Shown in pieces: positions 1 through 54,019 of a stretch of DNA of 54,019 nucleotides. Both the position numbers and the translations under genes were made by a program. Position 1 is the first letter of the stretch, and each line of letters opens with the position of its first letter. The notes under the pieces are model-generated. The model saw only the letters and a list, made by a program, of their open reading frames with translations, did no database searches and had not been told where the DNA came from. The stretch is from Desulfobacteraceae bacterium (GTDB lineage: Bacteria; Desulfobacterota; Desulfobacteria; Desulfobacterales; Desulfobacteraceae), in NCBI GenBank assembly GCA_024226935.1, contig JAAELK010000309.1, forward strand, positions 1-54,019. The letters run 5' to 3'.

Positions 1-135
1 AATTAGGAAAATAGAGCCCAAAGGGCTGTTCAAGCGGTAAAGTAATCTCCCGCCCTAAAAAAAATCCCCCGAATTACCTTTGGACGGGTGTACAAAAAAA
101 TAGGTGGTGAATTTGGGTCTATATTGTATAGTTTT

Positions 136-157
136 ATAACCTGATTTTTCAGGTTAT
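136..157. other. perfect inverted repeat upstream of darP
   Basis: A 9-bp perfect stem (ATAACCTGA / TCAGGTTAT) around a TTTT loop lies 18 bases before the darP start codon. It has no T-run after it, so a classical terminator is not clear. It may end a gene left of the window or fold in the darP leader. The remaining bases 1-135 show no gene; a short AGCCC/GGGCT stem is at 16-27. Confidence 0.3.
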
Positions 158-174
158 TATTCCCGGTGGTAAAT

Positions 175-657
175 ATGGAAAATGACATTCAAAACAAGAG
201 TAAAACACAGATAAAAAAAGAGGCCGAAGAACTCCAGAAACTTGGAGAGGAACTCCTCAAACTGTCCAGTCATAAATTGGAACGTATGGAACTTCCCCAT
301 GATCTGAGAAAGGCCTTGATAGAAGCCCGATCTATTAAATCGAATATTGCCGGTAGAAGGCAGAGGCAATTTATCGGAGCCTTGATGCGGAATGTGGACC
401 CGGAACCAATCCGTCGGGCTTTGCTGGAAACCGATGTTCACTTTCCCATTGAATCGGAAATTGTAAAGGAGACCCGGATGTGGATGGACAGGCTATTAAC
501 GGGTAACCAGGCTGCCATGGAAAAATTTATCTGTGCCTGTCCAGGACTGGAGCGCCAGAGATTGAGGCAGCTTTTGAGAAATATTAAAAAAGAGAAAACT
601 GGTGGTAAATCCTTGAAAATTTTGGAACAGCTCATTGTGAAGAGCAAAAAAAGATAA
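175..657 (+). CDS. darP: DarP-like (YjgA/DUF615) ribosome biogenesis factor
   Basis: A 160-residue highly charged helical protein of the DarP/YjgA (DUF615) family, which in E. coli associates with the pre-50S subunit and helps late large-subunit assembly. The family pattern is visible: an N-terminal K/E-rich helix, then the segment around PHDLRKALIEAR, the stretch GRRQRQFIGALMRNVDPEPI and a C-terminal RQLLRNIKKEK helix. Length fits the family (about 170-180). An in-frame GTG exists at 166, but the ATG at 175 has GGTGG at good spacing and is preferred. It is unrelated to the acyl-CoA genes downstream and is a housekeeping marker at the left edge. Confidence 0.85.
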   Translation: MENDIQNKSKTQIKKEAEELQKLGEELLKLSSHKLERMELPHDLRKALIEARSIKSNIAGRRQRQFIGALMRNVDPEPIRRALLETDVHFPIESEIVKETRMWMDRLLTGNQAAMEKFICACPGLERQRLRQLLRNIKKEKTGGKSLKILEQLIVKSKKR

Positions 658-771
658 AGAAAATGTACAAGTTGACCCTGGCTGAAATATTTAAAAAAAG
701 GGCTGAATCTATTAAGCACCATCCGGATTTTTTCCCGGGCTATTTACACTAGGGTAGATATTTACTTGTAT

Positions 772-790
772 TATCGGGGTTTTCCCGATA
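772..790. terminator. small hairpin between convergent genes
   Basis: TATCGGG / CCCGATA, 7-bp stem with a 5-base loop, lies between the convergent darP and SDR genes. It is placed as a bidirectional terminator would be, but no U-tract follows on either strand, so the call is tentative. Confidence 0.35.
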
Positions 791-802
791 TTAGGATGCG
801 TA

Positions 803-2332
803 TTATGGTTTTATCAGCAGGGGGCCGGGCCGATATTTTTCAGGCCCTGAAATAATTTTACCGCCTGTTTTTTGGGCCAATGTGTTTAACAGTCCTCCAA
901 AAAGGATGTTATGAAAACCAAGTAAAATATACCAATAAAAAATTCCATAAAGTCCCCGGGGACGAAAACGTGTTCCAAGCTTGAGTTGGGTCCCGTTTTT
1001 TTTCGGGATCAACTCAAAATTTAAGAGTGCTTCTCCTGGCAGTTTCATTTCTGCCAGCAATATGAGTTTAGAGAGAGGCTTTATATCTAAAACTCTCCAG
1101 AAATCAAGGGCATCTCCGATATGTAAGTGTTCAGGATGACGCCGTCCTCTTCTTAAGCCCACCCCTCCGGTCATCTGATCCATCCATCCCCTGATCTGCC
1201 ACAGGGTATCTCCATAATACCATCCGTTATACCCGCCGATCCTGGTGATTAAGTCCCAGATTTCATCGGGTTCGCAGTCCATGGTAATTTTATAGCCACC
1301 CTGAAGCAAGGTTCCTCCGGAATAGGCAGCGTCACCTGCGTATATCCATTCAGGTGGATTCATTGCACCTGCATCCGTCCATCTTGTCTCTACGATTTTG
1401 AGTGAATCTTTTTGAATGGCCCGGTCAATTGCACTGCAGCACCGCATCAGGTTTTGCGGGATGATTTTTTTTATTTTATCGTTTTGTGTAATGGTTGTCA
1501 CCCCAAGCCCCTCTATCAGGGGTTGGGAAATACTGGGTGATATGGGAAGTAACAATTTTGTGACGGAATGTGCGATTTTTGTTCCAAGTTTAAAGGGTCT
1601 TCCAGGATAAGTAATAAAAATGGGTGTTCTCAAACCTGCCTGTTCCGCATAGGTTTCAAACAGTTGTCTATAGGTTAAAATTTCAGCTCCCCCGATGTCA
1701 TAAACCTGGCCGATGGTTTCTTTTTTTTCAAGACATTTTTCAAGATAAGTCAGAACATTTCTGATACAGATTGGTTGAATCCGTGTGTTTATTACACTTT
1801 TCGGTATAATAAAAAAAGGCATTCGTTCTGCTATGTATCGGAGCATTTCAAAGGATGCACTGCCGGACCCTAGAATATGGGCACAGCGAAGCACAGTCAC
1901 CGGGGCAGATCTGGATCGAAGAATCTGTTCAACTTCCCGCCGGCTTTTGAGGTGGGCGCTTGCATTTTTTTCGTCCCCACCGAGTCCTCCAAGGTAAATG
2001 ATCCGTTTAAGATTGTATTCATTGCAGATGGAAATAAAGTTATGGGCAGCTTTTCGGTCTGCATGGGCAAAATTTTTGTTTGTTGCCGACATTGAATGGA
2101 CGAGATAATAGGCAATTTCACAATTTTTTAATGCTTTTTTGAGACTTGCGGTATCCTGAAGATCCGCTTTGACAATTTCCAGGTTATCATGGCCATACCA
2201 GGTTCGGCTTTTAATTTTCTTCATGGATCGGGCCATTGCCCTGACTTTGCAGCCGGATTCCAACAGGCGCAAAACGAGTCTGCCCCCTATATATCCCGTG
2301 GCCCCCGTTACCAGGATCAATGGCTTTTTCAT
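803..2332 (-). CDS. NAD(P)-binding SDR-like protein with C-terminal DUF2867 domain
   Basis: A 509-residue two-domain protein. Residues 1 to about 290 form an NmrA/extended-SDR Rossmann domain with the dinucleotide motif TGATGYIGG near the N terminus and a YLVHS segment. The remaining part resembles DUF2867 (WYYGDTLWQIRGWMDQMTGG, RFRPRGLYGIFYWYILLGFHNILF), which is found fused to such domains in YbjT-type proteins. The reaction is unknown; a quinone- or lipid-linked reductase role is possible. The ATG at 2332 follows GGGAGGA at 11 bases; an upstream in-frame codon near 2386 lacks a ribosome site. It is divergent from the MoxR gene, sharing a 176-base intergenic region in which I see no convincing promoter. 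Confidence 0.75.
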   Translation of the reverse strand: MKKPLILVTGATGYIGGRLVLRLLESGCKVRAMARSMKKIKSRTWYGHDNLEIVKADLQDTASLKKALKNCEIAYYLVHSMSATNKNFAHADRKAAHNFISICNEYNLKRIIYLGGLGGDEKNASAHLKSRREVEQILRSRSAPVTVLRCAHILGSGSASFEMLRYIAERMPFFIIPKSVINTRIQPICIRNVLTYLEKCLEKKETIGQVYDIGGAEILTYRQLFETYAEQAGLRTPIFITYPGRPFKLGTKIAHSVTKLLLPISPSISQPLIEGLGVTTITQNDKIKKIIPQNLMRCCSAIDRAIQKDSLKIVETRWTDAGAMNPPEWIYAGDAAYSGGTLLQGGYKITMDCEPDEIWDLITRIGGYNGWYYGDTLWQIRGWMDQMTGGVGLRRGRRHPEHLHIGDALDFWRVLDIKPLSKLILLAEMKLPGEALLNFELIPKKNGTQLKLGTRFRPRGLYGIFYWYILLGFHNILFGGLLNTLAQKTGGKIISGPEKYRPGPLLIKP

Positions 2333-2508
2333 GAAATTTTGTTCCTCCCTTTTTTTTCCAGAATACTTGAAATACTCATAATTCACAATGCTGCAGATAA
2401 TCTTGTTTTCCGGGTTGCTTTATTGGGACTTGTTTGTGTCTTGCCCTTTATCATCATTGCTGGTATTTATTTTGTTCTTGCTTTTACCTAAAAGACAAAG
2501 GAAAAAAG

Positions 2509-3426
2509 ATGTTATTTAAGAGCGTCAAAGATGTTCAGACTAGGATGGAACGCACAGGGTATATCCCGTCCCAGGAAATTTCAACCATTGTCTTTCTGGC
2601 CCAGGAAACCCAAAAGCCGGTTTTAATTGAAGGACCAGCAGGTGTTGGTAAGACAGAACTTGCCAAGAGTATTGCTCTTTGTCTGGAACAAGAAATGATC
2701 CGGTTACAATGTTATGAAGGCCTGGATGAATCAAAGGCTTTGTATGAATGGGCCTATGCCAAGCAATTGCTTTACACCCAGATGTTAAAGGAAAAAATAA
2801 AAGATGTCGTCTCCACCACGGCAACTCTGGCCGAGGCCGTGGATGAGATCGCAAGCCACGAGGATGCTTTTTTTTCCCGTCGATTCCTGCAGACCCGGCC
2901 GCTTTTGGCCGCCATCTCTTCAATAGATCCCGTGGTCTTGCTCATTGACGAAATTGATAAATCCGATCCTGAATTTGAAGCCTTTTTGTTGGAACTGCTC
3001 AGTGATTTCCAGGTCACCATTCCGGAAATCGGCACCATTACAGCTAAAAGTCGACCCTTTGTGGTTTTGACCTCTAATAATTATAGAGATATGAGTGATG
3101 CCCTGAAACGGCGTTGTATTCATCTTTATATAGATTATCCGGCCTTTGAAACGGAAAAAACAATTTTGCGGATGAAAATTCCCGGAATTCAGGAACGATT
3201 GCTTTCCCAGGTGGTTCAAACCGTGGCAAAAATTCGTGAACTGGATCTGAAGAAAAAGCCCTGTATTTCGGAAACCCTGGACTGGGCGAACTCTTTAATG
3301 ATTCTTCAACAGGATGATATTACGGAAGACGCACTTTTTAAAACCCTGAACACCTTGTGTAAACACAAGGCTGACTATGGTGTGGTACGAAAAAATATCG
3401 GGCATCTTATGAAAGTTGGATCTTAA
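2509..3426 (+). CDS. MoxR/CoxD-type AAA+ ATPase
   Basis: A 305-residue AAA+ ATPase of the MoxR branch. Walker A is GPAGVGKT (42-49) and Walker B is VVLLIDEID (142-150), followed by sensor-1-like VVLTSNN and an arginine-rich DALKRRC. MoxR ATPases work with VWA-domain partners to remodel or load cofactors into target enzymes; CoxD/CoxE do this for molybdenum CO dehydrogenase. The VWA partner gene starts 5 bases after this stop. The ATG at 2509 has AAAGGA upstream. The obvious target in this locus is the acyl-CoA dehydrogenase that follows, which is unusual and only an inference from neighbourhood. Confidence 0.88.
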   Translation: MLFKSVKDVQTRMERTGYIPSQEISTIVFLAQETQKPVLIEGPAGVGKTELAKSIALCLEQEMIRLQCYEGLDESKALYEWAYAKQLLYTQMLKEKIKDVVSTTATLAEAVDEIASHEDAFFSRRFLQTRPLLAAISSIDPVVLLIDEIDKSDPEFEAFLLELLSDFQVTIPEIGTITAKSRPFVVLTSNNYRDMSDALKRRCIHLYIDYPAFETEKTILRMKIPGIQERLLSQVVQTVAKIRELDLKKKPCISETLDWANSLMILQQDDITEDALFKTLNTLCKHKADYGVVRKNIGHLMKVGS

Positions 3427-3431
3427 ATTTT

Positions 3432-4871
3432 ATGGTTAATGTGATCTTAAAATTTATTTCCTGCTGCAGGGCTGCCGACATGCGGATCTCAACGGCAGAG
3501 GTTCTGGATTGCCTTAATCAGCTCGAGGTTGTTGATTTTTGTGATGAGTCTTTGTTTAACACAGTGCTCCGGGCTAATTTTGCTAAAAGCCGCAGGGAGC
3601 AAGGTGAGTTTGATCGGCTTTACCAGCTTTTTTTCCATGAAATGCAGACAGGTCTTCAATCGGATGGGGGCCTGCCTGAAAAAACTCTGGCCGGCGTACC
3701 TGATGAACTATCGGACAAGCTGGCCCAGCTTGTCCGGCAGTTAAGGGATCAGGAGGGTTCCAGGCAAATTGAATTGGAAAAAGAACAGGGAAACAAACTG
3801 GATCAGGCTTTGATGGATTTTCTGGCAGGCAATCCTTTGGCCTTTATCCAGGAGGTCCAGAAAATACACAACCAGGATGAGAAGGCAAGCCTATTATTTA
3901 AATCAAACCTGGGTCAGCTTTCAAGCCGCCTTGAAATCATGCTCGGGGTTAACCGCCTGAAAAATAAGATGGTGCAGTTTCTGGGTTCCAATGATTCTTT
4001 GGTGGATGCAGATGTTAGTGGTCTGGAAGAGGCTATGAATCGACAATTGAATAAGGCCCTTGATTTTTTGAACACAGAAGTCCGGCTGGATAATGCCGGG
4101 CTTAAGGAAACCAGGACCCATGAACTGCACTATAAAACCCTTGGTGAGATTCCCTTTTCCAACCTGAGTTGCGGGGAAACCCAAATGGTTAAACAGATCA
4201 TTGACAGACTGGTTAGAAAACTCGAAGAGATTACCACCAGGCGCTTTTCTGCTGCCAGTCGGGGCATGGTGGATGTGAAAAAAACCATTCAGCGATCGGT
4301 GAAATATCTGGGGGTGCCCCTGGAAATTGTGCACAAAAGCCGCTCTCCTCGCAGGGGAAAGATTGTGACCTTGTGTGATGTTTCAGGTTCCGTATGGTCG
4401 GCGGCCAGGTTTATGCTCAACATCTTATATTCTCTTCAGACCTGTTTTAGTCGGGTGAAAAGTTATGTATTCATCGAAACACCCCTTGATGTATCCTCTT
4501 TTTTTAAGTTCAATGAACCCAATAAAGCCATCAAGCAAATTCTCAATGATCCCAGGATTAATTACAATACCAGGACCGATTATGGCATGGCTTTCCAGCA
4601 GTTCAGGGACAATCATCTCCAGGAACTGGATAAAAAAACCACCCTTATTATTATCGGAGATGCCCGTTCCAATTATCTCAATCCCCGGGAACCCTTGCTG
4701 GAATCCATGCGGGAACGTTGCAAACGTCTGATCTGGCTCAATCCGGAACAGGAAAAATTTTGGGGAACCGGGGACAGTGAGATGAAAAAATACCGGAGTC
4801 ATTGCAACGAGGCCCGGGCCTGCGGCAACCTGAACCAGCTCATCGATTTTATTGAAGCCTTGGTTCTTTAA
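3432..4871 (+). CDS. CoxE-like VWA-domain protein
   Basis: A 479-residue partner of the MoxR ATPase. The N terminus (VILKFISCCRAADMRISTAE) matches the start of CoxE-family proteins, a long charged helical middle follows, and the C-terminal third is a VWA domain with the MIDAS motif DVSGS at about residue 316 and a second aspartate in the DYG/GDARSN segments. Such proteins bind metal through the MIDAS site and act with the ATPase in enzyme maturation. Only 5 bases separate the genes, so they are co-transcribed. No molybdenum hydroxylase or CO dehydrogenase is in the window, so the client is unknown. Confidence 0.82.
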   Translation: MVNVILKFISCCRAADMRISTAEVLDCLNQLEVVDFCDESLFNTVLRANFAKSRREQGEFDRLYQLFFHEMQTGLQSDGGLPEKTLAGVPDELSDKLAQLVRQLRDQEGSRQIELEKEQGNKLDQALMDFLAGNPLAFIQEVQKIHNQDEKASLLFKSNLGQLSSRLEIMLGVNRLKNKMVQFLGSNDSLVDADVSGLEEAMNRQLNKALDFLNTEVRLDNAGLKETRTHELHYKTLGEIPFSNLSCGETQMVKQIIDRLVRKLEEITTRRFSAASRGMVDVKKTIQRSVKYLGVPLEIVHKSRSPRRGKIVTLCDVSGSVWSAARFMLNILYSLQTCFSRVKSYVFIETPLDVSSFFKFNEPNKAIKQILNDPRINYNTRTDYGMAFQQFRDNHLQELDKKTTLIIIGDARSNYLNPREPLLESMRERCKRLIWLNPEQEKFWGTGDSEMKKYRSHCNEARACGNLNQLIDFIEALVL

Positions 4872-4909
4872 GTGTTGCAGATGCCGGGCAAACCCGGGAA
4901 GGAAAAAAA

Positions 4910-6070
4910 ATGAAAATCCCTTTGAAGACTGCTGTGAAAACCATTGAAGCACAATTTTCTGATTTTGCCAGGAACCATATTTTTCCTTTACCGGGCCTTG
5001 GGAATCGATCTGTTTTTCCGGAAGATCTCTGGAAAAAAATGGGGGAGAAAAACCTGTTGAATCCGGCCCTGTTCAATGGGCGGGATTTGGAAGCTGGGTC
5101 CTGCCTGGCAATTACCCGGGCCGGAAGAGCCTTGGTATATAAGGGTGGGAACCTTGGTATCTCCCTGTCTTGGATGATCCACCATCTGGTGGCACGCTAT
5201 CTGTTTCTATTTGGGGATATTAAAGGTAAACAATCCCAGTTCATAGGCGGGGCAATGACCACAGGGGAGGCTACCATAAGTTTTGCCGTGTCTGAACCCA
5301 AGGGTGGTGCCCATCCCAAATATATGGCTGCCACGGCCAAACCTGACAAGGCAGGCTATATCCTTAACGGGGAGAAAACCTATCTTACCAACGGGCCCAT
5401 TGCGACAGCCTTTGTGGTTATTGCCGTGACCGGGTATGATAAAGGCAAGAAACAATTTTCCGCTTTTTTTGTTCCAAGGGATACCAGGGGATTGACAGTC
5501 TTGCCTCCCATGGAAATCTCTTTTTTTAACCCCTCCCCCCACAACAGCATTTGTCTGAAAGATTGTTGGGTGCCGGACAATGCCCTTCTTGGAAGGCGGG
5601 ACCATGCCCATGGGGATATGGTGCTTGCCTTTAAAAAAGTTGAAGATGCTGCCATGACCGGGCCTGTTACAGGGGCCATGGCCTTTCTCCTGGATGCAAC
5701 GGTCCGGGAAATGACTATCCGGAAAAATACCGATGGGGAAAAAAAAGGGGATGGGGATGTCAAAGAACTTGGGGGGCTATCGGTGATGTTGGAAACAGCG
5801 CAATTTTTGTCCTGGAATGCAGCGTTGGCTGTGGATGATCTCGTTTCTTATTCCGGTAGGAGTTCAATTTTGTTGTATTTTAAAGATCTGGTCAGTCACT
5901 ATGTGGCAGCCCTTGAGGTCCTGGTGGAAAGAAGTTGTCTGATTTTGCCTGATCCTTGTGGTATTTTGATCCATGATCTTAAATCTTCGGCCCGGATCGG
6001 TAAAAATATTTCCCGGATTCAACAAGCTAAACTTGGTAGGTCCCTGATGCAAAAGAACCTGGAAATTTAA
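4910..6070 (+). CDS. divergent acyl-CoA dehydrogenase family protein
   Basis: A 386-residue flavoprotein of the acyl-CoA dehydrogenase fold. The FAD-binding middle is recognisable (TISFAVSEPKGGAHPKYMAA, INGEKTYLTNGP equivalent, LTVLPPMEISFF). The usual C-terminal catalytic glutamate in a Y/H-E-G context is not present, and the C terminus (SARIGKNISRIQQAKLGRSL) departs from the family. A glutamate at about residue 245 (VEDAAMTG) could occupy the alternative position used in isovaleryl-CoA dehydrogenase. The gene starts 38 bases after the CoxE-like gene; a CCGGG-CAAA-CCCGG hairpin (4884-4897) directly precedes its ribosome site AAGGAAAA and could tune translation. Substrate unknown. Confidence 0.75.
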   Translation: MKIPLKTAVKTIEAQFSDFARNHIFPLPGLGNRSVFPEDLWKKMGEKNLLNPALFNGRDLEAGSCLAITRAGRALVYKGGNLGISLSWMIHHLVARYLFLFGDIKGKQSQFIGGAMTTGEATISFAVSEPKGGAHPKYMAATAKPDKAGYILNGEKTYLTNGPIATAFVVIAVTGYDKGKKQFSAFFVPRDTRGLTVLPPMEISFFNPSPHNSICLKDCWVPDNALLGRRDHAHGDMVLAFKKVEDAAMTGPVTGAMAFLLDATVREMTIRKNTDGEKKGDGDVKELGGLSVMLETAQFLSWNAALAVDDLVSYSGRSSILLYFKDLVSHYVAALEVLVERSCLILPDPCGILIHDLKSSARIGKNISRIQQAKLGRSLMQKNLEI

Positions 6071-6096
6071 ATTTATAGAGTACAACATTATTTTTA

Positions 6097-6125
6097 TTGA
6101 CAAAATAAAAGTTGAACCCTATAAA
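6097..6125 (+). promoter_or_regulatory. sigma-70 promoter for the TetR-ligase operon
   Basis: A consensus -35 TTGACA (6097-6102), 17-base spacer and TATAAA -10 (6120-6125) lie 62 bases before the TetR start codon. Start of transcription would be near 6132, at the inverted repeat described next. Confidence 0.7.
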
Positions 6126-6133
6126 AATTAAAT

Positions 6134-6148
6134 GGTTATAGGATAACC
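6134..6148. promoter_or_regulatory. candidate TetR operator
   Basis: GGTTAT-AGG-ATAACC is a perfect 6-bp inverted repeat placed at the predicted transcription start of the TetR gene. Its size and position suit autorepression by a TetR-family protein. I did not see another copy in the window. Confidence 0.5.
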
Positions 6149-6186
6149 CCGGATAAATTAATTAAAATTTTTAATAAAGGTAATGA

Positions 6187-6780
6187 ATGACATTAAGTAA
6201 AACCCAAGTTCGAAAAAAAAATATTATTGATACCGCCACCAAGGTGTTTGCCCGAAGAAGCTTCCAGGAAGCCACTATTACTGAAATTGCAAAAGAGGCT
6301 AAAGTTTCTGAAGCCTCTATTTATGAATATTTTTCAACCAAAGAAGGATTATTGTTTTCTATTCCGGCAGAATCCAGTCACACTCTTTTTGAGGTTATGG
6401 CCTTCCATTTAAAACTGATCCGGGGAGGGGCCAACAAACTTCGGGCCATTGTTTTTCTTTTCATGGACTCCTACCAGAATAATCCGGATTTTGCGGCGGT
6501 TCTCATGTTGTTTTTGAAACACAATAAAAAATTTCTGGATACCAGTGGGCACCATGCCATTAAAGAGGGTATCAAACAGATTACCCAGGTTATTGAAGAG
6601 GGGATTGAAAATAATGAGTTTAAAAAGGATCTGAATCCCTACCTGGTGAGATCGATGATCCTTGGCACCATTGAACATCTGGTGACCAATTGGGTTATGA
6701 CCGGGAATCCTGAAAACCTTACCGAATTTGTGGACCCCTTGATTGACAGCATTATTCAGGGAATTGAAGCTCAATCTTAA
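6187..6780 (+). CDS. TetR/AcrR family transcriptional regulator
   Basis: A 197-residue regulator. Residues 10-55 form the TetR helix-turn-helix (IIDTATKVFARRSF, ITEIAKEAKVSEASIYEYFSTKEGLL); the C-terminal ligand domain has the form seen in fatty-acid-responsive members (FADR-like). It is the first gene after a strong promoter and a candidate operator, and is followed 109 bases later by an acyl-CoA ligase. It probably represses itself and the ligase and dienoyl-CoA reductase genes until an acyl-CoA accumulates; the ligand is inferred from context. ATG at 6187 follows AAAGG. Confidence 0.88.
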   Translation: MTLSKTQVRKKNIIDTATKVFARRSFQEATITEIAKEAKVSEASIYEYFSTKEGLLFSIPAESSHTLFEVMAFHLKLIRGGANKLRAIVFLFMDSYQNNPDFAAVLMLFLKHNKKFLDTSGHHAIKEGIKQITQVIEEGIENNEFKKDLNPYLVRSMILGTIEHLVTNWVMTGNPENLTEFVDPLIDSIIQGIEAQS

Positions 6781-6889
6781 AAAATGATTTCATAATTATT
6801 AGACCCGGGCAAAATTTTTAAAAAAGAGACAGATGTGGATGCCATACTTTTCAAATATAAATTGTGACCCTATTTATAAGGAGATACAT

Positions 6890-8596
6890 ATGGAAGAAAA
6901 TTTGCGGTATGAGGATAAACCCTGGCTTGATTTTTATGATGATGGTGTTCCGGAATCCATTGAATTTGAGAACACCTTGCTCCATGAATTCCTCGAAAAA
7001 AATTCCCAGAAAATTCCCGATAACCCGGCCCTTATTTTCCAGGGATATAAAATCAGTTTTAAGGAATTTGATGACATGGCCAATGCATTTGCGGCTTTCC
7101 TCCGGGATAAGGGGGTGAAAAAAGGGGACACGGTGGCCATACTTTTGCCCAATGTGATTCCCTGTCCCGTGGCTTTTTATGGGATCATGAAAATCGGAGC
7201 CATTGCTGTGATGAATAATCCCTTGTATGCGGACAGAGAGCTTCTTCACCAGCTTAACGATTCAAATGCCACCCATTTAATCACCTTGGATCTTCTGGGG
7301 AACAGGATGATTGATCTTCGGCCAAAAACAAGGATTGAAACCATAGTCTACACATCAATAGGTGATTATCTTCCCTTTCCCAAAAATGTTTTGTTCCCCC
7401 TTGTGGGTAAATATAAAAAGTTGGCTGCCTCGGTGAAGCAGGCTCGTAATCTGTATAAATGGAAAGAGATCATCAAGAAATATGGAACAGATTCTCCCGG
7501 TGTCGTTCCCGAAGGACTTGATTTTGATGATGTGGCCATGTACCAGTATACCGGAGGTACCACAGGGGTTTCCAAGGGAGCTGTCCTGACCCATGGCAAT
7601 TTAAGCAAGCAGGCCCAACAGATCAGCGCCTGGCTTCCTGATTTCCAGGATAACACAGAAGAAGTGGTCCTCGGAGCTTTGCCTTTTTTCCATGTCATGG
7701 GGCTTACTGTATCCATGAATTTTGCCATAACCAAAGGATGGACCAATGTATTGGTTCCCAAACCCCAGCCGGGACCTTTATTGGAAGCAATGGAAAAATT
7801 TCGTCCCACGGTAGCCCCCCTGGTCCCCACTATGTTTATAGGTATTTTAAATCATCCTGGCGTTGAAAATGCCGATTTAAGCTCCATCAAAGCCTGTGTA
7901 TCCGGAAGTGCTCCCCTTCCCCTGGAGGTGATTCGGGGTTTTGAAAAGAAAACAGGCTCTACCATCATCGAGGCCTTCGGCATGACAGAATCTTCTCCTG
8001 CCACCCATGTTAACCCCTTTGGTATAGGGAAGCGAAAGGTGGGCAGTATTGGGGTGCCCCTGCCGGATACCCTTTGCAGGATTGCAGATCTGAACGATTC
8101 AAAAAAGGATATGCCCGTGGGTGAATCAGGAGAACTCCTGGTTCAGGGCCCACAGGTCATGAAGGAATATTGGAATATGCCCGAAGAAACCTGTGCCACC
8201 ATTGTAAATGGGTGGTTGCACACAGGGGATATAGCTTATATGGATGAAGACGGGTATTTTTATATAGTGGACCGGAAAAAAGATATGATTATTTCCGGGG
8301 GATATAATGTTTATCCCCGGGATATTGATGAAGTGCTATTTGAGCATCCCAAGGTGGTAGAAGCCTGTGCCATCGGTGTTCCCCATTCCACCAGAGGAGA
8401 GCAGATTAAGGCCTTTGTGGTACTATCCCCTGGCCAGACTGCAACCCAGGAAGAGATGATCGATTATTGTATCGGAAAATTGGCAAAATACAAACTGCCC
8501 ACCCAGATTGAATTTATTGAGGATCTGCCTAAAACAAATGTGGGCAAGGTTCTTAGAAAAGATTTGAGAGCCCGTGAGCTTGGCCAAAGGAGTTGA
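6890..8596 (+). CDS. long-chain fatty-acid/acid CoA ligase (AMP-binding)
   Basis: A 568-residue adenylate-forming enzyme that converts an acid, ATP and CoA to acyl-CoA. Motifs include the phosphate loop TGGTTGVSKGA, the AFGMTESSP segment, HTGDIAYMDEDGYFYIVDRKKDM and the catalytic lysine in NVGKVLRK near the C terminus. The ATG at 6890 has a strong AAGGAGA site; an in-frame start at 6833 has none and would add an unlikely 19 residues. The stop TGA is one base from the next start codon, so ligase and dienoyl-CoA reductase are translationally coupled. Chain length cannot be read from sequence. Confidence 0.9.
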   Translation: MEENLRYEDKPWLDFYDDGVPESIEFENTLLHEFLEKNSQKIPDNPALIFQGYKISFKEFDDMANAFAAFLRDKGVKKGDTVAILLPNVIPCPVAFYGIMKIGAIAVMNNPLYADRELLHQLNDSNATHLITLDLLGNRMIDLRPKTRIETIVYTSIGDYLPFPKNVLFPLVGKYKKLAASVKQARNLYKWKEIIKKYGTDSPGVVPEGLDFDDVAMYQYTGGTTGVSKGAVLTHGNLSKQAQQISAWLPDFQDNTEEVVLGALPFFHVMGLTVSMNFAITKGWTNVLVPKPQPGPLLEAMEKFRPTVAPLVPTMFIGILNHPGVENADLSSIKACVSGSAPLPLEVIRGFEKKTGSTIIEAFGMTESSPATHVNPFGIGKRKVGSIGVPLPDTLCRIADLNDSKKDMPVGESGELLVQGPQVMKEYWNMPEETCATIVNGWLHTGDIAYMDEDGYFYIVDRKKDMIISGGYNVYPRDIDEVLFEHPKVVEACAIGVPHSTRGEQIKAFVVLSPGQTATQEEMIDYCIGKLAKYKLPTQIEFIEDLPKTNVGKVLRKDLRARELGQRS

Positions 8597-8597
8597 T

Positions 8598-10598
8598 ATG
8601 TATACCCATTTGTTCAGCCCCATCACTATCAGGTCCCTGGAAATCAGAAACCGGATTGCCTATCCTTCCCTGGGACTATTGTATTCCTATGATACTCAAC
8701 TCAATGATAAATATTATCGTTTTTATGATGAGATTGCCCGGGGCGGAGCCGGTATTGTTACCATAGGTCCCGTGGGAGTGGATTTTATCGGGGCGGGATT
8801 TGTTCCCTTGTCCCTTGCCAAAGATGAATCAATTGACAGCTTTGCCCGGGCCACAAAAATGATAAAGGCCAGGGGGGCCAGTCCCTGGATTCAGCTTTTC
8901 CATGGCGGTGCCTATACCCACCCTTTTCTTATCAATAATGACACCCCCATGGCACCGTCTGCCGTGTTTTCACAATATTCCAAGACAACTCCCAGGCAAA
9001 TGACCCTGGAAGATATTAAAGGGGTTCAGGATGGTTTTGCTAATGCAGCTATAAGAGCCAGGGAAGCTGGCTTTGAAGGAGTGGAAATCATAGGATCTGC
9101 TGGATATCTTATTACTCAGTTTCTCTCTCCCTTGAAAAATTTGAGAGAAGATGAATATGGGGGTAGTTTTGAAAACAGGGTGCGGTTTCCCAGGCAAATC
9201 ATTGAAATGATCAGGGAACGGGTGGGACCGGATTTTCCCATCGGGGTGAGGATGGCAGGCAATGATTTTGTGCCAGGCTCCACCTGTGATGAACAAATGC
9301 CCGCCATTGCAAGGGTGTATGAAAAGGCCGGAGCCGATGTGCTCAATGTTACCGGTGGCTGGCATGAATCTAAAGTTCCCCAATTGCCCATGGAGTTGCC
9401 AAGATCCGGGTTTTCCTTTCTGGCAATGAATATCAAACAGGCTGTCTCCATTCCGGTTATGGCCTCAAATCGGATCACCACACCGGGGCAGGCTGAAAAG
9501 ATTCTTGGGGACGGGCAGGCTGATATGGTCAACCTGGGAAGAGTTCTCATTGCAGATCCATTTTGGCCGGCTAAAGCCAAAGCTGGCAGGGCCGAAGAGA
9601 TCAGGCCCTGTGTGGCCTGTTCCCAGGGATGCACCGATGAATTGTTCAATGGAAGGCAGGTTTCCTGCATCGGTAATGCCAGGGCGGGGTTTGAAGGAGA
9701 ACGCAAGATTATAAAAACCACCAGCCCAAAACAGGTGATGGTCGTTGGTGCCGGGGTAGCAGGTCTTGAAGCGGCCATCACCGCCAAGCAGGCAGGGCAC
9801 CGGGTGCAAATATATGAAAAAACAGGGGATATAGGGGGGCAGATATGGATTGCGGCAGCTCCCCCCCACAAGCAGGAACTACTGGAATTTATCCGCTACT
9901 ACAGGGTCATGGTAGAAAAATATGAAATCCCGATCCATTTGAACACCAATGTGGATTTGAAATTAATTAAAAAGGTTAATCCGGATCATCTGATCATTGC
10001 CCAGGGGGCAGCTCCCCTTATCCCGTCCATGGACGGAATAGATGACAAAAGTGTACGCTCTTCATGGGAAGTGTTAAGACAAAATCCCTGCCTGGGTAAA
10101 AAGGTGGCCGTCATCGGCGGTGGGGCAGTGGGGCTTGAAACCGCTCTTTTTGCTGCCCAAAAAGGAACCCTTTCTCCGGAAATGCTCCACTTTCTCATGA
10201 CCTACGATGCCCTGGAAATGGAAAGAATCAAACACTATATGTTTAATGGGGCTTCAAGGGTGACGGTGTTTGAGATGCTTGAAAAGGCGGGTCAGGATGT
10301 GGGCAAATCCACCAAATGGATACTCATGAATAATCTGAAGCGCCACGGGGTGAAGATTAATACCAGTTCAAAGGTGGCTTCCATTCAAGATGGCCAGGTG
10401 ACCTATGAGCGGGATCAAAAAAGTTTCCAAGAGCAATTTGACACCGTGGTATTGGCCCTGGGATCCCGGCCGGTCCAAACCCTGGAAAAGCAGGTAAAGC
10501 AGCTTGATATTCCTTTTACCGTTATTGGAGACTGTGTTAAACCTGGCAAAATTAACGACGCTATCCATGGTGGTTTTTTAACGGCAATTGATCTTTAA
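8598..10598 (+). CDS. 2,4-dienoyl-CoA reductase-type NADH:flavin oxidoreductase
   Basis: A 666-residue FMN/FAD/4Fe-4S oxidoreductase of the FadH/old yellow enzyme class. The N-terminal TIM barrel carries the signature NLREDEYGGSFENR; the iron-sulfur ligands are C338, C341, C345 and C357 (CVACSQGC ... C); a flavin domain with VVGAGVAGLEAA and an NAD(P) domain with AVIGGGAVGLE follow. FadH removes conjugated double bonds during beta-oxidation of unsaturated acids; related enzymes reduce other enoates. ATG at 8598 follows AAAGGAG. It completes the ligase operon, which ends at the terminator 50 bases downstream. Confidence 0.88.
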   Translation: MYTHLFSPITIRSLEIRNRIAYPSLGLLYSYDTQLNDKYYRFYDEIARGGAGIVTIGPVGVDFIGAGFVPLSLAKDESIDSFARATKMIKARGASPWIQLFHGGAYTHPFLINNDTPMAPSAVFSQYSKTTPRQMTLEDIKGVQDGFANAAIRAREAGFEGVEIIGSAGYLITQFLSPLKNLREDEYGGSFENRVRFPRQIIEMIRERVGPDFPIGVRMAGNDFVPGSTCDEQMPAIARVYEKAGADVLNVTGGWHESKVPQLPMELPRSGFSFLAMNIKQAVSIPVMASNRITTPGQAEKILGDGQADMVNLGRVLIADPFWPAKAKAGRAEEIRPCVACSQGCTDELFNGRQVSCIGNARAGFEGERKIIKTTSPKQVMVVGAGVAGLEAAITAKQAGHRVQIYEKTGDIGGQIWIAAAPPHKQELLEFIRYYRVMVEKYEIPIHLNTNVDLKLIKKVNPDHLIIAQGAAPLIPSMDGIDDKSVRSSWEVLRQNPCLGKKVAVIGGGAVGLETALFAAQKGTLSPEMLHFLMTYDALEMERIKHYMFNGASRVTVFEMLEKAGQDVGKSTKWILMNNLKRHGVKINTSSKVASIQDGQVTYERDQKSFQEQFDTVVLALGSRPVQTLEKQVKQLDIPFTVIGDCVKPGKINDAIHGGFLTAIDL

Positions 10599-10647
10599 AT
10601 CGATATAATACCAAATATTTATTTGATTCTGAGAGTTCTTCAACCCT

Positions 10648-10682
10648 GGGTCCGGCAGGTTTATGTTGCCGGGCTCTTTTTT
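10648..10682 (+). terminator. rho-independent terminator after dienoyl-CoA reductase
   Basis: A 10-bp stem (GGGTCCGGCA / TGCCGGGCTC, two G-T pairs) with a 9-base loop is followed by TTTTTT. It closes the plus-strand ligase operon. Confidence 0.85.
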
Positions 10683-10730
10683 AAGCTCCCCATTAGATTC
10701 TCCAATCAATTTTCAGGCAAGGAGGAATGA

Positions 10731-12485
10731 ATGAAGAAAACTATCTATACTTTAATCATTGTTCTCATCTTTATTGGCAGCGAATTGGGATACTGTGCCC
10801 AGGTCAAATCGTCTATCATCGAATCGAATTTAATGGTTTCAGCTGAAAATGCCACCCAGGGAGGAAGCTTTCTTAATGTGGATACCGAGGCTGCAAAGGC
10901 GGTCCATCGCGCTGTAGCGACCCAGAGTGAGAATTTGAACACCCATTCCCAGCTCATCCTAGCCCATGAAGGGCAACCCTTGGATACCAGTTCAGGAGGG
11001 CTTCTTGATCAATTGCTCAATGGCCTGAATAGTGATAATCCTGATTTTACGATGATTTCCCTGATTCGTATTCTTTATTTTACCAACGCCTATGACAGCA
11101 TTATTTTACCGGAGCTTCAAAATTTTCTTTATTGGCCTGAACAGGGCAAATCCGTTGATTATTGTTATTGGTCAGAAAATCATATGATCATGTGGCTTTC
11201 CACCGGCTATCTTTTACAGCAGCGGGAAGGATGGGCCATGGATAGTTTAATGGAAGATCGTCTGCGTCATTGGCTGGACTTAAAGTTGACCTATGGATTT
11301 TATGAATGGCACGCGCCGATCTATTGGGCCTTTACTCTTTCGGCTCTCTTAAATCTGGCGGATTTTGCGGATGATGGTGATATTAAAGCTGATGCCGAGG
11401 CCGTCGCGAAACGATTATTAAAAGAGATGCTGCGTCTGACCAATGACAAAGGTGTCTATTTTCCCGTGGCCAGCCGGGGCAAGTATAATAAATACAACAC
11501 CCCTTATAATTATTATTTCAGCCCCGTTATTCACATGCTTACCCAATTAAACGACCCTCCCACGGGGGCTTCTCTTCCCAGTTCTTTTGTGGCGACTTCC
11601 AGCGTTAATTTTGATGATGTTTCGGACAGTTGGTCTTTGGTTGAAAACACCTTTTTTAATTTTGGTCATCATATTAATGATAATGTTCACTCAGGTTTTC
11701 CCAGGCAGGATCGAACTTTATTTCAGTGGAGCGCTGGAGGCTATTATCATCCTGATGTAGCCGATGATACAGCTTATACTGTCAATTATTATGATTTTGA
11801 CGGAATTCCCGGAATTCCTATTTTTTTGGCCAATTGGACGAGCAGTTTGGGCGCTACTTTCAGTCGCAGTTCCGTCATTTCCCAGGCGACATTTCATATT
11901 TATAAAAACCAAGGAGTGGCTCTTTCTTCAGTGTATGCCTATAATCCAGGATACTTTGGATATCAACAATTTCCGTGGATGGCCACGGTGGATGATTTGG
12001 CTGTTTGGACTCAATCAGGAAAGGTTTATAGCGACTGGGGGGATAGGAGCAATGACAATGTCAACACACATCTGCCCCGTGTGATGCAAGATGAGAATAT
12101 AGCTCTTATCATGTATTGGCCCAACACCAGCATTGTTGCCACTCAAACCACAGATGTGACTCTGCATTGGAAGGACTCGGATTTTGACCAAATTGCTAGC
12201 TATGACAGGTGGATAATTGGCAAAAGAAATGACAGCTACATAGCTGTATATCGTCACCGAACAGGGACGAACAATGGCTGGTATTATTCTCAAACCAATA
12301 ATGGCCGTCAATACTGGGCAGTGGTTGTTGGCAACTTGTCTACCCATGGCAGCTTTTCCGATTTCGTGAACATGGTGGAGCAGGCCAGTACAAGGGAATC
12401 TTATACCTGGTCGTTCAGTTCAGGGTTTAAATATTATGCCAGAGTGACAATAGATGGAAAAACGATCAGCCATACATGGGATTGA
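10731..12485 (+). CDS. secreted protein of unknown function, possible alpha/alpha-toroid
   Basis: A 584-residue protein with a clear signal peptide (MKKTIYTLIIVLIFIGSELG, cleavage probably after CA near residue 23). I do not recognise the family with certainty. The first half is helical and aromatic-rich, with DYCYWSENHMIMWLSTGYLL and a following GFYEWHAPIYW segment; such S-E-N-H and Y-E-W blocks recall (alpha/alpha)6 toroid enzymes such as polysaccharide lyases. The second half is beta-rich with many W, Y, N and D residues, as in the sandwich domain of those enzymes. It has a strong AAGGAGG site, follows a terminator, and has no functional link to its acyl-CoA neighbours. Lyase or hydrolase activity is a guess. 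Confidence 0.6.
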   Translation: MKKTIYTLIIVLIFIGSELGYCAQVKSSIIESNLMVSAENATQGGSFLNVDTEAAKAVHRAVATQSENLNTHSQLILAHEGQPLDTSSGGLLDQLLNGLNSDNPDFTMISLIRILYFTNAYDSIILPELQNFLYWPEQGKSVDYCYWSENHMIMWLSTGYLLQQREGWAMDSLMEDRLRHWLDLKLTYGFYEWHAPIYWAFTLSALLNLADFADDGDIKADAEAVAKRLLKEMLRLTNDKGVYFPVASRGKYNKYNTPYNYYFSPVIHMLTQLNDPPTGASLPSSFVATSSVNFDDVSDSWSLVENTFFNFGHHINDNVHSGFPRQDRTLFQWSAGGYYHPDVADDTAYTVNYYDFDGIPGIPIFLANWTSSLGATFSRSSVISQATFHIYKNQGVALSSVYAYNPGYFGYQQFPWMATVDDLAVWTQSGKVYSDWGDRSNDNVNTHLPRVMQDENIALIMYWPNTSIVATQTTDVTLHWKDSDFDQIASYDRWIIGKRNDSYIAVYRHRTGTNNGWYYSQTNNGRQYWAVVVGNLSTHGSFSDFVNMVEQASTRESYTWSFSSGFKYYARVTIDGKTISHTWD

Positions 12486-12562
12486 TTAAATTGTTTGTCG
12501 GTGTTGCCTGAAACCATATATCATTTGTAATAATATCGGGTAACAAAAGTTGGTGGAGTTGC

Positions 12563-13165
12563 CTATCCGGCAACGGGATTAATACCCCTGTATACAGTTT
12601 CCATTGCAGTCTCCAATGTGCTTTTTACAAAATCCTTTCTGTTGTTTAACATGCGCTCGTTTTCTGCCAGAAGAATCAGGGCTGAAAAAATTCCCCAGAG
12701 GATGTCAGCGATAACAATAGGATTTTGTTTGTGAAATATCTTGTTTTCCATCCCTTCCTGGATCGTGGTGATGAGTATATTAAAACATTCGCTGGAAAGA
12801 TCCTTAATCTGCCGGGCGATTTCAGGTGTCATGCCCTTCAAGGTATCCGTGGATCGAGAAGGGATAAGGTTGATCAATATTCGTTTGTCGGACCTGTAGA
12901 TTTTGAAAAACAGTCTTCTCAAATCCGATAGTTTTTTTTCCGGGGATAATGTTTTTTCCCGGGAGACTTTCATTATTTCTATTTTCATATATTCCAGAAA
13001 TTCTATGGTTAACAGTCCATAAAGTTCCTCTTTGTTTTTAAAATAAAGATAGAATGTTTCCGTACTCAATGATGCATTTTGGGTAATCTCCTGAATGGTC
13101 GTATTTTTGTACCCATTTTTTAAAAATAACAGTCTTGCCGCCTTGCAGAGTTCTTTTTTTTCCAT
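12563..13165 (-). CDS. TetR/AcrR family transcriptional regulator
   Basis: A 200-residue regulator with a standard N-terminal helix-turn-helix (AARLLFLKNGYKNTTIQEITQNASLSTETFYLYFKNKEELY as separate helices) and a helical ligand domain. It is the last gene of the long minus-strand beta-oxidation operon, 49 bases after the MFS gene, so it is probably co-expressed and may modulate that operon. ATG at 13165 follows GAGAGG. A GTTGCC/GGCAAC hairpin (12558-12574) overlaps its stop codon and may contribute to termination. Confidence 0.87.
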   Translation of the reverse strand: MEKKELCKAARLLFLKNGYKNTTIQEITQNASLSTETFYLYFKNKEELYGLLTIEFLEYMKIEIMKVSREKTLSPEKKLSDLRRLFFKIYRSDKRILINLIPSRSTDTLKGMTPEIARQIKDLSSECFNILITTIQEGMENKIFHKQNPIVIADILWGIFSALILLAENERMLNNRKDFVKSTLETAMETVYRGINPVAG

Positions 13166-13214
13166 ATAAAACCTCTCTAATGATCAATAGGCTGATTCCA
13201 AAGCAAATGTTTTT

Positions 13215-14516
13215 CTAGGACAAAAAATTTTTTGATTCCGAGAGTTTGATCTTGGCTTTAACCGGTGGAACCATCAAGGCAGAAGCCAGAAGACCCAGAC
13301 CGAGGAGGCAGCCGATAAATATAAAAGCAAAATCATAATTACCGTAATACTCCTTTATATATCCTGCGGAAAAGGGAACGACAGCAGCAAAAGGAATCGA
13401 AACCGGCTGAATAAAACCGTTGATTGAAGGGAAGGCATCGGGGCCGAAATAATTACCAAGCAGGATCGGATTGATAGTGATTACGGTACCGAAACCAAAA
13501 CCGAAACTAAAACCTGCAACAATTAAGAGGGTAAAACCAGGGGCTTTCCAAATTATCATCATGGCCGGTAACATGATTAAAAATGCCAAGGTAAGAATCC
13601 AGCGGGGTTCAATTCTGTCTCCTGCAAAGCCCATTGGCAAACGGGAGAAAACGCCACCCATTAACATGGCGCTGATGACGGAAGCTGCATTCATTTTTGT
13701 ATATCCTATATCTGTCAAATGAAATACTCCATGTACCAGCAGCAGGTACAGGGACATCAAAAGAGCAACCACTAAAAGGATATCCAGCCAGATAACCCGT
13801 GTTTGAATAGCATCCCGCAGTTCCCAGTTTTCCGATGTGCGATGGGTAAGTTGGAGGTTTTCGGAATCTTTCCCGGTTTTTTTATCTGTTTTCGGGTCTA
13901 TTCCGTCGGGAAATTGACCGATGTCCGCTGGTTTGTTTTCCAGCCAGTGGAGTGCAATAATACTGATTATAACAATACCGGCACAGGCAAGCCACCCGGT
14001 TTGCCAATTGTGGGTCTGCTTCATCAGCCAGGTGAGGACAGGGGATGCAAGGAAACCGGCAAGGGCTGCCCCGCTCATGACAAAGCCCATGGCCGTTGCC
14101 CTATTCTTGTTAAACCAGAATAATGTGGTTGTCTGTACATTCATCTGGCCTGCAAAGGCAAAACCTATGGGCATGGCCACTCCCCAAATGATTGTCCAAT
14201 GCCATAATGTTGTGGTAATGGTACCCAGTAAAATTAATGAAACAAGGGAGGTGGATAGTCCAATTAAAAAGGTTTTTTTACTTCCAATTTTGTTGATGGA
14301 ATAGGAGACCAGGGGGGCTAAAATACCGACCATTAATCCTCTCAAACTGTGGGGAAGTGCTGCATGACCACGGTTCCATCCCATTGTCTTAACCATTTGG
14401 GGAAAAATAACGCTAAATCCGTAAAACACAAAGCCCAGTAAACAAAAGTAAAGAAAAAATAAAATGACGGCATTTATGCGTCCGTAAAACGGCCCGGTGT
14501 TTATTTGATTTTCCAT
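13215..14516 (-). CDS. MFS transporter, monocarboxylate/OFA-like
   Basis: A 433-residue, 12-helix major facilitator protein with a charged central loop (KTDKKTGKDSENL). The N-terminal FFLYFCLLGFVFYGFSVIF and GWNRGHAALPHSLRG segments, and the loop after helix 2 (YSINKIGSKKT), resemble the oxalate/formate antiporter and monocarboxylate groups. Lying between two CoA-transferase genes and a TetR in a beta-oxidation operon, it probably imports the organic acid that the operon activates. ATG at 14516 follows CAGGAT/AGGAG. Confidence 0.82.
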   Translation of the reverse strand: MENQINTGPFYGRINAVILFFLYFCLLGFVFYGFSVIFPQMVKTMGWNRGHAALPHSLRGLMVGILAPLVSYSINKIGSKKTFLIGLSTSLVSLILLGTITTTLWHWTIIWGVAMPIGFAFAGQMNVQTTTLFWFNKNRATAMGFVMSGAALAGFLASPVLTWLMKQTHNWQTGWLACAGIVIISIIALHWLENKPADIGQFPDGIDPKTDKKTGKDSENLQLTHRTSENWELRDAIQTRVIWLDILLVVALLMSLYLLLVHGVFHLTDIGYTKMNAASVISAMLMGGVFSRLPMGFAGDRIEPRWILTLAFLIMLPAMMIIWKAPGFTLLIVAGFSFGFGFGTVITINPILLGNYFGPDAFPSINGFIQPVSIPFAAVVPFSAGYIKEYYGNYDFAFIFIGCLLGLGLLASALMVPPVKAKIKLSESKNFLS

Positions 14517-14551
14517 GATATCCTGGCTCCTGGTAATGTATGGAGAGTGAA

Positions 14552-15772
14552 TTAATAAATGACCTTTTCATCCTTTAATTTTTGTATTTTTTCATCCGAT
14601 ATTCCGAGTAACTCTTTAAAGACATAATCGTTGTGTTCCCCAAATTTGGGTGCCTTACTCACCTTTATTTCATCCTGGGAAAAGCGAAAAGGCGGGGTGA
14701 TGGCAATTTGACTGGTACCGCTATAATTTAGTTTTTGAAAAAGATTTCTTGCCTTCAGATGGGGGTTTGCAAGTAAGTCGATATTGCTCAAAGAGGGCAT
14801 TGCGGCGACGCCTTCGGCCTGGAGTATTTCCATTATTTCATACTTTGTATACCGGCTTGTCCATGTTTCAATCTCTTTGTCCAGTTCGGTCTGGTTTTCC
14901 CACCTGGGGGCTTTATCGGCAAATCGTTTATCCGCCGCCAGGTCTCTGCGATCCATGCATTTGCAAAGGGCCTGCCATTCTGAGTTTTCAGCCACGGAGA
15001 TACTGACCCATTGATCCTTGCCCCGGCAGGGATAACAATTATTAGGTGCAAACCCGCTCTCCCTGTTCCCGGCTCGCTTTTCCACTTTCCGGTTCAGGCT
15101 GTAGGCCATTAATGCTTCTCCTGCCAGAAAAGAAACTGTTTCAGATTGGGCCAGGTCTATGAATTGCCCTTTTCCTGTTTTTTGCCGGTGGTTCAAGGCA
15201 ATTAGAACGGCCATGGCACCTGCATATCCATTCCAGATATCGGTCCCGGTGGTTAAATTGTTGGGGGGCATGTCAGGGTAGCCGGTTAAATGGGCAAGCC
15301 CGCCGTGGCAGGCAAAGTTCCACGCATATCCGCCATATTCCCGATAGGGGCCGGAAGCACCAAACCCGGAGGCTCCCAGCATGATAAGTGCAGGATTTAT
15401 TTTTTCCAGGGTGTCATAGCCCAGGCCAACTTTGTCCAGAACCCCGGGACGTAGATTGTGGATCAAAACATCCCCCTCCTTGATGAGCGATTTTAATAAT
15501 TTTACGCCTTCGGGGGTTTTTATGTTCAAGGAGGCTGATAACTTGTTGTTGTTTACAAAATTGAAGGGGGCGGACTGGTCGAAGCCGTCGGCATCCGGAT
15601 CATACCCCTCAACAGCATTTCCCATGGCAATTGTCCTTAAACCAAGGTTATCTCTGTTTTCAATTTTGATGACCTGGGCCCCCATCTGCCCGAGGAGCAT
15701 AGCAGCAGCTGGGCCTGCAAAAAAATCGCTGATTTCGATAATTCTAATTTTTTCCAATATATGACAATCCAT
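14552..15772 (-). CDS. family III CoA-transferase (CaiB/BaiF), catalytic-type subunit
   Basis: A 406-residue family III CoA-transferase, which moves CoA between an acyl-CoA and a free acid through an enzyme aspartyl-CoA anhydride. The N terminus (IRIIEISDFFAGPAAAMLLGQMGAQVIKIE) is typical. D178 in GTDIWNG sits where the catalytic aspartate of the family is expected. The paralogue encoded 15 bases upstream in the operon lacks it, suggesting a heteromeric enzyme like benzylsuccinate CoA-transferase BbsEF. ATG follows AAGGAG at ideal spacing. Confidence 0.85.
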   Translation of the reverse strand: MDCHILEKIRIIEISDFFAGPAAAMLLGQMGAQVIKIENRDNLGLRTIAMGNAVEGYDPDADGFDQSAPFNFVNNNKLSASLNIKTPEGVKLLKSLIKEGDVLIHNLRPGVLDKVGLGYDTLEKINPALIMLGASGFGASGPYREYGGYAWNFACHGGLAHLTGYPDMPPNNLTTGTDIWNGYAGAMAVLIALNHRQKTGKGQFIDLAQSETVSFLAGEALMAYSLNRKVEKRAGNRESGFAPNNCYPCRGKDQWVSISVAENSEWQALCKCMDRRDLAADKRFADKAPRWENQTELDKEIETWTSRYTKYEIMEILQAEGVAAMPSLSNIDLLANPHLKARNLFQKLNYSGTSQIAITPPFRFSQDEIKVSKAPKFGEHNDYVFKELLGISDEKIQKLKDEKVIY

Positions 15773-15787
15773 ATTATCTCCTTTTTG

Positions 15788-17008
15788 TTAAATGGTGTGT
15801 GATTCTCTCAGGGTTGTCATATCTTTTTTTGTGTATCCCAACAGGTCTTCATAAATCTGGGTATTATGTTCTCCTATGAGAGGAGCTCCCTTCGGCGTAA
15901 AGGGGGATATGTTGGAATACTGCATCGGCGCAAAAGGATAGTCTAACTTTCCTGTTTTGGGATGATTTATAGTTTCAAAAAAACCCCGGTGTCGCATCTG
16001 TTCATTATTGAACAGCTCTTTGGTCGTCCGGACGGGTGTTCCGGAAACGCCTGCATTCTGACAAATCTGGAATAACTCTTCTTTTTCATACCGGCTTGCC
16101 CACTTTTCAATGATGGGTTTGATCTTATTGTCCCAATTGTCGTGGCGGGTCAACGATGACAGGAACTTTTCCTCGTTAAGGTCGGGGGCATTTATCAATT
16201 TTAATAATCTTCGCCATTCCCTGTCTTCTGTGTTGAGGCAAAGCATGAAATATCCGTCCTTACATTTAATAGGTTCCCGGAAAGACCTTTTTATGGGTTT
16301 ATGCTTCTGGCGGCTAAATTCCAGATTATAACAATCACCAGAGACAAGTCCTATTCCTTCGACCAGCAACTGGCTGTCCTGCTGGGATACGTCAATATGG
16401 CATCCCCGGCCGTTTTTAGTTTGGTTAAAGGTTGCCGCCAGGGTTGATAATGCCACCACCATACCGGAAACACTGCTGACAGCTTTTCCCCCTGGTTTGA
16501 CCATGGACCGGCTCATATCCGTACTGAAATAGGGCAGCATATTGCCAATGCCGCCGCATTGGGCGATGTTTAATTCATTGGCTTTAAATGACTTGTAGGG
16601 GCCATGCTGTCCAAAGGAGGTGATCGATGCCATGATCAGTTCAGGGTTTACCAGTTTGAGCGATTCATAGGATAATCCTAATTTTTCCAGGGTGCCCGGG
16701 GGAAAATCTTCCACCACCACATTGGCCTTTGCAATAAGTTCTTTAAACAGTTTTTGGCCCTCTAAAATAGTGATATCAAGGGTAATTCCCAATTTATTGG
16801 TGTTGTAAAACAAAAATGGTCCGCTAAGATCTGGATCAGGCTGATCATTTAAAAAGGGGCCACAGTCCCTTAAATTATCTCCTTTTAGAGGGGATTCTAT
16901 TTTAATGACCCTTGCGCCAAAATCGGCAAGAATTTTACACCCCATGGACCCTGCGATCGTATTAGATAGTTCGACAATGGTTAAGTGTTCCAATGCGTTT
17001 GCCGCCAT
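15788..17008 (-). CDS. family III CoA-transferase (CaiB/BaiF), probable non-catalytic subunit
   Basis: A 406-residue paralogue of the next gene in the operon with the same fold signature (LTIVELSNTIAGSMGCKILADFGARVIKIE in part). At the catalytic position the sequence is GGKAVSS, placing a lysine (about K175) where the aspartate should be. It is therefore predicted to be the structural partner in a two-subunit CoA-transferase. Equal length (406 and 406), adjacency and strong ribosome sites (GAGGAGG here) support 1:1 production. An alternative is that it became an unrelated CoA-binding protein. Confidence 0.82.
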   Translation of the reverse strand: MAANALEHLTIVELSNTIAGSMGCKILADFGARVIKIESPLKGDNLRDCGPFLNDQPDPDLSGPFLFYNTNKLGITLDITILEGQKLFKELIAKANVVVEDFPPGTLEKLGLSYESLKLVNPELIMASITSFGQHGPYKSFKANELNIAQCGGIGNMLPYFSTDMSRSMVKPGGKAVSSVSGMVVALSTLAATFNQTKNGRGCHIDVSQQDSQLLVEGIGLVSGDCYNLEFSRQKHKPIKRSFREPIKCKDGYFMLCLNTEDREWRRLLKLINAPDLNEEKFLSSLTRHDNWDNKIKPIIEKWASRYEKEELFQICQNAGVSGTPVRTTKELFNNEQMRHRGFFETINHPKTGKLDYPFAPMQYSNISPFTPKGAPLIGEHNTQIYEDLLGYTKKDMTTLRESHTI

Positions 17009-17064
17009 GAATCCTCCTCGTTTCCATAATTATTATTCATTTCAGAATGAACAAAAAAATCGCT

Positions 17065-18600
17065 TTAATTTTTTGAGACAGACCGGCTTTGGTACAATTT
17101 CAACAGATTTTTTTTGAGAATCTTGCCTATTAAGTTCCGGGGCATGGAATCTATAAAATGAATCTGCTCTGGACATTTAAATTTAGCCAGGTGATCGTGA
17201 CAATGGTTTATAATCTGTTCTTTGGTTGCAAAACTGCCCGGCAACAACGAGACATAGGCTATAATTTTTTCTCCCATGATCTTATCTGGTACCCCAAAAA
17301 CGGCTCCTTCATCCACTGCGGGATGAAGGTACAAAACATCTTCAATATCCCGGGGAAATATGTTGAAGCCTCCTCGAATGATCAACTCTTTTTTCCGGTT
17401 GACAATAAACAGGTAGTTGTCTTTATCTATCCTGGCCATGTCGCCTGTGTATAACCAATTATTTTTAAAATTTGCTGCAGTCTGATCCGGCAGGTCGTAA
17501 TAACCTGGGGAGACATTATCTCCCCGGACCAAAAGTTCGCCCACTTCATCTTGTTCCAGTCGGTTTCCTTTATTGTCAACAATCTGGATCTCCACCCCGG
17601 GCAGAGGTTGTCCCACAGACCCTGGTTTGCGTAGTCTCTCTTTATAATTTCCTGCCACGGCAGGGGCGGCTTCAGACAAGCCATATCCTTCCAGAATAAT
17701 GCAGTTGAATCGCTTTTCAAATGCCACAAGGATATTCCGGGGCAGGGGAGCCGATCCACAACCGCATTCGGTCAGGCTTGACAGATCGTATATTTCAGAC
17801 AAACGGGGATGATTGAGCATGAGGGAAAAAACCGTCGGAACTCCGGCAAATTTAAATATCTTGTATTTTTCAATGAGACGGCAAGCGGCTTCCAGTTCAA
17901 ATCTGGCCATGATCACACTTTTATTGGGAATTAAAAAGCCCAGATTCATCATGGTCAGGCCAAAGGAATGGGAAAGGGGTAAAAAAAACAGACTGGTGGT
18001 CTTCGGGTCGCGATTGGGATCCATTTGGCTGAGACTGACTGCATTGGCATAAAGATTCTTGTGGGTCAACATTACGCCTTTTGGGATTCCGGTTGTACCC
18101 GAGGTATATAAAATAACCGCCGTGTCCCCATGGGAGATGTTTATTTGGGGGGCAGTGTCGGGATAGGGATGTGTTAATTGCCTATAGTTATGGGTACCTG
18201 GGCAATCCTTTTTGTCCATGATAATGATATGCTCCAGGGTCTTAAGAGATCTGCAAGCCTGTCGGGCCTTGTCCAGAAAGGCTTTTTCCGTGATTATGGT
18301 ATTAGCTCTGGAGTTTTTTAAAATATGGCGAATTTCTGTTGTGCCCAGGGTATAAATTACCGGTATAACAATAGCTCCGGCCCGAAGAATGGCCTGGTAG
18401 GTAATTACGACTTTAGGTGAGTTCATCATCAGGACCAGAACCTTGTCAAGGGGCTGGATACCGATACCCGCCAGCCCGTTGGCAAATCGGTTGGCTGATG
18501 ATATGAGCTCCAGGTTTGAATAGGCCCGATCCTGAAAAATCAATTTGGTGATTTCACCAAAGGTTTCAACACTCTGGTCTGCCAATTTGACTAGGTTCAT
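17065..18600 (-). CDS. acid-CoA ligase (AMP-binding enzyme)
   Basis: A 511-residue adenylate-forming ligase. Phosphate loop ILYTSGTTGIPKGV, the segment GYGLSEAAP, YTGDMARIDKDNYLFIVNRKKE and the C-terminal NLIGKILKK lysine motif are all present. ATG at 18600 follows GGAGAGGG; an open frame continues upstream to 18690, but that part runs through a GC-rich intergenic hairpin and is not protein-like. With the CoA-transferase pair in the same operon, the cell has both an ATP-dependent and a CoA-exchange route to activate the imported acid. Confidence 0.88.
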   Translation of the reverse strand: MNLVKLADQSVETFGEITKLIFQDRAYSNLELISSANRFANGLAGIGIQPLDKVLVLMMNSPKVVITYQAILRAGAIVIPVIYTLGTTEIRHILKNSRANTIITEKAFLDKARQACRSLKTLEHIIIMDKKDCPGTHNYRQLTHPYPDTAPQINISHGDTAVILYTSGTTGIPKGVMLTHKNLYANAVSLSQMDPNRDPKTTSLFFLPLSHSFGLTMMNLGFLIPNKSVIMARFELEAACRLIEKYKIFKFAGVPTVFSLMLNHPRLSEIYDLSSLTECGCGSAPLPRNILVAFEKRFNCIILEGYGLSEAAPAVAGNYKERLRKPGSVGQPLPGVEIQIVDNKGNRLEQDEVGELLVRGDNVSPGYYDLPDQTAANFKNNWLYTGDMARIDKDNYLFIVNRKKELIIRGGFNIFPRDIEDVLYLHPAVDEGAVFGVPDKIMGEKIIAYVSLLPGSFATKEQIINHCHDHLAKFKCPEQIHFIDSMPRNLIGKILKKNLLKLYQSRSVSKN

Positions 18601-18654
18601 AAATCCCTCTCCAAGGCTTTTGCCGGTTAAAAGATCAACTCCCGGCGTCTTGTA

Positions 18655-18703
18655 TTTTTTCCGGCGCTGCCGGCCCGGGGGGCCGGGCACCGGAAAATTT
18701 TTT
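18655..18703. other. GC-rich intergenic hairpin inside the beta-oxidation operon
   Basis: Between thiolase and ligase lies a near-perfect GC-rich inverted repeat (CCGG...GCCGGCCC / GGGCCGGGC...CCGG) flanked by T6 on its left and AAAATTTTTT on its right. On the minus strand, the direction of the operon, it is followed by A residues, so it is not a simple intrinsic terminator there; on the plus strand it would be. It may protect the upstream mRNA 3' end or attenuate distal genes. Confidence 0.5.
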
Positions 18704-18705
18704 AT

Positions 18706-19890
18706 CTAATCATCGCAAAGTTCGAACAGGGCTGCAGCCCCCATACCACCGCCAATACACATGGATTCCACTCCATATTTTACTCTTAGCCGCTTCATAT
18801 TGGCCAAAAGTGTTGCACAAAGCTTTGCTCCGGTGCATCCCAGGGGATGTCCCAGGGCAATGGCCCCGCCGTTGACATTGATTCTGTTCAGATCAATTTT
18901 CAGTTCCCTGGCACAATACAGGGCCTGGGAGGCAAAGGCTTCGTTCAGTTCAAAAAGGCCGATATCGTCCACGGTGAGTCCTGCCAGGCGCAATAATTTT
19001 GGAATGGCATATACGGGGCCAACCCCCATTTCATCGGACTTGCAACCTATCGTGGTATAGCATTTTACCTTGGCCACCGGCCTTAAACCCATGGTTTCCA
19101 CCGCATTTTTACTGGCTATTATGGCCATGGCAGCCCCGTCCGTGGTCTGGGAGGAATTGCCTGGTGTAACTGTTCCATTGACGGCAAAGGCAGGATTTAG
19201 TTTGGCTAAACCTTCCCGCGTGGTGGTGGGCCTCACCCCGTCATCCAGGGTCTGGATAAGGTTTTTTTTCGCATAGGTGCCGTCTTTAGTTTTTACGTAG
19301 GTGGTAGCCGGAGTGGGAACTATTTCCGTAAAGAGATTTTCTTTCTGGGCCTTTGCCGCTTTGATCTGGGAATTATAGGCAAATTCATCTTGCTGTTCCC
19401 GGCTGACATTATACCGTCTGGCCACGTTTTCTGCGGTGATACCCATGGACATATAAAGATCGATGTCCGATGAACTGCACAGCCCTGGATCAGGTCGTCG
19501 CTTGTTACCGCCCATGGGGACAATGCTCATGGATTCCACTCCGCCGCCCACGGTAATGTCCGACCAGCCGGACATTACCCGCAAGGATGCCTGGGCAATA
19601 GCTTCCAGCCCGGAAGAACAAAACCTGTTCACCGTGGCTCCGGAAACCGAATCCGGTAACCCCGCCTTCTTGGCGATGATCCGGCCCAGGTTGAATCCCT
19701 GTTCCGCTTCCGGAAAGGAGCATCCTACCATGACATCATCGATGTCACCGGGTTCAAGATTTTTGGTCTGTTCCACCGCTGATTTCAGGATGAATGATCC
19801 CAGATCTTCGGGGCGGGTCTGTTTGAATGCACCTTTGCCCTGTTTACAGCCGGGAGTTCTGACAGCTGTTACTATATATGCGTCTCTCAT
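18706..19890 (-). CDS. acetyl-CoA acyltransferase (thiolase)
   Basis: A 394-residue thiolase II family enzyme cleaving 3-ketoacyl-CoA to acetyl-CoA and a shortened acyl-CoA. The nucleophile is C91 in NRFCSSGLEAI, the histidine is in GGAIALGHPLGCTGA and the second cysteine in ESMCIGGGMG near the C terminus. Full length for the family. It lies 22 bases after the bifunctional hydratase/dehydrogenase gene in a fadE-fadN-fadA order. ATG follows GGAGGAAAA. Confidence 0.93.
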   Translation of the reverse strand: MRDAYIVTAVRTPGCKQGKGAFKQTRPEDLGSFILKSAVEQTKNLEPGDIDDVMVGCSFPEAEQGFNLGRIIAKKAGLPDSVSGATVNRFCSSGLEAIAQASLRVMSGWSDITVGGGVESMSIVPMGGNKRRPDPGLCSSSDIDLYMSMGITAENVARRYNVSREQQDEFAYNSQIKAAKAQKENLFTEIVPTPATTYVKTKDGTYAKKNLIQTLDDGVRPTTTREGLAKLNPAFAVNGTVTPGNSSQTTDGAAMAIIASKNAVETMGLRPVAKVKCYTTIGCKSDEMGVGPVYAIPKLLRLAGLTVDDIGLFELNEAFASQALYCARELKIDLNRINVNGGAIALGHPLGCTGAKLCATLLANMKRLRVKYGVESMCIGGGMGAAALFELCDD

Positions 19891-19912
19891 TATAATTTTC
19901 CTCCACTTGGGA

Positions 19913-22309
19913 TTAATTGCGAAGCGGTTTGCCTGTGGCCAGCAGGTGGGTGATTCGCTCCATGGTTTTTTCCTGGGTCAGGTTTTCAATAAAGGTTTTC
20001 CTTTCCAGTGTTAGTATCACCTCTTCATCAACGGGGGTAGCATTTCCAACCTCCCCACCGCTGATTACCCGGGCAATCCGATTGGCCAGAAAGGCATCAT
20101 AATCACTGATAAAACCACCTTTGGTCATGTTCATGAGATAAGCCGCCACAGGCCCCTGGGCTGCATCTCCCAATACGGTGATATCGGTTTTAAGGGGAGG
20201 ACTATAGCCGTCTTCCACCATACGTAGTACTTCTTTTTTAGCTTCGGCTATGAGGCAATCCCGGTTGAAGACAATGCGGTCGGTTTCCCCTAAAAATCCA
20301 TTGATCCTGGCTTCGGCAGCAGAGGTGGAAACTTTGGCCATGGCAATGGCGGAAAATACTGGCATGAAAGCCGCCATGAGATCCGCCCCATTGATTGGTG
20401 GTCCCAGGCGCTTGGAAACCTTTTTCCAAAGGTTTAAGCAGCCTGCCCCGGCGGGTAAAAGGCCCACACCAACTTCTACAAGCCCCATGTATAGTTCGGT
20501 ATGGGCCACGATCCTGTCTGCTCCCAGACAAATTTCGCACCCCCCCCCCAGAGTCATGCCAAAGGGAGCAGCCACAACCGGGAAGGGGGCATATTTGGCT
20601 TTTTGTATCACGGCCTGGAAACTGGCAACGCCTCTGGAGATTTCATCAAAATTTCCGGCCTTTGCCCTTTTTGCCATGGCTTTGAGGTCAGCCCCGGCAG
20701 AAAAGGCTTTGGCAGCCTGGTTCCCGTATATAAGTCCCTGTCCATTTTCATTTACATAGTCCAGACATTCATCGATGAATACTTTTATCTCCGGGCTCAA
20801 GGCGTTCATTTTGGTATGAAATTCACAGCAGAAAACCCCGTCGCCAAGATCAATGAGTGAGGCTGAGGCACAGGATTTTACAAGCCCGGTACCGGATTTC
20901 AGGACTTTTAAGTCCAGTTCCTCTTCCTGTACAAGTTTTGCCAGATATTTTTGGCTGGAAAAATCATAGTAATATTGGATTGAGTTTTCGGTTTTATAAA
21001 ATGTTTTACAACCGTTGTTTAGCATCTTCATCACAGCGTCAGGCACTTCAAGTTTGTCGGATATCATCCGTTCCACGGCCGTTTCAACTCCGGCAGCATC
21101 CCACATTTCAAAGGGGCCCATGGCGGCATTAAATCCCCAGCGTACCGCCTTGTCTATTTCCAGGATGGTATCGGAAATTTCAGGGATCCTGTTGGCCGCA
21201 TAGATCCAGGTGCGGGATAGACATTTCCAGACATAGGCCGATCCCCTATCCTTGCCAAATACCATGGCCTGAATTTTCTCAGTCAGGGTCCCGGCCTTGG
21301 CAGCCTGGTCCAGGCAGGGAAAATCGGGTTTTTCAAAGGGTTCATATTCCAGAGTATCAGGATTGATGACAAGGATGGTTCTTTGTCCGTTTTTGTCCGT
21401 TACTTTTTTGTAAAATCCCCCCCGGGTCTTGTTGCCCAGGTATTTTTTTTCCACCATGGCACCCAGAAAATCCGGAGCCTTGAATCTGGCTTTTTCGCTG
21501 TCATCAGGCAATAGGGCATGGGTGTTTTCCGCAACTTGATAAAGGATATCCAGTCCCACCAGGTCTCCGGTTCTAAATTGTGCGGTTTTTGCCCGTCCAA
21601 GGGCGGGACCCATGAGGGCATCGACTTCGGGAATGCTTAAGCCCTGCTCCATCATGGTGTGGATATTGTTGAGAGAATTAAATATGCCTATGCGATTTCC
21701 AATAAAATTAGGTGTGTCCTTTGCCCAAACAATGCCCTTGCCAAGCCTTTTGCTGCCAAAATCAGCTATGAAATCCAGCACTTCTTGTTTGGTTTCTTGT
21801 CCTGGGATCAGCTCCAGCAGGTGCATGTATCTAACAGGATTAAAAAAATGGGTCCCAAGGAAATGGGACTTAAATTCCGGGCTTAACCCCTGGGTTATTT
21901 TTTCCAAAGGAATGCCCGAGGTGTTACTGGATACTATGGCATCTTTTTTCCGGACTGCCTGGATACGCTTGAATAGTTTTTGTTTGACTTCTAAATTTTC
22001 CAGCACCACCTCAATGATCCAGTCACAGTCGGCCAGCCGGTCAAAATCATCTTCCAGATTTCCAATGCTGATAAATTTTGCATCTCCCGGGGTCATCAGG
22101 GCGGCGGGTCTGGCCGTCAATAGATTATTAAAACCCTGCTCTACAATTTTGTTCCTGGCTTTTGGATCTTTTTTTTCATCCCCTTTCAGGTCAAAGGGGA
22201 TTATATCCAATAATGTGGTTTTTACACCGGCACTTGCTAAAAGGGCTGCAATTGCGCCGCCCATGACGCCTGATCCCAGGACCGCCGCCTTTCTGATCTT
22301 TTGTGTCAT
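19913..22309 (-). CDS. FadN-type 3-hydroxyacyl-CoA dehydrogenase/enoyl-CoA hydratase
   Basis: A 798-residue bifunctional beta-oxidation enzyme with the dehydrogenase first and the crotonase domain last, as in Bacillus FadN and unlike E. coli FadB. The NAD-binding loop is LGSGVMGGAIAALLASAG; the catalytic histidine region is GTHFFNPVRYMHLLELIPG; the hydratase domain has MTLGGGCEICLGADR and a following VEVGVGLLPAGAG. ATG at 22309 has GGAGAAG; an in-frame codon further upstream (near 22354) overlaps the dehydrogenase gene and lacks a site. It is 19 bases after the acyl-CoA dehydrogenase. Confidence 0.92.
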   Translation of the reverse strand: MTQKIRKAAVLGSGVMGGAIAALLASAGVKTTLLDIIPFDLKGDEKKDPKARNKIVEQGFNNLLTARPAALMTPGDAKFISIGNLEDDFDRLADCDWIIEVVLENLEVKQKLFKRIQAVRKKDAIVSSNTSGIPLEKITQGLSPEFKSHFLGTHFFNPVRYMHLLELIPGQETKQEVLDFIADFGSKRLGKGIVWAKDTPNFIGNRIGIFNSLNNIHTMMEQGLSIPEVDALMGPALGRAKTAQFRTGDLVGLDILYQVAENTHALLPDDSEKARFKAPDFLGAMVEKKYLGNKTRGGFYKKVTDKNGQRTILVINPDTLEYEPFEKPDFPCLDQAAKAGTLTEKIQAMVFGKDRGSAYVWKCLSRTWIYAANRIPEISDTILEIDKAVRWGFNAAMGPFEMWDAAGVETAVERMISDKLEVPDAVMKMLNNGCKTFYKTENSIQYYYDFSSQKYLAKLVQEEELDLKVLKSGTGLVKSCASASLIDLGDGVFCCEFHTKMNALSPEIKVFIDECLDYVNENGQGLIYGNQAAKAFSAGADLKAMAKRAKAGNFDEISRGVASFQAVIQKAKYAPFPVVAAPFGMTLGGGCEICLGADRIVAHTELYMGLVEVGVGLLPAGAGCLNLWKKVSKRLGPPINGADLMAAFMPVFSAIAMAKVSTSAAEARINGFLGETDRIVFNRDCLIAEAKKEVLRMVEDGYSPPLKTDITVLGDAAQGPVAAYLMNMTKGGFISDYDAFLANRIARVISGGEVGNATPVDEEVILTLERKTFIENLTQEKTMERITHLLATGKPLRN

Positions 22310-22328
22310 GATCTTCTCCATTTTAAGT

Positions 22329-24137
22329 TTAGAGTCCGCCAAAGGCTGCATCATCCATGGTCACTGCTGCATCGCACATGGCTTCTACCGAATTGATTTT
22401 TCCGAGGGTCACCGGTAAAAGGGAGGAGATAAAAAAGTTAGCCGTATGGAGTTGTCCTTCATAAAAGGATTTGTCTTTTTTTCCGGCTTTTTCCAGTTTT
22501 TCTTTTGCCGTAACTGCCCTCCATAGCATCATCCATCCCAGGGTTACATCCCCCATTATATGGAGAAAGGGAACCGAATGGGCAAATCCTGTTTTGATAT
22601 CCTGGGACATAATGGTGGAGAGAAGTTTTTTGGTGAGCCCGGCCAGGCCATCCACTGCCCCATCCAATTTTTGGGCCAGGTCGTAAAGTTGGGTTATCTC
22701 TTTTGCCTTGGCAATGGTTTGTTTCATCTCTCCGATATAAGCCCTGAATAAATCCCCATTTTCCATGGGAATTTTCCGGGCCACAAGATCCATGGACTGG
22801 ATGCCGGTGGTACCTTCGTAGATTGAGACAATTTTGCAGTCCCGGGTCAGGGCTTCCACAGGGTAATCCTGGCAATAGCCTGCCCCTCCATAAATCTGCA
22901 TGGCCTGGACACAGACATCGTAACCGACTTCTGAACAATAGCCTTTGACGATGGGAGTCAATAACTCCACCATGCCGGTAGCCCTGGTTTTCTGGGCCTG
23001 GTCTTTGCTGGCCTTGGCAAGATCAATATTCTTGAAAAGATAGTAGATCAGGCTTCGCATGCCATCCACATAGGATTTCATGGTGATCAGGTTGCGACGA
23101 ACATCCGGATGTTGGATGATTGGTACCGAGGGGCCTGTAAAATCACTTAAATCTTTTCCCTGGATACGTTCCCTGGCGTAGTTGAGGGCATAAAGATAGC
23201 AGGTGGAGGCGTAGGCCTGAGCCTGGAGGGCTGTACCCATTCTGGCACCGTTCATCATGCGAAACATGATCTTCATCCCCCGATTTTCCTCTCCTAAAAG
23301 GTAGCCCGTGCATTTTCCTTTGGATCCCATGGACATGGTACAGGTGCCATTACCGTGGAGGCCGTGTTTGTGCTCACAATTGGTGCACACAATATCATTT
23401 CTTTCTCCCAGGCTCCCGTCTTTGTTTACCAGATATTTTGGTACAATAAAGATGGAAATTCCTTTTGTGCCTTCGGGTGCGCCCTCCACCCGGGCCAATA
23501 CCGGATGAATGATCTGATCCACCAGATCATGTTCTCCGCAGGTGATAAAGATTTTAGTGCCGGTCAGGGTGTAGGTACCATCATCATTTTTTTTAGCTGA
23601 GGTGGTCAGGCGGCCCAGTTCAGAACCGGCATCGGATTCGGTGAGCAGCATGGTGCCTCCCCACTTGCCGGAGTACAGGTTCCTGATATAGGTTTCTTTT
23701 TGTTCCTGGGTGCCGAAATTTTCAATCATCCCTCCGGTTCCGGCCCCCATGGATCCATAGGCCATGATGGACCAATTGGCGCCGGAAAAATATTCCTTGG
23801 CGGCTCCGGAGATGGTGGCGGGAAGACCCTGTCCTCCCCACTCTTCCGAGGCTATTGGTGCTGTCCACTCGTTTTCAACATACAATTTATGGGCTTTTTT
23901 AAAACTGTCCGGGGTGGTTACTGTGCCGTCTCCATTGTAGCTCACTCCGGTTTTGTCGCCATCCTCGTAGGTGGGCAATAATTCTTTTATTGCCAGATTC
24001 CTGGCCTCATTGATGATCATATCAAAGGTCTTTTTATCAAAATCCTTAAATGCTTCAAATTGGAGCAGCTCTTGGACATCAAACATCTCATAGAGATTGA
24101 AATCGATATCACGACGATCCGAAATAAGTTGTGCCAT
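22329..24137 (-). CDS. acyl-CoA dehydrogenase, large FadE-like type
   Basis: A 602-residue acyl-CoA dehydrogenase of the group with an added C-terminal helical domain. The FAD region TMLLTESDAGSELG, the NGARMGTALQAQ helix and the catalytic glutamate in SIYEGTTGIQSMDL are clear. A short acidic, cysteine-containing insertion (CTNCEHKHGLHGNGTC) is present in the middle. It is the first gene of the long minus-strand operon, with a GGGGGAAAG ribosome site and a sigma-54 promoter about 115 bases upstream. Confidence 0.93.
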   Translation of the reverse strand: MAQLISDRRDIDFNLYEMFDVQELLQFEAFKDFDKKTFDMIINEARNLAIKELLPTYEDGDKTGVSYNGDGTVTTPDSFKKAHKLYVENEWTAPIASEEWGGQGLPATISGAAKEYFSGANWSIMAYGSMGAGTGGMIENFGTQEQKETYIRNLYSGKWGGTMLLTESDAGSELGRLTTSAKKNDDGTYTLTGTKIFITCGEHDLVDQIIHPVLARVEGAPEGTKGISIFIVPKYLVNKDGSLGERNDIVCTNCEHKHGLHGNGTCTMSMGSKGKCTGYLLGEENRGMKIMFRMMNGARMGTALQAQAYASTCYLYALNYARERIQGKDLSDFTGPSVPIIQHPDVRRNLITMKSYVDGMRSLIYYLFKNIDLAKASKDQAQKTRATGMVELLTPIVKGYCSEVGYDVCVQAMQIYGGAGYCQDYPVEALTRDCKIVSIYEGTTGIQSMDLVARKIPMENGDLFRAYIGEMKQTIAKAKEITQLYDLAQKLDGAVDGLAGLTKKLLSTIMSQDIKTGFAHSVPFLHIMGDVTLGWMMLWRAVTAKEKLEKAGKKDKSFYEGQLHTANFFISSLLPVTLGKINSVEAMCDAAVTMDDAAFGGL

Positions 24138-24250
24138 CTTTCCCCCTTATCGTTTCAAATTTAATTTATAATGGCCGATTAAATCATCATCCGGGTATCC
24201 AATTGGTGGTTATGGGATACCTTGTTTCCAACTTTAGATACCCTAAAAAT

Positions 24251-24266
24251 AGCAACAACCATGCCG
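24251..24266 (-). promoter_or_regulatory. sigma-54 promoter of the beta-oxidation operon
   Basis: On the minus strand CGGCATGGTTGTTGCT has the -24 GG and -12 GC dinucleotides exactly 10 bases apart and the TTGCT core. Transcription would start near 24240, leaving a leader of about 100 bases before the acyl-CoA dehydrogenase. The promoter at 30491 has the same layout. Confidence 0.75.
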
Positions 24267-24294
24267 GATCAATTTACAATTGGAAGCCATTGGT

Positions 24295-24391
24295 TAACTG
24301 ATTGTATTTAAAGGAAAAATATCGGTTTTTAAAATATTTTGTAATAATGACCATCGTCCTTGTTAACGAATAGAATCTGCTACAGTTTTTT
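24295..24391 (-). promoter_or_regulatory. conserved spacer blocks, including an IHF-like site
   Basis: Two blocks between promoter and activator site recur at the other sigma-54 promoter at identical distances. Block 1 has TTGTATTTAAAGG (24302-24314) and, on the minus strand, ATACAA-N4-TTA (24295-24307), which matches seven of nine fixed positions of the IHF consensus. Block 2 begins CGAATAGAAT at 24367 and continues CTACAGTTTTTT. An IHF site between activator site and promoter is usual for sigma-54 systems. Confidence 0.5.
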
Positions 24392-24434
24392 GGAAAAGGA
24401 TGGAAATCATGCGGTATAGGTGATTTTAATTATC

Positions 24435-24470
24435 TGTAGAGAATATTATGCATGTATATTATCCTCTACA
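24435..24470. promoter_or_regulatory. tandem activator-binding sites (UAS pair)
   Basis: Two abutting 18-bp inverted repeats: TGTAGA-N6-TATGCA (24435-24452) and TGTATA-N6-TCTACA (24453-24470). They lie about 183 bp upstream of the -12 element. The same tandem pair stands at 30677-30712. The whole also reads as one long imperfect palindrome followed by T5, so a plus-strand terminator is an alternative. Apart from this and the promoter I see no gene in 24138-24596. Confidence 0.65.
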
Positions 24471-24596
24471 GATTTTTAGTTCAGTCTTTTTTCAGAATAT
24501 GGGGTGAAACCATGTTGGCATACCTCCATTTCGAACTCCGACTCAAATGATAGACAGATCTGTTTTCCCCAGGCTTTGAAGTTTAAAATAAATAGT

Positions 24597-25703
24597 TTAA
24601 TTATCACGAGCTTTCATGGCCCTGTCTGAAATTATCCGCATTAAATTATCCGCTTTTGAATCATAGGGAGGCCAGAACATATTCTCTTTAAAAAAGTTGG
24701 GGTCAGCGTCCAGGAGAACATTATGTTTCATTAAGGTAGAAGCTGCAACCATGCCAAGGTGTTTGACAACCCTGTCCTGTACTTTTTTGCCTATAAAATA
24801 ATTTAGAAAGATTTCTGCCGCTTCCAGTTTTCTTCCCGTCAGATCTTTGTGAAAATTAATGGTATCAAGCCAAACTGTATTTCCTTCTTTAAAGTTTATC
24901 AGCTTCCATTTTCCACCCCTTGCATTTTCAGCAGCAGCACTAATACCATAGGAGGCCACCAGAAGAAATTGGTCGGAAAATTCCGGTTCATTTTCCCAGA
25001 ACTTTCCAACCTGTGCGTACAATGCGGTTGTTTTTTTTTGTAATTTGCCATTGGGGGCGCCTTCACGAATAAGAACTTTTTTGTTTCCCGCTAGATCATT
25101 GAGATAAAACGGGGGTTTGCCAATGGCCAGTAAACTCAAGGCCAAATTGGGTTGAACCTGTCCTTTTGTGAGGGATAACCTTCCTTTCCATTTAGGTGCC
25201 CAAAGCTCATTTATAGAAATGGGAACATCAGTTATTTTTACCTTCTTTCTATTTATCCATATGCCATAAGCTCCGCCTCCAAATGGGACATAAAGATGTT
25301 TATCCTTGTCCATGCCCATGGCAATATTTGTCAGTGATTTAAGAAGAAATTTATAGTTTGTAAGTCGCGGTGAGTTTATATTGATCGGCTGTAGTAGTTT
25401 TGCTGTTCTGTTCCCTTGCATTTTAATATAATTCAGGGTTAAAAAACTTATATCCGCCCTGCCGCATTTTAATACATCAAACATCTGTTCAGGCCCTTCA
25501 GCCCAAGGTTGAATCACTTCTATATTGTAATCATACCCTTTGTATTTGAGTAGTTTATTTACCGCCGCAACCTCCCGGGCAATGACATATCCGTCCCATG
25601 TAAAAACCCTTAATTTATTATCGGCGGCGGATAGATTGCCAATGGATACAGTACAGCCGATTAAAATTGCGATCAATAAATTTTTACCGATTAAATGCCC
25701 CAT
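24597..25703 (-). CDS. PotD/PotF-like ABC transporter substrate-binding protein
   Basis: A 368-residue periplasmic binding protein with a signal peptide (MGHLIGKNLLIAILIGCTVS, cleavage near AA-DN around residue 27). The start of the mature protein (LRVFTWDGYV) and later YGIWINRKKV, WAPKWKGRLSL and LGMVAAS segments match the spermidine/putrescine binding group. No permease or ATPase gene is adjacent, so it would have to serve distant transporter subunits or act as a sensor. ATG at 25703 follows GGGAGGAAAA; a TATAAT -10 (minus strand, 25744-25749) lies upstream without a good -35. Confidence 0.78.
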   Translation of the reverse strand: MGHLIGKNLLIAILIGCTVSIGNLSAADNKLRVFTWDGYVIAREVAAVNKLLKYKGYDYNIEVIQPWAEGPEQMFDVLKCGRADISFLTLNYIKMQGNRTAKLLQPININSPRLTNYKFLLKSLTNIAMGMDKDKHLYVPFGGGAYGIWINRKKVKITDVPISINELWAPKWKGRLSLTKGQVQPNLALSLLAIGKPPFYLNDLAGNKKVLIREGAPNGKLQKKTTALYAQVGKFWENEPEFSDQFLLVASYGISAAAENARGGKWKLINFKEGNTVWLDTINFHKDLTGRKLEAAEIFLNYFIGKKVQDRVVKHLGMVAASTLMKHNVLLDADPNFFKENMFWPPYDSKADNLMRIISDRAMKARDN

Positions 25704-25844
25704 GTTTTCCTCCCGATATTATTCATAGATTATTGCACTATCGATTATAACGCGTATTTTGTTTCATGATGCATAGGACAATTTTCAGGCAAAAACTTCA
25801 ATGGCAAGGCAAATTGTGATGAATTTATGATTCTGAAAGTTAAG

Positions 25845-26453
25845 TTAGTAAAGAGACCATAGGTGGCCAATTAATCCAATTTGTCGCATTCCTTCAATCA
25901 CCTCAAGTATTCCAACTATCCAGATAAACCATAATGCACTGAAAATATGTTTCCTGTAAACAATGGGATTTACAATATAACTTTCAGGTTCTTCAAATAT
26001 AGAAAAACGTGGGAAAAATGCAGGTACTTTTCTGGTATATTCTTCAAATTGAGTTCCAAAAATTTGTTTGAGGCGATTTTCTTCACTTTTGATAACAAAT
26101 GGATAATAGAGTATAAACAAAAGAATAAAGACTATCGGAAAAGTAAAAGTTTCGGTGGCAAACCCAATGCCGATCACTCCTATCATACTAAAAAAATACA
26201 AGGGATTTCGACAAATAGAGTAGGGTCCTTTTATAATCAATTGATCATCTTTATAACCGGCAATATAAAGTGAACACCACATCCTTCCCAATGCAGAAAT
26301 AGCAACAAGGATTATGCCTATCAAAAATAAAAAGAATCTGATTATTTCATATTCAGTTTCCCAGTAACTTTGTGTAGTACAGAAAAAAAAGAGAACCACG
26401 GCTGCTGTAATACGAGATAAAACTATACGATATTTTTCAGCTTTAAAGTTCAT
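25845..26453 (-). CDS. isoprenylcysteine/phospholipid methyltransferase-family membrane protein
   Basis: A 202-residue integral membrane protein with four to five hydrophobic segments. The family signatures are visible: KGPYSICRNPLYF (substrate/SAM loop) and, later, SEENRLKQIFGTQFEEYTRKVPAFFP. Members methylate prenylcysteine, phospholipids or unknown lipids using SAM. The ATG at 26453 has an excellent AAGGAGGAG site. The same frame stays open for 66 more codons upstream (to 26651) and reads as plausible protein, but no ribosome site precedes it. The gene is visibly AT-richer than the beta-oxidation genes around it. Confidence 0.75.
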   Translation of the reverse strand: MNFKAEKYRIVLSRITAAVVLFFFCTTQSYWETEYEIIRFFLFLIGIILVAISALGRMWCSLYIAGYKDDQLIIKGPYSICRNPLYFFSMIGVIGIGFATETFTFPIVFILLFILYYPFVIKSEENRLKQIFGTQFEEYTRKVPAFFPRFSIFEEPESYIVNPIVYRKHIFSALWFIWIVGILEVIEGMRQIGLIGHLWSLY

Positions 26454-26740
26454 TTTCTCCTCCTTATCACGTCGTCTTGTCATGGGAAATATTGACAGAT
26501 AATATCTTCCCATTTTTTTTATGGATTTCCCATGGTTTTGAATGATTACCATATCATAGGGATTTAAATCTTCTATCAAAGATCCCATGGAGTGTACTTC
26601 AATGTCAAGATCCAAATTCACAACCTGTTTTTTGTGGCCCATATTGACCATACCAGAAAAAGATCCGGAGATTTAAGGGGTTTTGGGATTTTTTCTCCGA
26701 TATCCAGGTGGTTGGGCAACCAGGATTCTGGTACGCTGGA

Positions 26741-27468
26741 TTAGAAATTAATCTGCCATTTTATACCGTAATATATAACATCGGCATTGTTTTGATTCAT
26801 GTTATATCTGCCAATTTCCGGGGTTAAAGATACCCCGGGTGCAAGATAAATGGTTGATTGGATATAATAACTGTCAATATCATCTTTTTCAGCGCCTGAT
26901 GTGTCTAACTTTGTTTTCACATATCCGTAATCAGCCTCCAGGTAGAGGCCTTTCCGGATTGTGTATCCTGCCACAATCAGTGCCCCTAAGACCTTTCTAT
27001 CAGTCACTTTAGTGCCGTTGAACACGGCATAGCCAAGTCCGTCGCCATCCAATTGGTCCGGAGCGGAGGCGATGGCGTTATTTACCATACTTGTATTCAA
27101 GTTGCCAGTATTTTGTCCTCCCCAGAAATTGCCTTTAAAATATGCAGGCCCGGCATCAAAACGTCCGCCTACCCCGATTACCCACGAATTTACGGTATGA
27201 TTTTTCCCTGCATTGACAATATCAAAGGAGCAGAATCCCCCGGCAGCTTGGAGATGCCAATTATCCCCTTGATATTGGTGCCGATACAGGCGTTGCCATT
27301 GAGATTCTCTTCATAATTTTTTGTGTCTGTGCCGCCGTTGAAGGGATCCTTTTCATAGCCGGTATGGAATGTTGAAATACGGGCTGATCCGTAAAAATTC
27401 CAGTCTGCAGCCGGAGCAGAACCTGTGATCAGTATAAATATCGTAATCATGGCCAACGATTTTTTCAC
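26741..27468 (-). pseudogene. outer-membrane porin remnant, frameshifted and shortened
   Basis: Two frames make one short porin-like product. The first (GTG at 27468) gives a signal peptide (KKSLAMITIFILITGSAPAA) and the mature start DWNFYGSARISTF typical of deltaproteobacterial porins, but runs to a stop at 27190 after a GGGGG tract (27237-27241 region). One extra G would restore the frame FDIVNAGKNH...WVIGVGGRFDAGPAYFKGNF that continues into the second part, ending YYGIKWQINF with the terminal phenylalanine of a beta-barrel. Even rejoined, about 240 residues is well short of the roughly 400 usual, so an internal deletion is likely. A sequencing error explains the shift but not the length. 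Confidence 0.7.
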
Positions 27469-27517
27469 CTTGTACCCTTTGGTTGGAATTGAACAATTAG
27501 TTCACTATCTGGATAAC

Positions 27518-27547
27518 CTAATAAAGGGTGTTGAAATCGACGGTCAA
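27518..27547 (-). promoter_or_regulatory. promoter upstream of the porin remnant
   Basis: On the minus strand TTGACC (27542-27547) and TATTAG (27518-27523) are separated by 18 bases, about 50 bases before the GTG start. A leftover promoter of the broken porin gene is the simplest reading. Confidence 0.4.
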
Positions 27548-27587
27548 GCGTTTGATAAAATAATAATAAATTCAGTTATTTGTGTTT

Positions 27588-27655
27588 AAAAAACCTCTGT
27601 TTAAGTGTATGTTCTTTGAGATTCCAATCAAAAAAAATAAACACAAAAATAGAGG
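27588..27655 (-). terminator. terminator downstream of the aldehyde/alcohol dehydrogenase gene
   Basis: On the minus strand a long imperfect stem (CCTCTATTTTTGTG ... TACACTTAAACAGAGG) is followed by TTTTTT (27588-27593). Nearer the gene a perfect 9-bp repeat CCCCGGCAG/CTGCCGGGG (27694-27713) also folds. Together they would end the transcript from 30384. Confidence 0.6.
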
Positions 27656-27723
27656 CTTTATGCAAGGATTCTAAGCAAAAGGTGTTTGATCTTCCCCGGC
27701 AGTTCTGCCGGGGAGCTGATTTC

Positions 27724-30384
27724 CTAATATGCCTGGTTATAAAGATCGATCACTTCCTTAAGGGATGTGACCGGATGTGCATTGAACATGGCGGCTGCAT
27801 CTCCCATGGTATGTATGGCACAGTTATCGATGGATTCTTTGGGTACCTTGACATCCCGAAGTCGCAGTGGGTGGTTGACTGTTTTTAAGAGGGATTCTAT
27901 GGCATCGGCGGCAGCCAGGGCGGCTGTCCGTTCATCTTTTTCCGATATGTTGACTCCCAATGCCTGGGCCGCCATGCTTAGTTTGGATGCTGCCGCATCA
28001 ACATTGAAACGCATTACCTTGGGTAAAATAATCCCACAGGCAGCTCCATGGGGAACGTCGTAGAGTGCGCCGATGGTGTGAGCCATGGCGTGGACCAGGC
28101 CTACCTGTGCAATGCCGAAGGCCCATCCCGCCATGGTTGCCGCCAGTTGAAGATTGCTTCTGGCCTGTTCGTCCTGACCGTTTTGAACCACTTTGGGAAG
28201 GTTTTCATGGATCAGGCGGATGGCCTGAAGTGCCTGGCCATCACACAGGGGCTGGGAACGGGTACTGGTGAGTGCCTCGATGGCATGGGTCATGGCATCC
28301 ATGGCCGTTGTCACGGTAAGCCCCTGGGGTAGACCCATTGTGAAACGGGGATCAAGAATGGCGGTATTGGGTATGATGCGTGGATCGAGGAGATAAACTT
28401 TGCGTCCTAGATCTTTATTTTTGATTACTGCTACATTGGTTACTTCACTGCCGGTACCGGAGGTGGTGGGAATGACGATGTGGGGTGTCTGGGGTTCCTG
28501 GAGCCGGACCATGGTAATGTGGTCATTGGCGCTGCCGCCGTTTTTCAAGGCTACGCATACCACTTTTGCCGTATCAATGACACTACCGCCCCCTACACTC
28601 ACGATGCAGTCGGCTTCCAGGTCCCGGGCCATTTTGGTAGCTGCATCGACAGTGTCTAGGGAGGAATCCTGTTCAATCTGGTCAAATACTCCCACGCAAT
28701 AATCTACAAGAGCATCTTCCACCATCTGGGTTAATCCTGTTTTTCGAACGCCTTTATCTGTGATCACAAGGACTTTCGAGGCACCAAGTTTGTTGACTTC
28801 TTTGTAAATGGCCGGCAGGCATCCATGACCAAAAATGATATTGGTGGGACAATTATATTGCACAAAGGGATTTTTTCTTTCATCGGTGATGATACCCATG
28901 GCATTATTGCTGCCCAGGGCTTCGTAGTTGCTGAAATGAATTCTTTTGATTTGGACAAATTCAGACAGGCCGGCTTGCCCCATTTCTCTTCCAAAACCCG
29001 ATTGTTTATAACCACCAAAGGGACAGAAATCTCCAAATGCGTGGTAGGAGTTGATCCACATGGTGCCTGTGCGAATTTGTCTTGCAATTTTTTCCGCCCG
29101 TTTGTTGTTTCCGGAAAAGATTCCCCCTGCCAGGCCATACTTGGAATCGTTTGCAATGGCAATGGCTTCGTCTTCATTTTTGTAAGGGATTACAGACACC
29201 ACAGGACCGAATATCTCTTCTTGTGCAATGCGCATCTTGTTGTTTACGTTGGCAAAAATGGTGGGTTCATAATAGTATCCGCCGTTGATGCCCTCTATCT
29301 CGGCTCGACGGCCTCCGGTGATGAGTTCTGCGCCTTCTTGCTTTCCAATTTTTACATAGTCTTCTACGATGGCCAGTTGTTGGGCACTGACCAGGGGGCC
29401 CAGGTGGTTTTGGGGCATGAGCTGGTACCCCACACGAAGGGCTTGGGTTCGTTTTTTCATTTTATCGATGAATTCATCATAAAGAGAGTTGGGAACCAAT
29501 ACCCGCGTTCCCGATTCACAGACCTGGCCCTGGTGAAAAAAGGTACCGAACACTGCACCATTGACTGCAACATCCATGTCTGCGTCATCTAGGATAATAT
29601 TTGCCGATTTGCCCCCCAGTTCAAGGGTGACTTTTTTTATGGTTTCAGCTGCCATTTTCATGATGGTCTTACCGATTTTCGTGCTTCCGGTAAAAGAAAT
29701 TTTATCCACAAAGGGATGGGTGCACAATATTTTTCCGATCTCATGCCCCCGGCCTGGAATAATATTTATGACGCCATCGGGGATACCGGCTGCTTTGGCT
29801 GCTTGTGCAATGAGTAGGGCACTCAAGGGGGTCTGGGTTGCCGGTTTTAAAACGATGGTATTGCCCATTATGATGGCATGGGCAATCTTCCAAAATGCCA
29901 TGCTGGCCGGAAAATTCCAGGGAATGATTCCTGCACATACTCCCAGGGGTTCACGGAGGATATAGTCCCGGCCGGGAGCTGCAACATTTCCAGAAAAAGG
30001 GATCTCCTCTTTCCATGGAAAATTGTTGGCGGCAAAATAGGCCAGGTTTCGTAATAATCCAGACCCGCTGGAAGCCCAAAATTTGGTCAACCGGATTACC
30101 TGTCCTGCATCCATGGCTTCGGTCACGGCAAGGCGCACTCCTAAAAGAGTCACCTGATCGGCAAAGCTATACACTCTGGTTGCCCGTTGGGCTGGGGTAA
30201 GATTTGGCCATTCTCCATGGTCAAAGGCCTTTCTTGCAGCTTCTATGGCTCTGAGGGCATCACTTTCGCCTGCCTGGGCCACCGTGGCAATAGGTTGTTC
30301 ATTTCCTGGATCATAGGTAACAAAGGTCTTTTTGTCTGCGGCATCCATAAATTTTCCATCGATATACATTTTGTATGAATCCAT
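27724..30384 (-). CDS. fused aldehyde dehydrogenase/iron-containing alcohol dehydrogenase
   Basis: An 886-residue two-domain enzyme. Residues 1 to about 495 are a classical NAD(P) aldehyde dehydrogenase with PWNFP (N157), LELGGKS (E255) and the catalytic C289 in GQVCESGTR. From about 505 a group III iron alcohol dehydrogenase follows, with GGGSVIDTAK and predicted metal ligands D696, H700, H765 and H779. The domain order is that of AdhE, but the first domain keeps the general-base glutamate and looks like a hydrolytic, not CoA-acylating, dehydrogenase. It could oxidise an alcohol through a channelled aldehyde to the acid. ATG at 30384 follows GAGGAGAAG; expression is from a sigma-54 promoter. 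Confidence 0.88.
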   Translation of the reverse strand: MDSYKMYIDGKFMDAADKKTFVTYDPGNEQPIATVAQAGESDALRAIEAARKAFDHGEWPNLTPAQRATRVYSFADQVTLLGVRLAVTEAMDAGQVIRLTKFWASSGSGLLRNLAYFAANNFPWKEEIPFSGNVAAPGRDYILREPLGVCAGIIPWNFPASMAFWKIAHAIIMGNTIVLKPATQTPLSALLIAQAAKAAGIPDGVINIIPGRGHEIGKILCTHPFVDKISFTGSTKIGKTIMKMAAETIKKVTLELGGKSANIILDDADMDVAVNGAVFGTFFHQGQVCESGTRVLVPNSLYDEFIDKMKKRTQALRVGYQLMPQNHLGPLVSAQQLAIVEDYVKIGKQEGAELITGGRRAEIEGINGGYYYEPTIFANVNNKMRIAQEEIFGPVVSVIPYKNEDEAIAIANDSKYGLAGGIFSGNNKRAEKIARQIRTGTMWINSYHAFGDFCPFGGYKQSGFGREMGQAGLSEFVQIKRIHFSNYEALGSNNAMGIITDERKNPFVQYNCPTNIIFGHGCLPAIYKEVNKLGASKVLVITDKGVRKTGLTQMVEDALVDYCVGVFDQIEQDSSLDTVDAATKMARDLEADCIVSVGGGSVIDTAKVVCVALKNGGSANDHITMVRLQEPQTPHIVIPTTSGTGSEVTNVAVIKNKDLGRKVYLLDPRIIPNTAILDPRFTMGLPQGLTVTTAMDAMTHAIEALTSTRSQPLCDGQALQAIRLIHENLPKVVQNGQDEQARSNLQLAATMAGWAFGIAQVGLVHAMAHTIGALYDVPHGAACGIILPKVMRFNVDAAASKLSMAAQALGVNISEKDERTAALAAADAIESLLKTVNHPLRLRDVKVPKESIDNCAIHTMGDAAAMFNAHPVTSLKEVIDLYNQAY

Positions 30385-30490
30385 GTTACTTCTCCTCAAA
30401 GAGTTGATCCTTTTTAATTGCGGGCATTATCATAGAATGATTTTAGATTCTTCCGATCTTCATTGATATGCTATAATTTGTTATAAGTAG

Positions 30491-30506
30491 AGCAATAGGT
30501 GTGCCA
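30491..30506 (-). promoter_or_regulatory. sigma-54 promoter of the aldehyde/alcohol dehydrogenase gene
   Basis: The minus-strand sequence TGGCACACCTATTGCT matches the sigma-54 consensus (TGGCAC-N5-TTGCW), with GG and GC 10 bases apart. Predicted start near 30480, about 96 bases before the ATG. Confidence 0.88.
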
Positions 30507-30534
30507 ATCTGTTTTTTTTGGAAAACTTTTGGTT

Positions 30535-30631
30535 TAACGACTTGTATTTAAAGGCAAAAAAAGTGTTATGGTAAAATTGTACCAGGGAATTGACTAACTT
30601 TTTTTGCGAATAAAATACACTACATTTTTTA
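30535..30631 (-). promoter_or_regulatory. conserved spacer blocks, including an IHF-like site
   Basis: TTGTATTTAAAGG (30542-30554) begins 36 bases beyond the promoter, exactly as at 24302, and contains ATACAA-N4-TTA on the minus strand (30535-30547). CGAATAAAAT at 30607 continuing to CTACATTTTTT lies 65 bases further, again the same offset as at 24367. The conserved spacing suggests a functional IHF-bent loop or recent common origin. Confidence 0.5.
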
Positions 30632-30676
30632 AAAGTTTTAACAGCCTTTCCTTGATTATTACCGATCCCGGGTGAT

Positions 30677-30712
30677 TGTATATTAATTTATACATGTAGA
30701 ATTTTTTATACA
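30677..30712. promoter_or_regulatory. tandem activator-binding sites (UAS pair)
   Basis: Two abutting 18-bp inverted repeats, TGTATA-N6-TATACA (30677-30694) and TGTAGA-N6-TATACA (30695-30712), about 185 bp upstream of the -12 element and 47 bases from the stop of the activator gene. They are the best half-sites for the neighbouring PAS-AAA-Fis protein. The rest of 30385-30758 contains no gene. Confidence 0.7.
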
Positions 30713-30758
30713 TATGAAACTACCTTGATAATTAGGATTGAAATTTAAGTGAATCCGG

Positions 30759-32138
30759 TTAAATTATATTGTATTTTTTCATTTTCTGATATAAGCCGGT
30801 CCGATGGATCCCCAGCAACTCGGAGGCCTTTATTTTATTGTCGTTGGTTTGTTTTAACGCCCGGATAATGGTTTTGCGTTCCGTATCTTCCATAATAGTT
30901 TTCAGGGAGGTCAAAGGAGGAAGACAGGCTTTGGAGGTAGGAATTGCGTCTTGAATAGGGATGGGTAGATCTTTGAGTTTGATACAATTGTTTTGGTGGA
31001 GAATGATGGCTCTTTCTGCCACATTCTTAAGTTCTCGAGCGTTGCCCGGCCAGTCATATCTTTGAAGTGCTGTCAGTACTTCCGGCGCCACGGTCGGAGC
31101 CGGGTGTTTATGGTTGGATAATAGTTTTTCGATGAGATGTTTGAAAATAAGGGGAATATCCTCCGGGATATCTCTCAGGGCAGGTAAATGAATATTGATA
31201 ACATTGAATCTATAATAAAGATCCAGGCGAAATTTGCGCTTGTTGATCAGTTCTTCAAGATCCTGGTTGGTGGCGCTGATGATTCGAAAATCGATTTGTC
31301 TTGGTTTATTCTCCCCGATGCGTTCCACTTCTTTTTCCTGGAGTACCCGCATGAGTTTTACCTGCATTTTGAGGGGCATATCTCCTATTTCGTCTAAAAA
31401 GATGGTGCCCTTATCGGCCAATTCAAACTTACCGGGTTTGCCCTTGGGATTGGCTCCGGTGAAGGCCCCCGGTTCATAACCAAACATTTCCGCTTCAAAG
31501 AGTTCTTTGGGAATGGCAGCACAGTTAACCCGTACAAAATTTTGTTGCCGCCGCTTGCCGGCCCTGTGAATAGCGTGGGCAAACAGCTCTTTTCCTGTAC
31601 CGGATTCTCCGGTAATGAGGACAGGGGAATCATTTTCCGCGGCCAGTTGGGAAAGTGCTTTGGCATCCTTAAGAGATGGTGAGTTACCGATGATTTCCGA
31701 AAAAGAATATCGAATATCGTATAATAGACTCAGTTCATCTTTATAATGGTTCAGGTTTTTTTCAAGGGATTCAATGCGCTTGTAGAGATTTTTTACTTGG
31801 GTGGGATTGGAAAACATCAATTTCCCGACGGCCCCGATGACACGGCCGTTTTTTTTTAGTGGAATCTTTGCGGTAATTCTGTTTTCTCCTTTTACGGTTA
31901 TGAAATCACCGATTTCGGCTTTTCCCGTTTCGAGAACACGGGATAATTTGCTTTCGGGGATAACATCGCTGATATATTTCCCACGGGAGCTTGCCGCTGA
32001 TACAGGGTAATATTTTTCATAGGCTTGGCTCATAAATCGAACCTTGCCGTATCGATCGATGATGATGATATGCTCGTAGGGGTTATTCAGCACTGCTGAA
32101 AGCAAATCTTTGGAGAGTTCGTTTTGTGTATCACCCAT
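30759..32138 (-). CDS. PAS-domain sigma-54-dependent activator (bEBP)
   Basis: A 459-residue enhancer-binding protein. A PAS-like sensor domain (about 10-115), a coiled linker, a AAA+ domain with Walker A GESGTGKE (177-184), the sigma-54 contact loop GAFTGA (225-230) and Walker B TIFLDEIGD, then a Fis-type helix-turn-helix at the C terminus (NKIKASELLGIHRTGLYQKMKK). No receiver domain, so it probably senses a small molecule. It is upstream of, and reads toward, the aldehyde/alcohol dehydrogenase gene with a sigma-54 promoter between them. Start uncertain: ATG 32138 is used; GTG at 32150 is in frame. Confidence 0.92.
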   Translation of the reverse strand: MGDTQNELSKDLLSAVLNNPYEHIIIIDRYGKVRFMSQAYEKYYPVSAASSRGKYISDVIPESKLSRVLETGKAEIGDFITVKGENRITAKIPLKKNGRVIGAVGKLMFSNPTQVKNLYKRIESLEKNLNHYKDELSLLYDIRYSFSEIIGNSPSLKDAKALSQLAAENDSPVLITGESGTGKELFAHAIHRAGKRRQQNFVRVNCAAIPKELFEAEMFGYEPGAFTGANPKGKPGKFELADKGTIFLDEIGDMPLKMQVKLMRVLQEKEVERIGENKPRQIDFRIISATNQDLEELINKRKFRLDLYYRFNVINIHLPALRDIPEDIPLIFKHLIEKLLSNHKHPAPTVAPEVLTALQRYDWPGNARELKNVAERAIILHQNNCIKLKDLPIPIQDAIPTSKACLPPLTSLKTIMEDTERKTIIRALKQTNDNKIKASELLGIHRTGLYQKMKKYNII

Positions 32139-32307
32139 AGTAAAAGACACCTTTTCTTTTTACGGTTGACCCAAATACTTAAATTCCATTTTTTTTGCAA
32201 AAATCCCTATCTGCATATCATGTTATTTCATCAAGGGGAAGTCAGTATCTATAGATCTGTTTTTCCGGGGCACCGAAACCGGATATTAACTCCCGGGAAA
32301 AATAGAG

Positions 32308-32359
32308 AAAATCCCAATCCAAATTTATTATCAAATAATTTTTTGAGGATTGGGATTTT
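32308..32359 (-). terminator. terminator of the carboxylase operon
   Basis: A perfect 13-bp stem (AAAATCCCAATCC / GGATTGGGATTTT) with a 26-base loop lies 23 bases after the stop of the last gene of the minus-strand carboxylase operon; a T5 run follows eight bases after the stem. Confidence 0.65.
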
Positions 32360-32381
32360 GAGCCTGTGTTTTTATTTGTTC

Positions 32382-32906
32382 CTATTGAATCAATGTCATC
32401 CCCTGGTCCAGATATTTCAGGGCCAGATCCACATAAACTTGTTTGCCGTAATTCCATAGTTCCTGATCTTCGGCCGTGACATCTCTTATTACTTTGACAG
32501 GATTTCCCACTGCCACCACTCGGGGTGCAATTTTCTGGTTGGCCCGGACAAGGGATCCTTCTCCAATAATGGTCCACTCCCCTGTTTGAGAAAAAATACT
32601 CAGGATGGCTCCCATACCGATTACACAAAAATCTCCTATTTCATTGCCATGGAGAATGGCCCCATGCCCTAAGGTGACACTTTTACCGATGTGATACTGG
32701 CCCCCGGGAGGAGAATGGATTACCACGGCTTCTTCCACGGCTGTGCCGTCTCCGATTTCAATGCGGCCGTAGTCCCCCCGGAGGATGGCTCCATGCCCCA
32801 CATAACAATTGTCACCGATTAACACATTTCCGATTACCTGGGCGGTTTCACTTACATAGCTGTTCCTGCCGATTTGAGGTGAATTATTGTCAAATGCAAA
32901 AAGCAT
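32382..32906 (-). CDS. gamma-carbonic-anhydrase-like left-handed beta-helix protein
   Basis: A 174-residue hexapeptide-repeat protein of the YrdA/PaaY/gamma-carbonic anhydrase family. It carries LRGDYGRIEIG (Arg and Asp of the active site) and the three histidine positions in VVIHS and LGHGAILHG that bind metal. Family members are carbonic anhydrases or, like PaaY, CoA-thioester hydrolases. As the last gene of a biotin carboxylase operon it could supply bicarbonate or remove dead-end CoA esters. ATG at 32906 is chosen because homologues start at MLxxFD; an in-frame ATG at 32921 overlaps the preceding stop. Neither has a clear ribosome site, so translation is probably coupled. Confidence 0.82.
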   Translation of the reverse strand: MLFAFDNNSPQIGRNSYVSETAQVIGNVLIGDNCYVGHGAILRGDYGRIEIGDGTAVEEAVVIHSPPGGQYHIGKSVTLGHGAILHGNEIGDFCVIGMGAILSIFSQTGEWTIIGEGSLVRANQKIAPRVVAVGNPVKVIRDVTAEDQELWNYGKQVYVDLALKYLDQGMTLIQ

Positions 32907-32910
32907 GGTT

Positions 32911-34062
32911 CTAAAAACCATAGGTTTTGGTGATGATTTCGCTCATGACCTCGCTGGCGCCGCCGCCAATGGAGAGCAACCGGGAGTCCCTGAACAACCG
33001 GGAGATTCTCATGTCGTTCATGAATCCCATGCCGCCGTACATCTGGAGACATCCCGAGGAGACATCATTTAAAAGATCTCCCCCCAATAATTTACCCATG
33101 GAGATTTGTCTTGTGACATCCTGGCCTTTCATTTTCATGCGTACTATATGGTAGGCCAATTGCTGGAGACTCTCAGCCTGGGCCAGCCAATGGGCAAGGC
33201 GGTGGCGCAATACCTGTTTTTTGATCAAAGGTTTGCCAAAGACAATCCTGCCTTTCAGATGTTCAATGGTTTCAAAAATCATATCCTTGACGCTGATATA
33301 GGTGAGGGGCAGAACCGCGAAGCGTTCGTGCTGAAATTGCTGCATCTGCTGGATAAAGCCTTCTCCTTCAATTCCAATGAGGTTTTCAACCGGAATTTTC
33401 ATGTTGTCAAAATAGAGTTCCGCCGTATCGGAACTGCGCATTCCCAGCTTGTCCATTTTTTTTGAAACCTGGAAGCCTGGCAGGTTGGTGGGCACCACAA
33501 AGAGGCTGAAACTGTGGTAGCCGGGGGCATCGGAAGTTCTTGCCAGCAGGGTGAGAAAATCGGCCTGGAGTCCGTTGGTGATAAAGGTTTTTGACCCGTT
33601 GAGAATATAATGATCCCCTTGTTTTACAGCGGTTGTTTTCAGGGCGGCCACATCGGATCCGGCATCGGGTTCGGTGACGGCAATGGCTGTCACCATATCT
33701 CCCTTCAGAGCCGGTTTTAAATAGGTCTGTTTTAAATATTCGGAGCCGTATTGGGCAATGGCAGGAGTTGCCATGTTGGATTGAACCGAGATGGCCATGG
33801 GAACTCCTCCGCACTTGATCCTGGCACATTCTTCTAAAACAACGGTTTCATACCAATAATCCAGGCCTTCTCCTCCGTATTCTTCGTTATAACGAATGCC
33901 CAGAAAACCTAATTCTCCCATTTTTTTGAACAGTTCATGGAGGGGGATCATCCCTTCTTCTTCCCAGTCATCCACATGGGGATTTATCTCTTTTTTGACA
34001 AAATCTCTGACAGCCTTGCGAACCAGTTCATGTTCTTTGTTAAAGTATATTTCGCTTCCCAT
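32911..34062 (-). CDS. acyl-CoA dehydrogenase (AtuD/isovaleryl-CoA dehydrogenase-like)
   Basis: A 383-residue acyl-CoA dehydrogenase. AIAVTEPDAGSDVAAL and the ILNGSKTFITNG segment mark the FAD domain. The C-terminal motif is SIGGGASEVMSEII without the EG-type glutamate, while QHERF in the preceding helix carries a glutamate at the position used by isovaleryl-CoA dehydrogenase; both features are usual in the branched-chain LiuA/AtuD group. It lies between the AtuA-like and gamma-carbonic-anhydrase-like genes and should create the alpha,beta double bond before carboxylation. ATG follows GGGAGAG. Confidence 0.88.
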   Translation of the reverse strand: MGSEIYFNKEHELVRKAVRDFVKKEINPHVDDWEEEGMIPLHELFKKMGELGFLGIRYNEEYGGEGLDYWYETVVLEECARIKCGGVPMAISVQSNMATPAIAQYGSEYLKQTYLKPALKGDMVTAIAVTEPDAGSDVAALKTTAVKQGDHYILNGSKTFITNGLQADFLTLLARTSDAPGYHSFSLFVVPTNLPGFQVSKKMDKLGMRSSDTAELYFDNMKIPVENLIGIEGEGFIQQMQQFQHERFAVLPLTYISVKDMIFETIEHLKGRIVFGKPLIKKQVLRHRLAHWLAQAESLQQLAYHIVRMKMKGQDVTRQISMGKLLGGDLLNDVSSGCLQMYGGMGFMNDMRISRLFRDSRLLSIGGGASEVMSEIITKTYGF

Positions 34063-34097
34063 TTGAACTCTCCCTATAATAGTATTTTTATTCTGGT

Positions 34098-35900
34098 TTA
34101 TTTGTTTGATCCAGTATCAGATTTTAAGATGGATACAGGTACTTTAATGGTTTTAGCTCTTAAATATTCCCCTAGAGTTTTGGCTTGGGGATCACTTCTC
34201 ATGGAAGCTGCAACTCCGTGCCCCAATAGCCCTTTTATATAAAAATTTAGGGCCAGAAGGTTGGGCAATTCGTATCTTTCAATTTCATAGATACAAAGAT
34301 CCGGTAAAAGTAATTTTAATCGGTCAATGGTTAAAAATCGGGATAAGAATGAAAATTTTTGGGTATCTTTTGCCCATACTCCCAGGTTGGCATTGCCGCC
34401 CTTATCTCCTGACCGGGTGGCAAAGAGGCGTCCAAAGTGGATCTCTTGTGTTGGAACTGCTTTATTTAATAAACTTTCTATTTGATTTTGCAGGGCTTGT
34501 TTTGGAACATAGGGTTTTGCGGCGTCACTTTTTGTTCCCAAGGTGGTTGGTTTGATATCAAAAATTTGATCCTTTAGATGGACTTGTTGCCGGATCAACT
34601 TATTGTTTATCAGGGCAGGCCAGTGGCGGATGGCGGGGGTCCCATGGGAGGGAGGGCCTGTCAGGGTAAATCCCGGGATGCTTGCCAGGGCCAATTCCAC
34701 TAATTTACTGGAAAATAGCTTGCCTGCCTTGCCGGAATCCGGGTCCATGACAGATATGCGAAGGTGTGCAAAGGCTAGATCATTGGTGTCAGGATTTTGT
34801 TGATCCCACCGGATGAGCTGGGTTTCAACCTGGGCAAACTGGTCTTTTCCTCCCATTAAGTCAAACAGGTTTTCTTCAACAAGCTTCGCTTTTTTTTCAA
34901 TGTCCAGGCCCGTAAGCACCACGGTCATGGTATTGCGATGGCCCCAGAGGGTATTGATACAGACCTTGGTCTGGTTTGTGGGTGGTTCTCCTTTTATATG
35001 GGAAATTTTTACCCGGTCTTTTCCCTCCTGGGTCATTTCAATGGTATCAAATCTTGCTGTGACATCAGGGGTAAGGTAGCCGGGTGTGCGGATTTCATAC
35101 ATGAGCTGGGCCGTGACCGTTCCCTTTGATACCAGACCTCCGGTACCGGGATGCTTGGTGATGACAAAGGAGCCATCCTGGTGCATTTCGGCAATGGGAA
35201 AGCCCATGTTTTTATAGGAGGGTACTTCATCTATAAATGAGTAGTTGCCTCCGGTGGCCTGGGTGCCACACTCAATAATATGTCCGGCTGCATAGGCGCC
35301 GGCAAGCTTGTCCCAGTCGTTTTCTTTCCAGTTAAATTTCCATGCGCAGGGTCCGGATACCAGGGCTGCATCGGCAATGCGTCCACCTACCACAATGTCA
35401 GCTCCCAGGGTGAGAGCCCGGGTAATACCCCATCCCCCCAGATAGGCATTTGCCGTTATGGGGTTTCCCTGGGCATCTTTTAAGGCCGTCCCCGTGTCCA
35501 GATGGGTAAAAGCCTCTCCTTTTTTTTGGAAGTCTGAAAGTTCCGGCAATAGATCGTCGCCGGTAATGGCGGCTACCACAGGTGCAAGACCCAGGGTCTG
35601 GCTGATCTTTTTCAATTCATTTGCAAGCCCCTGGGGATTAAGCCCTCCGGCATTGGCCACAATTTTGATTCCCTTGTCCAGGCACTCGCCCATGACCTCT
35701 TCCATCTGTTTGAGAAAGGGGGTTGCATAACCTTTTTCCGGAGATTTCATCTTCATTCTAAACAGGAGTGCCATGGTGAGTTCTGCCAGATAATCTCCGG
35801 TGAGCACATGGATTTTGCCTCCTGTTACCATTTGCTTTGCCGCTGAGAGTCGGTCACCTAGAAATCCGCTGCAATTGGCTATGATTAATTTGTCATTCAT
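34098..35900 (-). CDS. AtuA-like (DUF1446) acyclic terpene utilisation protein
   Basis: A 600-residue cytoplasmic protein of the AtuA/DUF1446 family, with the typical start LIIANCSGFLGDR, then GDYLAELTMALL, IVANAGGLNPQGLA, VGGRIADAALVSGP, and the C-terminal ATRSGDKGGNANLGVWA. AtuA is required for citronellol and geraniol use in pseudomonads, but its reaction is unknown; relatives accompany acyl-CoA carboxylases widely. Here it sits in one operon with dehydrogenase, hydratase and carboxylase genes, as in the atu cluster. ATG at 35900 follows AAGGAGC; upstream in-frame codons lie inside the hydratase gene. Confidence 0.88.
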   Translation of the reverse strand: MNDKLIIANCSGFLGDRLSAAKQMVTGGKIHVLTGDYLAELTMALLFRMKMKSPEKGYATPFLKQMEEVMGECLDKGIKIVANAGGLNPQGLANELKKISQTLGLAPVVAAITGDDLLPELSDFQKKGEAFTHLDTGTALKDAQGNPITANAYLGGWGITRALTLGADIVVGGRIADAALVSGPCAWKFNWKENDWDKLAGAYAAGHIIECGTQATGGNYSFIDEVPSYKNMGFPIAEMHQDGSFVITKHPGTGGLVSKGTVTAQLMYEIRTPGYLTPDVTARFDTIEMTQEGKDRVKISHIKGEPPTNQTKVCINTLWGHRNTMTVVLTGLDIEKKAKLVEENLFDLMGGKDQFAQVETQLIRWDQQNPDTNDLAFAHLRISVMDPDSGKAGKLFSSKLVELALASIPGFTLTGPPSHGTPAIRHWPALINNKLIRQQVHLKDQIFDIKPTTLGTKSDAAKPYVPKQALQNQIESLLNKAVPTQEIHFGRLFATRSGDKGGNANLGVWAKDTQKFSFLSRFLTIDRLKLLLPDLCIYEIERYELPNLLALNFYIKGLLGHGVAASMRSDPQAKTLGEYLRAKTIKVPVSILKSDTGSNK

Positions 35901-35910
35901 GGGGGCTCCT

Positions 35911-36684
35911 TTATTCTCCGATAAAAATGGGGTCTCTTTTTTCAAGAAAGGCTGTGATTCCTTCAGCAGCATCTTTTGTGGCGGCTACTTTTACAAGTTT
36001 TTGGCTCAAGGTTTCAAGGGCCTGGTCAAGGGGTAATCCTTCAACCCCATGGAATGCTTGCTTGCCGATTTTGATACCCACGGGGCTTTTGGCTGCCAGG
36101 GCTCCGAGGATCTTTTGGGTCTCTTCTTCAAAATTTTTGGCGGGGAAGATTCGTGTGATCATACCCATTTCCATGGCCTTGGAAGCGCTTAATTTTTCAC
36201 CCAGAAGAATCATTTCCATGGCTTTTTTCCGGGATACGTTTCTGAAAATCAAGGCGCCTATCATCATGGGGAAAAGGCCTACATTGACTTCCGGGGTCCC
36301 GAAGAGGACATCATCTCTGGCAATGACCAGATCACATGCCAGCATGAATCCGGTTCCACCGGCCAGGCAATGGCCATTTATTTTTGCCAGTGTGGGTTTG
36401 GCAAATTGGGATATCCGGGTTAAAAGCCGTGCATATTGGGTAAACATCATCGTTTTTGTATCCGGGTCTTCCTGCATGGCCCGGCCCAGATCTGCCCCGG
36501 AACAAAAAACCTTGTCCCCGGCTCCGGTCATGCAGACCACCCTTACCTGGGGGTCTGCTTCGGCCTGGTCTAGAAATTGTAAAAAAAGTTGGATTGCATC
36601 GTAACTGATTGCATTTCTCTGTTTTTCCCGGTTAATGGTAATCCAGGCCAGATGGTCTTTTACTTCATATAACAAGTCTGTCAT
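35911..36684 (-). CDS. enoyl-CoA hydratase/isomerase (LiuC/AtuE-like)
   Basis: A 257-residue crotonase-fold protein. The oxyanion segment CSGADL and the glutamate E132 in FGTPEVNVGLFP are present; the other glutamate position of crotonase (GG-x-x-E) is occupied by glycine (about G113), as is usual among methylglutaconyl-CoA hydratase-type members. In this operon it probably hydrates the product of the biotin carboxylase. It is 42 bases after the biotin carrier gene, with a GGGGGAA site. Confidence 0.85.
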   Translation of the reverse strand: MTDLLYEVKDHLAWITINREKQRNAISYDAIQLFLQFLDQAEADPQVRVVCMTGAGDKVFCSGADLGRAMQEDPDTKTMMFTQYARLLTRISQFAKPTLAKINGHCLAGGTGFMLACDLVIARDDVLFGTPEVNVGLFPMMIGALIFRNVSRKKAMEMILLGEKLSASKAMEMGMITRIFPAKNFEEETQKILGALAAKSPVGIKIGKQAFHGVEGLPLDQALETLSQKLVKVAATKDAAEGITAFLEKRDPIFIGE

Positions 36685-36726
36685 AATTCCCCCTGATTGA
36701 TCTGTTCTTAAGTTTGATCGCCTGGC

Positions 36727-37272
36727 TCAGTTAATCTCAATTTTATCGACCTCATTTTTTTCAATATCAATGAGGATATCGCCGGGCATGACCTTGTCGC
36801 CTTCATTGATCCCTATTCTGGTGATGGTTCCTCCATGGGGAGCCACCAGGGATGTTTCCATTTTCATGGCTGAAACCACCACCACGGTGTCTCCTTTTTC
36901 GACAATATCCCCCAGTTGTACCGGAACATTAATCACCACCGCCGGCATGGGGGGGGTGACTTGATCAGGACCTTTGTCAGTTCTTGGGTTTAGGGTTTGA
37001 GTCTGGGCCAGTTTGTCCTTGTCTTGGATGAAGAATCGCTCTCCGCCTATAATAATGGTTTTGCCATCGGTCTGGTCTATAATCCAGGCATTGATCTGTT
37101 GCCCGTTGACCATGAGTCGCACTTGGTGATCCGATATCCGGCCGTATTGAATTTGCTCATAATCGGTCCTGTCATCCGGGCTGTTTTTGATGGTTGCACT
37201 TAGCCAGCAATCTTGTTTGAGTGTCATCTCCACGGTAATGGTTTTATCTTTAATCTGTAAATTATATTCCAT
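36727..37272 (-). CDS. biotin carboxyl carrier protein, separate subunit
   Basis: A 181-residue biotinyl protein. The C-terminal 75 residues are a biotinyl domain with the canonical SAMKMET (biotin on K137); the N-terminal 85 residues form a beta domain like the BT domain that links carrier and carboxylase in methylcrotonyl-CoA and propionyl-CoA carboxylase alpha chains. Normally these belong to a single alpha subunit with biotin carboxylase; here they are a separate gene, 47 bases downstream of biotin carboxylase. ATG follows AAGGAAA. Confidence 0.88.
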   Translation of the reverse strand: MEYNLQIKDKTITVEMTLKQDCWLSATIKNSPDDRTDYEQIQYGRISDHQVRLMVNGQQINAWIIDQTDGKTIIIGGERFFIQDKDKLAQTQTLNPRTDKGPDQVTPPMPAVVINVPVQLGDIVEKGDTVVVVSAMKMETSLVAPHGGTITRIGINEGDKVMPGDILIDIEKNEVDKIEIN

Positions 37273-37319
37273 GTATATTTCCTTGTATTGTCAAAACCAT
37301 TTTTTGCTGAAACTTACGG

Positions 37320-38807
37320 TTATAAGTTCCAGTTACCCAATGTATGAAACGGGCCAGGGGGCTGTTTTTTTTCATCTCCGTCAGTGGATCTGTTTTTCTT
37401 CTTGCATACTTCATCCACCAGAAAGGCAAGACAGGCAAGATCCCGATTTTTTTCGGTTGGTTTCCAGGTGGAAAAATGGGTATCGATAAAATTGGTGAAC
37501 ACATCACCTTCTTTGAAGGGAGGTGATGAAAGGATATCTATTAAAAAATCGATGGGGGTTTTGACGCCCAGAACAATATAGGATTTTAAGGCCTTGATCA
37601 TTTTGGCAATGGTCTGGTCCCGGGTTTCTCCATGGGTGGTCAGTTTTGACAGGATGGGGTCATATTCCACCGGTACGGTACAACCGGAATAAATCCCGCT
37701 GTCATTTCTGATCCCGGGTCCCCCGGGTTCCTTAAAAAATTCGATCTTGCCGGGACTTGGGAAAAAATCATTTTCCGGATCTTCGGCATAAATTCGGCAC
37801 TCAATGGCATGGCCCCGGGCAGAGATATCGGATTGGGTTAGTGTCAGGGGGTTGCCGGCGGCAATCTCAAGCTGTTGCCGGACCAGATCAATTCCTGTAA
37901 TCATTTCGGTCACCGGGTGCTCTACCTGGAGTCGGGTATTCATTTCCAGAAAATAGTATCGGTTCTGGTCATCTAAAAGAAACTCTATGGTACCGGCATT
38001 GACATATTCAGCCGCCTTTGCTGCGGTAACGGCAGTATTTCCCATCTCTTCTCGCAGGGAAGGGCTTACTGCAGGGGATGGGGTTTCTTCAATGATTTTT
38101 TGATGTCGTCTTTGGATGGAGCATTCCCGCTCCAATAAATGGATGGTGTTTCCAAAATTATCTGCAAGGATTTGAAATTCGATGTGTCGGGCCCGGGGGA
38201 AAAATTTTTCAAGATAGATATCTGGGTTTCCAAAGGCATTTTTTGCCTCCCTGGATGCCGATTCACAGGCATCTGACAGCTCTTCTTGGGAGTGAACAAT
38301 GCGGATTCCTTTACCCCCGCCCCCGGCTGTGGCTTTGATCAGTACGGGATACCCAATTTCATCGGCTTTTTGTCCCATTTCATCCAGGGTGTGGTGGCTG
38401 CCGGTCAGTCCCGGGGTTATAGGTACACCGCCTGCCATCATGATTTTGCGGGAAGTGATTTTATCGCCCATCTTTCGGATTGCCTGGGCAGATGGTCCGA
38501 TAAAGACTATTTCAGCCTGGGTACATTTTTCTACAAATTCAGGGTTTTCCGATAAAAATCCATATCCGGGGTGGATGGCCTGGGCCCGGGTCTTTAGGGC
38601 GGCCCCAATGATTTTGTCCATGGCAAGATAGCTTTGGCTTGGGTCCGATGGGCCGATATGCACAGCCTCATCCGCTTCCAGTACGTGGAGGGCTGTTTTG
38701 TCAGCATCTGAGTAGACGGCAACGGTTTTAATGTTCATATCCTTGCAGGTCTGGATGACCCGGACAGCAATCTCGCCCCTGTTTGCAATGAGAATTTTTT
38801 TAAACAT
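37320..38807 (-). CDS. acyl-CoA carboxylase, biotin carboxylase subunit
   Basis: A 495-residue ATP-grasp biotin carboxylase. FKKILIANRGEIAVRVIQTC at the start, the glycine-rich ATP loop TAGGGGKGIRI, ERECSIQRRHQKIIEE, and EMNTRLQVEHPVTE are all conserved. It carboxylates biotin on the separate carrier protein with bicarbonate and ATP. The protein stops after about 450 conserved residues with a hydrophilic tail, confirming that the carrier domain is not fused. It is 27 bases after the carboxyltransferase gene; AGGAAAA precedes the ATG. Confidence 0.93.
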   Translation of the reverse strand: MFKKILIANRGEIAVRVIQTCKDMNIKTVAVYSDADKTALHVLEADEAVHIGPSDPSQSYLAMDKIIGAALKTRAQAIHPGYGFLSENPEFVEKCTQAEIVFIGPSAQAIRKMGDKITSRKIMMAGGVPITPGLTGSHHTLDEMGQKADEIGYPVLIKATAGGGGKGIRIVHSQEELSDACESASREAKNAFGNPDIYLEKFFPRARHIEFQILADNFGNTIHLLERECSIQRRHQKIIEETPSPAVSPSLREEMGNTAVTAAKAAEYVNAGTIEFLLDDQNRYYFLEMNTRLQVEHPVTEMITGIDLVRQQLEIAAGNPLTLTQSDISARGHAIECRIYAEDPENDFFPSPGKIEFFKEPGGPGIRNDSGIYSGCTVPVEYDPILSKLTTHGETRDQTIAKMIKALKSYIVLGVKTPIDFLIDILSSPPFKEGDVFTNFIDTHFSTWKPTEKNRDLACLAFLVDEVCKKKNRSTDGDEKKQPPGPFHTLGNWNL

Positions 38808-38834
38808 GATATTTTCCTGTCGGTTTGTCCTGCA

Positions 38835-40451
38835 TTACATTCTGAATACGCCATATCCATGCACATCATCCCGCAGGGACGCATTCAGGGAGGCGCTGAT
38901 TCCTAAACCCAGTACATCCCGGGTTTTGGCAGGATCTATGATGCCGTCATCCCAGAGCTGTGCGGTACTATAATAGGGATTGCCTTCTTTCAGGGCATTG
39001 GCTGTCACAGGTTCTTTGATGAATGCCATCTCTTCTTGGGTCATAGGGTCTTGACCCATTCGTTGGCGCTGGTCATTGGTGATTGTGATCAGCACATCCG
39101 CTGCCTGGGCGCCGCCCATCACTCCGATCTGGGCATTGGGCCACATCCAGAGCATCCGGGGAGAATAGGCTCGGCCGCACATGGCATAATTGCCCGCCCC
39201 GAAGGAGGCTCCCACCACCATGGTAAATTTGGGTACAGTTGCAGTGGCCACGGCATTGACCATTTTGTGTCCGTCTTTGGTGATTCCTCCTTTTTCATAG
39301 GCCTTGCCCACAATAAATCCGTTGATATTCTGGAGGAAAACCAAGGGGATTTTGCGTTTATCGCATAATTGAATAAACTGGGTGGCTTTTTGAGCACTGT
39401 CTGAAAATAAAATTCCGTTATTGGCCAGGATGCCGACGGGATATCCATGGATGTGGGCCCATCCCGTTACCAGGGTGGGGCCGTACATCTCCTTGAATTC
39501 TAAAAATTGACTGTTATCCACGACCCTTGCGATGACCTCTCGTATATCATATGGTTTGGAAAGGTCAGGGCTGACAATGCCGTAGAGTTCCTTGGGGTCG
39601 TAGAGGGGAGGGGCCACAGGTTTCATGGACAGGGTGGCTTTGGTAATATCCGGCAAATTTCCTACAATTTGGCGTATGATCCGGATAGCGTGTCCATCAT
39701 CTTCGGCATGATAGTCCGACACACCTGATTCCCGGCAATGGACCATGGGGCCTCCTAGTTCATCGGCGGAAACTTCGTCCCCGGTGGCGGCTTTGACTAG
39801 GGGTGGGCCTCCTAAAAAAATTGCTCCGTGGCCTTTTACATGGACAATTTCATCGCACATTGCTACTCCGTACGCACCACCGGCTGTGCACAACCCCATG
39901 ACCCCCACGATCTGGGGAATTCCCATTTTTGACATCATAGCCTGGTTGTAGAAAACTCTTCCTCCATCATCCAGGTCCGGAAAGATTTCCGATTGCATGG
40001 GAAGAAAAGCCCCGGAGGAATCCATGAGATTGATCAGGGGGAGTCGGTTTTCCATGGCAATGGTTTGGCATCGCAGGCTCTTTTTGACGGACATGGGATA
40101 CATGGCCCCGCCTTTGATAGTGGCGTCGTTCATTGTGATCATGCATTCTTTTCCAGAGATTACACCAATGCCCGTGATCAAACCGGCCTTATGTATTTTG
40201 CCGTCATAGAGTCCCTTGGCGGCCAGGGGGGCGATTTCCAGAAAAGGAGTGTTTTTATCCAGGAGCAACTCAAGTTTTTTTACGGCGGGTAGTTTGCCGG
40301 ATTCCCCATGGCGCTTTATGGCCTTGGGGGAGCGTTCATTCATGGCCCGGTCAAGTTCAAGTTTCAGGTCTTCAACCAGGCCGGTCATTTCTTTGTAATT
40401 GGCTTTGTATTCTTCGGAATTTGTATCAACCTTGGTTTGGATCACATCCAT
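38835..40451 (-). CDS. acyl-CoA carboxylase carboxyltransferase (beta) subunit
   Basis: A 538-residue carboxyltransferase of the methylcrotonyl/geranyl-CoA carboxylase beta type. GKLPAVKKLELLLDKNTPFLE, CTAGGAYGVAMCDE, IFLGGPPLVKAATGDEVSA, GASFGAGNYAMCGRAYSPR and PNAQIGVMGG are conserved with that group. Substrate choice (3-methylcrotonyl-, geranyl- or another branched enoyl-CoA) cannot be fixed by eye. It opens a seven-gene operon whose content matches the Liu/Atu pathways, though no HMG-CoA lyase gene is present here. Its leader carries a promoter and an inverted repeat. Confidence 0.92.
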   Translation of the reverse strand: MDVIQTKVDTNSEEYKANYKEMTGLVEDLKLELDRAMNERSPKAIKRHGESGKLPAVKKLELLLDKNTPFLEIAPLAAKGLYDGKIHKAGLITGIGVISGKECMITMNDATIKGGAMYPMSVKKSLRCQTIAMENRLPLINLMDSSGAFLPMQSEIFPDLDDGGRVFYNQAMMSKMGIPQIVGVMGLCTAGGAYGVAMCDEIVHVKGHGAIFLGGPPLVKAATGDEVSADELGGPMVHCRESGVSDYHAEDDGHAIRIIRQIVGNLPDITKATLSMKPVAPPLYDPKELYGIVSPDLSKPYDIREVIARVVDNSQFLEFKEMYGPTLVTGWAHIHGYPVGILANNGILFSDSAQKATQFIQLCDKRKIPLVFLQNINGFIVGKAYEKGGITKDGHKMVNAVATATVPKFTMVVGASFGAGNYAMCGRAYSPRMLWMWPNAQIGVMGGAQAADVLITITNDQRQRMGQDPMTQEEMAFIKEPVTANALKEGNPYYSTAQLWDDGIIDPAKTRDVLGLGISASLNASLRDDVHGYGVFRM

Positions 40452-40482
40452 GTCGGGTTCCCTCGTCTTTGATATGGGTTAA

Positions 40483-40509
40483 TACATGTCTGACAATGGT
40501 TGACATGTA
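40483..40509. promoter_or_regulatory. candidate operator in the carboxylase leader
   Basis: TACATGTC and GACATGTA are perfect 8-bp inverted arms separated by 11 bases, about 32 bases before the carboxyltransferase start codon and downstream of the predicted promoter. Position suits a repressor. No second copy was seen. Confidence 0.5.
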
Positions 40510-40555
40510 AGGATAAAATATCATTTCCATTGGATTTTCATATCTTTTTTAAAAA

Positions 40556-40582
40556 ACTATAGCATGACTTTTTTATTGTCAA
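40556..40582 (-). promoter_or_regulatory. promoter of the carboxylase operon
   Basis: On the minus strand TTGACA (40577-40582) and TATAGT (40556-40561) are 15 bases apart, a short but usable spacing. Transcription would start near 40548 and run through the inverted repeat at 40483-40509. Confidence 0.5.
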
Positions 40583-40710
40583 TAAAAAAAGTGTCAAACT
40601 TGTATTTATTCTTATATTATATCGTATATCTCTTTTTAATAGCCTTATTCAGACTGTGATAATAATCAAACCGTGGCAGGGGAAAGATCGGATAAGTTAC
40701 TCTCCAATTG

Positions 40711-42429
40711 TTAATGGGGTGGGTCTAAATGTAGAGGCAGACGGTCAGGTTCGGAATTGTTACACAATGGGTATGATTTGTTTTGTTCGGTGAAATTCTG
40801 GTTTGTAAATTCATCAGGCAAATTGAGAGGATAGCCAAGGACAATTAATTTCATTATGGCTTCCCGTAATTGCCGATCCTGGTCTTTGTCCGGGCCGGCA
40901 TCCGGTTGTGGAGGAAGGTTTCGGATTATGGTATTGAAAAATTCCCTGGTCCATTGGGTATGGATAAGCTGTACTCCGGCGATACGGGCCTGGCGCCAGA
41001 TGAGCTTTCCCTTTGCCAAATATTTCGTTCCCATAAACTGAATATTCAGGAGTCCTGATTTTGTACCCAGGCTCCTGGGCAGCCCTTCAAGCCGGCATCC
41101 GTCTTTGGATATATTTCTGGTAATACAGGAAACAGGGGGATATCCTTCGAAAAAGGTAAGTAATTCCATGGGGAAAGGCAGTAAGTGTTGGCTGCGTTTT
41201 CTATTGCCGGTATTGAGTGTTACCGTTGCGTGTGGTTTGTTTTTAAGGATATTTTCGATCAGGGGAGTTACCTGCTTTTTTGGGCCCAATTCCACAAAGG
41301 TAAATCCTCCGTCCCTGTGGATGTTTTCGATGATTTCACTGAATCGAATTGGTTTTACGAGGTGGGTGATGAGCATGTTCCGGATTAGCTCAGAGTTTTC
41401 AGGATAGGGTCGGGCCGTAAGGTTGGAATAAACCGGTCGATCCGGGGGTTGAAAGCTTTCGGATGCCAGGGAGAGGGCAAATTGTTTTTTGGCGGTTTCC
41501 ATGAGTGGAGAATGAAACGGACCTGAAACTGGCAGAACAAATGCGGTAAATCCTTCGTCCTGAAGGGTGTATTGGAGGTCTTCAATACGGGTTTTAAGTC
41601 CGGAAAGAGTCAATTGATTATTTGAATTCCAGGATTCCACGAAAACATCGGACAGGGTCCTGATTCGTTCTGAAAGCTCTCCCACTCGTTTTCCGGTTAT
41701 GGCCATCATGGTACCTGTCATTGTGTCATGGGCCATGGCAATTCCCCGGGATAGGACTACCTCCGGAAAGCTATGATTTCTTATTGCCCTGGATGCCCAA
41801 AGCCCCAGTACTTCTCCGAAACTGAGGCCGGCAAGAAAATCCGGGTTAAATCCCAAATTTTTGATAACCCGGTACAATCCCGATATAAACACCCCCAGGG
41901 CTGGCTGGGTGTACTGGGTGTGGTGAAGACGGCTTTCAAGGAAATATTTTTTTGTCCTGTTCATATCAGCAGGAGGGAAAAGAATTTTTGAAATGGGGAT
42001 CAAACCTTTAGCTTTCATGAGACGGTCCATGAAATCAAGGTCTTTGCGGAGAAAAGTGAATTGTTTGAATAATTGTCTGCCCATACCTGGATATTGGGTG
42101 CCCTGGCCGGAAAATATGCCGACAAGCTTTTGGACTCCGGGGAGAACGCCTTTGTTGCGGTATATCCCCGTTGAGTTCTGCCATTCCCCTGGGTTTTCAC
42201 TATGGGATGTCAGAAATTGAATAAATTCCTCCAGGGAAAGCAGGGCCTCTTCTCTGGAATCCCATACAAATCCGACCCGGGGGGAAAAGACCGGGCAGGC
42301 TTCTTTGTGATTCTCAAGGTTAGCATAAACCGTTTTTCCTTTTGGAGAATGAAGTTCTGCCCTGAGTTGGCGAAGTTTTTTCTCCAGTTGATTTGCGGTT
42401 TTGGCATGAAAGAGTATGGATTTTCTCAT
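40711..42429 (-). CDS. acyltransferase (PKS AT/FabD-like) domain fused to a PilZ-like domain
   Basis: A 572-residue protein of unusual make-up. Residues 1-100 resemble the ketosynthase-acyltransferase linker of polyketide synthases; 100-400 are an acyltransferase domain with FSGQGTQYPGMGR, the nucleophile S203 in GLSFGE (normally GHSxGE), WNSNNQLTLSG, and H306 in SGPFHSPLM. Residues about 415-495 are PilZ-like: TRNISKDGCRL matches the N-x-S-x-x-G motif and LIWRQARIAGVQLI the last strands. The RxxxR c-di-GMP motif is not evident. No ketosynthase or carrier protein is nearby. Start at 42429 (GGAAA upstream) or 42441. Function unknown; a regulated acyl transfer is possible. Confidence 0.72.
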   Translation of the reverse strand: MRKSILFHAKTANQLEKKLRQLRAELHSPKGKTVYANLENHKEACPVFSPRVGFVWDSREEALLSLEEFIQFLTSHSENPGEWQNSTGIYRNKGVLPGVQKLVGIFSGQGTQYPGMGRQLFKQFTFLRKDLDFMDRLMKAKGLIPISKILFPPADMNRTKKYFLESRLHHTQYTQPALGVFISGLYRVIKNLGFNPDFLAGLSFGEVLGLWASRAIRNHSFPEVVLSRGIAMAHDTMTGTMMAITGKRVGELSERIRTLSDVFVESWNSNNQLTLSGLKTRIEDLQYTLQDEGFTAFVLPVSGPFHSPLMETAKKQFALSLASESFQPPDRPVYSNLTARPYPENSELIRNMLITHLVKPIRFSEIIENIHRDGGFTFVELGPKKQVTPLIENILKNKPHATVTLNTGNRKRSQHLLPFPMELLTFFEGYPPVSCITRNISKDGCRLEGLPRSLGTKSGLLNIQFMGTKYLAKGKLIWRQARIAGVQLIHTQWTREFFNTIIRNLPPQPDAGPDKDQDRQLREAIMKLIVLGYPLNLPDEFTNQNFTEQNKSYPLCNNSEPDRLPLHLDPPH

Positions 42430-42441
42430 GATATTTTCCAT

Positions 42442-42773
42442 GAAACTGTCCAGATCTGTTTAGGATTTTGGGTGATTATTTAATTTGTAAACGGCTCTCT
42501 TGGCCCTGGGCAAGCCTTTGGTAACTTGGAATTCCTTTGATTTGTGTCATCCCTGGAATAATATGTTGCTTTTTCCTTGGGATCGATGGTGCTCGGCACC
42601 GGTTCATGGTGGATGTGATCTGCCTGGATAGTACTATTTTGTTGTTGTATTCTTCCGGGTATCGGTGGCATCGATCTGTCTGGTGCTTACCGGAATGATG
42701 TCCGATATTCCTGGTCGCCACCGGAATGACGGCGACCAGGAGTTTTGTTCAAAAAATCATGGGGTTTCATTCC
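42442..42773. repeat. intergenic region with REP-like repeat and hairpin
   Basis: A perfect 10-bp stem, CCTGGTCGCC/GGCGACCAGG (42710-42740), includes one of two copies of ACCGGAATGA (42689-42698 and 42720-42729) set 31 bases apart. The GTCATTCCGG core recalls widespread proteobacterial intergenic repeats. The hairpin is also correctly placed to end the minus-strand binding-protein transcript. A 63-codon minus-strand frame (42480-42671) has no ribosome site and odd composition; I do not call it a gene. Confidence 0.5.
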
Positions 42774-43712
42774 TTAATCTATAACGGTTGCCGCCTGGAG
42801 AATGGAATAGGGTAAGTCAATTCCGAGTTTTTCCGATGTTTTCAAATTAACAAAAAATTTAGGATCAGTATCAAATTTGACGGCCACGGCTTGGATTGGT
42901 TTTCCATTGACCAACACGTCCACCACGGACTGGGCCAGCATATAACCCAGTTTTTCGTCATCGGCGACAAACCCTCCAAGGGCTCCATGTTTTACTGCCC
43001 TGGCCGAATATGCCACCACTGGGGTTGACCCGGCCGCCGTTACCAGCTGTTGGGCGTTGTCAAAAAGAAGGCTTTGGTTGCCGAGGATAATGGTGGTATG
43101 ATCATTCTTTACGGTTTTGATCGCTGCTAGGGCATCGTTGATGTTGGAGCACCCAACTTCGGCATAGGATAATGCCAGCTTTTGACAAATTTGCCGGGTT
43201 CCCTTCTGATCTACCAGGGCAGAAGGATTTCCCTTGGCCACAAGAAGCAGGGTTGATTTCATTTTTGGCAAGATGGTTTGGAATACTTCAAACTGGCTTT
43301 CAGGTGGGATATAATAGGTGACTCCGGTGATATTGCCTTCGGGGGCATTAAGATTTTTTATTGTACCCAGTTGTTCCGGATTATTGCAGCCGCCGATGAA
43401 TGTTGGAATAGTTGGGGGGTTATTTCCCAGCCATTTGGCTGCATTGGAACGCAGTAGGACCATGCCTTGTTTCTGGCCTTCCCAGGTTTTTACGATCTGG
43501 GCCAGTTCTTCCATTGAACCCAATTCTTTTTTGGTCTCAATATTAATTTGGGGAGCCAGCTTTTTGATGCCTTTTTCAAAACCTTGGTAAACTCGATTGG
43601 CCATACCTGATTTGCCGCTCCAGGCAAGGCCGATGTCGATGGCGCTGGCGGTTGTTGGAATTAAAAATAAGACGAAGATTAGACAAAAAATGATGGAATG
43701 GATCTGTTTCAT
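42774..43712 (-). CDS. ABC-type substrate-binding protein (TrpX/PF04392-like)
   Basis: A 312-residue exported binding protein: signal peptide (KQIHSIIFCLIFVLFLIPTTASA), then a two-lobed periplasmic fold with FIGGCNNPEQLG, GNITGVTYYIPPESQFEVFQTILP and VDVLVNGKPIQAVAV, as in the ABC_sub_bind family that includes TrpX. These usually accompany a permease and ATPase, absent here. The mature protein has no lipobox. ATG at 43712 follows AAGGAG; an open frame upstream to 43868 is not protein-like. Transcribed away from etfB across a 359-base divergent region. Confidence 0.78.
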   Translation of the reverse strand: MKQIHSIIFCLIFVLFLIPTTASAIDIGLAWSGKSGMANRVYQGFEKGIKKLAPQINIETKKELGSMEELAQIVKTWEGQKQGMVLLRSNAAKWLGNNPPTIPTFIGGCNNPEQLGTIKNLNAPEGNITGVTYYIPPESQFEVFQTILPKMKSTLLLVAKGNPSALVDQKGTRQICQKLALSYAEVGCSNINDALAAIKTVKNDHTTIILGNQSLLFDNAQQLVTAAGSTPVVAYSARAVKHGALGGFVADDEKLGYMLAQSVVDVLVNGKPIQAVAVKFDTDPKFFVNLKTSEKLGIDLPYSILQAATVID

Positions 43713-43785
43713 CTTTTTACTCCTTAGGAAATAATTTTTGATGACTACCGGTGTTTTTAAATGAAACTTTGGTTTAAACAGGTTC

Positions 43786-43892
43786 AGCTCAGTTAATTTC
43801 TGAGCTATCAGGGTACACAAGAGAATGAATATCGAAATTTTGAGATGGCACCCAATAGTTAAGAGCATAGCCTTGATGCTTTGTCAAGTCAA
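43786..43892 (-). promoter_or_regulatory. promoter and leader inverted repeat of the binding-protein gene
   Basis: On the minus strand TTGACT (43887-43892) and TATGCT (43864-43869) are 17 bases apart. In the leader, AGCTCAG-N7-CTGAGCT (43786-43806) is a perfect inverted repeat that could be an operator or an RNA hairpin. Confidence 0.4.
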
Positions 43893-44012
43893 TGTATAAA
43901 TGTGATTTTGATTCCATTGCCCAAGGTTGATATATTGCTTTAACTTTGTCCGGGCTTGATTGTGTGTGTAATTATTTTGTCGGTGATGGTTTTTGTGGAA
44001 AGGGTTAAAAAA

Positions 44013-44028
44013 ATGAACGTTCGTTCGC
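44013..44028. promoter_or_regulatory. TetR-type operator before etfB
   Basis: ATGAACGTTCGTTCGC contains GAAC-N4-GTTC and matches the site at 45969-45984 at 13 of 16 positions. It lies 44 bases before the etfB start. Together the two sites flank the etf genes and precede the ACAD10/11-type dehydrogenase, so the TetR at 47313 is the natural candidate. Confidence 0.65.
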
Positions 44029-44071
44029 ATTGTCTCTTGATAAACCATTTTTCCGGGAGTATGGTGGAAAT

Positions 44072-44809
44072 ATGAAAATTTTGGTTTGTATCAAACAGGG
44101 ATTGGATGACGGCAAGATGAGCAGGTTTGACGAATTTGCCCTGGAAGAGGCCCTGGCCCTGAAGGATAAACTAGGAAAACCGGGAAGCCTGGATGTCGTG
44201 GTGGATGTGATCACAGCGGGGCCAGTCCATGCCGTGGCTGTTCTTAAACGGGCTTTTGGGATGGGGGCTGACCGGGGGATTCATATTATTACCCGGGATA
44301 TAGGATATATGCCCGCCTTTGTCACCGCATCAAATCTGGCGGTTGTGGCAGGAAGGCAGGATTATGATTTGATCCTGACCGGGATTATGTCCCAGGATAT
44401 GATGGAGGGCCAAACTGGTCCCATGCTGGCGGAATTTTTAGGTATGCCCTGTGCCACAGCAGTTGTAAAAAGTAAAATGGGAACTGTTCCGGGCATTGTA
44501 CGGGTGGAACGGGAGATGGAAAATGGGTATAAAGACTGCCTTGACGTGCATCTACCTGCCGTGCTGACCATCCAGGCAGGTATTAATATTCCCAGGTATC
44601 CTTCCCTGTCTAAGATGCTGGTAGCAGCAAAAAAGTCTATCACCACCCTGGTTGAAGAGGATCTTTTTTCAAATCCTGTCAGTCCCAAAGAATTTTTAGT
44701 GGCCATTGAGTATCCAGACCAGACCAGGGCTGGCCAACGGCTTGATGGAAGTCTGGATGATCAGGTTCGACAATTTCAAAGTTTTTTACAAGAAAAGGGT
44801 CTGGTATGA
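44072..44809 (+). CDS. etfB: electron transfer flavoprotein beta subunit
   Basis: A 245-residue EtfB. KILVCIKQ at the start, the AMP-binding-type DEFALEEALALKD, VITAGPVHAVAVLKRAFGMGADRGIHI and LTGIMSQDMMEGQTGPMLAEFLG match the family. Together with EtfA it carries electrons from acyl-CoA dehydrogenases to the membrane quinone pool. ATG at 44072 is preceded by GGTGGAA. The stop overlaps the etfA start in ATGA, showing coupling. Being first in an acyl-CoA operon with its own operator suggests a dedicated rather than general ETF. Confidence 0.92.
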   Translation: MKILVCIKQGLDDGKMSRFDEFALEEALALKDKLGKPGSLDVVVDVITAGPVHAVAVLKRAFGMGADRGIHIITRDIGYMPAFVTASNLAVVAGRQDYDLILTGIMSQDMMEGQTGPMLAEFLGMPCATAVVKSKMGTVPGIVRVEREMENGYKDCLDVHLPAVLTIQAGINIPRYPSLSKMLVAAKKSITTLVEEDLFSNPVSPKEFLVAIEYPDQTRAGQRLDGSLDDQVRQFQSFLQEKGLV

Positions 44810-45807
44810 AACCTATATTGATTATTGCTGAAGTGATGGATGGTAGTATTCGGCCGGTGACATGGGAGCTTATAGCTGCAGCCAGGGTAATAAAAGAGCT
44901 GATGAAAAATAATGTTGGTGGTAAAAAAGATTCTTTGAAGATTCAGGTGATTGTTCCGGCTCAAAATCCTCTGCCCCTGGCCAAAAAAATTTTATCACGT
45001 ACAGGAGTGGATGTATTGGCCTTGCAAATACCCGAGGATACAGCTTATACCAGTGAGGCTTATAAAAACTGGCTTAGTCCTTTAGTCCGGGTGTGTGACC
45101 CTTCCCACATCCTGGTGGCCCATACCTCCCAGGGTCGGGATTTTGCTCCGGGGTTGGCAGTTCGCCTGGAAGCCATTTCCCTGGCCGGGGTCAACAAAAT
45201 TTGCTCGGATGGTGATCTCCTCTTGTATTACCGACCGGTTTTAAATAATACCAGGAATATGGTACTTGGGTTGGAATCAGATCTTCTTGTGGTGTTGACC
45301 TTGATGCCCGGTATTTTTTTTCCCCGGGTCTCTAAAGTGAAAAGTTGCGGTTCTATTACTTTTAAAAAAATTTGCCGTTGGTCAGGGCAACCGGTCCGGA
45401 TGGTCCATCAAAAAATTTTGAAACAGGAAAATAATCACCAGATTTTGAAAACGGCCCCAATTATTGTGGCTGCCGGACGGGGTATTGGAGAAAGGTCAAA
45501 TCTTGAGTATGTTTTCAGGTTTGCTAAATGTTTTTTGGCTTCGGCTGTGGCTGCTTCCCGGCCATTGGTGGACATGGGGTGGATCGGGTATGATCACCAG
45601 GTGGGTATCACCGGTGCCAGTGTTGCTCCCAGGCTTTATATCGCCTGTGGTATTTCCGGATCCTCCCAGCATCTGGCAGGCATGAAAGAATCGGATTGGG
45701 TGGTCAGTATTAACAAAAACTTTCAAGCTCCCATTTGTTCTAATGCGGACTTGTGTATTGTAGCGGATGTTCTTCCCTTTATTCTGGCCTTCCTGGAAAG
45801 AGAGTGA
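44806..45807 (+). CDS. etfA: electron transfer flavoprotein alpha subunit
   Basis: A 333-residue EtfA. The C-terminal FAD-binding domain is typical: AAGRGIGERSNLEYVFRFAK, ASRPLVDMGWIGYDHQVG, and the loop GISGSSQHLAGM, followed by ICSNADLCIVAD. It starts with the ATGA overlap after etfB. No ferredoxin-type CxxC clusters are visible, so it is of the plain, non-fused kind. It serves the acyl-CoA dehydrogenases encoded downstream at 46060 and 51026. Confidence 0.92.
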   Translation: MKPILIIAEVMDGSIRPVTWELIAAARVIKELMKNNVGGKKDSLKIQVIVPAQNPLPLAKKILSRTGVDVLALQIPEDTAYTSEAYKNWLSPLVRVCDPSHILVAHTSQGRDFAPGLAVRLEAISLAGVNKICSDGDLLLYYRPVLNNTRNMVLGLESDLLVVLTLMPGIFFPRVSKVKSCGSITFKKICRWSGQPVRMVHQKILKQENNHQILKTAPIIVAAGRGIGERSNLEYVFRFAKCFLASAVAASRPLVDMGWIGYDHQVGITGASVAPRLYIACGISGSSQHLAGMKESDWVVSINKNFQAPICSNADLCIVADVLPFILAFLERE

Positions 45808-45823
45808 GTTTTTTTATAGGTAT

Positions 45824-45976
45824 TTAAACCCTGAATTTTCCGACCAATGTAGTGAGTCCTTCTTTGACAAATTCTTCGGAAGGATTCATTACTTCTTTAA
45901 AAAATGCCTCCTTTCCATGGACAAACGCTTGGTAGGAAAAAAAGTTTTGTTCCGGGATGTTTATAAAAACGAACAT
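45824..45976 (-). pseudogene. possible enoyl-CoA hydratase C-terminal remnant
   Basis: A 50-codon minus-strand frame reads like the last segment of a crotonase-family protein (YQAFVHGKEAFFKEVMNPSE, then EEFVKEGLTTLVGKF before a stop). Nothing recognisable precedes it, and its only ATG lies inside the operator at 45969-45984. I read it as the surviving end of a lost gene, opposite in direction to its neighbours. A free-standing small protein is the alternative. Confidence 0.35.
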
Positions 45977-45984
45977 TCGTTCGT
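45969..45984. promoter_or_regulatory. TetR-type operator before the ACAD10/11-type gene
   Basis: ACGAAC-N4-GTTCGT is a perfect 6-bp inverted repeat whose core matches the site before etfB. It lies just upstream of a promoter (-35 at 45993) and 76 bases before the start codon. Confidence 0.68.
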
Positions 45985-45992
45985 TTTTAATC

Positions 45993-46022
45993 TTGACTTC
46001 AATGAATTTCCCTGTTTAAGAT
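45993..46022 (+). promoter_or_regulatory. promoter before the ACAD10/11-type gene
   Basis: TTGACT (45993-45998), 18-base spacer, TAAGAT (46017-46022). Placed 9 bases downstream of the inverted repeat, consistent with control of the genes from 46060 onward. Confidence 0.45.
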
Positions 46023-46059
46023 AGTCCAGTTTTTATCTAACTATTCAAAGGAGAAGTCA

Positions 46060-47253
46060 TTGGATTTTCAAGTCTCAGATAAAATTCAAACTATTGTTTC
46101 CATGATCCACGAGTTTGTGGATGAAGAACTGATCCCCTTGGAACCGGAATTTATGGTAAAAGATTTCAAGGAGCTTTTGCCCGTCTTGCGTGAAAAACAG
46201 GCTATGGTAAAGAAGATGGAATTATGGGCACCTAATTTCCCTGTGGAATGCGGGGGGATGGGACTTTCCTTATTGGAGCACGGCCTGGTCTCGGAAGCCC
46301 TGGGGAAATCTCCCCTGGGCCACTATGTGTTCTGGTGTCAAGCCCCGGATGCAGGGAATGTGGAGATCCTTCATGCCCATGGAACCCAGGCCCAGAAAAA
46401 GTGTTTCCTCAATCCACTGGTCCGGGGGGATATTCGCTCCTGCTTTGCAATGACCGAGGTTGATATGCCGGGATCCAATCCCGTGATGCTGGAGACCACG
46501 GCAAAGAAAGAGGGAGATGACTATGTGATCAACGGTCATAAATGGTACACCACGGCAGCAGATGGTGCTGATTTCGCCATTGTCATGGCTGTCACAAACC
46601 CCGAAGCTCCCACCTATTTGCAGGCCAGCATGATTATTGTGCCCACGGCTACAAAAGGATTTAACCTGGTCCGGAACATCCCGGTTATGGGACATGAAGG
46701 CAGCGATTATTCCAGTCATGCAGAAATTCTCTTTGAATCCTGCAGGGTGCCCCGGGAAAATCTTCTTGGTGCAGAAGGTCAAGGGTTTGTCATGGCCCAG
46801 GATCGCCTGGGGCCAGGAAGGATACACCATTGCATGCGTTGGCTTGGTATCTGCAGGCGGGCCTTTGATCTCATGTGTCACAGGGCCAATACCAGGGTGA
46901 TTTCTCCTTCGGGTAAGACCCTTGGTTCCCGGCAGACAATCCAGAATTGGATTGCCGAATCTGCAGCACAGCTTGAGGCTGCCAGGCTGCTTACTTTGAA
47001 CTCCGCCTGGCAGATTGATCAAAACGGGGCTTCCAAGGCCCGTGATAGTATTTCCATGATCAAGTTTGTTGTGGCTAATACCATGAATCAGATTGTGGAC
47101 CGGGCCCTCCAGATCCATGGGGGCCTTGGTATGACCGATGATACGATTCTGGCCTGGTTTTTTCGTCATGAGCGTGCCGCCAGGATTTATGATGGGGCAG
47201 ATGAGGTTCATAAGACTTCTCTGGCTAAACGGATCTTAAAAACTTATTATTAA
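46060..47253 (+). CDS. ACAD10/11 (LvaC)-type acyl-CoA dehydrogenase
   Basis: A 397-residue acyl-CoA dehydrogenase of the ACAD10/ACAD11/LvaC branch, recognised by CFAMTEVDMPGSNP, INGHKWYTTAA, the signature RLGPGRIHHCMRW, QIHGGLGMTDDT and IYDGADEVHKTSLAK. In the mammalian and Pseudomonas Lva systems such enzymes act after a kinase that phosphorylates 4-hydroxyacyl-CoA. The matching kinase gene follows at 48054. The start codon is TTG at 46060, six bases after AAAGGAG; no in-frame ATG is close. Confidence 0.88.
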   Translation: MDFQVSDKIQTIVSMIHEFVDEELIPLEPEFMVKDFKELLPVLREKQAMVKKMELWAPNFPVECGGMGLSLLEHGLVSEALGKSPLGHYVFWCQAPDAGNVEILHAHGTQAQKKCFLNPLVRGDIRSCFAMTEVDMPGSNPVMLETTAKKEGDDYVINGHKWYTTAADGADFAIVMAVTNPEAPTYLQASMIIVPTATKGFNLVRNIPVMGHEGSDYSSHAEILFESCRVPRENLLGAEGQGFVMAQDRLGPGRIHHCMRWLGICRRAFDLMCHRANTRVISPSGKTLGSRQTIQNWIAESAAQLEAARLLTLNSAWQIDQNGASKARDSISMIKFVVANTMNQIVDRALQIHGGLGMTDDTILAWFFRHERAARIYDGADEVHKTSLAKRILKTYY

Positions 47254-47312
47254 TATCATATTGGCGGGCAGAGTGTCGCTGTCTGCAATCCACAAGGACC
47301 CATAAAAATCAG

Positions 47313-47996
47313 ATGAATTACAAGGAATTTAAAAAATTATATACCGCTTCGGATAATGATATCTCCCGGGCGGTTTTTCTTAAGAATCAGGGAGTCATGC
47401 GTATTAAAAAGGAAAAAACTGCCGTGACTAATCTGAACAAAATTTTTGCTGCAGTCTTCAGTATTTCCTATAACAAAGGATACCAGGCCATGAGTATGCG
47501 GGATTTAAGTCTTAAAACCGGCATGAGTCTGGGGGCGCTCTATTCTTATTTTCCGGGTAAAGATGAGCTTCTGGCCATTATGCAGACCCAGGCCAGGGCC
47601 ATGGTAAAGGGTACTTTAAAAGAGTTTTCCAACGCGAATCAAGAACCTTTGGCAAGATTACGGGCAGTGATTAAGGCTCATATTTTTCTATCGGAATTGT
47701 TCCGGCCCTGGTTTTATTTTACTTTTATGGAGGCCAGAAACCTTACCACCAAAGGTTTTGAGGCGGTAAAATCCATTGAAGAGCATACCCAGAAACTTTT
47801 AAGTGATATCCTGGTTAGGGGGGATGAAAAAGGTGTGTTCAAATCCGGAAATCACGAACTTACTGCCTGTATGATCAAGGCTATGCAGCAGGAATGGTAT
47901 TTGAAACGCTGGAAATATACTAAACAAAAAATCTCTGTGGACAAGTTTAGTGATCATGTGCTGGAAATGGTGGAAGGCTTTTGTCTGGCCGACTAA
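47313..47996 (+). CDS. TetR/AcrR family regulator with N-terminal extension
   Basis: A 227-residue regulator. The helix-turn-helix (ISYNKGYQAMSMRDLS, then TGMSLGALYSYFPGKDELL) begins about residue 40, later than usual, after a 28-residue segment (NYKEFKKLYTASDNDISRA) that looks genuine. An internal ATG at 47397 has a better site (GGGAG), so a shorter product is possible. It is flanked by dehydrogenase and kinase genes and is the probable reader of the two GAAC-N4-GTTC operators. No operator precedes the gene itself. Confidence 0.86.
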   Translation: MNYKEFKKLYTASDNDISRAVFLKNQGVMRIKKEKTAVTNLNKIFAAVFSISYNKGYQAMSMRDLSLKTGMSLGALYSYFPGKDELLAIMQTQARAMVKGTLKEFSNANQEPLARLRAVIKAHIFLSELFRPWFYFTFMEARNLTTKGFEAVKSIEEHTQKLLSDILVRGDEKGVFKSGNHELTACMIKAMQQEWYLKRWKYTKQKISVDKFSDHVLEMVEGFCLAD

Positions 47997-48053
47997 CATG
48001 ATTATAGTCATGATTCTTGTTTAACCCTATTTTGATTGAATGAGGAAATTTTT

Positions 48054-49121
48054 ATGCAGGTAACAGATGTTCCAACTATAGTCAGGCCGGGAGAAGAGAT
48101 TGATGTCGCCGGGGTTAAGGTATTTTTAAAAGATCATATTGATGATCTTGATGGTGAGATCAGGATTCGTCAGTTTCCCAGCGGTTTTTCCAATCTTACC
48201 TATCTTATTACGGCGGGGGAGCGGCACATGGTTCTTCGGCGTCCCCCCATCGGGGCGAATGTCATAGCGGGTCATGATATGGGGCGCGAATACCGTGTGC
48301 TGTCTGCCCTGCATCCGGTCTTTCCTCGATGTCCAAAACCTTTGGCATTTACAGAAGATGAAAGCCTGATCGGTGCTCCCTTTTTTATCATGGAAAAATT
48401 GTCAGGAATCATCCTTCGGAAAAATGTACCCGGGGGAGTTGTTTTTTCAGATGATCAGGCTAAAGGACTTTGTAATAATCTGGTTGATACTCTGGTAGAT
48501 ATCCATACCATTGACGTCCAGGCTGCCGGACTTGATTTTATAGGCAAGCCCCTGGGGTATGTGAAACGTCAGGTGGACGGCTGGAGTAAACGATATCGCA
48601 GGGCTAAAACCCAGGATGCCCCTGATTTTGAAGCGGTTATGGCCTGGCTGGTTGAAAAAATGCCCCAGGATTCGGTCCGACCAACCATGGTTCATAATGA
48701 TTATAAATTTGATAATCTGGTCCTGGACCCTGATCAGCCGGGAGAAATCACCGGTATCCTAGATTGGGAAATGGCAACCTATGGAGATCCTTTGATGGAT
48801 CTTGGAAACAGTCTTGCTTATTGGGTGGAGAAAAATGATCCCGAAGAGATGCAGGTGATGCGGACCATGCCAACCAATATTGATGGAGCCCTGACCCGCC
48901 GGGAGATTTTGAATAGATATGCCCAACAAACCGGTTATGATATTGGGAATTTTGATTTTTATTATTGCTTCGGCCTTTTTCGTTTGGCCGTCATTGCCCA
49001 GCAGATTTATAACCGATATTACCAGGGGATAACTAAAAATAAACGGTTTGCCATGCTGATCTTTGGCGTCATTGGACTTGAAAAAACCGCCCGACGTTTC
49101 ATGGAATCTTCCCAGTTATAA
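48054..49121 (+). CDS. APH-fold kinase, ACAD10/11- and LvaA-like (4-hydroxyacyl-CoA kinase candidate)
   Basis: A 355-residue aminoglycoside-phosphotransferase-fold kinase. The nucleotide region FPSGFSNLTYLI, the catalytic loop HNDYKFDN (D216, N221) and ILDWEMATYGDPLMDL (metal-binding D237) are intact. The LDWE-x-x-T-x-G-D/H-P-x-x-DL pattern is that of the kinase domains of ACAD10/11 and of LvaA, which phosphorylate the hydroxyl of 4-hydroxyacyl-CoA. Two genes from an ACAD11-type dehydrogenase, that role is likely here. The small LvaB partner is not seen. ATG at 48054 follows GAGGAAA. Confidence 0.85.
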   Translation: MQVTDVPTIVRPGEEIDVAGVKVFLKDHIDDLDGEIRIRQFPSGFSNLTYLITAGERHMVLRRPPIGANVIAGHDMGREYRVLSALHPVFPRCPKPLAFTEDESLIGAPFFIMEKLSGIILRKNVPGGVVFSDDQAKGLCNNLVDTLVDIHTIDVQAAGLDFIGKPLGYVKRQVDGWSKRYRRAKTQDAPDFEAVMAWLVEKMPQDSVRPTMVHNDYKFDNLVLDPDQPGEITGILDWEMATYGDPLMDLGNSLAYWVEKNDPEEMQVMRTMPTNIDGALTRREILNRYAQQTGYDIGNFDFYYCFGLFRLAVIAQQIYNRYYQGITKNKRFAMLIFGVIGLEKTARRFMESSQL

Positions 49122-49199
49122 AGTTGAGAAAAAATTTTATAAGAATGGATGAAAACTACATTAATCATAGGTAACTCAAGGTAAATTAAGGAGAATTGG

Positions 49200-49952
49200 A
49201 TGAAAGAATTTGATTTAAGTAATCGAGTAGCAGTAATTACCGGTGCCAGTCGGGGGATTGGTCTGGCTGTGGCTCAAAAACTGTCTGCCTGTGGTGCCCG
49301 GTGTATCCTGGTCAGCCGGAAAGTGGAAAGTCTGGAAGTTGCGGCTGCCGATATAAATAAGGCCGGGGGCAAGGCTATAGCCATGGCTTGTCACACCGGA
49401 TATCCGGATCAGATCCAGGCCATGTATGAAAAAATTGAAGAAGAATACGGCTGTCTGGATATTATAGTGAACAATGCGGCCACCAATCCCCATTTTGGGG
49501 AAATGATTACGGCGGATGCAGGGATCTGGGACAAGACCATGGATGTGAATATTAAAGGTCCCTTTTTTATGATTAAATACGGGGTGCCCCTTATGAAGGA
49601 GGGTGGGGCCATTGTTAATGTTTCTTCGGTCAATGCGGTCCGGCCGGGATTATTTCAGGGGGTATACTCCGCCACCAAGGCAGCTCTGGTCAGCATGACC
49701 CAAAGCCTGGCACAGGAACTGGCTCCCAGGGGGATACGGGTCAATGCGCTTTTGCCCGGGTTAACTGATACCAAGTTTGCATCGGCTATAATCTCTTCTG
49801 AAGAGATCTGTAATCATGCTGTGTCCCAGATTCCTTTAGGTCGGTATGCCAGACCCGAAGAGATGGCAGGGGCTGTTCTTTATCTGGTATCGGATGCAGC
49901 CTCGTTTACTACTGGTACCAGCCTGGTTTGTGACGGGGGGATGCTGATTTAG
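49200..49952 (+). CDS. short-chain dehydrogenase/reductase
   Basis: A 250-residue classical SDR with TGASRGIG (14-21), NNAA (91-94), N117, serine in NVSSVNA, Y156-x-x-x-K160 and the C-terminal CDGGMLI. Classical SDRs in such clusters oxidise hydroxyacyl-CoA or reduce ketoacyl-CoA. In the Lva pathway an SDR (LvaD) interconverts 4-keto- and 4-hydroxyacyl-CoA; following the kinase gene, the same job is plausible. The alternative is 3-hydroxyacyl-CoA dehydrogenase of the other stereochemistry from the next gene. ATG follows AAGGAGAA. Confidence 0.9.
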   Translation: MKEFDLSNRVAVITGASRGIGLAVAQKLSACGARCILVSRKVESLEVAAADINKAGGKAIAMACHTGYPDQIQAMYEKIEEEYGCLDIIVNNAATNPHFGEMITADAGIWDKTMDVNIKGPFFMIKYGVPLMKEGGAIVNVSSVNAVRPGLFQGVYSATKAALVSMTQSLAQELAPRGIRVNALLPGLTDTKFASAIISSEEICNHAVSQIPLGRYARPEEMAGAVLYLVSDAASFTTGTSLVCDGGMLI

Positions 49953-50088
49953 TTTAAAATAACGGCCATGGGCCGCCTGGGAAGTTCCATCGTTTTGCCC
50001 ACAACAAAACATGAAAGAATCCGATAAATTGACAGGTTTTTTCATATAAATACTGGATAAAAGTAAAAATCCAGATAATTAATATGAG

Positions 50089-51003
50089 ATGGAGAAAATG
50101 GAGAAAAAAATTGAGAAGGTGTTGATTCTTGGTGCCGGGACCATGGGCCTTCAGATCGGTCTTCAATGCGCTGCATGGGGATTTGATGTGATTGTCTATG
50201 ATCTCTTTGAACAGGCCCTTGAAAAGGCAAAGAAGAAAATGAATAAATTGGCTGATTCTCTGGCAGGTCATAACCGTGTGAGCCAAGAACAGGCGGTGGC
50301 TGCCCAGGGTCGTATCCGGTTTTCATCGGACCCAGAATTTGCCGGCAGGGGTGCTGATCTGATTAATGAGTCTGTCCCTGAAGATCCGAAACTCAAAATG
50401 GCAGTGTTTGTTCAATTTAACAAGATTTGTCCGGCCCATACTATTTTTACCACCAACTCGTCCACTTTGGTTCCTTCCATGCTTGCCAAGGCCACGGGCA
50501 GACCGGACCGATTTGCAGCCTTGCATTTCCATGATCTTTTGCTCACCAATGTGGTGGATATCATGCCCCATCCCGGTACTACAACCCGGACCATGGATAA
50601 AATCAGGAGTTTTTGTAAGGCCATAGAGCAGTTTCCCATTGAATTGAAAAAGGAACAGCACGGGTATGTGTTTAACGTCATGCTTTCCGGATTGTTGGAA
50701 TCGGCTCTGACCCTTGCGTCAAAAGAGGTGGCATCGATTGAGGATATAGATCGAGCCTGGATGGGAATCATGAAAACCCTTGTGGGGCCCTTTGGTATAA
50801 TGGATTCCATCGGTCTTGAAACCATTTATAAGGTTACCGATTATTGGGCAGGGGTGAAAAATGATTCCCAGGCAAAGGCCAATGCAGTTTTCCTTAAAAA
50901 ACGATTGGAAAAAGGGGAGTTGGGGGTCAAGACGGGTAAGGGCTTTTACCAGTATCCCAACGCAGCATTTCTAAGTCCCGGATTTATGGAAGGCATTCGT
51001 TAA
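50089..51003 (+). CDS. 3-hydroxyacyl-CoA dehydrogenase
   Basis: A 304-residue monofunctional L-3-hydroxyacyl-CoA dehydrogenase. NAD loop VLILGAGTMGLQIG, ADLINESVPEDPKLK, FTTNSSTLVPSML, the catalytic histidine in ALHFHDLL, and the C-terminal HGYVFNVML and VKTGKGFYQYPN are conserved; the phenylalanine-asparagine-proline usually after the histidine is replaced by HDLL, a variation seen in some paralogues. Start at 50089 or 50098; neither has an ideal ribosome site. Confidence 0.87.
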   Translation: MEKMEKKIEKVLILGAGTMGLQIGLQCAAWGFDVIVYDLFEQALEKAKKKMNKLADSLAGHNRVSQEQAVAAQGRIRFSSDPEFAGRGADLINESVPEDPKLKMAVFVQFNKICPAHTIFTTNSSTLVPSMLAKATGRPDRFAALHFHDLLLTNVVDIMPHPGTTTRTMDKIRSFCKAIEQFPIELKKEQHGYVFNVMLSGLLESALTLASKEVASIEDIDRAWMGIMKTLVGPFGIMDSIGLETIYKVTDYWAGVKNDSQAKANAVFLKKRLEKGELGVKTGKGFYQYPNAAFLSPGFMEGIR

Positions 51004-51025
51004 CCAAACATTTAAGGAAATCACC

Positions 51026-52825
51026 ATGGCAGATAAATTTATGAGCATGAAAAACCTTATTTTCACGCTTTTCTCCCGGGGAGGAAAGTATCGATCCCTA
51101 ACCCCGGATTATTTAAATGATCACACTCCAAAGAGCATTGATATGGTTTTCAAGGCGGCCTTTGATCTGGGAAAAAATGTTTTGTACCCCATGTTTGAGG
51201 AGATGGATCGCCACCCGCCGGAGTTTATAGATGGCAAGATTCACGTTCATGAAGGGGTTCGCCCCATGCTGGAAATCCTAGGGAAGGATGGTTGGATTTC
51301 AGCTACTTTTCCTGAAGAGTGGGAGGGGGAGAATATGCCCACATCCTTGCTCCTGTGTATTAATTTTATTTTTGCCACGGCCAATTATTCGGCTTCCGTC
51401 TACGCCGGCTTGACCATGGGGGCTGCAAAGCTGCTTTTAAATTTTGGATCAGTCGGTCTTCAAAATACCTGTCTGCCCCCCATGCTGGCGGGTAAATGGC
51501 AGGGCACCATGGCCCTTACCGAGCCCGAAGCCGGGACTTCTCTGGGAGATCTTTGTACTGAAGCCATCCCCTTTAAAGATGGGCAATACAAAATTCTTGG
51601 GGAAAAAATCTTTATTTCGGCAGGGGATCATGATGGGGTGGATAATGTGGTCCATCTCATGTTGGCTAGGATAAAAGGAGCCCCGGTCGGAGTAAGGGGC
51701 ATTTCTCTTTTTGCCGTGCCTAAATTCAGGCTTGATGCCCAGGGTGAGTTTATGGATAATGATGTTGTTGTCACCCAGGTGTTTCATAAACTGGGCTACC
51801 GGGGCGCACCCATTACCGGAATATGTCTGGGAGAAAAGAACAATTGTATCGGGTATCTTGTGGGTAAAGAGCATCGGGGGCTTTCCCATATGTTCCAGAT
51901 GATGAATAATGCCAGGCTGGAGGTGGGTGTGGGTGCCACTGCCATTGCCACAGCGGCCTACCATGCGGCTTTGGATTATACCAAGGTTCGATGCCAGGGC
52001 AGAAAAGTTATTGCTGCCAAGGAATCCAGTCCCATTCCAATTATCGGGCATCCCGATGTGCGACGTATGTTGCTCTTCCAGCGGGCTGTTTCCGAAGGGG
52101 CCCTGGCTCTGATACTTCAATGCGGTATGTACGAGGATATCTTTGCCAAGGATCCGTCCCAGACAGATTGCCACCTGCTCCTGGAACTTCTCACGCCGGT
52201 GGCTAAGGCCTATCCATCTGAAATGGGAATTTTGTCTACCAGCACTGCCGTCCAATGTTTCGGTGGATATGGGTATTGTGAGGACTTTCCCGTGGAACAG
52301 TATTTCAGGGACATGCGCATTCACGCCATTCATGAGGGGACTACCGGTATCCAGGCCATGGATTTGCTGGGCAGAAAACTGGTCATGGAAAATGGCCGGG
52401 CTTTAATATTGCTCAAACAGGAGATGGAAGCCACCATGGAGTTGGCACAAAAACATGGTGGGCTCACCCAAATGGTCCAGGATCTATCAGGGGCTGTGGT
52501 AAGCCTGGAAAAGACTATCCATGCCCTGGGGGCTGTGGCAATGGAAAAAGGATCGGATGCTTATCTGGCCGATGCGAGTCTCTTCCTTGAAATGTTCGGG
52601 ATACTGATCATTGCCTGGCAATGGTTGATCATGGCCGAGGCTGCCCTGGTGGAACTGGACAAAGAGGGACTAAAAAAAAGGGATATCCTCTTTTATAAGG
52701 GTAAGCTCCATGTGGCCCGCTACTTTTTTTCATATGAATTGCCCAAAATGGAAGGGTTGGCCAGGACCCTTGAAAATTCAGCCCAGATGACATTGACAAT
52801 GCCCGAGGCTTGCTTTACCGATTAA
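51026..52825 (+). CDS. acyl-CoA dehydrogenase, large FadE-like type
   Basis: A 599-residue relative of the enzyme encoded at 22329-24137, with an extra C-terminal helical domain. TMALTEPEAGTSLGDL, MNNARLEVGVGATA and the catalytic glutamate in HAIHEGTTGIQAMDL are intact. It follows 3-hydroxyacyl-CoA dehydrogenase by 22 bases (AAGGAAA site). The two large dehydrogenases differ throughout, so this is not a recent duplication; distinct chain length or branching preference is likely. Confidence 0.92.
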   Translation: MADKFMSMKNLIFTLFSRGGKYRSLTPDYLNDHTPKSIDMVFKAAFDLGKNVLYPMFEEMDRHPPEFIDGKIHVHEGVRPMLEILGKDGWISATFPEEWEGENMPTSLLLCINFIFATANYSASVYAGLTMGAAKLLLNFGSVGLQNTCLPPMLAGKWQGTMALTEPEAGTSLGDLCTEAIPFKDGQYKILGEKIFISAGDHDGVDNVVHLMLARIKGAPVGVRGISLFAVPKFRLDAQGEFMDNDVVVTQVFHKLGYRGAPITGICLGEKNNCIGYLVGKEHRGLSHMFQMMNNARLEVGVGATAIATAAYHAALDYTKVRCQGRKVIAAKESSPIPIIGHPDVRRMLLFQRAVSEGALALILQCGMYEDIFAKDPSQTDCHLLLELLTPVAKAYPSEMGILSTSTAVQCFGGYGYCEDFPVEQYFRDMRIHAIHEGTTGIQAMDLLGRKLVMENGRALILLKQEMEATMELAQKHGGLTQMVQDLSGAVVSLEKTIHALGAVAMEKGSDAYLADASLFLEMFGILIIAWQWLIMAEAALVELDKEGLKKRDILFYKGKLHVARYFFSYELPKMEGLARTLENSAQMTLTMPEACFTD

Positions 52826-52871
52826 AGCAAACTTTGATTCAAATAAATATCATAAGGAGATATCATATAAT

Positions 52872-53645
52872 ATGAATGATAATACAAAAACAATAGTTGA
52901 GTCCCCCCCGTTTAAGTTCAGGATTGAAGCTAATATCGGATATCTGACTCTGGACAGGGCAACCACTTATAACGCCTTTGATCTCTCAATGGTAGAGGCC
53001 TTTGAAACTCTTTTAAGAGATTTGCGCTATGATGAACAAACCCGGGTGATCATTCTGGACGGAGGAGATGCCAAGGGCTTTTGTGCAGGACTTGACACCA
53101 AGGTTTATGCCCCGGAGATTTTTAAGATGACCCCTGTCCAGGCCTATAATGCCCAGGTTCGTATGAGCCGGCTTTTTTTAAGCATGCGCCAAATCCCCCA
53201 GCCCATTATTGCCTGTGTTCACGGAGCAGCTGCCGGTATTGGATTTTCCCTTGCCATGGCTTCGGACTTGAGGATCTTAGCCGGGGACGCAAGGTTTTCT
53301 GCTGCCTATATTAACATTGGTCTTGGCGGGGCAGACATGGCTTCCAGTTATTTTCTTCCCCGGCTCATCGGAGCCGGCCGGGCCTATGAATATCTGCTGA
53401 CGGGCAATTGGATGGATGCAAAGACCGCAATGGAGTTGGGATTTGCGTCCCGGGTGGTGGAAAAAGATGAGATGATAAAGACAGCCGAAGATCTTGCCAA
53501 AACCATGGTTGGGAAAAACCCCATGGGTATCCGCATGACCAAAGAGGCCATCAATTGCAATCTGGACTGCCCAGGTCTTGAAGCGGCCCTGAACATGGAG
53601 GATCGCAATCAAATCATGATGTCATATACCTATAGGATGAAATAG
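52872..53645 (+). CDS. crotonase-fold protein lacking both hydratase glutamates
   Basis: A 257-residue enoyl-CoA hydratase/isomerase-family protein. The oxyanion segments FCAGLD and GAAAGIGFSLAMASDL are there, but the two catalytic glutamates of crotonase are replaced: S126 at the first position and Y146 (AYINIG) at the second. D155 in LGGADMASS aligns with the key aspartate of 3,5-2,4-dienoyl-CoA isomerase. It is thus more likely an isomerase or a different crotonase-type reaction than a normal hydratase. ATG at 52872 follows AAGGAG. Last gene of the operon. Confidence 0.82.
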   Translation: MNDNTKTIVESPPFKFRIEANIGYLTLDRATTYNAFDLSMVEAFETLLRDLRYDEQTRVIILDGGDAKGFCAGLDTKVYAPEIFKMTPVQAYNAQVRMSRLFLSMRQIPQPIIACVHGAAAGIGFSLAMASDLRILAGDARFSAAYINIGLGGADMASSYFLPRLIGAGRAYEYLLTGNWMDAKTAMELGFASRVVEKDEMIKTAEDLAKTMVGKNPMGIRMTKEAINCNLDCPGLEAALNMEDRNQIMMSYTYRMK

Positions 53646-53846
53646 GGTTGTTTTTATACCTAATTGATGGATCTTGTGTGATTATGTTATTTTTTGTCTG
53701 GATTGTTTTATTAATAAAAGTTCTCTTGTAGTGGGTATTGAAGTCTGTATTTTTTTAAATTGCTTGATATAGATAAAAAAAGAGTATAAAAATAGACTTA
53801 AAAATCAAACACATAAGAGAAAATAGAAAAAAAACAAAAATAAGGT
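53646..53846. other. AT-rich gene-free stretch
   Basis: Two hundred bases of very AT-rich DNA with A- and T-tracts, no gene and no clear terminator for the preceding operon. Directly upstream of the promoter at 53847 it could act as an UP element. Confidence 0.45.
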
Positions 53847-53875
53847 TTGACATTGGTTTTAAATTAATGCATTAT
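53847..53875 (+). promoter_or_regulatory. strong sigma-70 promoter, probable rRNA P1
   Basis: Consensus TTGACA (53847-53852), 17-base spacer, CATTAT (53870-53875), with A-tracts upstream. Transcription would begin near 53882 and run off the window with no coding start. Confidence 0.65.
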
Positions 53876-53881
53876 TCCCCG

Positions 53882-54019
53882 GTCTTCAGGAGGACAGACC
53901 TTACGGGGTCGCTTCGGGGGACAGGAAAGAGATTTTAGTTTGATCTTTGAAAATTGGTCAGTGAGAAAAGAAATGAGCGGGTCGTAAAGACCTAAAAAGT
54001 TTTATCAAAGGATTATAAC
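53882..54019 (+). promoter_or_regulatory. probable 16S rRNA operon leader with boxA-like element
   Basis: An untranslated leader with a GGTCT/AGACC stem (53881-53900) and TGATCTTTGAAAA (53941-53953), which resembles boxA (TGCTCTTTAACAA in E. coli) and the bases that precede 16S genes in many bacteria. No part of 16S itself is inside the window; the call is from the leader only. Confidence 0.5.

Follow-up and report, generated by a model that had tools for sequence, protein, structure and literature searches.

Genes and features of the locus

The window, which is the whole stretch of 54,019 nucleotides analysed here, carries an activator gene, a gene for a fused dehydrogenase (bdhE) and a fatty-acid operon on its minus strand. 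The relevant features are as follows.

12563..24137, minus strand: beta-oxidation operon of eight consecutive genes with gaps of at most 56 bp (Pfam), presumably co-transcribed
24251..24266, minus strand: -24/-12 element of the beta-oxidation operon, CGGCAT-N5-TTGCT, weaker than that of bdhE
24367..24384, minus strand: weak candidate for a half-kept third activator site at the beta-oxidation promoter (offset 50 bp)
24435..24470, no strand: two abutting 18-bp TGTA-N10-TACA dyads that form the tandem operator ahead of the beta-oxidation operon
27724..30399, minus strand: BdhE, a BADH-like aldehyde dehydrogenase fused to an Fe-type alcohol dehydrogenase (Pfam/NCBIfam, PDB match)
30491..30506, minus strand: -24/-12 element of bdhE, TGGCAC-N5-TTGCT, the sole exact consensus in the window
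30607..30624, minus strand: weak candidate for a half-kept third activator site (TGTAG...TATTCG) at bdhE, 52 bp from the tandem site on its promoter side
30677..30712, no strand: tandem operator upstream of bdhE, two abutting 18-bp TGTA-N10-TACA dyads
30759..32150, minus strand: one-component sigma-54 activator with a PAS-like N-terminus, AAA+ with GAFTGA, and HTH_8 (Pfam, translation, tree, helix comparison)

Judged by its sequence, the product of 30759-32150 is a one-component sigma-54 activator (PAS-like domain, AAA+, HTH_8) with a small predicted regulon, a general kind that is already known. Its AAA+ domain matches Sigma54_activat (Pfam, E 9e-71), and both GAFTGA and the Walker A motif GESGTGKE are present in the translation. 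The C-terminal Fis-type HTH matches HTH_8 (Pfam, E 6e-12) and has the recognition region LLGIHRTGLYQKMKKY. No receiver domain was listed for the protein in the domain search. The AAA, GAFTGA and HTH_8 parts of an earlier note's description (a PAS-AAA-Fis activator) stand; the PAS part is less firm, since PAS_4 scores 19.8 bits against a Pfam cut-off of 23.1, though PF00989 PAS matches 18 of 22 members of the activator's clade at E<=0.01. The best NCBIfam match is PrdR (NF041552), and membership of that family was rejected because the curated cut-off is missed (469.4 vs 795 bits).

BdhE is an ALDH-ADH fusion that was described in 2025 (PMC12454647). The best PDB match of the window enzyme, 9ldl, covers residues 6-891 with 1486 bits, and the ALDH part precedes the Fe-ADH part. 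The ALDH part is nearest to BADH, with 516.8 bits, below that family's cut-off of 668.6. The label AdhE was rejected (PRK13805/NF010378, 318.6 bits vs a cut-off of 951). A BdhE relative from Halomonas has been assayed and also reduced acetyl-CoA (PMC12454647). Acyl-CoA is therefore a possible product too, beside the acid implied by the earlier reading as an "alcohol-to-acid enzyme".

The beta-oxidation operon encodes acyl-CoA dehydrogenase, 3-hydroxyacyl-CoA dehydrogenase/enoyl-CoA hydratase, thiolase and acyl-CoA ligase, together with two family III CoA-transferases, an MFS transporter and, at its end (12563-13165), a TetR regulator (Pfam). Upstream of the activator lies another operon, in which an AtuA-like protein is present. 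A geranyl-CoA carboxylase (terpene) reading of this operon was rejected, as its carboxyltransferase is closer to other chains (propionyl-CoA carboxylase 652, methylcrotonyl-CoA carboxylase 647, geranyl-CoA carboxylase 453 bits); because of these scores, no substrate is claimed for it.

Tandem operators and their promoters

The two abutting pairs of 18-bp inverted repeats that the earlier note reported at 24435-24470 and 30677-30712 are borne out by pattern counts. In the window, TGTADA-N6-TNTRCA has 7 strand-hits against 0.12 expected, all within the two tandem sites, and 0 of 100 shuffles reach that number. The pattern TGTA-N10-TACA-TGTA-N10-TACA occurs twice at <=1 mismatch and in none of 300 dinucleotide shuffles; at <=2 mismatches, one match was found across all 300. 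A scan of the host genome (6.09 Mb, 590 contigs) for the motif, a check named in the same note, returned the two window sites as the only exact matches to the tandem IUPAC pattern (control 0). A looser pattern at <=2 mismatches found the same two places only, a count that proves nothing by itself because the reversed control gives 3. A related pattern at <=3 mismatches added one place (contig C462; control 2).

The operator upstream of bdhE is indeed close to the activator stop codon, at 46 bp rather than the 47 first given. The gap from the tandem site to the -24 element is 168 bp at the beta-oxidation operon and 170 bp at bdhE; the distances of 183 and 185 bp claimed previously are right when measured to the -12 edge. 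RpoN is present in the host genome. Both operator/promoter regions contain weak sigma-70-like matches at about chance level, and inspection by eye gave no convincing match to an IHF site between operator and promoter. Across 47 loci with a tandem site at <=2 mismatches, an outward -24/-12 element was found at 85-260 bp in 39, vs 15% of random intergenic positions; the remaining 8 lack one in that range.

The beta-oxidation promoter of the window deviates from the consensus (CGGCAT), which counts against an explanation by one regulon. Could it have decayed, leaving bdhE as the only gene controlled in the host strain? Its -24 element is weaker (score 13.5 vs 15). Yet the GG core at -24 and the GC core at -12 are both present with their spacing unchanged, and the corresponding promoter of the sister species (G080) has the full consensus, so that we regard such decay as unlikely. 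The two-operon arrangement itself recurs in G080. One tandem site there is followed after 171 bp by TGGCACACCTGTTGCT (TGGCAC-N5-TTGCT) and bdhE. The other, with 2 mismatches, is followed after 170 bp by TGGCACAGCTGTTGCT (full consensus TGGCAC-N5-TTGCT) and the orthologous beta-oxidation operon, which begins with acyl-CoA dehydrogenase/3HCDH-ECH genes. At <=2 mismatches no other tandem site was found in the G080 genome (the reversed control gives 1), and here too the activator is found together with the tandem site.

In two further relatives, G054 and G210, a tandem site and a -24/-12 element precede 3HCDH-acyl-CoA dehydrogenase genes, and the clade activators adjoin beta-oxidation operons. By sequence comparison, the target common to the window, G054 and G210 is the beta-oxidation operon. 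The presence of bdhE in the regulon looks like a lineage-specific addition. Among bdhE-like loci of other groups, neither a clade activator nor a tandem site was found at the 8 examined of 80 fetched (seven 61-65% identical, one 41%, several on short contigs).

Pairing of operator and activator across genomes

The best relatives of the activator, one per genome, were fetched by protein alone, with its own locus excluded. A tandem site (<=2 mismatches) lies within 1.5 kb at 25 of these 29 loci, vs 1 of 29 for the reversed pattern; the rate covers all loci from the activator search, a subset of 20 having been chosen after the sites were known. At <=3 mismatches the reversed pattern matches 6 of the 29. 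At three loci no tandem site appears with up to 3 mismatches allowed; one of these is G036, a member of the window's subclade with 50% identity, where a 2-mismatch site does occur at a distance of about 7 kb. At 20 control loci of other sigma-54 activators, hand-picked from relatives' matches whose alignment is confined to the AAA+ part, no tandem site was found at <=2 or at <=3 mismatches.

When 389 genomes of the order were searched blind with the exact pattern, 14 had a match (reversed control 0), and all six exact sites outside the family adjoin an activator of this clade. Within the family, 7 of 35 tandem places have no clade activator in the stretch fetched around them, with G003, G036:C80, G052 and G059:C56, which were not fetched at length, left unjudged. 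A tree of 59 activators places the 32 rows that have a site (<=3 mismatches, no more than 500 bp away) in one supported group (98/93), together with 3 that have none; the 24 paralogues fall outside it, one of them long-branched at the group's base. Four truncated activator ORFs were omitted from the tree, and some rows came from loci fetched for having a site. All 22 aligned clade members share an unvarying HRT-x-LY-x-K motif in the recognition region, and none of the 24 paralogue tails compared has it. The genes beside the tandem sites differ among relatives. The link from the activator to both sites, put forward in the earlier note as an inference, is thus supported at the level of sequence by the sister species, the 25/29 vs 0/20 loci and the 6/6 blind matches.

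Other proteins have to be weighed against this pairing. TetR-family operators are often AT-rich palindromes, and a TetR gene lies within the beta-oxidation operon, so a regulator such as this one might bind the palindromes as a repressor. A distance of 168-170 bp from the promoter elements, on their upstream side, is better suited to an activator, and the sites track the activator clade while their target genes differ; repression by TetR is very improbable. Another sigma-54 activator of the host genome, which has 19 scored activator matches of 49 candidates, might bind the sites and leave the neighbour incidental. We give this little credence, as the 20 other-activator loci from related genomes show no tandem site at <=3 mismatches, the recognition regions of the 24 paralogues differ, and this activator and its site stay together in G080. 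A role as transcription terminators is suggested by the location of both inverted repeats downstream of minus-strand stop codons (of the activator and of a gene ending at 24597). It was rejected: no terminator-like site was found in either region, and of the 26 relatives' loci that have a tandem site at <=3 mismatches, 25 have it upstream of the activator.

A proposed shared regulon

The activator encoded next door would thus bind both tandem sites and switch on bdhE and the beta-oxidation operon as one regulon, a reading to which we assign a probability of roughly 0.87. One sensor probably controls both operons because comparison with related bacteria strongly suggests that the tandem site belongs with the adjacent activator gene. 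At each 36-bp operator, some 170 bp ahead of the -24/-12 promoter, activator dimers would occupy the two abutting dyads, and the PAS-like domain may sense a pathway metabolite. The activated protein would then assemble into an AAA+ ring, loop to sigma-54 RNA polymerase and open both promoters, such that alcohol/aldehyde oxidation and beta-oxidation would be co-induced. The operators, promoter elements, domains, conservation and site-clade pairing are read from the DNA itself; binding, ring assembly, looping, the inducer and the transcription starts are modelled on what is established for the activator family.

A more detailed version is offered tentatively, and with more doubt than confidence: the 36-bp double dyad may be the recognition unit, a third copy may complete a hexamer scaffold, and an older beta-oxidation regulon may have recruited BdhE, which would work oxidatively and supply beta-oxidation from alcohols. 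It is equally tentative that the two dimers meet across the fixed TACATGTA centre of the double dyad. In the larger subclade, the half-sites tend to differ (TGTATCA outer, TGTAGA inner). The putative third copy on the promoter side, proposed for the window's subclade, is perfect in G210, where 7 of 2000 mononucleotide shuffles reach its score. The place of this copy is kept in 4/4 promoters of the window and the sister species, with scores no better than shuffles: at both window promoters over 1300 of 2000 mononucleotide shuffles score at least as high, and at the two G080 promoters 236 and over 1300 of 2000 do so. For G054 and G036 the number exceeds 1600 of 2000, and the scores of 24 promoters of the larger subclade are shuffle-like (5.46 vs 5.51). 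Since the scores mostly match shuffles, the hexamer scaffold is a conjecture.

Comparison with known systems

Two points are of interest: the conservation of the double operator throughout the clade, and the regulatory context for BdhE. A clade of sigma-54 activators, for which the literature searches showed no described operator, gains a testable predicted operator, through which regulons may be readable across the order. BdhE, known from enzyme assays and structure, gains a regulatory setting that suggests a coupling of alcohol oxidation with beta-oxidation; fermentation and betaine roles were proposed in the paper that named it (PMC12454647). The window enzyme resembles that protein (PDB 9LDL) as an ALDH-ADH fusion across nearly the full length. 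In the parts of PMC12454647 that were available no regulator is described, whereas bdhE of the window adjoins a predicted activator operator.

In Desulfovibrio vulgaris Hildenborough, the one-component activators fall into motif groups with TGT/ACA half-sites separated by 9, 11 or 12 bp, an activator gene is frequently located next to its own promoter, and most regulons comprise one to four operons (PMC4641369). The main text of that paper contains "tandem", "aldehyde" and "alcohol dehydrogenase" 0 times, and no double operator like that of the window was found in the portion available. PrdR shares the AAA-HTH architecture, a TGT/ACA motif with a 10-12-bp spacer and multiple sites (PMC6615313). 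It differs in its proline reductase targets, and the window activator leaves positions 1-131 of its profile unmatched. NorR, a ring-forming sigma-54 activator, is comparable in that it uses several sites as its scaffold; its GAF domain senses NO and three enhancer sites are needed, whereas the window has two abutting dyads (PMC2941729). AdhR of Clostridium beijerinckii is a sigma-54 activator that activates two alcohol dehydrogenase genes via repeated upstream sites, and it has a PAS domain, to which the PAS-like N-terminus of the window activator may be compared (PMC7017808). AdhR differs in combining GAF with PAS, in using three sites per promoter and in serving alcohol synthesis (PMC7017808), whereas the window combines two abutting dyads (a third being doubtful) with a BdhE fusion and a beta-oxidation operon.

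Two Tandem Operators in the Window

The following features of the window were considered.

Features of the window
12563-13165, minus: TetR-family gene, the last of the beta-oxidation operon
24137-12563, minus: beta-oxidation operon (acyl-CoA dehydrogenase, 3-hydroxyacyl-CoA dehydrogenase/enoyl-CoA hydratase, thiolase, acyl-CoA ligase, two CoA-transferases, transporter, TetR protein)
24251-24266, minus: -24/-12 element of the beta-oxidation operon, CGGCAT in place of TGGCAC
24435-24470: tandem operator, beta-oxidation side, 36 bp, two abutting 18-bp dyads (pattern search)
26744-27468, minus: gene adjoining bdhE, in two frames
27724-30399, minus: bdhE, an ALDH-ADH fusion (ALDH nearest to BADH; Fe-type alcohol dehydrogenase)
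30491-30506, minus: -24/-12 element of bdhE, exact consensus, the sole one in the window
30677-30712: tandem operator, bdhE side, 36 bp, two abutting 18-bp dyads (pattern search)
30759-32150, minus: activator gene (Sigma54_activat, HTH_8, GAFTGA, PAS-like N-terminus)
32382-40451, minus: genes upstream of the activator (carboxyltransferase, biotin carboxylase, biotin carrier, enoyl-CoA hydratase, AtuA-like protein, acyl-CoA dehydrogenase, hexapeptide protein)

The earlier note had rightly described two tandem dyads of the form TGTADA-N6-TNTRCA, and the pattern was found at both places. The single 18-mer gave seven strand-hits in the window against 0.12 expected, every one at the two operators, and the core TGTA-N10-TACA-TGTA-N10-TACA (at most one mismatch) was hit twice against none in 300 shuffles. 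An exact search of the whole genome with the tandem IUPAC pattern found these two places and no other. At looser settings the reversed control pattern matches this genome equally often, and the argument there therefore rests on position rather than number. The operators lie 170 bp (bdhE) and 168 bp (beta-oxidation operon) from the -24 elements, and the bdhE-side operator is 46 bp from the activator stop codon. RpoN is encoded elsewhere in the genome.

A box, TTTAAATACAA-N3-GTTAA, was also seen upstream of both -24 elements (24291-24314 and 30531-30554); it is altered but recognisable in both promoters of the sister species, G080. Similar 36-bp palindromes (TTACAATATT...TACATGTACA...) occur on another contig of this genome (L099:5709-5744, contig C462) and in a relative (L092:8817-8852, G036). 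No clade activator was found in the stretch examined around each, and they are either chance occurrences or the site of another regulator.

A Probable Single Activator for Both Operators

That the window activator would govern both operators as one regulon, as the earlier note had proposed, is well supported by comparative genomics, namely by G080, the clade loci and an order-wide search. The G080 activator is 85% identical to that of the window. At the end of one G080 contig stand activator, tandem site, TGGCACACCTGTTGCT and the start of bdhE; another begins within bdhE and continues with a tandem site, TGGCACAGCTGTTGCT, acyl-CoA dehydrogenase (77%) and 3HCDH/ECH (74%). The latter site has two mismatches and is a near-perfect 36-bp palindrome. 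The operator-promoter gaps are 171 bp (bdhE) and 170 bp (acyl-CoA dehydrogenase side), and these are the only two sites found in the G080 genome at up to two mismatches (reversed control, one). In the stretch separating bdhE from the beta-oxidation operon, both species have the gene adjoining bdhE and the remaining genes differ; operator and promoter have therefore outlasted rearrangement around them. The adjoining gene is one intact frame of 368 aa in G080 versus two frames in the window, pointing either to gene disruption or to an error of assembly.

Activator matches were obtained in all 86 family genomes (E<=1e-60), most being other activators, and loci were taken for the best 30 matches, including the window's own, with 1.5-kb flanks where the contig permitted. 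At the 29 others, the tandem site was found in 15, 25 and 26 at up to one, two and three mismatches, against 0, 1 and 6 for the reversed pattern; loci of other sigma-54 activators had it in 0 of 20 at each of these thresholds. The three loci lacking it were G036:C117, G041:C148 and G057:C64. The first encodes an activator of 50% identity and has a two-mismatch site about 7 kb off, 181 bp from a -24/-12 element. Family-wide, 27 of 86 genomes had the tandem pattern (at most one mismatch), at 35 places in all; the control occurred at two places in two genomes. Of the 35 places, 31 were judged by reading: 21 have a clade activator no farther than 500 bp away, three, including the window's beta-oxidation site, share a contig with one at a distance of up to 7 kb, and seven have none in the stretch examined. 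Among 389 genomes of the order, exact matches were found in 14 (control, 0), and all six outside the family adjoin or overlap the start of an activator 42-56% identical to the window's. A tree built from 59 activators placed the 32 with the site and three without in one supported group and the 24 paralogues outside it, one long-branch paralogue being placed unsurely at its base.

Geometry and Specificity

At 39 of 47 tandem sites (at most two mismatches, 47 loci), a -24/-12 element points away at 85-260 bp, an arrangement found at 15% of random intergenic positions. Of 26 promoters in the larger subclade, 16 have a gap of 99-101 bp and four one of 141-145 bp. A conserved box around GTCGA (often AAAGTCGAGAAAA) was seen by eye in promoters of this subclade, roughly 30 bp from the tandem site towards the promoter (L063, second site; L065-L067, L072-L074, L077, L226, L227 and L229). 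The operator consensus is TGTATCA...CTACATGTAgA...TGcTACA in the larger subclade and TGTATA...TATACATG.ATA...TATACA in the window's (seven sites). The recognition region is mostly LLGIHRTLLYKKM in the former and LLGIHRTGLYQKM in the latter, with variants in both; HRT-x-LY-x-K is invariant across 22 aligned clade members, and in the 24 paralogues the corresponding residues are ITRTTLNNK and others. This pattern would fit a common TGTA/TACA core with differing inner bases.

A third activator site is a lead. A box, TGTAG...TATTC, aligns in the four window and G080 promoters 50-52 bp from the tandem site on its promoter side, and G210, from another family of the order, has a perfect TGTA-N10-TACA at 42 bp (score reached by 7 of 2000 shuffles). 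The window boxes did not score above chance against shuffles and nothing was seen in the larger subclade; the third site therefore remains at that level. Both NorR (PMC2941729) and AdhR (PMC7017808) are reported to need three sites.

Target Genes and Their History

Among proteins of solved structure, the best match of the enzyme encoded at 27724-30399 is 9LDL (over residues 6-891), a protein named BdhE in a 2025 paper (PMC12454647). AdhE identity was rejected (318.6 bits versus a cut-off of 951). For Halomonas eurihalina BdhE, ethanol oxidation, acetyl-CoA reduction and choline oxidation are all reported as measured (PMC12454647). The earlier reading, alcohol to acid, is thus just one option. 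BdhE is a rare ALDH-ADH fusion, and in G080 its gene is divided between two contig ends.

The beta-oxidation operon perhaps has a second control layer in its TetR protein. The genes at 32382-40451, which have a similar order in G080, where acyl-CoA dehydrogenase is present twice, may be transcribed into the activator gene by read-through; no tandem site was found upstream of them at up to four mismatches.

Across first downstream genes, the window's subclade included, 20 proteins were surveyed: ten short-chain dehydrogenases, five periplasmic binding proteins of two families, and one each of acyl-CoA ligase, 3HCDH and DUF2141, with two lacking a match (one a wrong-strand ORF). Within the window's subclade, activator and tandem site in G054 are divergent from 3HCDH, acyl-CoA dehydrogenase and two thiolase genes, and G210 has activator, tandem site, -24/-12 element, a 3HCDH-like gene (assigned by eye from the translation) and acyl-CoA dehydrogenase. 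BdhE was found in two of 86 family genomes (E<=1e-200), and eight bdhE-like loci of other groups had neither clade activator nor tandem site at up to three mismatches. Together, these observations suggest that the older target was probably a beta-oxidation operon and bdhE a later recruit.

Relation to Known Systems

In the accessible parts of the open-access literature, no description of the tandem operator was found, nor, among the matches listed, any further paper on BdhE. Since coverage was of open-access texts, this is weak evidence for novelty of the operator. Regulators in or beside catabolic clusters of Desulfobacteraceae are reported to be mostly single-component activators, e.g., sigma-54-dependent ones (PMC11887813), and sigma-54 targets are reported to include beta-oxidation genes, with enrichment in Clostridia and Bacilli (PMC12316311). 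In Desulfovibrio, sigma-54 activators are described whose TGT/ACA sites are separated by 9-12 bp, whose genes often adjoin their targets and whose regulons mostly comprise one to four operons (PMC4641369); spacers of 10-12 bp are given for TGT/ACA sites in Clostridiales (PMC6615313). AdhR, a PAS-bearing activator, is likewise tied to alcohol dehydrogenases (PMC7017808). The window system is a new member among the already described sigma-54 activators with TGT/ACA sites.
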